The notes below the pieces were generated by a model. It ran no database searches, was not told the DNA's origin, and saw only the letters and a list, made by a program, of their open reading frames with translations. The position numbers and the translations under genes were made by a program. DNA of 35,268 bases from Stramenopiles sp. TOSAG23-6. Lineage: Eukaryota > Sar. The stretch is from positions 1 through 35,268 of the forward strand of contig LT635946.1 of NCBI GenBank assembly GCA_900128565.1, given 5' to 3'. Each line of letters opens with the position of its first letter. The first letter of the stretch is position 1. Below are positions 1 through 35,268 of this stretch, one piece after another.

Positions 1-889
1 GAACTAAGGACTCCCAACGAAGCCTTCTATTTGTATTTAGTGTGGTATACTTTCTGTTTTCTACATTTCTGTTCTTTTCATTGTTACCTAAACGATTGCG
101 GAATGCATCTTCAAACATGAATAGACCTCTATTAACTATTTTTTGTACATGTGGTTGGAGAGCAAAATATGTTCCCCACATGGTACCACTGGTTGGTACA
201 GACACACAAATACTTGCTACGTAGCCTCTATACAAACCAACACAACCCTCTGACATGTACAAATCTCGTGCAATTCTAAATGGACTATGTCGATTATTCC
301 GAATACTACTACTACGTGTACTATTTGCTATTGGACTTGAATGTGAAGGAGTGGAAGTAGAGTTTCTATCCATTCCTTGCACCATTCTTCTAGCACTGAC
401 AACATCAATTGGAACTGCAAAAGTTTGAGCTATAATACTTGCAAATAATCCGGCAACACCAGATGCAGTCACTTCTTTTGTTTGGTCCTTTTCATTTGAA
501 CCATTCAACAAGTATCGGAGAACCGATGATCGCGAAGCTTCAAAACAAGTCACATATATCGGGCCAACAACAAGTCCGAACAGACTGGTTCCAAAACCCG
601 CATACATACCACGGATTCCTTCATATCGTCCTATCTTCACAAAAGCATCAGACATACCCCTATACGTCGTTCCAGGAATTTGTAAACGTGTCTTAACTAA
701 AGTAGCAGGGTAAAATAATGCACGAACAACAAAGGACCCAAACGGCATAAAAGCATACAAACGTTGCTTGTCAAGGTCTTCCCAAGCAACTGTTGAAACT
801 GCAGATGCAGTATTATAGCGGAACAAATGAGACGATTTTGCAGTGCCATGATTGACACTACAATCAGTCAAGCCATTAGACCCAGACAT
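1..889 (-). CDS. SLC25A44-like mitochondrial carrier, 3'-truncated by window edge
   Basis: An uninterrupted minus-strand frame of 296 codons runs off the left edge. The ATG at 889-887 is preceded in frame by TAG four codons upstream, which fixes the start. The protein has the mitochondrial carrier (SLC25) repeat plan. WEDLDKQRLYAFMPFG at residues 36-51 resembles the conserved start of SLC25A44. The first carrier signature is YPATLVKTRLQ (residues 60-70), with Thr in place of the usual acidic residue, as in SLC25A44. The second is VPIDVVSARRM (residues 159-169). YRGYVAS follows at 220-226. The third repeat lies outside the window. A Ser-rich insert (about residues 176-202) sits in the loop of repeat 2. 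Human SLC25A44 imports branched-chain amino acids into mitochondria; that substrate is inferred here from family only. The gene is divergent from the NTT-like transporter. Confidence 0.87.
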   Translation of the reverse strand, partial: MSGSNGLTDCSVNHGTAKSSHLFRYNTASAVSTVAWEDLDKQRLYAFMPFGSFVVRALFYPATLVKTRLQIPGTTYRGMSDAFVKIGRYEGIRGMYAGFGTSLFGLVVGPIYVTCFEASRSSVLRYLLNGSNEKDQTKEVTASGVAGLFASIIAQTFAVPIDVVSARRMVQGMDRNSTSTPSHSSPIANSTRSSSIRNNRHSPFRIARDLYMSEGCVGLYRGYVASICVSVPTSGTMWGTYFALQPHVQKIVNRGLFMFEDAFRNRLGNNEKNRNVENRKYTTLNTNRRLRWESLV

Positions 890-1254
890 GGTGCAATTGT
901 GCTAAACACAACGCAATGCCGTTTGCTAAAACTTTTGCGTTCTAAACTGATAGATTTTGTTTATAAATGTGTTGTTGTTGTGTTTTGTCTACTGCGTTGC
1001 GCTAGCGGCTAGAGTGACACATCGATCTAGATCGATTGTCAATTGACTTTTTTGTTTTCAGAATCATCGGGATTCCGATTTCGTGTATTATATAGAGGTT
1101 AAGACGTTGGACTGGCTCGCTGGGNTTATTAAGTTAGTAACATTTCCTTACCTACAGTGGCTACGTATATACTAGGTAGTAGATCCAGGAACTACAATAA
1201 AAGAAACTAAAAGTGGAAAAATTTAGCAGAAGAAACTGTGTTTCTGTAGATATA
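890..1254. promoter_or_regulatory. Divergent promoter region between two transporter genes
   Basis: These 365 bp separate two divergently transcribed start codons (889 minus, 1255 plus). The region holds two adjacent perfect palindromes at 1021-1036 and 1038-1047, overlapping smaller dyads at 1061-1079, and a TATA-like TATTATATAG at 1086-1095 on the plus strand. Two acceptor-like tracts ending in CAG (near 1060 and 1160, plus strand) could belong to a 5'UTR intron of the NTT-like gene, but I see no convincing donor. One uncalled base lies at 1125. No coding region or RNA gene is evident. Confidence 0.5.
1021..1047. repeat. Two adjacent perfect DNA palindromes
   Basis: ATCGATCTAGATCGAT (1021-1036) is a perfect 16-bp palindrome. 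After one T it is followed by GTCAATTGAC (1038-1047), a perfect 10-bp palindrome. Downstream, 1061-1075 reads GAATC-5 nt-GATTC, and 1066-1079 reads ATCGG-4 nt-CCGAT. Clustered dyads within a divergent promoter are compatible with binding sites for dimeric transcription factors. Function is inference only. Confidence 0.6.
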
Positions 1255-2772
1255 ATGGATTATATTCGAACAATTGCTGGTTACCACAGAATAGTTCGTA
1301 GCTGGTTTCTTAGTCGTGAAAAAAATAGTAGTTATAGTGTTCTAAATAGTACTGTCGATGAGACTGAAATGTCGAAGTCTTTGCCTAGTGGCCTCTCCAA
1401 ACACACTATTAGTTGTAGTAAAGAAAGGGGGAAATCTACCAGAAATAGAGCAGCGGATTCTTTTTGTGTAAATATTCCGAAGGTATCTACCCGATGGTAT
1501 AAATCGTGGGATAGGGATTGTTCTTTTATGCTTTTAGCTATGTGTACACATGCCGCTGGATATGAATTCGTTCGCGTCGGCTCTTTGACGTTATTTACAA
1601 GCTATTTTGGAGCTGAAAAATTACCCTACATGTTAACATTTGTGCCTTTTATGGCTGTTGTGCTTATTCTGATTTATAATGAAATGCTAGGTCGTTTAGG
1701 TGCTGCAAAAACTCTCCAAATGAGTAATCTGTACTGTGCAGGAGTTGTTTTACTTCTGCTCATTTGTATTCATTTGCAAGTGTATTTATTCATTTGTGTA
1801 CCGCTGCTTTATATATTTCGAGAAGCATATGCCAGTTTTCTATCATCACAATACTGGTCATTCTTCAATTCAAGATTTAATTCGAAAGAAGCTGAAACAT
1901 TATTTGGGCCTATTGTGGGAATTGTGAGCCTATTCGCAATGAGTGCTTGCGTGTTTGTTCAATATGTTGCAGTATATGTATCAACTACGTGTTTAGTATG
2001 GTTTGCCATCATTTGTTTATATTCATCTTCTGTATTATCTAAGAAAGCATACACGATTTCAACGGTAAAGCCTAAAGATTTTGACGTTTCGCCACCAAAG
2101 TCAGAACACAAAAATAGCAATAGTTGTAATAAATTACTATCAGGTCATCGTTCTTTACAAATACATCCAATGCTCACACCCTTGTTTATAGCTACTGTAG
2201 CAATGCAAGTGACAGCGACAGTACTAGGTTTATCGTATAATAATTATCTCAGAGCAGAATTGCCATTAGATGCAGACAGATCTGTCTATACTGGAAAAGT
2301 GTACGCAATTATCAAAGGGTTTTCTGCATTTGTACAGCTATTTGGTGTATCATATTTGGTGAAAAGAATTCCTGTCGTATCATTGATATTTATGCAACCT
2401 GTAATTATGGCTTNTTCAATTATGGTATCTATTATTTATCCATGTTTAACTACCGCGTGTGTTGCGATGGTTTCGTTTAAAATCTCTGAACATTCGATAT
2501 TTTCTACCTGTAAAGAATTGCTCTTTGTGCCAATGGGTAAAGAAGCGAAATTTGTGGCAAAGGAGTATATAGATGTTGTGGGTTATAGATTGGGTAAGGG
2601 TGGTGTTTCCGCCATATTATCCATTTTATTAGGAATTTTTACTGTTACTCCTTTTGGATATAGTTGTTTGTCTCTATTAGCTTTATTGTTGTGGGGCTAC
2701 TCAACACTGCTTTTACTAAGAAGATCTAAATTATCTAATCGCTCTACACCAGCAGATATATTACCCATTTAA
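1255..2772 (+). CDS. NTT/TLC-family nucleotide (ATP/ADP) transporter-like membrane protein
   Basis: This is a 505-residue polytopic membrane protein. I chose the ATG at 1255 (MDYIRTIAGY); the frame is open 14 codons upstream but only to a GTG. It follows the bacterial/plastidic ATP/ADP translocase (TLC, NTT) pattern. After a hydrophilic Ser/Lys-rich head of about 85 residues come YEFVRVGSLTLF and GAEKLPYMLTFVPF (compare GAE-x-IPF in NTTs). Next are FNSKEAETLFGPIVG, where NTTs have the EAKRFYPLFG type segment, and near the C-terminus GKEAKFVAKEYIDVVGYRLGKGG, matching the YKAKAAIDVV..GKSGG signature including the GK of the family. About 11-12 hydrophobic segments are visible. NTTs exchange or import nucleotides across plastid or parasite membranes; substrate and location are not shown by the sequence. 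One N at 2414 leaves one residue undefined. It is convergent with the giant minus-strand gene, 234 bp away. Confidence 0.8.
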   Translation: MDYIRTIAGYHRIVRSWFLSREKNSSYSVLNSTVDETEMSKSLPSGLSKHTISCSKERGKSTRNRAADSFCVNIPKVSTRWYKSWDRDCSFMLLAMCTHAAGYEFVRVGSLTLFTSYFGAEKLPYMLTFVPFMAVVLILIYNEMLGRLGAAKTLQMSNLYCAGVVLLLLICIHLQVYLFICVPLLYIFREAYASFLSSQYWSFFNSRFNSKEAETLFGPIVGIVSLFAMSACVFVQYVAVYVSTTCLVWFAIICLYSSSVLSKKAYTISTVKPKDFDVSPPKSEHKNSNSCNKLLSGHRSLQIHPMLTPLFIATVAMQVTATVLGLSYNNYLRAELPLDADRSVYTGKVYAIIKGFSAFVQLFGVSYLVKRIPVVSLIFMQPVIMAXSIMVSIIYPCLTTACVAMVSFKISEHSIFSTCKELLFVPMGKEAKFVAKEYIDVVGYRLGKGGVSAILSILLGIFTVTPFGYSCLSLLALLLWGYSTLLLLRRSKLSNRSTPADILPI

Positions 2773-3006
2773 AGTTGTGAAGTTTTAAAGTTATAAAATC
2801 ATGTAAGATATATATTTTCATAAAATTGATCCTTTCTCTAGAGATGTTAAATTTCCATCTTTGAATATTGAAATAATGTCCCTGGTAAAAAGATATGCGG
2901 TATTGTTTCATTTTTCTTAATGTAAGATAAAAAGTGATTCTATATATATTCGAATGATTTTTATTTTATAATTGTATAGTACTAACCTAGTTATACTATA
3001 AATAAA
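2773..3006. other. Intergenic region between convergent genes
   Basis: This 234-bp AT-rich spacer lies between the stop of the NTT-like gene and the stop of the giant minus-strand gene, so it must hold both 3' ends. On the minus strand an AATAAA hexamer occurs at 2965-2960, about 42 nt past the TAA. No AATAAA follows the plus-strand stop; ATAAAA variants do. No coding sequence or RNA gene is visible. Confidence 0.5.
2960..2965 (-). terminator. Possible polyadenylation signal of giant gene
   Basis: An AATAAA hexamer lies on the minus strand about 42 nt downstream of the giant gene's TAA stop. Its position fits a polyadenylation signal, but in such AT-rich sequence it may be chance, and many protists do not rely on this hexamer. 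Confidence 0.25.
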
Positions 3007-6000
3007 TTACATCCATGCGCTATCATCATTAACATCACCTTGGCCCTCGCCGATAGCGTCTCCACCTGTTGGATCTTTCCACTCTAGAGCACCAGATGTC
3101 AAATGTATCCAATAATATTTTCCCTTGGAGCTACTCCATTTTTTCGACCATCCTTCTTTCGGGAGAATATTTACTTTGTCTAACGTATCCGTAAAAGATG
3201 CATCAGCAAATACTATGACACGGCCAGACTTTGTATTAGCTAGTAAACTTCGTATTTCACTACAAGCAACATCTCTTACATCGCGTCCATTTATACTTAA
3301 GACATGCATGCCTTTTACTACACCTGCATCAGCCAAAGGTGAACCACCATCCTTCTTTGGTCGGAAACCATCTACCCGAGCCCCATATTCACGACCTGAT
3401 ATTTCTTCGAGTTCTACGTAACAAGGCTCACCTTTATTAATGTCTACATCAATAACAGTAGAATATGGGTTTATCCCACTAGATGTATTTACACTTGCTG
3501 CTTTATGTGGTACTGCAAATACAAATTGTCGCTCTTCATTCTTTATCTTATCTAAAAGAAGCGTAATGTCTAAATGATTCAGTTTTCTTACATCTTTTTC
3601 ATTAATACTAATCAGATGCATTCCTATCTTTGCACCCGCCTGTTGTATGTAACTACCCCCTTCATCCTCTGCTTGAAATCCAACAATCATTACACCAGGA
3701 ATATTTTTCGCAATAGGAGCTAGTTTTGTAAATGTAGGGCCAGGTGGTGCAGATATCGTAATCACATTACCATTTTTCTCATTCCTTGACCTATATTTAG
3801 ATTTTGAGTTTGAACCCCTATTTTCATTCTTTTTACTACTGGATGAACTTTTTCTTCTTCGTCTTGATACTTTTGTAAATGTCACTCTGAAAGATGTATT
3901 CCTTGCTGAGCTTTGTTTCACAGTTAATTTCAATAAGCTAGTAATATTTTGAAACGATGTGTTGGTAATATCACTACCATCAACTTTTACTAATCGCATA
4001 CCTTTGACTACACCACATTTACCTAACCAAGAATCTTTTTGAACAATTGTTACTTTTGCACCTACACCATTTGAAGAATATTCACATAGCCCTATACCTA
4101 ATGGGACGTTTGGCGGTATTTCAACAGGTCTTAGAGTATTTGATTCACCTTCTCTGTCAATGTGTACTAAAGTGCCACTAGCAGTGCTTACAATAACGCT
4201 TCCTTTACGCTTAATATTCATTGAAGAAGGTTTCGTTTGATCTATTTCATCAATTTGTTTTCGGATTTCTTTCATTTCTGTAGCAGGTATCACTTTATTA
4301 CTTTTATGTGCCTTACTCCTTAGCTGCAGCAATTTTTTCATCGATTTAGCCACAGCTGTCGCTTGAATGACACTGGTGTTGTCTGGGTTTTCCCATCTAA
4401 CGTCACCTGTATTGTCATCTACCCAATAAAAACAATTTTTACTTTCTGCATAAAATTTTGTCCAATGCCTAGTCGTTGTTTTGATGTTTTTAACTTTGGT
4501 ATTTGTTTCAAATATTTTCTTCAGTCGTCTTCCACATGGCTCTGCGATTTTACGTCTACAAATAGGAATCATCGAAACCATAATTAGAAAACCTAAAAAA
4601 ACTACACTTACATTGATTATAACTAAGGATTGACCAATAAATGAATTTGTACTCTCTACACTATCGCTACTAATCAATAATCCAGCAAAAAACACAAAAA
4701 ATAATACACATAATAAACACTGTTGTAAAACATCATCGACAATCTCATGATATGGCCTTGTATTCATTGCAATAACCATAAAGAATACCGTAATCACTAA
4801 ACCACATGCACTCCGTTGTAGTGGCCCACCCGCAAGTGTAATACCACCTGTCATGAATGCTTTTCTAAGTAACTCGCTGCATTCGTACCACCAGAATTGT
4901 CGCTTATATTGCAAGTACAGAGAGCCATACACTCGCTTCATCCTATGATAATGTTTATTATTATCGAAAGCTTCTTTTTCGGTTTCATCCATATATTTTG
5001 GGTGTATAAGTAAATGCCGTATATGATATAATTTAAGAAAATATATTAGCGGCACGCCGACGACAAAAAAGCACAATCCAATTGTAGCCACTAACCATAT
5101 TGGTGAGTATACTTCGTTATTACGGTCACATATAATACTTGCATCGGCTCTCAAATAATGAACACCATTGACTTCGAAACAGTGAAATACTCTGAAACAT
5201 CGTGTTGTGAGTGCCGGGTACATTAAAAATATAACTAGATTAAAAAGTGCTATAGCATTGTCTCTACAACTCAGTGTAGTATATCTTACTCTTGGGAAAC
5301 ATTTCTTGATAATTATGCATATAACATAAACAATAAATAATACAACTGTGAAAAATGGCAATACACTCATATGCGCCATAAAACTTCCAGCAAAGTTTGT
5401 ACTAAAACTACAAGGGGAGTAGAACGCTAAAACTGCCATAAAATCTAAATTAATGTATTTGAATTGCCTATATAATTCAACAAATTCAGGTGGAAATGTA
5501 ACACCTAGTGTAAATTTAAGTTGTGATATCACTTGCATATGGGATACGACTTGACGAACGGTTGATACTAACATTATTAGACTACCACTGTCAGGACCAG
5601 CAACTGAGTGCATTGAAGCACCAGTAGCTAAATCATCTTGTGCGGTTTCAAAACGTCTCTGGTCATCATCATCATTATTTGCTTTTTTAGTATTTTTATT
5701 TTTTTTAGTATTTTTCTTGGTTTTGGTATTTTTGGTATTTTTAGCAATTTCAGTGGTTTGATTATTATCTGGATTACTTTCATCATTGCCATCAAAAGTA
5801 ATAGGACTTACTTTCGCATGCCTTCCCTTTGACGAAATGTGCATAGATGGGAGTTTAATAATTTTACCTTTTGCACTTTCTCTAATATTTCTACCCTTAT
5901 CTCTAATCCGCCTACTAGTTTTTCGTGCAATAGATGAATTGCGACGTATTGTCTTTGCTACTTGAGTTCTACTCATATGCCGTTCATTCTTTATAGCAAC

Positions 6001-9000
6001 AATCCATTCACTATATGAAATAACGCCGTCATTGTTAATATCTATTGTATCAACCATTATATCAACCAATCTTTTGTCCATTCCTTGCTTCAATAAACCA
6101 AGTTTAAGTTCTACAGATGAAACTGTGCCAGAATTATCAGCATCAAGTTTAGAAAATGCACCACGCATATCAATATTTGATGCATCAACTTCTTCAAATG
6201 GCGGGCGTTTTGTTAGTAATACAAATGCTATAATAACACCCATAACGGTAGCAGCTATAGCAGCATATTTTAAACCATTACTATTCTTTCCTGACACACA
6301 ATAAGTGCATAAAATGCCATTGGATTCACGAACAAAATTTTCGTCACAAATTCCACATATTGGACCAGTATAGCCGGTGCTACATTCGGTCCAGTTTCTA
6401 CGCACAAACTCGTCGTTTGAAACTTTTCTTAATGGACACATACCTATATATTTCCATGCATGACCGGTACGTGGTTCGCCAGCCGCGCCTTCGCATTCTT
6501 CTAAAGTTTCAATTTTATCGACTTTCTTTGTACATTCTTTCCAATTTGTTAAATTTGAATATGTTGTACATTCTTGACATTCAAACTCGGGTCTTCCGTC
6601 TTCTTTCCACGGACATTCTAATGCACGGACTCCAATAGGATTTGATTGATAAACGGTTAAATTTTGCCAATATCCTTGTTTTAATGAAATTTGTTTTTCA
6701 GGATCCAACGTGAAATACTCTAAGCCTTCTTTCGTGCAATTCATTTCTGGTGAACATTTGGAACACGATATTGCTCGAGAATCAAAATCACTTAATATAT
6801 TCATATGAATATCTGTTAATTTAGTCACATTATACTTTGCATTAAACTTTGCTTTTTCTAATAGAAATTGTTGGTGTGCTAAAGGTTGACGGCCCTCGGC
6901 AATTTCTATTGCGGTACTTTTTTTAGATCTTTCAATCATATAATCAATATCTCCAAGATGTCCATAATAAGACAGAGGGCAATGACAGCGCATTCGATCA
7001 GAATCACCTTCGGCAAACATTCCTGGGCATCTGCCTTCATACTGTGACCCTTCAGGACAAAAGCTCTTTGGGCCACATTGTACTTTCACGCCTGGGGTGG
7101 CACAGAAGTAACCACCTGGACATGACACGGGGCTTTTGGATCCTCGAGCGCAAAACAATGCTTCCTTGTAATAATTTTCAGAGTGAATAGTATCGGCACC
7201 ACATTCATACGAGATTTCTGGAGAAGGACAATAATATCCAGCTGGGCAAGGTTGAGCAACTTTTGAACCAGGTGGACAAAAGTATGAAGTTTTTTCCCAT
7301 ATACCACTTGGTGACCCACTTATACATGCAGTTTTGGTAGGTCTACCTCTAATCCATTCACCATTACTAGCGTTGCAGATTTCTTCATTTTCTACATTTG
7401 TGAGTAATGTACCTTGTACATGCCATTTACATCCATTTTCGTTATCATCTATGCATATATCCTCTGTTTGGTGTGTTTTACATAATGTATCATCATTTTG
7501 TTTACGACAACCTCCTACATCTATACATATTGAAGATAATACATCATTTTCAATAAGGCCAGTGGATATCATACATGATTCTGTTGTAGAACATTCAATT
7601 TTCTCATTAGGATTTGGACAATAAAATCCACTTGTACATTTTGTTGGATCAACTACACCACCAGGACATACCCACGAAATTGTTGCATTCTCTAATCTAG
7701 AGTCGGGATTTGACTCATCATAAATACATGATTTTTGAGTCGCTGAATTTGGACAATAATAACCTGGTTCACATTGTTTTGGAGAAAAGCTTCCTTCATC
7801 ACAATAATCACCAGGGGTATCACATGCGATTTCCTCACTCGATGTTGGACAGTAAAATCCTTTNCGGCAAATACTTGGATATTTTGATCCTTCAGGGCAA
7901 TACTGGGCTTTATCATTTGCAGATGCTTGATCATCCATACTCCATACCCCAGTCAATGAATCTATTCCATCAATTCCATTTATTTCTATTGTTGCTTTAC
8001 AAAGATCCTCTGTTGTTCTTGCATTTAACCATACACCAACTGGTACTGTACTAGTACAAGTATCTTGAGTTATTCTTTGTAATAACGCTCCCATAAACGT
8101 CCATGTACATCCAGCTACGGTACATGTATCAAACTCTAATGTATCACACGCATCATCAGTGTCTGATGTACCACTACAACCTGATTTTTTTGCAATACAA
8201 ACATCAACTACATTATTAGTAGATATGCCATTTACTTCAATCATACATGCGCTAAAGGGTATATCACAATTATAACTATGTTTTCCCCCACGACAATAAA
8301 AACCACTGGGGCATTTTTTTGGTTGTAATGCACCACCTGAGCACAGCCACCCTGTATGTTCATCCTGTAGTGTTGCATCTACATCATCACTATTGTATAC
8401 ACAACTCTTCCGAGTACTACTGGATGGACAATAATAGCTTTCACTGCACATATTGTTTTCATAACTCCCCTCAGCACAGTAAGAGCCGTTATCTGGGCAT
8501 AAAATTTTCTCTCTTGAATTAGGACAATAAAACCCAATTTCACATAGCGGGCTTTTATTGATTGTTGCTGTAGGACAATAGTATGCTTTTATTGTAGGCA
8601 ACCATTTATTTGTAGAAGCTAGACTCACTTTTGGTAAAATTGTACATTTTCCCTTTTCACTTAGAGGTATATAATATACTTCATCCGATAGAGCAGTTCC
8701 AATAACGTTGCCGACTGATCCAACAGTGTATGTGCCTACTGGTTCTATCGAACAACTACCATCAGTAAATTCTAAAGAACCACTACTATAACCTTTTCCT
8801 GGATTGATTAACGTAACTTGTATCGTATCTAATGTGGTGATTATTTCTTCACCCTCTTCATTTGTATCTTTTCTTGTTTCAAACTCTGTCGTTAATATAG
8901 CTTTAATATCACTACCTGTGCTTTCACAAGCAGCTTGTGTTGTACTCGTATCAAACAAATCTGTTCCATCTTCAGCTATACAATTTCCAATCGGAAATTC

Positions 9001-12000
9001 TGATATGTACTGTGATGGTTCAATCCATGAGATATCATTATTACTATCAACACACTCATTTTGGTTTGTTCGCTTTGAATACCATTTACCAGTTGGGAGA
9101 ACAGTTGATTCGCATTCTTCTTGAGTTCTTCTTCCTTTAATAAGATCGCCTTTATTTTTCCAAATACAATGGGCTTCATTCTCACAATTTTCTTTCTCGT
9201 CCAAATCAGCACAAACAATCTCGCTATCTGAATTATGTATCTCTACACATTCAGTACTTTCAGTTATACAACTATCTACACTAATATTAGTACTAATATC
9301 ATTAATAGTTATGACACAACTTGAACTGTATGGATAATCACAACTGTACTTGTACTTCCCATCTTTACAATAATATCCTTCTTCACATTTAGTTGGGGTT
9401 AGTGATTTCTGCGGACAGTGCCATCCAACATGCTCACTTTGTAGCCAATTATTAGGTTTTTTTGGATCAAAAACACAACTCCTTTCTTCGGATGAAACTA
9501 TACAATAACTTCCTTGGGAACAATCACTTACTACATGACTTCCCGAAGAACAAAAACTTCCATCATTTTTACATGGAAACTTTTCTCGGGAGTTTGCACA
9601 AAAATAACCTGCAGGACAAGTAATTGGAACTGGTGAGCCTTCATCACAATATACGCTTTTTTCGGTACTAATTCCTTCCATATACTCCTGGTGCGAAGCA
9701 GAGATCCAGGTACCACCCGGAGTATTGGAGCAAGCATTTTCATTAATACGTTTTTCATACCAAACACCTTTTGGTAACCTATCCGTTTCGCATTTTTGTT
9801 TTGTGTTTCGATTTGTTAACACTACCCCAGCTAGTGTCCATTTGCAATGTAAAGTCTCACATGTAGCGGGGTTATTATGGGCAGTACAAGATGATATTTC
9901 ACATACATCATCATCTGCATTGTCCTCGTCGCCTGTATTCCACGTGCAATTATTTCCTCGACAATCTTCTGGCGTTGAATATGTTTCACACGTTGCAACA
10001 CACACATCATTACTTGTCCACGAACATCTTCTTTCAGTCATTGAATTACAATCATTGATTTCCGATATTGTACTACAGTGTGGGGGTGTTGTCTTTTCAA
10101 CACATGTCCCAGAACTCCATAAGCAATTTTCTGCAACACAACTATCCATAGTATATTGATATGAACAATCAGCAAAATCGTCACAACCTTCATTAGATAT
10201 GCAGGTATCCACACTTATATTAAAGGAGGATGAACCTTGTTGAATCTCACAGTGACTATGAAAAGGATACTCACAACTATATCTATACATTCCAAGTTTA
10301 CAATAAAACCCAATAGGACATGGTTTCGGTATTTTATTACCCCCAGTACAAATCCAACTTTTTGAAGCATCGCCCAACATTGTATCGTTTGAATCCTCAT
10401 TATACACACAACTACTTTTGCTTACTGATGATAAACAGTAATACCCAGTTGGACAAGGCAGTGGTGTACTTGCACCTTCTGGGCAATACGAACCATCATC
10501 GTCACATTTATTCTGTTGTGTTGTTGTTTCATCGCACCAATATCCAGCGGCACATATTGAATAGGTTGCAACACCCGCTGGACAATATACTGCTTGACCC
10601 AATTCTTCAGCTACAGTTACACAAGAATAATGTTCTGAACCATTTAAACAATAGAAACCACTTGGGCATTCGTTCTTCTCTACACTGTTTAGAGGACAAT
10701 AATACTGTTTTTCATCGTCTTCCAATTGACATTGATTCGATACATCTGGCGTTGGACAAAACTGCCCAATATCACAATCTCGCGGAAGAAAAGAACCAAC
10801 GGGACAATATGGTTTATCCTCTGAAGTGCATTCATTCATTTCTCGTGAACTTTGACAAAACGACCCCGTTTCGCATTCTATAGGAACTAGACTACCAATA
10901 GGGCAATAATATGCTTTGGTCATTGGTAACCAAGCAGCATCATCCAATTTTTCACATGCTTCTTGCGTTTTGTATTGTGATATCACGTCTTCTCCAGCAT
11001 ATAAGCATCTTCCTAACGGCGTTGTATCTGTTGTTTCAGGATCTATCCAAACACCTTGAATATCGTGATTGCTATCAACACAATCAGCCTGTGATGTTCG
11101 CTTTGAATACCATGTACCCTTTGGAAGAATAGTTGATTCGCATTCTTCTTGTGTAACACGTTTTACAAGTAATGTTCCTTCCGGTGTCCACAGACAACCA
11201 TTATTAATGCATGGAGTTGGCGACGAATGTAGATTACATGTTTGATCATCCGATTTGTTGGAACAGCTTGCTATCGCTACACATGTATCCATCAAAATAT
11301 TAAATGTGGTATCGTCAGCAGTTAAAAAACAAGTACCAGAATATGGATAATCACAACTATACTTGTTTTTACCCAGTGTACAATAATGTGCAATAGGACA
11401 TTTTATTGGTGTTTTTGTGTTACTTGGACAATACCAACCCACAGTTGGACCTTCTAAAAATGTGTCAACATTGCTTGGATCATAAACACATGATTTTTGA
11501 GTCGCTGAATTTGGACAATAATAACCTAGTTCACATTGTTTTGGAGAAAAGCTTCCTTCTTCACAATAATCACCAGGACTATCACATGCGATTTCCTCAC
11601 TCGATGCTGGACAGTAAAATCCTTTGCGGCAAATACTTGGATATTTTGATCCTTCAGGGCAATACTGGGCTTTATCATTTGCAGATGCTTGATCATCCAT
11701 ACTCCATACCCCAGTCAATGAATCTATTCCATCAATTCCATTTATTTCTATTGTTGCTTTACAAAGATCCTCTGTTGTTCTTGCATTTAACCATACACCA
11801 ACTGGTACTGTACTAGTACAAGTATCTTGAGTTATTCTTTGTAATAACGCTCCCATAAACGTCCATGTACATCCAGCTACGGTACATGTATCAAACTCTA
11901 ATGTATCACACGCATCATCAGTGTCTGATGTACCACTACAACCTGATTTTTTTGCAATACAAACATCAACTACATTATTAGTAGATATGCCATTTACTTC

Positions 12001-15000
12001 AATCATACATGCGCTAAAGGGTATATCACAATTATAACTATGTTTTCCCTCACGACAATAAAAACCACTGGGACATTTAATTCCCTCGCGAGTTGCACCA
12101 GCACATAATTTATCGTCTGAACAAGGATGTTTAAGACCGTTTTTGCACTGATACCCTTTTGGACACAATTCTTTCTTAAATCCGTCGCATGTGTAATGAT
12201 CAGGACACTGTGTCGGTGCTATTGAATTTGCAGGACAAATCCATAAATGTGAAGAATCTATTAACCCATCTTCATCTTTTTCGTACTCGTTCCACACACA
12301 AGATTTTTTTGTAGTATAGTTTGGACAGTAATTACCTTGTGGACAATCAATACTTTGATAAGACCCAGCGAAACATAATTTACCGTTTTCTGTACATTCT
12401 ATTTGTTGTCTTGATGTTGGACAATAATTATTTTCTCCACAAATAGATGGTTCGCTAACACCAAGAGGACAGTATTGTGCTTGTAGCATGTTTGTCCATT
12501 CCCCAGAATTATCCTCACAAGCTGCTTGTGTTTTGTATTGCGAAATCACATCTTCTCCTTCATATAAACATCTTCCTAATAATACTTCATCTGTAGTTTC
12601 AGGGTCTATCCATACACCTTGAATATCGTGATTGCTATCAANACAATCAGNCTGNGATGTTCGCTTTGGGTACCATACACCAATATCATCGTTACAATTA
12701 TTTTCATCTACAGACAATAAAGTCCCTCCCATAATCCATACACAGTATTTTTTTGATAAACAATCTGGACTTGTTGTATAATCTGAACAATCATCTTTTT
12801 GGGTACTTGTGGACGCATTATTACCTTTACAATGATCTATCGCAATACAACTATCTACACTAATATTAGTATCAATATTATTAATAGTAATGACACAACT
12901 TGAACTATACGGATAATCACAACTGTACCTTTGTACACCACCTTTACAAATATAACCTAAAGGGCACAAATTTGGTAGTGATGAGCCTGTTGGACAGTAC
13001 CAGTGCTGTACCAAATTATTTATTGTTAGTGTCCTGTCCGGATTACTTGGGTTGTATACACATGGTTTTGGTTCAATGTCTCTCTCCATACAATAATTGC
13101 CCGCAGTACATATATTGCATTCTCGTTTATGTGCAAATAGTTGAAATGTACCTTCTGGGCAAGTTTTACAAGTATCAGGTCCTATGTTTTTGCAAAATTT
13201 GTGACTTTCTTTGCATTCCCCTTCACAAGAAGTGGTCTCCCAAAGACATGAATTATTTCCTATACATTCTGTATCACTAATAAGACTTGAACAATCTACA
13301 GTTTCGTCCAAAGGTGTCCACGAATTTCCACAGTTTTTTTCTGTTGATTCACTCTCATTAAAACTACTTTTACATTTGCCTTTAGCTACACAACCTTTCC
13401 AACTACATACAGATGATCTTTTTTTACAATCAGCTTCATTTATATAATCATTGCACCTTTGAGTGTGATATGAGTTACTTGGGCATACTCTATATTCTTT
13501 TGTATCACTTGAAACACTATCACCAGTTCTATTAGTTGATTTTACAGAAATTCTAAAATTTTGTATTATTGAAGTATCTTCATAATCAATTTCTGTAGTA
13601 TACTTGACAAGTTGGTTACTACCTGTTATCCACGTACAACTACGTGGACCAATATATTCACAACCATTGGTGTTATTACATGCATCTTCTTGTAGCTTCT
13701 TTTCACATTCACTGCTCGCTGTAGCACTACAACTTTCAGCGCTGGTGTCCCATTCACAACCAACAGTTTTCTCACAAAACCGTTTTAATACAAGTTCAGC
13801 ACATTTACTATTTGATGATGCAATACAAGATACACTTTTACATGAATTATTATTTGTATACATTGTACAATCGGAAGAACTTAAGCATTTACTATTAACT
13901 GAATCCCATCTACATCCGTTAGCTTTAGCACAGGACTTTGGAGATTCAGAATTCCCCAAACAATATTCAGCATTGCTTTCTACACAAGCGTTTTTACAAA
14001 AAGCTGATTCATTTGAATTTACAAATTTAGTACTTGTATTATTAATTTGTACTTGAAATTCTGTAATATCATCAATATTTTTAGTTTCTGTATCTGGACA
14101 CTGCCATTCTATATCAAAAATAATTTTTGCAGAGTTTTCTGTCTCCGGCACACTCACTGATACGGCTATATTTTGGGGAGGTGGAGGTACGCTCTCGTCG
14201 TTCATATTAGCTTGTTGCATAGGTGTGTACATGGACCATCCTACTTGATTTCGAACACGCATACGCATCCACATATTATTTATAGTAGTTGGCACATCTA
14301 GTATAACACCTATGTCAGAAGATGACTTGAACGATTTCCATGATGGGTTATCATCATTTTCTGTATCACACAAAATTTGAAAATCGTATACAGTTTCTAA
14401 GTTGGTTCCATATAATTTTGGACTTTTCATTATTAGCATTCCACTTTGTTTTTCGTATGCTAAAACCTCAGGTTGCCTTTGTTTACCATCAATCGACATA
14501 ATCGGGGCTACATTATTTGGAGCAAATGTTTTAGTGAATAATGTCTTTGCTTCACAAGAATTTTTTTGTGTACTCCATTCACACTGACTAGTGCACTCAC
14601 TTTGACTATTTTTCATTGTATTTTTGTTGTCACATTTGTCGAGACATTTACCAGTTGTGAATGATACAAATGTACCTAGTTCATTACTCCATTCAGCGTT
14701 CTCTAACCAGGTACCATTAAAGTCAGAACATTTATCTTGTGGAATGTTTGTATATAATTTATGGACTATACAATGACTCGATGTACACACTTCTTCTGTT
14801 GAAGAAGCATACACAATACTACCCTTTATGCATCTGTGTTGTTGTATTTGAATTTTGTTCCCCACCTTCAAGTTATCAATGAAATCAGAATCAGCTGCTA
14901 GTGTTACACTAGTAGCACCCACATTTGTATCATATAGAACTGTTGCTTTTACTCCATTCATTGATATGATATCTGATTTTGTGAACTTATGAGGTCTTTG

Positions 15001-18000
15001 AATTCCATATATCGTCACTACATTGTTGTTCCATACACAACCATTTGAATTCTCTTCAGCACTATAGATGTTACACTTCTCTTCGACACTATAGATTTTA
15101 CAATGACTATATATTTCATGATACTCTAAACTACTACTGTGTAAAGTATATTCTGAATCTTTTAATGTCGTCATATTTTGATCAATTACCCCTTTAATGG
15201 TATCATGTGCTTGCTTTGTACTCTCTATCACCGGGCAATTATCTGTATCAATACATCCACTGTTTGTTGGAATAATTACATGTACACCCGCTGCAAGAAA
15301 AGCAGGGGAATTTGGGAATTTTGCGTCAAAATATACTTTAGAGGATGCAGTTGATGATTCCATAAATTTTCCTTTACTTTTACCTTCTACATTGTCCATT
15401 TTCATTTTAAGTCCAATATTATATGTCTCACCAAGTACTAATGTTAATTTTTTTTCATATCTCTTATCGGAATTGTTATACTTTAAAGGTACCCCATCAT
15501 GCGTAATGGAGCCTTTGTCACTTACTTTAGCACTTATAGATGTATCCACATTATCATATTGAACTTTAACAATGGCTAATTTGTTACCTGTATCTGAATA
15601 TTTCTGCACATTATCATCCTTTTGAAATTCTTGTGCAGTGTGATGTTGTACAAGTATAATTTTATCACTATTATTAATGTACAATACTGTTCCTAATGTT
15701 TTTTCTGTTGCATCATTTTCGATAATATCATCAACTTTTATATGAGATATGTCATTAGTATCAGTCAAGGTCAAGAGAGATGTGCCATACTCCTCAATGA
15801 TTAAATCTGTCTTTTTAGTTATTTCTTCCATACCATGGTAATATATTATCCATTCACCATCGTTATTTTCACAGGAATCCTTAGTAGGAGGGCTTGGCAA
15901 TGTATTGATAATGTCACTATTATCTGGCTCACGAACTATGCATTCATAGTGTGCACCACATGTTATATCTGATATTTGAGATATTCTACAATTAGGGCCA
16001 GTAAATCCGTGATGACATGTACAATCACTTCCATTTTTTTTTTCTCCATGACCACAACATGTATTCTCAGAACATTCTATAGCAGTGCAGCTGCCAGTCT
16101 CGGTTATTTTATAACCTCGAGCGCCAGCATCTGTAACACAAGAAGTATTATACTCATCAAAGTTGATACTGAAATCTGTGCTTAAACTAGTAGAAATACC
16201 ACTACTCACAGATGTCTTTACACAAGCAGCATATGGGTCGGCTTCATCTAACTTTTCATATCCATCATTACAATGACAAATCACTTTTGGTGTACCTAGT
16301 GTAGGAATGCCTAAACTAACTTTCGGTATACATCTTTTTATGTTTGCACCACACATCAAATGTGCAGCACATTCGCCCCCATTTCCACACGAAGCACCAA
16401 CGTCTTTACGACAGATATTCATAGAATCGCATGTTAAAGGTGAAAGATCAGATGAATCAGATGAATCACACTTTTTGTTTATACTACAATCATATCCTAA
16501 ACTAGCCACGCACGAATAACCATCCACGTCTAATATATAGCCTGTAAAACAGTCACATACTCGCATTTGATTATCTGTACTCAATGCTTTACACTTTTGC
16601 GAACAGCGTGAACAAGTAGCACTTTTTAGATCTGCTATACAATCTGAAAATTTTCCCGTCTTGTCATACACTGTTGTTGAAATACATTCTTCGGTTGGTC
16701 GCTTGACACAGCCTTTTAAAATAAAGCCAGTATAACATTCGCATATTCTCTTGTCATCATTTATTATCCCATTACCACACCCACCAAGATCTGTACAAGT
16801 ATCATTAATTACAACTTTGCCACTTCCGCAAGATTCACATTCTTCTTTTGAAGTTGTGCTTACTTTTCCATCAGGGCAAACTTTGCAGGACAACTTACCA
16901 GTTTTATCTTGATATTGGCCACCAACACATCCTTTACATTCTTCCAATTTAGCAACGTCGCCAAATTTACCTATTGGGCAATCATCACATGAGTTATTAT
17001 CACCATTATGATATTTTCCTTTGTCACAATCACGGCAGGTGGGACTTATCTTGATTTTGTCGGTACCTTTAAATACTCTACAATGAACAGGACAGTTTTG
17101 TGCCCAATCATACCAATCTGCATTTACATCTGTACATACTGAATGGCCTTTCAAATCAAGAATATCATAACATCCCCATGAACCATCACTTACATCACTC
17201 TTTAGTAAATTACTTTCAACTTTTAAATCTTCATTGGTGTAGTATCCTTCAACTATTGCACACGTTACGATACATTTTTGTGCTCTGGCAAAATTAGAAT
17301 CAGAAGAGTCTGTGCATACTGGTTTGTACACCTTCGATTGTTTTGACTTTATATTTAATCCACACCAAGGGTCGGTTTCGTCCTCTACAGATTTATCTCC
17401 TATCGATGAAGGTAATAATTGTTGTCCCTCGGAGTCATATGTCTTACAATCTACACACTCACTGGAATTTCTTGCTGCTTTTTTATAGGTATGTCTACCA
17501 GTTGAACATGTTTTACACATAGTTTGTCCTGTTTCATCTTGGTATGTACCTTCAGCACAAGTACTACACATTGTCGTTGTATCATCATTATAATACCCTT
17601 TCTGACAAGGAAAACATGCTGTTGGATTTATAGTCGTTGGTATTACAAACTCACTATTATCCGTTGGTATAATATCCAAAGTTTCATATAATGTTAATTG
17701 TATAGGATCTGCACCAGAGATACTCTTAATTTGTTTTACATCTCCTGCATGAGAATCAGATCCTTCTTTGGGTAATACTCGCAAATATTTGTCTTTAAAA
17801 TATGATGTAGGATAATCTAAAGTAGCTTCAATGGGAATTTGAAAACGCCGATAACGGAAATTGCTATTAGAATCCACAGCTTTAGTGAATGTCATTTTTG
17901 AAGTTAATACTGTCTCAGTACCATTTATACATGCTTCGCATTTTTTATTACCTTCACTGTCAGCTTTCAATGTTTTACCATTAGGACATTCAGCACATGT

Positions 18001-21000
18001 AGATATTCCATTTTCAGTCCGTATTTCCCCATCACACAATTTGCAACCTTTCCATATATTATTACCGACGCAAGTTAATTGACGCGACGAGTAAGAAAGC
18101 ACAATGTTACTGAGAGATGCATAGTTTTCAAAATTATCATTTGGATTTGAACTGTTATAATCAATAACAAGTTTAATATCCATATTGTCTGCATTTGACT
18201 GGTCTAGAAATATTGAAGGTATTTTATCACGTTTCACTATGCGTATATTGTATGAATATGCAGGAACAACAAATTTCATAAAGTCACAATCTAGCTTATT
18301 TGAACATGTCATTTTGTATGTAATGTCAGTACTATGTGAATTTGTTGCAATCACAGATAATTTCCAATAACTTTTATCGCTACAGACACATCTTGGTGAA
18401 GGTGAAGTACACCACTGGCCCAATCTAGCCGTGCTTATATCAATACATTCAATACCTTTAGGAAAACTTTTCAAAAAGTCTACACTATCTTTACCATCTC
18501 TGAAATTCCATAATACATTATTATCGGAAGTTACATTCTTTGGCCAAGTAATATTGATATTGGCACTATCTTGACTCAAATTTGATGGAGTTGAATTTCT
18601 CGCATAATGATACTTACCATTACATTGACTTATTGGGCATATAGTGCCTTCTGGAGCCGGACATGTTCGTATCGCAACTCTCATTGAAGCATGTTTTTCC
18701 CATTTTTGTGGGACAATTCTTACTCGTCTACAATTTTTATTTTGATGAAAACTTTGGTGAACTACACTACTATTATCACTATTACCTGTAAATAAATACA
18801 CACCTGAAGACTTATTTGTCCGTTGATACAACCAAGTTCCTCCTTCCAATTTACCTGTATACACAGAATATTCGGTGACCCATTGTTGTAAATATGGATG
18901 TCCCTGTATATCAATGCCGTGTACTGTGCGTAAAACACCTAAATCTATTTGGATGTAACTATTTGGTGTAATGTCGTATATGCTTTGAGGTTGTTTATAT
19001 ACCATCAAATCAACTTGTGAGTGCTTTTCAGATTGAATTTTATTTATAGGTGCAGATGTACATGTAGTTTTTAGAAGTTGAACACGCATTGATATTCCAC
19101 CATGCCATGTTTGTGGCACAATTACTACATTCTTCACTTTGACTGGTTTGACCCATTTCTGGTAAGCAGTCGAGTCACAGGGCTCATTTAATGTGTTAGC
19201 TTTCCAAAACAAACTACCCTCTAGTGTCTTCTCATATTTATAATCAGTGCCTTCAGTATTATGTAATACTTTGAAATATTTCACAAAACAGTTAGTGTCC
19301 TTTGTAGTGCACCATGTTGCACCTTGGGAATTACAAGGGAGTCCTTGTGTACTGGTACCTAGAATCTCAAGAACTTCATCTAATTTTATCCGAAGTATGG
19401 CTTTAGCAGGTGTTATAGTACCAAGTGGGGGTGTCATTCTATAATTTCCGAATGTATCCTTTTGATACAGAGAAAATTTTGCTTCATTGCATGATTCTTG
19501 AACATTATGAGGTCTAGCATATGGAATATTTCCTTTTGAGGCAATCAATATACGATAATCATGACATGAAAGCTTTGGCGGAGAAGCACCCGCAGCTTTC
19601 CACGCACATGCATTATTACTGCGCATAGAATATTTCGGCTTACACACTTCACACGTCGCGGGACAACATCCTCTAACGTGGTCTCTACGGTTCCTACTCT
19701 TACACCAATGGATAGCTGCAAAACATGTATTTTCGCTCCATGGTCCATTATCATCAAGGCATGTATTGTCTGGTTTATCTACACTGTCGCAGTTTATATA
19801 TTCATCGGTACAAGATCCTTGAATGACCCAACATGATCCTTCTGCACAATCATCATGAAATGCACATACACAACTATCTTTTTCACGCTTTTCTGTGAAC
19901 CAATCACATGCAAAATAACTTTTCTGTCTATCAGAATGACCTTGAATATCTTCGTTATCTGCACATACTCCAGGTTCTGTATGACAATAGTGTCGTTTTG
20001 TGTTTGAACTTGAAATATAATCAAAAGAGGTACAATCACTCAAGTATGTGCATTGACAAAAATTATTTACTGAACCAATACCTCTTAGTTTAGGATTCCA
20101 TATATATGTGGAATCAGTGACTTGAAATGTATCCTCTTCATCTAAAGGATTTACACTTAAACCAGTTTCTCTTTCTTTGGTCCAAGCAGGAAAACACCAT
20201 TGACCTGGACTACCGCCCCAACTGCTTACCATGAAGTAATTTATCTTTTTGTTTGCGTCTAGTGAGATAGACATGAACTCTTGTTTACCTACAACTTCTC
20301 CCTTTCCTACTCTTAAACGGTCATCATTCCATGATATCCAAAAAAACCTGAATTTATTTCGATTTAGAATCCCCCATTGATTGTGTGTATCTTCATCTGT
20401 CCCCTGATTACTTCTTCGCATTAGAGACTTCGAATTGTTCCAAGCACCTATTACAATCTCATATTTTTTACCTTCATGAGTAGTCCCTTCACTGAGAGCA
20501 ATATGAGCATCATTCCTTGTTTTTACAGAAAATACAATGCTTTTCTTATCAGATATAGGTATTGCTCCTTTATATTCATATTTAGCTTCAGCTTCGAATC
20601 CCACTTTCGACTTATTTTGTTGGGATCCAAAATTAAGTATAGATGGAAAATCTATATCCTTAAGGTATGATCCACAAAAATTATTGATAGGGCCATCGAA
20701 CTGTAAAGATTCAACTTCCTTTGGCTGACTGGAGATGACACTACCATTACTTGCTGTGAATTTAGGTATGTATACATCTATAGCTTCTGGTGTTTCCAAA
20801 TTACAACTAGATCTACTTGGTATTTCATATTTCCATGGCGTATATTCGGAGGATGTAGGTGCACTACATTCACATAATAATAACTCCATGGATTCTATCA
20901 CCGATAAAGGTGTTATTCTAACATTTGGAATTTGAAATTTCTGGTTATTATTCTGGTGACAGAAAGAGGATGTTTCCCAGTATGCAGTACAATGTGCAGT

Positions 21001-24000
21001 GCCACTGACACACTCATCGCCCTCTTGCCCAAGTGGTGGACGAATTGTAGAAGGATGATTAGCTGCATTTCCAAAGCCCATTCTGTATATTATGGATCCA
21101 TTTATGTCACCCTTGTCAATATCAAAAGCCCACATTTTCCAAAAGTTATTCCATCTTAAAAATACTTGATTATCAACATCGGTATCTTGCTTTTTCCAAT
21201 ATGCTTTATTGTTGATTTGATCATTTTGTAGTATGTATATACCACTCACATCATCTCTGTTGCAGAAGGCAGCTTCTTGTCCACCCCATGATATAATATC
21301 AGCTGTGACTTGTAAACGTCTTGGGATAATTGATGTATCCTGTGAATAATTTAAATCTGATGTTGATTCTTTTGTATGGGTACATGAAACTTCATTTGTT
21401 GTATGACACATATCATTCTCAGTTTCTTTCCAAGATTCATCATTCCATGCATGAATACATGTACGACCAAAACTTGAGCAGTATTCAGAACAACTTGTTT
21501 TAACATTATGTCTAAGTACAGTGCAATCTCTACATGCAATTTGAGAAATGTTGTTTTCATTATTGTTTTCTTGTAAAGTAGGCCAGTTTTCTTCATTACA
21601 CAAATTAGACTCAGTACTTAAATTCGTCATTCCAAATGCAAAATATAATCGATTGGAATTCGAATTTAAGAGGGTGTTTGGGTTTTGAAAATTATTTTTT
21701 GATTTTCCAATTCTAAAGTTATTATCGTTAAATCGGCTAAACTCATCAATTTCATTCAAACTATTGAGCGTTAGACCTTGAAATGCAATACCATTTGGTG
21801 GAATTTTAGATACCACATTAGTATCAGTAGAATAAAAACCATTATTTTGCGTTTGATCAATACTTTTGTATGTGTTTTTAATTTGAGATTGACTTCTTTC
21901 TGTAAGGATTTGCCCCCTCGGTGAAGACATTGGGTTTGTATTTTGTGACCACATCAAATACGACGTTTTTAATTTCGAGTAAGGATAATGAATTTTAAAT
22001 TTAAACCCATTTTGTTTTGTTCTAAATTGCTCAATATTTTCTAATCGACTGTAATTAGCTGAATATTGGTCTGGTGAATTTGGATTTTGTACACCACTCA
22101 CCAATGAATATCCTAAATTATGCCATGCATATTGATTTTGTGAAAAATACTGATTTTTTCCAGTACTGGAAGACTGCCGACCTAGTAAGTTCCAAACACC
22201 TTCAGTGTTATATAAAAGTTCTCTATCTTCTTTTAAACGCCCAGCTGTAGTTTTCTCGGTATGATTTCGTGTATCGCATTGCATGACAGATGCTTTTCGA
22301 GTATATACAGAAAATGTAGATACTGAACCACACAATAATCCTGCTTGACCTGCGATAGTATTTACGTCACACCGCAAACATTCAGATTCTTCTGCAGCAT
22401 TGAATAAAGGTCGTTGTGTTGAACATGTACAATATTTTGCATTGTATATGGCTATATATGTATATATAGTATGTTCATTTGATAAAGATCTAGTATCACA
22501 TGCTTCAAAACATATTTGCGGACTTGCAGTTTTTTCATGCATCTCTAATGTAACGGACCAATTCATTAAGTTACTTGTGTCTACAGGATCAGTTTTCAAA
22601 GTATTTGTAAAACATCCAAAATATTGAATTGGATTTTTCGTGGAATCTTCACCAACAACACCTCTACTCTTTGTTGTAGGCACACACTCTGCACTCCATG
22701 CAGTATTTGAGTGTATCTTGGGTGATAAAATACGAGAAAATGAAGGCATTGATGTTTTATATAATCCAAATCCATTTACTGATGTTGACAATAAACCTTT
22801 CACTGTTGAAAAAATAGGTGTATTATTTTGATCACTATCATTCATACATTGCAATGATGGTTTCGATGTTTCAATACTATCAGCACAACATTGCACCGCG
22901 GCATGTTTTACATGCTTACATTGTTTTTTTGTTCCAACACAAGACCCATCAGTCCATTTGCAAGAAGATGCCTCACATTCAATCTGGGATGTCAAGTGAT
23001 TACATGTTGTTTGAACAAAAACAGATTGCAAATTGTTGTTATGAATGTTTGTAGAACTCAATGGAGTGTTGTTTGTATTGATTGCAGTACTATCAACTCT
23101 CTGCCAATCAAGAAATGCTGAAACAGATTTCCCCCCTGATCGATCAATATTTACTATATATCGTATTTCGTGTTTACCAGCAACTAAAAATACACTTTTT
23201 GAACTTGTCCATTTTTGTACACCGTCAATATTTGACCAATTGCTAACAAATCCTACACAACCAGGTGTACCATTACTAATACATTGCCATGTACTTGACA
23301 AATTCGTTTTATCCATTGCCGTTTTATTGAGCAGTTTTGGTACAATGCGGCAATTTTCGTGAGAGTCAGAATATGTTGGATTTATTGTTTGATGTCCAAT
23401 TGGGTCGCAAACGACTCCATAACAAATATCATTTTCTATTCTACAATATCGTTTTGCTTCATCTAGTCCACAAATACCTACACATTGTCCACTAATAAAT
23501 TCAGAACAATGTGATTTTCTACATTGTAATTCATTTACTGATATTGATTTGCCTAAATATTGCTTCCATTCAATGTTGTAATTATCCCCAATACTATCAT
23601 CTCCAATATCAATTCCTCCAAGATTAAGTGCCATAGGAAGCTTGGACGCCTCTTCACCGCCAACATTGTTTGTAAACTGTGCTTTTTTTCCATTTGGCGC
23701 TGTACATTCACAAATGGCATCGGATGTACCCGTGAATTTATAGTCACACCCTTTATGTTGAAGCACATCGCAATTGTCATCTCTTTCTTCCCATGCATCA
23801 ACACATGTGCGCGGATTGACTTTATCAAGTTGGGCACAATAATCATTACATGAATTATTATAACCATTAATGTTAATCAGAGCTTTACATTCACCACACA
23901 CAAGGTCATGGTCCTTACTTGGCCATGTTGATTCATCACATAATTCATCCGCAGGAATCGAATCTCTGACGTCCCCAATACCTTGAAAAGGTGGGGGTGA

Positions 24001-25777
24001 ATGAACTCTATTGATAAACACATCATCAACATACAAATAACTACCACCATGAGTACTCTCATAGAATCTATACAAACCTGATTTTGGAACAGTCATCATT
24101 CCTGTCCATCGAACAACTAATTTTTCATCCTGGGGTCGTAAATCTATGTAAAATGTTTGATCTTTACCCACTGGAGATGCTTGTGGTAAATCTAAAGCAT
24201 GACAATCAAAGTCATGTAAATTTTTGTCTGTTTCTTTAGTAAATTTATTAATCACTAAATAGCAGCATCCTAATCCACTTCCACAATTCGCACCAATCTG
24301 ACAAGCTTTTTCTGACCAAAAAAGACCAGAGGTATTTCTCCCGTCATCACAATCATCTGCTGCATCAATGTAACACCAATCTGATGTAGCTCCCTGCACT
24401 GTGTCATCCATATTGCAGCGATTATTAGCGAGAGGTGATTTACACTTGCATTTTTGTTTTGCACTGATGTAATGAACGCCTGTACAATTTACAGTTTCAT
24501 TACACTTTTGTTTACATAAATCAACATGTGATGATTCGAATCTACCAGTACGTATAACGTCAACATTGATATTATTTCCTACATTGCAATCATCTCCTTG
24601 TATCCATTGAATTTGAGTACCAAAAGTAGGATAATCACTAGTGGCGACATGTTGTTTTGCAGTAAAATTTGTATCATTGCTATCAATATCAAATACCCAA
24701 TATTGTGAATTCCATTGCAGGTACATACTACCGTCTGTTCTTCTCCATTTTATTTTATTGTTATGTTTATCTGAATCCCTCACGTATATACCATTTAATA
24801 TTGAATTTTGACATGTGCCACCACCTACGAATGCTGTAATTTTTAAGACATCAGATAATATCTCACTTTTTAAACTACTTGTATTACATAGAGTATTTGT
24901 GTGTATTTTCCATTGAGGTACTACAATTCTATCGTGTATAGGGGGTGGCTGTGTACCATTGATAGACTCCCATTTAACACCACTTGCTAAAGGGCGACTA
25001 TCGCATCTTGTTACTAATGGAGTAGATCTGTCTAATACAGCATTAATACCTAAATATCCTATATCGAGAGGTTTTATATCTGCGCTATATACTGTATATG
25101 ATGAACACGAACTCGCTTCATAATATATATTACCTATAGCAGCAGAAGTGCTTTGAGTACCAATACCAATCATACTGAGCACACAGTCACCTTGCTGAGA
25201 ATCAGCCAAATTGGATAATCTTGCAAACACCATACAGTGTTCATTTATACATGCATCTTCACATTCACTTTTAGTTTTCATTTCAAGTATTCGAGGTTTC
25301 TGTATGCAGAAATTTGATGTAAGTTTATTAAATGTTGATTTTTTTTCAAAAGAATAATACTCACCAAAGAACGATAATGTTTGTTTGTTCACAGACGAAT
25401 TCTGCATTGAACATTGATTTGATTTTGATGTCTCCGTAGACATATTATATTGCGTTTGTTTCTTTGTTTCATTATTTCCTAATACATATATTTGAGCAGA
25501 TTTTTTCCAATGTTTTGGAAATGGGCCTTCTTGACACCCCTTAAAATCAGAATTGCCTTTGTCATCTTTATTACCTATAGTAATTGGTACATCAAGACAT
25601 TGTACACACTTCATCTCACCATTCACTGCTGAACAATATGCTTCATTCTCCTGATTTTGATTCTCACATACTGCGCCTTCAAAATTACGATTGTTACAAT
25701 CGTTACCTTCGACCCATGTGCCACTGGTGCAGCAGTAGCCAATACTCGTGGTCGTTGCTCCTGGTACTCCCGATGTA
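3007..25777 (-). CDS. Giant multidomain surface receptor/TRP-like channel with WW-PDZ tail, exon 2
   Basis: Uninterrupted frame of about 7,590 codons, downstream exon of a gene starting at 30254. The full protein is about 9,055 aa; residue numbers use that model. Order: PAN/apple-like (about 1610-1690); PA14 halves (2000-2055, 2320-2360) around a Cys-rich insert; WSC-like (2517-2628); farnesoic-acid-methyltransferase-like (3190-3328); ShK-like ending CCPATCEVC (about 3475-3520); F5/8C discoidin (3707-3836); GCC2/GCC3 repeats (4180-4450); EGF (4698-4730); FN3 (5280-5565); seven long Cys modules (5650-7720); membrane helix (about 7967-7990); two EF-hands (8003-8053); multi-pass TRP-like region (8200-8540); WW, three PDZ, WW (8568-9035). 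It ends WM-TAA. The domain order implies a secreted N-terminus, a membrane-embedded part and a cytosolic Ca2+/scaffold tail. The frame is open above 25626 to an acceptor at 25779-25778, so a start near 25626 (GTG) is not real. Ns lie at 7864, 12642, 12651 and 12655. Confidence 0.85.
3070..4475 (-). other. Cytosolic WW-PDZ-PDZ-PDZ-WW scaffold tail of the giant protein
   Basis: The C-terminal coding segment contains a WW-like domain (HWTKFYAESKNCFYWV then DVRWENP, about 4470-4375). Three PDZ-like domains follow at about 4150-3860, 3790-3510 and 3435-3215, each with the recurring G(V/A)-(V/I)-x-GM-x-(L/V)-(V/I/S) turn: GVVKGMRLVKVDG, GAKIGMHLISING-like and GVVKGMHVLSINGRDV. A final WW-like domain (WSKKWSSSKGKYYWIHL then LEWKDPTGG, about 3155-3070) sits near the stop. 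Carboxylate-binding loops are divergent from canonical GLGF (LGIGL, VMIVGF, YGARVDGF). The likely role is binding proline-rich motifs and C-terminal peptides to cluster the receptor or link it to cytoskeleton or signalling; the partner proteins are unknown. Confidence 0.72.
4560..6310 (-). other. Membrane, EF-hand and TRP-like channel region of the giant protein
   Basis: This is the coding segment for the transition from ectodomain to cytosol. After CGICDENFV and CTYC comes a helix, KYAAIAATVMGVIIAFVLL (about 6270-6210). Two canonical EF-hand loops follow: DADNSGTVSSVE (about 6154-6119) and DINNDGVISYSE (about 6055-6020). Next are a Lys/Arg-rich linker with a KNTK repeat and DDDD (about 5760-5650), then a hydrophobic region with about six or seven segments, including VVLFIVYVICIII, MYPALTTRCFRVFHCFEV and LCVLFFVFFAGLLI. 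The YPALTTRCFRVF/YLRAD pattern is like the TRP-like domain attached to GCC2/GCC3 ectodomains in heterokont proteins (from memory, not searched). Ca2+ binding by the EF-hands is well supported by the loop residues; channel activity is inference. Confidence 0.7.
7726..8310 (-). repeat. 585-bp near-identical intragenic repeat, copy A
   Basis: It aligns without gaps to 11488-12072 (offset 3,762 bp). By eye I count six substitutions and one N across 585 bp, almost all at the 7726-7870 end. About 415 bp (7870-8285) show no difference. It codes for one Cys module including NCDIPFSAC and GVWSMDDQASANDK. Identity stops abruptly after the CCACTGGG that ends the copy. Confidence 0.85.
10960..11155 (-). 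repeat. Diverged intragenic repeat, copy 1
   Basis: This segment codes for KRTSQADCVDSNHDIQGVW and the GRCLYAGEDVISQYKTQ stretch. It is clearly related at DNA level to 12525-12677 and more weakly to 9040-9120. The longest identical block reads CACCTTGAATATCGTGATTG. It is part of the seven-module array. Confidence 0.7.
11488..12072 (-). repeat. 585-bp near-identical intragenic repeat, copy B
   Basis: This is the partner of 7726-8310, in the same orientation and same reading frame, giving almost the same protein segment. It has G where copy A has the uncalled base at 7864. The sharp identity boundaries and long mismatch-free core point to recent duplication or gene conversion, or alternatively an assembly artefact. 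Confidence 0.85.
12525..12677 (-). repeat. Diverged intragenic repeat, copy 2 (contains three uncalled bases)
   Basis: This is the partner of 10960-11155. Ns at 12642, 12651 and 12655 lie exactly at positions where the other copy has bases, suggesting that reads from paralogous modules conflicted during assembly. The protein frame is maintained across it. Confidence 0.7.
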
Positions 25778-25857
25778 CTGTGAAAAAATATTTAAAAAAT
25801 CGTTAGGTACAAAGTTTCGTACAAAAACANATTANATCTGAAATTCATGATGAAAAC
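25778..25857 (-). other. Spliceosomal intron of the giant gene
   Basis: The intron is read on the minus strand. The 3' side has branch-site-like CCTAACGATTTTTT (CTAAC at 25806-25802), a T-rich tract and TTTTTTCACAG ending at 25778. Two frame-preserving models exist. Model A: donor GTTTTC at 25857 with acceptor CACAG at 25778 (80 nt, protein 9,055 aa). Model B: stronger donor GTACGT at 25861 with the next AG at 25767 (95 nt, protein 9,050 aa). An N at 25863 beside the donor, and further Ns at 25830 and 25835, prevent a firm choice. The intron is inferred from the opposing open frames and these signals; no transcript was seen. Confidence 0.72.
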
Positions 25858-28800
25858 GTACGNGGACAGAACTGCCCATCAACATCGCAGTCCCAACCAG
25901 TGCAGGATGTGACACGGGGATTACACGCATTTGTATCAATGGTACGAAAATTCCAACAAAACTTTCCATTGACTGTGAAATCATTCTTTGGGTTCATTAT
26001 TGGAATTGCACCAACTGTTGTAAGTAATGATTCGTTTTGTTTTTTACCATCATCACAAATACAATACTTCGTAAATCCTTGTTTTGGATCATCCACATTC
26101 AGGGGTGCCTTTCTATGTTTACACTTCATATTGGTTCCGCCATCAACCCAAATACTCCAATATTCCTCGCCAAATTTAAAATGTTTATTAGTTACACTAA
26201 ATGGACCATCAACGCCATACTTGACAGATCCATTTGCACAATCAAAACGTTCACCCTCTTTAGCAGCATAATATTGACTACCTTGTATGTGGTCCATTAT
26301 ACCGTCATTATCAAAATCAAATAGCCATCCACCTGCACCAGGCACTGAACTAAATAAACCGTATCTTGATGCTTGTATTGTTGTATTACCACATGTTACT
26401 AAATACAAGTTTCTTCCATTACTTAATTGATTGATGTGTTGATCTTTTAATTTATAAAAGCTGTTCCAATTTGACACGTAACCACCTGCAATTTCATTTG
26501 TATTAAATATTAATGAAGAATTGTCGTTTTCTTTTATATTAATTATTTGCGTCCACCCTTTCAATTTAGTTGTATAATTACAAGTTACAAGACGTGTGAT
26601 TGCCGGGTATCCAAATGTGATGGATTGATCATGTATCACGTCGTTTAAAATTGTACCTGTATCACGCATTGTAGATAAATATAAATTTCTACAACTCGAA
26701 TATACTGCTTTGATACAAACACCGGATGACCATGTACAAACGCCGTTACACCAAGCTGCTCCATTTCCTTGAGGACAACCTTCACAACCTGTATACGAGT
26801 AATGATTTCCACAACTTATTCTTTGTGATTGGCTTACTGTTCGTAGTAATTCCTCGTCGGATAAGGAAACACAAAACAAATGTCCTTTCTTTTCTGGTGT
26901 TAAAGCTTGCGATTCATTTTCCTTGAACTGTAAACCATCCAATAGATTTGTTCCATACGATGCACATTGTCGTATACCAGCACTTTCATCATTGCTACCA
27001 ATTTGTACATATTCGCCAGAACCATCCAGTACAGGTGACCAGCTATCAGTGATTGTATTATCACTATTATTAAAATTTGTGAAATATACAGCTTGTACAG
27101 GTGTATTACCAGACATATTTAAATAACGAAGAGGGCATATTTCTTTTGCGTAAGCAAGACGCTGGCCTAAAGCGAGGCATAATTCTTTTGCCATGGACCA
27201 AGTCTTTTCACCCGGTATATCATAATGTGTAGGTTGGGACGTATACTGGACAAATCTGTCTAGCTCAAAACCAGAATTTTGATCTAATGGAATATTTGGA
27301 TTCCTTGGAGTAGGTGCATCAATACTGCATTGCGTACTACTCCATGTCATTCGTCCTTGAGCTCTATGATTACATGCATCATCATACTTAGTTTGTGCAA
27401 GCAATTCATGAATAGTACACAATCGAGTACCCGATTTTGCACATATATCTTCTGCATGTTCCAAAGTGACATGATTATGACATTTTGCTTTCACTCCGCC
27501 ATGATTCGGCGGTAATGCCCAAACACGAAATTCGTTTAAATCAAATTTACTCTGTCTATTTTGAGTAGTATCATTTTGTAACTTGAAGCGAAGAGTTACA
27601 GCTTTTACATACACTATATCAAATTTAAGAGTTGTCTTGTGTGTATTAGTCACATCAAACGTTTCTCTATCGAGTACAATTTGATTATACCAACCTCCCA
27701 TGTCATTGCCACCCTGTGGTACATGCTGATTGGATACTGTACCAATGATAGATTGATTATGAGCAATACCTCCCCATGGCTGAGTATCTGTTACCACACG
27801 CATGTTGCTAAATCTTCGAGATCGACTTGAAGGCAAATTATGTGCAACTGAAAATCGTCTCAATGGTTCTTTAAATTGACCACTCACAATATCAATTAAA
27901 AATATAGGTGAAACTTTTTCAAATTCAAATGATAATATTATATCTTGAGTATTAGGAGCCAGGTGATAAAAATACAAACCAAATGCGTCTGATTTAGAGT
28001 CGATTATATTTTCCTTTACCTGTGATGAAGTTGAATTACATTTGCAATGTGGATCGGGTAAAGTGATGGGACTACTGCATTTGATACCTACACCAATATC
28101 ATTTCCAGCTTTACAATAACCATTTCTATATTCAAGATTACCCCATGCATTACTACCTTTAGTACAAGAATTCAATGGCTCATTTTCTTTACAGTGTCCC
28201 ACATGCATTGCATCTTTAGTAAATTTTATTCTTGTTACTTCACGTACACCAACATTGTACCCAAGTTTTTTACAAATAGTTGTTGCACCATAATCATTAT
28301 CCCAGAAAAAATGACCACATATGGGATACCAATCAGCATTCCAGAATACTTCGGCATAAAATAATTCACCTTGCTCGGGAAATTTCTTACCACATTCACA
28401 GCAATTGTTTTCAGGATGATTGAATTCAAGACCTGATTTCCATTCTTCACCAGCTTGTACATTACCATTAGCACACCAACCCTTATGTTCATAGTACGCA
28501 CAATCTTCACCATTATTTCCATTATTCCAATCAACCGTATCTTGACAGCTTCCATACCCCGACATTACCCTAACGTCACCATCTACATTTGGATTTGTAA
28601 CTAAGTCATTGGAAAAACTTTTTATGGAACATAACTTTTGTGTCACAGGAAAGTTTTGATTTTCATCTGGTTGCATATTGACTGTACCGAGTAGTAAAGT
28701 ACCTTGAAACAATGAAATAGTACCTTTACAATAACAAACTTTATTGTTTTGTGCACATGTATATGTAGCGACAGGGTCAGCAATATTAGTATTAGTGTAT

Positions 28801-30254
28801 GCAACCTTTGGTTGTGTGACAGAACCTCCATTTTCTGAAGCTGCAACGTTGATGGCAAGTAGTGCCTTTGCTTCGACAGGTTGATGCCATATACTAACTT
28901 CATTAATGTCAATATCATGTACACTAGAATGCGGTGAAGATCCTTCAATAACTTCAATTTCAACACGTGTTGCTGATACGGGTGTAAAAGATAATTCGAT
29001 ATTGTAGACTGGTGCGTTACTACAGCTGTATTGAAAGTGATCAAATTGTTTGCAAAGTGTATGCTTTGTTAGTATGTACCCATCAGCACAAGACATCTCA
29101 TCAACTTTTGCACAACAGTGCTCATCAAAATTTCCATTTTTCAGACATTTCGAAGCATTGTGTGTTGGTGGTACACAAGTGAACTTTTGGTATTTGTATC
29201 CACCCCTTCCACAAGTAAAATTTAAATTCGTTAGAATATAGTTATCCAGGCATGTTTTGTTTTCAGTACTTGATGCACAACAGCTTACATCAACTATCCC
29301 ATTAATTCTACATTTATTTGGGTCGTGTTTAGGTCCTTCTGCATACGTACCACCACTCAAATGAATCTCATCTTCATGAGGGCTAGATTTTTTGTTTAAA
29401 AAAACATGCGGTTCATTAGAACCGAGCCATTGACTACGAAGAACACGTAATTTCTGAAATTGTTTTGGAGTATCATCATCTACCCCATTGAAATAGCGCA
29501 AACGAAATTTCATGAGATAGTTTTGCCAATGCCCACTTGATATACTTATCTTATGAATTTCTTTCGCAACTTCATCTTTAAAGATGAATGAAATAACTGG
29601 ATGATTGGTATCTGAGTGTGATATAACACCACGATAATCAATCACACCATCAATGATACTCGATGTACTAGCGTCTGCGTGCATACAAGAGCATGAAACG
29701 ACAGTCGAGCAAGAATTTGGCTTATTCAATTCACAGTCCATCAATCCATCCCACAAAAACGACTCTGTATATTCTACATTTGTACTTGATTTGCATTGTA
29801 TACTCATGATTCCTTTACAGTAACAATTATATCCAGCAAGTTTGCAGTCGATGTTTTTGTTCCGCACAGTAAGTGACGTGCTAACTGTACCCCCGTTTGC
29901 TGATGCGGCTATATTGGTACCGGTACTGAATAATACGTTGTATTCTGAAGGCATTACTTGATCCAAGAGAGGAGGTATCTGTGTAGCATAACACACATCC
30001 TTTGGTTTGTCATCCTTTGTTGGTCCCCAGTTTGTGACAGGCCCAAGCAATACTCTATCCAACGAATCGGTGTATCCCTCTTCACCTTGGAGAGTTTCAC
30101 AATTTATTACAGAGATCTCATCAAATATTGATGATTCTTCAAGAGTTCCTGTGGTAGATGTCATTGTGCAACCCCCTTCACAGCTAGCTGAAAGACAAGG
30201 CGTAACAAACAACAATAGCGCGAGGAAAATTATCATGAAATGATTGAAATTCAT
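25858..30254 (-). CDS. Giant multidomain surface protein, exon 1 (signal peptide and SRCR-like N-terminus)
   Basis: This is the 5' exon of the giant gene, about 1,465 codons. The frame is open 44 codons upstream, but the ATG at 30254 begins MNFNHFMIIFLALLLFVTPC, a textbook signal peptide with likely cleavage after CLSA, so I place the start there. A twofold unit follows: AAS-x-NGG, then a CYCKG motif, then a jelly-roll-like stretch, at about residues 105-260 and again from about 460. An SRCR-like domain (about 630-726) contains DWYPICGHFFWDNDYGATTI and CKKLGYNVG. A GTRLCTIHEL segment lies near 935-945, and a Trp/Gly-rich, fibrinogen-like segment (SSVPGAGGWLFDFDNDG, then EEYWSIWVDGG) at about 1220-1385. 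N-glycosylation sequons are frequent. Without splicing the frame meets TGA at 25845 after TFSS, so continuation into the next exon requires intron removal. One N lies at 25863, near the donor. Confidence 0.8.
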
Positions 30255-31076
30255 CGGGGTACGATATCGCCGAACGGTTTTTGCTACCTTGAAAGTTTTT
30301 TTCGTGTTTTTCAAGTTATTCTTGAGGTACCGCTTTCCATATAGAGTTTGCAAAAGATGTTTACTATATAATTGTGATACTATCATGTTGAAAGTGTTTC
30401 AATAAATCAGTAGATGTAATACTTAATCGCTGAAGTGGACTTTGATTGTGTACTAACGATATACAACCGGTTGCTTCAACAAACTCTACCCAAAAATCGC
30501 CGAAACCGAACATAAGGAGTTTCTCTTTTTTTTTGAGCAGGTTTGTTTCAAATTTCAAAAAAATGAAACCGTTAAGGGCCGATCTTCGCTAAGAAATCGG
30601 CCGCGGACATCAAATCGAGAAAATTTTCTCTGCGCACTATAAAATTTTATTGTTTTTTTCGTATGCGGTCATGCCATAAGAATATATTTTCATCACTGTA
30701 AAACCACCAGATATTGTGTTGATAGGTGTAATAAAAGATATCCTGAAGTTTGTTTACTGTAAATTATCAAATTACTTTGCTAAAACAAATTTTCTACTTG
30801 CCCTTAATTGAAACTCATGTGCTCCTTGAAAATGTACTTCATGTTAATATGGGGACTGTAGCAAATCGAATTGATCACTAAAACAAATTTGGACACTGGG
30901 TACATACACTCCAACGTATCCACAACACAATAGGAGGCTAAAATATACTCAATTGTACTGTTTTGTCTACGTTTGGTTTAATTTTGTCAGGAGCATTCCC
31001 AGAGTGTTCCTCATTTCAAGCCATTTTTACACTATAGAAAACTTTCAATAGTGATTCGGATAGGATAAAATATACA
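30255..31076. promoter_or_regulatory. Divergent intergenic region upstream of giant gene and 291-aa gene
   Basis: These 822 bp separate the giant gene's ATG (minus) from the ATG at 31077 (plus), so both promoters probably lie here. The 132 bp next to the giant gene keep an open minus frame but lack a secretory start and are probably 5' leader. A strong hairpin sits at 30577-30602. I see no coding region, tRNA or rRNA. The stretch is AT-rich, with A/T runs at 30290-30310 and 30640-30660. Confidence 0.45.
30577..30602. repeat. Inverted repeat / hairpin in intergenic region
   Basis: GGCCGATCTT (30577-30586) pairs with AAG-AA-ATCGGCC (30591-30602) around a CGCT loop, with a two-base bulge. It is GC-rich compared with the AT-rich surroundings. 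It could be a regulatory dyad or part of a transcribed leader; no poly-T tract follows directly. Confidence 0.5.
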
Positions 31077-31952
31077 ATGCTACCTAGTGAATCTAGTTTG
31101 ATAAAGCGGATGTTCAAGAATGATGGGTCGCTTACCCATGAAACTTCATTGGTGTTCCAAATTTTTGGGGAGCCAAATGTACTCTCTGAACAGATAGGAA
31201 ATCGCCGGCTAGAATCACCAATGATGACAATAATAGATGAATCAGGCTTTGCTGCTTTTGCATTTGTGGCACAGTCTGCGTGGAGTAAATATAGGAAATG
31301 TTTATTTAGTCGAGGAATGACTATATCATTCAAACCGAATCAACTTGTGCCAATCCGAAAGGTATCATTTGATGGTGATTTGGTTCAATTTCATTACTTG
31401 CTGTTTAATTGGACTCTTGGAGAAGTTTTAAGTCTACCATCTAAAATAGAATGGCCAGAATTGACTAATATAAAGCCTAAACCAGTTGTAGAAAGAGTTT
31501 TTAGACAGCATGGTTTTTTGAAGGAAACTTGTGGTAAGAGACCATTATTCAAAGATGGGATGTATTTTTTTGAGTGTGACGGCGTTAGCTGCAGTAAGTC
31601 TGGACAAGAAGAAGTTACTGTAGATGACGGAGAGTTGACTACCGCAGAAAAAAAAGAGAGAAATGGTGATGAAAACTATGACCATTTTGACTTCCATAGA
31701 TGCATTATTGATTTGATTCCACTTCCAGATATTCAGCTACTTGGTCAAGAAAACCATTATGTTCCAGAGAGGTATTCTGATGGAATTAAGAAGTTACCGA
31801 AGACATTAAAGCGTAACATTTTATACACATTTTATGCAACAAATGTGTTTCGATTTAAAGATAGGACACGGTTACCAAAGTGTGTACTTGCAGCAATTCG
31901 TCAAAAGTTTCCACAACTTGATGATGAAAAGGATTATACTTTCTACATATGA
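31077..31952 (+). CDS. Unrecognised protein, 291 aa
   Basis: Start ATG at 31077 is the first after an in-frame TAG near 31034; the stop is TGA. The protein is soluble-looking, with no signal peptide or membrane segment. Visible features: an N-terminal Ser/Lys-rich head, a middle block FHYLLFNWTLGEVLSLPSKI, a possible Cys pair in FFECDGVSCSKSG, an acidic/charged linker (EEVTVDDGE then EKKERNGDEN, about residues 190-210), then CIIDLIPLPDIQLLG, and the C-terminal LDDEKDYTFYI. I do not recognise a family. It is divergent from the giant gene and convergent with the MULE-like gene. An accessory ORF of a mobile element is possible but unsupported. Length and even composition favour a real gene, but expression is not shown. 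Confidence 0.6.
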   Translation: MLPSESSLIKRMFKNDGSLTHETSLVFQIFGEPNVLSEQIGNRRLESPMMTIIDESGFAAFAFVAQSAWSKYRKCLFSRGMTISFKPNQLVPIRKVSFDGDLVQFHYLLFNWTLGEVLSLPSKIEWPELTNIKPKPVVERVFRQHGFLKETCGKRPLFKDGMYFFECDGVSCSKSGQEEVTVDDGELTTAEKKERNGDENYDHFDFHRCIIDLIPLPDIQLLGQENHYVPERYSDGIKKLPKTLKRNILYTFYATNVFRFKDRTRLPKCVLAAIRQKFPQLDDEKDYTFYI

Positions 31953-32010
31953 TGAACCACCATACTCACGAAATGTTGTATCTAACAAAGCTGGTCAAAA
32001 TTATGTATGT

Positions 32011-32052
32011 TTTCATCATCATTTTTTTTTACTTTTCTTTTTTTTTGTTTTT
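32011..32052 (+). repeat. Poly-pyrimidine direct repeat, copy 1
   Basis: TTTCATCAT followed by a T run, then ACTTTTC and a second T run. It is closely matched at 32175-32219. The 164-bp spacing and shared TCAT-T(n)-ACTTTTC-T(n) pattern suggest duplication rather than independent T-rich drift. Confidence 0.55.
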
Positions 32053-32174
32053 TTGTATTGTCCAAATCTTCTAAATATTCAAGCCGCGAGACTTGGAAGA
32101 GAGGGTCTTTACTGTCTATGACAGTATTGACCCAACTCGAGTACCTCCTTGAAGAAGTAGTTGATTTGTNTTGT

Positions 32175-32219
32175 TTTTCATCATTTTTTTTACTTTTCTT
32201 TTTTTTAATTTTTTTTTTA
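32175..32219 (+). repeat. Poly-pyrimidine direct repeat, copy 2
   Basis: This is the second copy of the T-rich unit at 32011-32052, with the same TCAT-T(n)-ACTTTTC-T(n) order and a longer terminal T run interrupted by AA. Confidence 0.55.
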
Positions 32220-32741
32220 TTCCTTTACTTCAAGTGCGGGGCCCGCCTGTCCATGGTCCGAGGCCCCCTGGTTGTTGGGAATATTTTTATTTACTTTTTT
32301 TTTTTGACTTTATCAAAGTTTCCTCGAGTTATTTTGTTTTGTTAGGGAGTAATGGACATCTTCAAGATGCATTCCATGAGCTCGCCACTCTGTGGGACTC
32401 CAGTAGTCCGTGTGGCTGGGATTTATCCCCCTAACTTGTGTGAACTATACTTTTTCCCGCAGTAATTTTTTGTCATTGTAATTCTGTTTCTGACATTAAT
32501 TTCTGCTATACTTTTTTACATTTTAGACTAGGACTAGGACAACCATTACTAGACTTGGTGTGTCGGGATTTGGTGCGTCAAGTGTTACAATAATTGTTGC
32601 AATATCTTGATTTACAATACAAATCTTGAATTGATCTACATTTTCTTTCAAAATTATGTACGTTTTCATACTTACAGTGAACCCATAATTGTTCATTCTA
32701 ATCATACAAATACTAAAAATATTAAAAAAAACTCTAACCCT

Positions 32742-32890
32742 AATAATTTAAATAATCATTTAAATAATAATTTGAATAATAATACAAATAATAATTCAAA
32801 TAATAATTTAAATAATAATTCAAATAATAATTCAAATAACAATTCAAATAATAATACAAATAATAATTTAAATAATAATACAAATAATAC
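32742..32890. repeat. 12-bp AAT-type satellite
   Basis: About twelve imperfect copies of a 12-bp unit of the form AATAATAAT plus TTA, TTC, TTG or ACA, varying only at the third triplet. One plus-strand frame reads as Asn triplets broken by Leu, Thr or Ser, but nothing upstream supports a gene. Probably a simple satellite. Confidence 0.75.
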
Positions 32891-32904
32891 TATATTTTGA
32901 TTAA

Positions 32905-32973
32905 TTTTATTGATTATGAAATATTATTTTTATTGATTATGAAATATTATTTTTATTGATTATGAAATATTAT
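32905..32973. repeat. 23-bp tandem repeat, three copies
   Basis: Three copies of a 23-bp unit containing ATTGATTATGAAATATT, starting at 32909, 32932 and 32955. On the minus strand each unit carries AATAAA, 70-130 nt past the stop of the MULE-like gene, so the array could supply polyadenylation signals; this role is inference. Confidence 0.75.
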
Positions 32974-33039
32974 TGGAAACATTAATTTCAAAAAAAAATT
33001 ATTTCGTGACAGTAAATAAAAAGAAAAATCTTTAATATT

Positions 33040-35175
33040 TTAAGTTGCATCTGCTTTACATCTACATAGTAAATTCTCAATAACATCTTTTGATCCTCTT
33101 GGAACATTTGAAGGATCCAGTTGCCTGAGCCACATTCGCTGCTGAACACTACTAAGCTTTTGTATATTTTCAGCAGATATCTCCAAATTTTTTAAACGAA
33201 GATTCTCTACAGGACACTTTGAAAATGAATGAAACTGGTTACAAACCTTGCAGGGTTTTGGACGTCGCTTTTTACGTTTTTGCTTGGGCTTACTACTATC
33301 AATAGCAGCAGTGCCTTCACAATGAGTTGATGTTTTTGATGAATCATAAGCACCGGGAGCACCATTCAGACCAATAACACTATGATCACCATGTATTCGA
33401 CCCTGTTTACCTAGTCGTTTCTTGAACATTCGTTGATTCCGTTTCTTGATCTCTTCTGGAGACTTATCCTTTTCAGCCTTTTTATACGCTTCTTTTTGAC
33501 GCTTGATTTCACTCTCTCGAATATCTTTTGAAGCAAGACCTGGAATACATAATTTTTTACCAAATCTTTCAAGTGTATCTGAGTATGGAGTATATATACT
33601 TTTTAAATTGTGATGGTTATTTAACAACCTGGCAGCACGAACAGATAGACCTACAGCTTCCATAATACGACATTTCCAAACTTCATAGTGTGTGTCCTTT
33701 GGACGCCACTGTGCCAAGGTTGATATTATACTTTCACATATATTATTTTGTTGCACACCAGTCTTTTGGTTCCAAATACCACTATCTTTACTGAAGACTT
33801 TAACATGTAAAATATGATTTAGCTGCTTTATTTGTGCGTCACAAGTTACAACAGAACCGGCTTTCTTTTTGAATTCACTGTGATGATTGCAATTTTCATC
33901 CTGACATTGACCTGTCAAGTGAGGCCATGCGTGCTCCTTCCAACATTTCATCATCTCATCTCGAAGGTTCCATACAGTACCAGGAAAATTTACATTTTCT
34001 GTTCCATCTCTATTAAATCTCTCTAGCTTATGTCTAAACCGAGTGAAGAGATAGTTCAGAGCAAGCTGAACTCGCAAAGCAAAATTACTATTTGTACTTT
34101 TGTGCATCTTTGTTTTAGACTTACTACGATTTGTATTTGTTATACAGTCACACACAACACCGACATCACCAACAACAACACTGACATCACCACCAACAAC
34201 ACTGACATCACCACCAACAACACCGACATCACCACCAACAACACCGGCATCACCAACATTGACATCACTAACAACAGCATCACCATTCTTATTTTTCTTA
34301 TTTGCAATGTATAACGGGCAGTCACTGTAGTGACAACCACAAACAACTTTAATATCTTTTTTTTTGGTTCCAAATTTCAAAGATGATTTTTGCAGAGCTA
34401 AAGCTTGCTGGACTTGACCAAAATTATGGGCTATTGTTGATGAAACTGCTGTGATAGGTTTATAGCAACGCCTAACTTTGTGGATCCAGCAACGCACTGA
34501 ATTACACAAATTGAAAACCTCACGGCAATCACCATCTGCGTGCGTATCACCATCTGATGAATGAATCGTAACAACATAATTTCCATTTGGGCCATCACGA
34601 TTCTTGATTGACTTTAGTCCTTTACGGCGACAAATACTCTCAAAGTATGTGCCATCAGCTACTTTTTCGCCTTCAACATCATCAGGTATTGTTTGACCTT
34701 TTATGTCAAACAATTCATCATCACGTGACGATACCATATTCCACGCAATTAGAAGTCCTGAGATCAAATCCACGAAAACAACTCCACCAATGTCTGATGG
34801 CGAAGAGTGGTTTTTTTTTGACCGGATAACCCAATAACCATCACTTTTGAGCATCATTGAGAGACGACCTCCAGGTGAATGAGGATCACGCGAATCAACA
34901 ACTTCAAAGCCAGCTTCAAAGAGTTGTTCAAGTGTTGGCATAACACAATGAACTCCATACAATTTATAGAGGTTGTTGTATTGGCGTTCTGAAACAGAGT
35001 GCCTACCAGAAAGATCTCGTTCCTCCTTATACTCACCATGACTTTTACCTCTCCAAAATGAAGAAGCAAGATCGCGAAGCGTAGGAACATCACTCACTGA
35101 TGTTTCAATACATTCTTTGTAATTCATGCATCGTTCTCGGAGGGCCTGTGACTGCGATGACGATCGAAATTTGAC
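33040..35175 (-). CDS. Mutator-like (MULE) transposase-like protein, 5' end uncertain
   Basis: The open frame of over 700 codons ends in TAA at 33042-33040. Its 5' limit is uncertain: the frame stays open to the window edge, the first ATG is at 35127 (MNYKECIETS), and an acceptor-like GAGCAG at 35181-35176 would start an exon at 35175, which I use. The core has the order expected of MULE DDE transposases: VVFVDLISG (candidate first Asp), then DGDCREVFNLC followed by CWIH (the D...CxxH signature), then NNICESI with the candidate catalytic Glu, followed by RPKDTHYEVWKCRI. The C-terminus has a basic Lys/Arg tract and CKVCNQFHSFSKCP (C-x2-C-x3-H-x4-C), one residue shorter than a classic zinc knuckle. 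A GGDV-type repeat interrupts the middle. The family call is pattern-based. No inverted termini were located, so it may be a domesticated or fragmentary copy. Confidence 0.6.
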   Translation of the reverse strand, partial: VKFRSSSQSQALRERCMNYKECIETSVSDVPTLRDLASSFWRGKSHGEYKEERDLSGRHSVSERQYNNLYKLYGVHCVMPTLEQLFEAGFEVVDSRDPHSPGGRLSMMLKSDGYWVIRSKKNHSSPSDIGGVVFVDLISGLLIAWNMVSSRDDELFDIKGQTIPDDVEGEKVADGTYFESICRRKGLKSIKNRDGPNGNYVVTIHSSDGDTHADGDCREVFNLCNSVRCWIHKVRRCYKPITAVSSTIAHNFGQVQQALALQKSSLKFGTKKKDIKVVCGCHYSDCPLYIANKKNKNGDAVVSDVNVGDAGVVGGDVGVVGGDVSVVGGDVSVVVGDVGVVCDCITNTNRSKSKTKMHKSTNSNFALRVQLALNYLFTRFRHKLERFNRDGTENVNFPGTVWNLRDEMMKCWKEHAWPHLTGQCQDENCNHHSEFKKKAGSVVTCDAQIKQLNHILHVKVFSKDSGIWNQKTGVQQNNICESIISTLAQWRPKDTHYEVWKCRIMEAVGLSVRAARLLNNHHNLKSIYTPYSDTLERFGKKLCIPGLASKDIRESEIKRQKEAYKKAEKDKSPEEIKKRNQRMFKKRLGKQGRIHGDHSVIGLNGAPGAYDSSKTSTHCEGTAAIDSSKPKQKRKKRRPKPCKVCNQFHSFSKCPVENLRLKNLEISAENIQKLSSVQQRMWLRQLDPSNVPRGSKDVIENLLCRCKADAT
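34154..34268 (-). repeat. 21-bp coding minisatellite in MULE-like gene
   Basis: About five copies of a 21-bp unit; GACATCACC recurs at 34162, 34183, 34204 and 34225, with GGCATCACC at 34246. It encodes a heptad of the form GGDV(G/S)VV on the minus strand. The unit length is a multiple of three, so copy-number change keeps frame. It lies between the CxxH and NNICES parts of the transposase core. Confidence 0.8.
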
Positions 35176-35217
35176 CTGCTCATTACAGCAAGAACAACAA
35201 CCCCATGTATATAAGAC

Positions 35218-35268
35218 ATGTATTTTGGAAAAATATTTCAAAAAAAAATCGTTAGGTACAAAATTTCG
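35218..35268 (-). repeat. Intron-end-like sequence shared with the giant-gene intron
   Basis: The last 51 bp of the window align with 25773-25819 (the 3' end of the giant-gene intron) with one short A-run length difference and a few substitutions. The shared core, on the minus strand, is TTTGTACCTAACGATTTT. At the place where the intron ends in CACAG this copy reads CCAAAA, so the homologous acceptor is missing. It is probably the 3' part of an intron of the MULE-like gene that uses a later AG, or a decayed copy. Confidence 0.6.

Follow-up and report, generated by a model that had tools for sequence, protein, structure and literature searches.

Background

Fission-yeast Pkd2 and the fungal FLC proteins, which we take to be members of Pfam family PF06011, carry in their characteristic form an ML-like lipid-binding ectodomain before the membrane core. 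The clustering of channels by PDZ scaffolds is commonly presented as something that animals elaborated and that works in trans, an InaD-like or MAGI scaffold acting as a separate soluble protein. A GLGF-like carboxylate loop is a feature of PDZ domains. Pkd2 is reported to have an ectodomain, a membrane domain of nine helices and a cytosolic tail with an effect on its distribution, and to pass Ca2+ in vitro upon membrane stretch (PMC11277609).

The window considered here, a contig of 35,268 nucleotides from Stramenopiles sp. TOSAG23-6, encodes on its minus strand a single gene whose product joins an ectodomain, a membrane helix (TM1), two EF-hand loops, a TRP-like membrane core and a WW-PDZ-PDZ-PDZ-WW tail. 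This covalent order recurs in one paralogue, and the core has related copies in the genome that, with it, make up a family of at least 14 loci. No protein uniting these parts was found in the titles and abstract openings of the open-licence PMC articles retrieved. By type, the closest characterised relative would be fission-yeast Pkd2.

Gene structure

TM1, the EF-hands, the core and the tail lie in one unbroken minus-strand frame, and the open frame across the fusion is single, with 7594 codons (Table 1). Coordinates in the preliminary description were correct for the parts it listed, but the gene is longer than was then read: an upstream ORF, joined through the intron at 25773-25861, extends it to 30386. 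The two exons join in frame to give 9096 residues with no internal stops.

The exon 2 portion of the ectodomain contains Methyltransf_FA, F5/8 type C and GCC2/GCC3 (Ephrin_rec_like) domains, with PA14 below threshold. At E<=0.1, Pfam scans of both exons returned neither an Eph receptor kinase, the Ephrin_rec_like repeats occurring alone, nor an ML-like lipid-binding family. The ectodomain is Cys-rich, comprises approximately 8,000 residues and is probably adhesive.

Table 1. Features of the gene in the order in which they are translated
Feature	Coordinates	Strand	Basis or remark
Exon 1	25862..30386	-	~1508 codons; N-terminus and first part of ectodomain; DUF7495 match
Signal peptide-like segment MNFNHFMIIFLALLLFVTPCLSASC	N-terminus of exon 1	-	judged by eye
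Introner-like intron, GTACGT...TACAT	25773..25861	-	89 nt; dispersed repeat and reading frame
Exon 2	3007..25772	-	remaining ectodomain, membrane region, cytosolic tail
TM1, single helix behind Cys-rich ectodomain	6211..6267	-	KD mean 2.33
EF-hand loop 1 DADNSGTVSSVE	6109..6144	-	canonical 12-residue loop
EF-hand loop 2 DINNDGVISYSE	6007..6042	-	canonical 12-residue loop
S1, weak hydrophobic segment LIMLVSTVRQVVSHMQVIS	5524..5580	-	KD 1.24; helix in low-confidence model
S2-S8 of TRP-like core	4567..5364	-	hydropathy, PF06011 match
WW1	4384..4464	-	Pfam 15.7 bits; three strands in tail model
PDZ1	3847..4131	-	repeat matching and six-repeat profile; GLGF-like loop VPLGIGL
PDZ2	3502..3774	-	Pfam 14.3 bits; six-repeat profile
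PDZ3	3193..3471	-	Pfam best 20.0 bits; InaD-like 6.9e-7 with two-sequence profile
WW2	3070..3150	-	Pfam 19.2 bits; three strands in tail model
C-terminal tip DDSAWM	3010..3027	-	resembles a PDZ ligand, with an aromatic residue at -1 and a hydrophobic one at 0

The intron sequence has 2167 matches in the genome, against 0 in the reversed control. Among 30 copies, 18 of which could not be scored, cutting as GTACGT...TACAT left the frame intact in 11 of the 12 scorable ones, whereas cutting at the first AG after CTAAC did so in only 3 of the 12. Judged from sequence alone, many homologous copies of 25773-25861 are thus removable in frame from genes, as is characteristic of introners. Diplonemids were also weighed as a comparison for the odd introns of this genome; the non-canonical introns described in diplonemids have no conserved splice-site motif, whereas canonical introns in three species begin GTATG (PMC12621601).

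Membrane region

The membrane helix and the two canonical EF-hand loops proposed earlier are borne out, the EF-hand pair scoring 33.4 bits with Pfam EF-hand_1 (cut-off 25.4). A PDB sequence search with a 1147-residue piece returned 254 sequences at E<=0.1, the best 60 of which are EF-hand proteins or chimaeras thereof. One protein-database match, P0001 (1 of 4648 candidates), was dropped because its similarity is confined to the EF-hands.

C-terminal to the EF-hands, the core spans 4567-5580. Hydropathy of the single sequence recognizes six clear hydrophobic segments, in keeping with the 'six or seven' first counted, but the hydropathy average of 14 paralogues points to a further two that are weaker (S1 and S5), making eight, or nine with TM1. 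The tally bearing on a nine-helix arrangement is accordingly seven clear and two weak helices by hydropathy; the KD value of S1 ranges from 0.72 to 1.71 in 12 paralogue frames. An invariant Cys pair lies between S3 and S4, in a loop that the proposed nine-helix model places outside, and the motif YGSLY..WWYE...LLRK precedes S5. Long inner segments of the window protein are rich in Lys and Arg; against the expected inner bias, however, the S6-S7 loop, also an inner one, contains a single K+R and 3 D+E, and the charge bias of the S4-S5 loop is absent in most paralogues.

The designation 'TRP-like' derives from a PF06011 match at 4549-5373 (profile positions 148-409; E 1.8e-6) whose 27.5 bits fall just below the cut-off of 28.5; scanning a longer piece lowers the score to 24.6. 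Overlapping parts of the same profile are matched at E<=0.01 in 8/14 family ORFs, with no hit at 0.01 in the other 6/14, and the gathering cut-off is reached at two paralogue places (C19 and C101) in a genome search. An Ion_trans or PKD channel domain was absent at E<=0.1 from Pfam scans of both exons. There is no recognisable pore loop, the S7-S8 and S5-S6 loops being 14 and 6 residues long. A core profile found no relative in the PDB at E<=10, and Foldseek with the poor core model yielded nothing at E<=0.001, the lowest value being 0.89. Structure prediction, which had been put forward as a check on both the core and the tail, failed for each: the AlphaFold2 core model, built from two sequences, reached a pLDDT of 42.1 and the single-sequence tail model 32.6, and neither fold was used. 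The earlier reading of the core as a channel draws on PF06011 similarity just below the cut-off and on the analogy to Pkd2; the core is thus a putative channel.

WW and PDZ domains

The WW-PDZ-PDZ-PDZ-WW tail occupies 3070-4464. Taken singly, PDZ2 and PDZ3 score below the Pfam cut-off and PDZ1 returned no hit in a Pfam scan; summed over the 1147-residue piece, PDZ reaches 24.9 bits and passes the cut-off of 23.2, while in a 3840-residue piece it stands at 19.5. The three domains match one another with z-scores of 7.0, 11.3 and 20.6, none of which was attained in any of 300 shuffles. Against the PDB, a six-repeat PDZ profile retrieved InaD-like PDZ at 8.1e-10; InaD-like sequences were also found with the two-sequence PDZ3 profile, and MAGI chains are among the PDB profile hits. 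Searched alone, PDZ1 matched ARHGEF11 and NHERF1 PDZ domains at 0.007-0.02, outranked by two designed TIM barrels (0.0004, 0.0055), and the best hit of PDZ2 was a PDZ, at only 0.19. A GLGF-like loop can be recognised in PDZ1 (LGIG) but in neither PDZ2 nor PDZ3.

For the WW domains, both single scores lie below the Pfam cut-off of 26.9. A WW profile matched Pin1 in the PDB at 0.0086, ranked under two beta-propeller hits (0.0003, 0.0005). The W, W and P residues are invariant in 5/5 aligned WW segments, and WW1 and WW2 of the window protein form three-stranded sheets (pLDDT ~45-61) within the otherwise failed tail model. Collectively, the profiles support the assignment of the PDZ domains, as originally made, and more weakly that of the WW domains.

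The paralogous family

A second protein of identical domain order, C88 (L036:3313-6765, minus strand), is 44% identical to the window protein over 1147 residues, its ectodomain lying on further exons that were read in part. TM1, the EF-hand pair, the core and WW-PDZ3-WW are all recognised by alignment, and the tip is AGWM. Its PDZ domains are above the Pfam cut-offs (PDZ_6 41.3 against 27; PDZ 35.6 against 23.2), while the segment matching WW2 has no Pfam hit. Between WW1 and WW2 the two genes differ at 0.46, 0.34 and 0.59 of first, second and third codon positions, which indicates a coding sequence under constraint. That all these parts belong to a single polypeptide, as first proposed, thus holds for one frame and is repeated in a paralogue.

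Searches with three different queries converge on one set of 14 distinct core loci. The PDZ tail is found in 2/14 members, the window protein and C88; a third, C13, has the core and one WW-like segment with no PDZ hit and is apparently intermediate. Elsewhere in the genome PDZ exceeds the cut-off in five other open frames, including a 699-residue frame that stands tail-to-tail with the family member C101, and PDZ2-like sequence is also present in ORFs on C186, C376 and C393.

In half of the family the C-terminus resembles a PDZ ligand. In a comparison devised after the tails had been viewed, among members that are kin and against background ORFs of which a number are exons or intron read-through and not shown to end in true C-termini, the final residue was V/I/L/F/M in 11/14 family ORFs and 21/54 others (Fisher p 0.014), and such an end with W/Y/F at -1 occurred in 7/14 and 3/54 (Fisher p 0.0003). 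Class 1 PDZ ligands alone showed no enrichment (2/14 against 2/54, p 0.19). The 'self-scaffolding' of the preliminary description is hereby narrowed: the PDZ-bearing members may cluster their own siblings through these C-termini.

Proposed mechanism and alternatives

A signal peptide-like segment and the ectodomain are followed by TM1, the EF-hand pair, the core and the WW-PDZ3-WW tail; in the proposed topology the EF-hands and the tail are cytosolic and the core helices with TM1 number nine, as given for Pkd2. Pulling on the ectodomain, or binding to it, would make the core pass or gate Ca2+, with the EF-hands providing feedback through Ca2+. Family members and partners would be kept together by PDZ1 and the WW domains, with PDZ1 gripping the x-aromatic-hydrophobic C-termini, and the scaffold would be built into two family members rather than supplied solely in trans. 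For a giant surface protein of this general kind, with a Ca2+-passing or -gating core and a built-in scaffold that clusters siblings, we see only slightly less than an even chance. Its most specific form, in which these are mechano- or contact-sensitive Ca2+ channels and PDZ1 of the window protein and C88, as nodes, binds the aromatic-hydrophobic tips of siblings with different giant ectodomains, mixed adhesion-channel clusters thereby forming by themselves with no separate MAGUK- or InaD-like protein, is unlikely.

Alternatively, the core may be a receptor, a transporter or a lipid-handling membrane domain. In that case the protein would be an adhesion receptor, and its EF-hands and WW-PDZ3-WW would serve to organise the cortex beneath the membrane. 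PF06011 includes the fungal FLC proteins, for which a channel function is disputed; the missing Ion_trans/PKD domain and pore loop fit such a non-channel core, as do an ectodomain that forms the bulk of the mass and a tail of docking domains. Set against this are the overlapping PF06011 hits in 8/14 members and in 3/3 database relatives, and the Ca2+ passage reported for Pkd2 (PMC11277609); we regard a non-channel core as a serious prospect at somewhat under even chances. Slightly less probable is a tail that binds cytoskeletal or trafficking partners while the sibling tips serve other PDZ proteins. The other PDZ frames, among them the one beside C101, and the dispersed PDZ2-like sequences favour this reading, but PDZ1 keeps its GLGF-like loop in both tailed proteins and the aromatic-hydrophobic ends recur in half of the family ORFs. 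As for an assembly or gene-model artefact, pairs of nearly identical contigs do occur in the assembly, and other contigs, whose hits are mirrored, resemble amplification chimaeras; nevertheless, we reject an artefactual fusion as highly improbable because the independent paralogue C88 has the same order, and the long open frame and the apparent intermediate C13 argue likewise.

If the scaffolding reading is true, a scaffold fused to a TRP-like protein, with siblings bearing PDZ-ligand-like tails, would mean that a unicellular eukaryote arrived at channel clustering by another path than animals, and would provide a worked case for a little-studied family joining GCC2/GCC3 repeats to PF06011-like cores. 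Its peptide-binding and clustering predictions are simple to test.

Comparison with known systems

Protein-database searches yielded three distant relatives, namely P0002 (1 of 7996 scored), P0003 and P0004 (both among 2773). The PDZ tail was found in none of the three, two of which look partial; viral contigs gave no relative, none of 14 pattern matches being confirmed. P0003 (2051 aa, ENA), from another source, exceeds the PF06011 cut-off with 28.7 bits against 28.5 and is 26% identical to a 536-residue query taken from paralogue C362, over 63% of that query. Like the window protein it has Ephrin_rec_like (GCC2/GCC3) repeats followed by a PF06011 core; it differs in the FG-GAP repeats of its ectodomain and in the absence of EF-hand, PDZ and WW at E<=0.01. 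Of the GCC2/GCC3, TRP-like and PDZ parts for whose joint occurrence the preliminary description suggested a search, P0003 has the first two. The GCC2/GCC3-PF06011 join is not unique to this protein, occurring at the family loci here and in P0003, and what the preliminary description called an undescribed system is to that extent reduced to its unusual element, the PDZ/WW tail.

With the Pkd2/FLC type the window protein shares HMM similarity and the succession of ectodomain, putative nine-helix domain and cytosolic tail; it departs from that type in a core below the curated cut-off, an ectodomain of thousands of residues, and the added EF-hands and WW-PDZ domains. Animal TRP channels and polycystins have an Ion_trans/PKD domain whose final two helices are linked by a pore loop; here no such domain is hit at E<=0.1 and no such loop is recognisable. 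InaD-like and MAGI scaffolds have PDZ arrays in common with the window tail, and MAGI also WW domains, but the scaffold of the window protein belongs to the membrane protein itself.

Gene structure and an introner-like intron

The giant minus-strand gene of the window is predicted to extend beyond the frame first described, through an intron to an upstream frame. The described frame comprises 7594 codons between stops, or 7539 residues when counted from the first start codon, and reads, from the N-terminus, as a Cys-rich ectodomain, a membrane helix (TM1), two EF-hand loops, a multi-pass TRP-like core, a WW-PDZ-PDZ-PDZ-WW tail and the tip DDSAWM. Cutting out the segment from GTACGT to TACAT joins the two frames without a stop into a model of 9096 residues, with 8010 N-terminal of TM1 and 529 Cys in the entire protein. 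A signal peptide-like segment lies close to the start of the joined upstream frame, and the predicted exon junction (DVDGQFCP-PGVPGATTTS) is GCC2/GCC3-like sequence.

Features of the window and ectodomain matches of the giant protein
Feature	Position	Strand	Remarks
519-aa ORF, TLC ATP/ADP transporter family	1213-2769	+	33.1 bits, cut-off 21
Giant protein, described frame	3007-25626	-	
Direct repeat in ectodomain coding sequence	7717-8316 and 11479-12078		600 bp, 98.5% identity
Introner-like copy, GTACGT...TACAT	25773-25861	-	about 90 bases
742-aa ORF	33040-35268	-	C-terminal Cys motif KPCKVCNQFHSFSKCP
Introner-like copy	35212-35268	-	truncated by window end
Methyltransf_FA			ectodomain, 92 bits
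F5/8 type C			ectodomain, 61 bits
Ephrin_rec_like (GCC2/GCC3)			ectodomain, 41.9 bits
PA14			ectodomain, sub-threshold

The direct repeat may have arisen when ectodomain repeats were recently duplicated or underwent gene conversion. At the right edge, the 742-aa ORF, whose 5' end falls within the truncated introner copy, gave no Pfam match at 0.1. The assembly, of which the window is contig C404, also contains introns, a mitochondrial carrier, and EF-hand and PDZ proteins, and by this content is taken for that of a eukaryote.

The excised segment recurs at other loci, in gene sense, and has pairable ends, an inner hairpin (GTACGAAATTTTGTAC), a CTAAC motif and an ACAT end instead of AG. In the assembly searched (8.03 Mb, 408 contigs), with up to two mismatches allowed, one 20-mer taken from the element has 2167 matches in 8 Mb, against 0 for the control. 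Among 30 copies in the examined sequence, 12 have unambiguous flanking frames on both sides and 18 are unscorable. A cut from the GTATGT-like start to the ACAT-like end leaves 11 of the 12 scorable copies in frame; with the first AG beyond CTAAC taken as the end, 3/12 are in frame, the chance expectation being one third; the lone out-of-frame copy (L041:9250-9364) is poorly aligned at its right end. Ordinary introns, recognized by eye from GTAAGT...TTACAG at the junction in paralogue C101 and a TTACAG end in paralogue C88, seem to coexist with the introner-like ones. Introners of Amoebophrya are reported to have inverted repeats and ends other than GT-AG (excerpt of PMC7789003), so the putative repeated intron seems to add an example to a type already known.

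Reality of the fusion and of its repeats

The preliminary description had placed ectodomain, EF-hands, a TRP-like membrane part and WW-PDZ3-WW scaffold in one polypeptide, and this observation is confirmed. C88 aligns with residues 6393-7539 of the described frame over the full query (1-1147) at 44% (tblastn, paralogue loci). By codon position the two differ by 0.46/0.34/0.59 across WW1-WW2 and by 0.37/0.20/0.53 across the core, the pattern expected of constrained protein-coding sequence.

The three PDZ repeats of the window protein resemble one another pairwise (z 7.0, 11.3 and 20.6), and among the six repeats of the window protein and C88 shuffling found 14 of 15 pairs significant, the exception being C88 PDZ1 with PDZ2, whose score was reached in 16/300 shuffles. 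Against the PDB, a PDZ profile drew 110 sequences at E<=0.01, headed by InaD-like (8.1e-10). Taken singly, the repeats are weak: PDZ1 matched the PDZ domains of ARHGEF11 and NHERF1 at 0.007-0.02, beneath designed TIM barrels at 0.0004 and 0.0055, and PDZ2 reached 0.19. A WW profile found Pin1 at 0.0086, ranked under two beta-propeller protein matches (0.0003 and 0.0005), and the second WW of C88 had no Pfam match; WW domains in the tail are likely but not proven. Two further ORFs, at loci L029 (C186) and L032 (C376), share the PDZ2/PDZ3 motif FRP..GGSP....GV..GM, and that of C186 seems, by eye, to run on into a HECT-like region.

A family of cores and one unusual tail

The same 16 contigs were recovered by three queries (the window piece and the cores of C390 and C19). 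With the near-identical pairs C13/C14 and C386/C387 counted once, these give at least 14 distinct core loci, a lower bound because the search scores best candidates only. Nine columns are invariant in the alignment of the 14 cores, which also shows a motif resembling YGSLF..Y....WWYE..EM.RK. By hmmscan, PF06011 matched 8/14 family ORFs at E<=0.01, none above cut-off; C407, C61, C399, C362, C405 and C390, without a match at that threshold, are 32-34% identical to the window core. A PF06011 genome search placed two regions above cut-off, C19 and (together with its neighbours) C101, and was positive in 0/14 control genomes. Among distant database relatives, P0003 (ENA) scored 28.7 bits (cut-off 28.5), P0004 (EukProt) 26.8 and P0002 (MERC) 22.8; the missing PDZ tail in P0002 and P0004 says little, because both look partial.

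Matches are mirrored within each of contigs C2 and C27, which, like the near-identical pairs, suggests amplification chimaeras or haplotypes. Matches to C13 and to C14 are split in the same way, and the C13 frame breaks at a run of A in the EF-hand region (L037 around 5171-5208), with no intron evident.

The window protein and C88 are sister to each other in a maximum-likelihood tree built from the 14 cores (support 97/98), and C13 groups with them (84/86). PDZ domains were found only in the window protein and C88 among the family ORFs scanned, further exons of C88, C13, C400 and C210 being partly covered; a single segment of C13 is WW-like, with a Pfam E of 0.35 and conservation in the alignment. 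A parsimonious reading is that WW was acquired first and PDZ later. Outside the core, C19 carries Ephrin_rec_like and fn3 on the N-terminal side and a C2 domain on the C-terminal side, Ephrin_rec_like lies N-terminally in C386 together with a sub-threshold EF-hand, and C101 has a sub-threshold EF-hand C-terminally; the other family ORFs, within the same exon coverage, gave no known-function domain there at E<=0.01, the matches being to DUF7630 in C399, C405 and C390. The earlier interpretation of the fusion is partly supported. Proteins joining GCC2/GCC3 to a TRP-like core make up a family, in which a WW-PDZ3-WW tail carried by the same polypeptide is an unusual variant.

C-termini and possible clustering of siblings

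The last residue is V, I, L, F or M in 11/14 family ORFs versus 21/54 others (Fisher p 0.014), and W, Y or F also stands at -1 in 7/14 versus 3/54 (p 0.0003); the family members are related, and the test was chosen after the tails were inspected. The aromatic-hydrophobic tips are AWM, GWM, EWL, KWV, TWL, TYL and MFF; C13 (GK), C386 (NE) and C210 (frame entering an intron) lack a hydrophobic end. The background of 54 ORFs, from the window and 21 loci, includes at least four intron read-through tails and others from internal exons. Under the PDZ ligand classes of PMC2553845 (excerpt), the class 1 motif by itself was not enriched (2/14 versus 2/54, p 0.19); nothing about Trp at -1 was found in that excerpt. 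A GLGF-like loop survives in PDZ1 only, as VPLGIGL in the window protein and as VKLGIGV in C88, which makes this domain the likely one to bind peptides. This loop and the PDZ-ligand-like family C-termini are the grounds for proposing that the tail may cluster sibling proteins.

Topology and comparison with Pkd2

In family-averaged hydropathy S2, S3, S4, S6, S7 and S8 stand out clearly, and S1 and S5 are weak; S1-S8 with TM1 would give nine helices. In that topology the EF-hands, the S4-S5 loop of 55 residues and the tail would lie on the inner side of the membrane, and the invariant S3-S4 Cys pair on the outer side. Lys and Arg in the window protein number 40 in the TM1-S1 linker, 10 in the S4-S5 loop and 11 in the post-S8 segment, against 0-3 in the outer loops, in segments of unequal length; the inner S6-S7 loop, with one, runs counter to the inside-positive pattern, and the S4-S5 loop lacks a positive bias in most paralogues.

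The nearest characterised relative by type is fission-yeast Pkd2, which we take to be a member of PF06011. The core of the window protein may be likened to it, as an analogy and not as proof, and any function of the window protein is one that we infer. Pkd2, as described in an excerpt of PMC11277609, combines a putative extracellular lipid-binding domain with a central nine-helix domain, passed Ca2+ under stretch in vitro, and has its distribution set by its tail.
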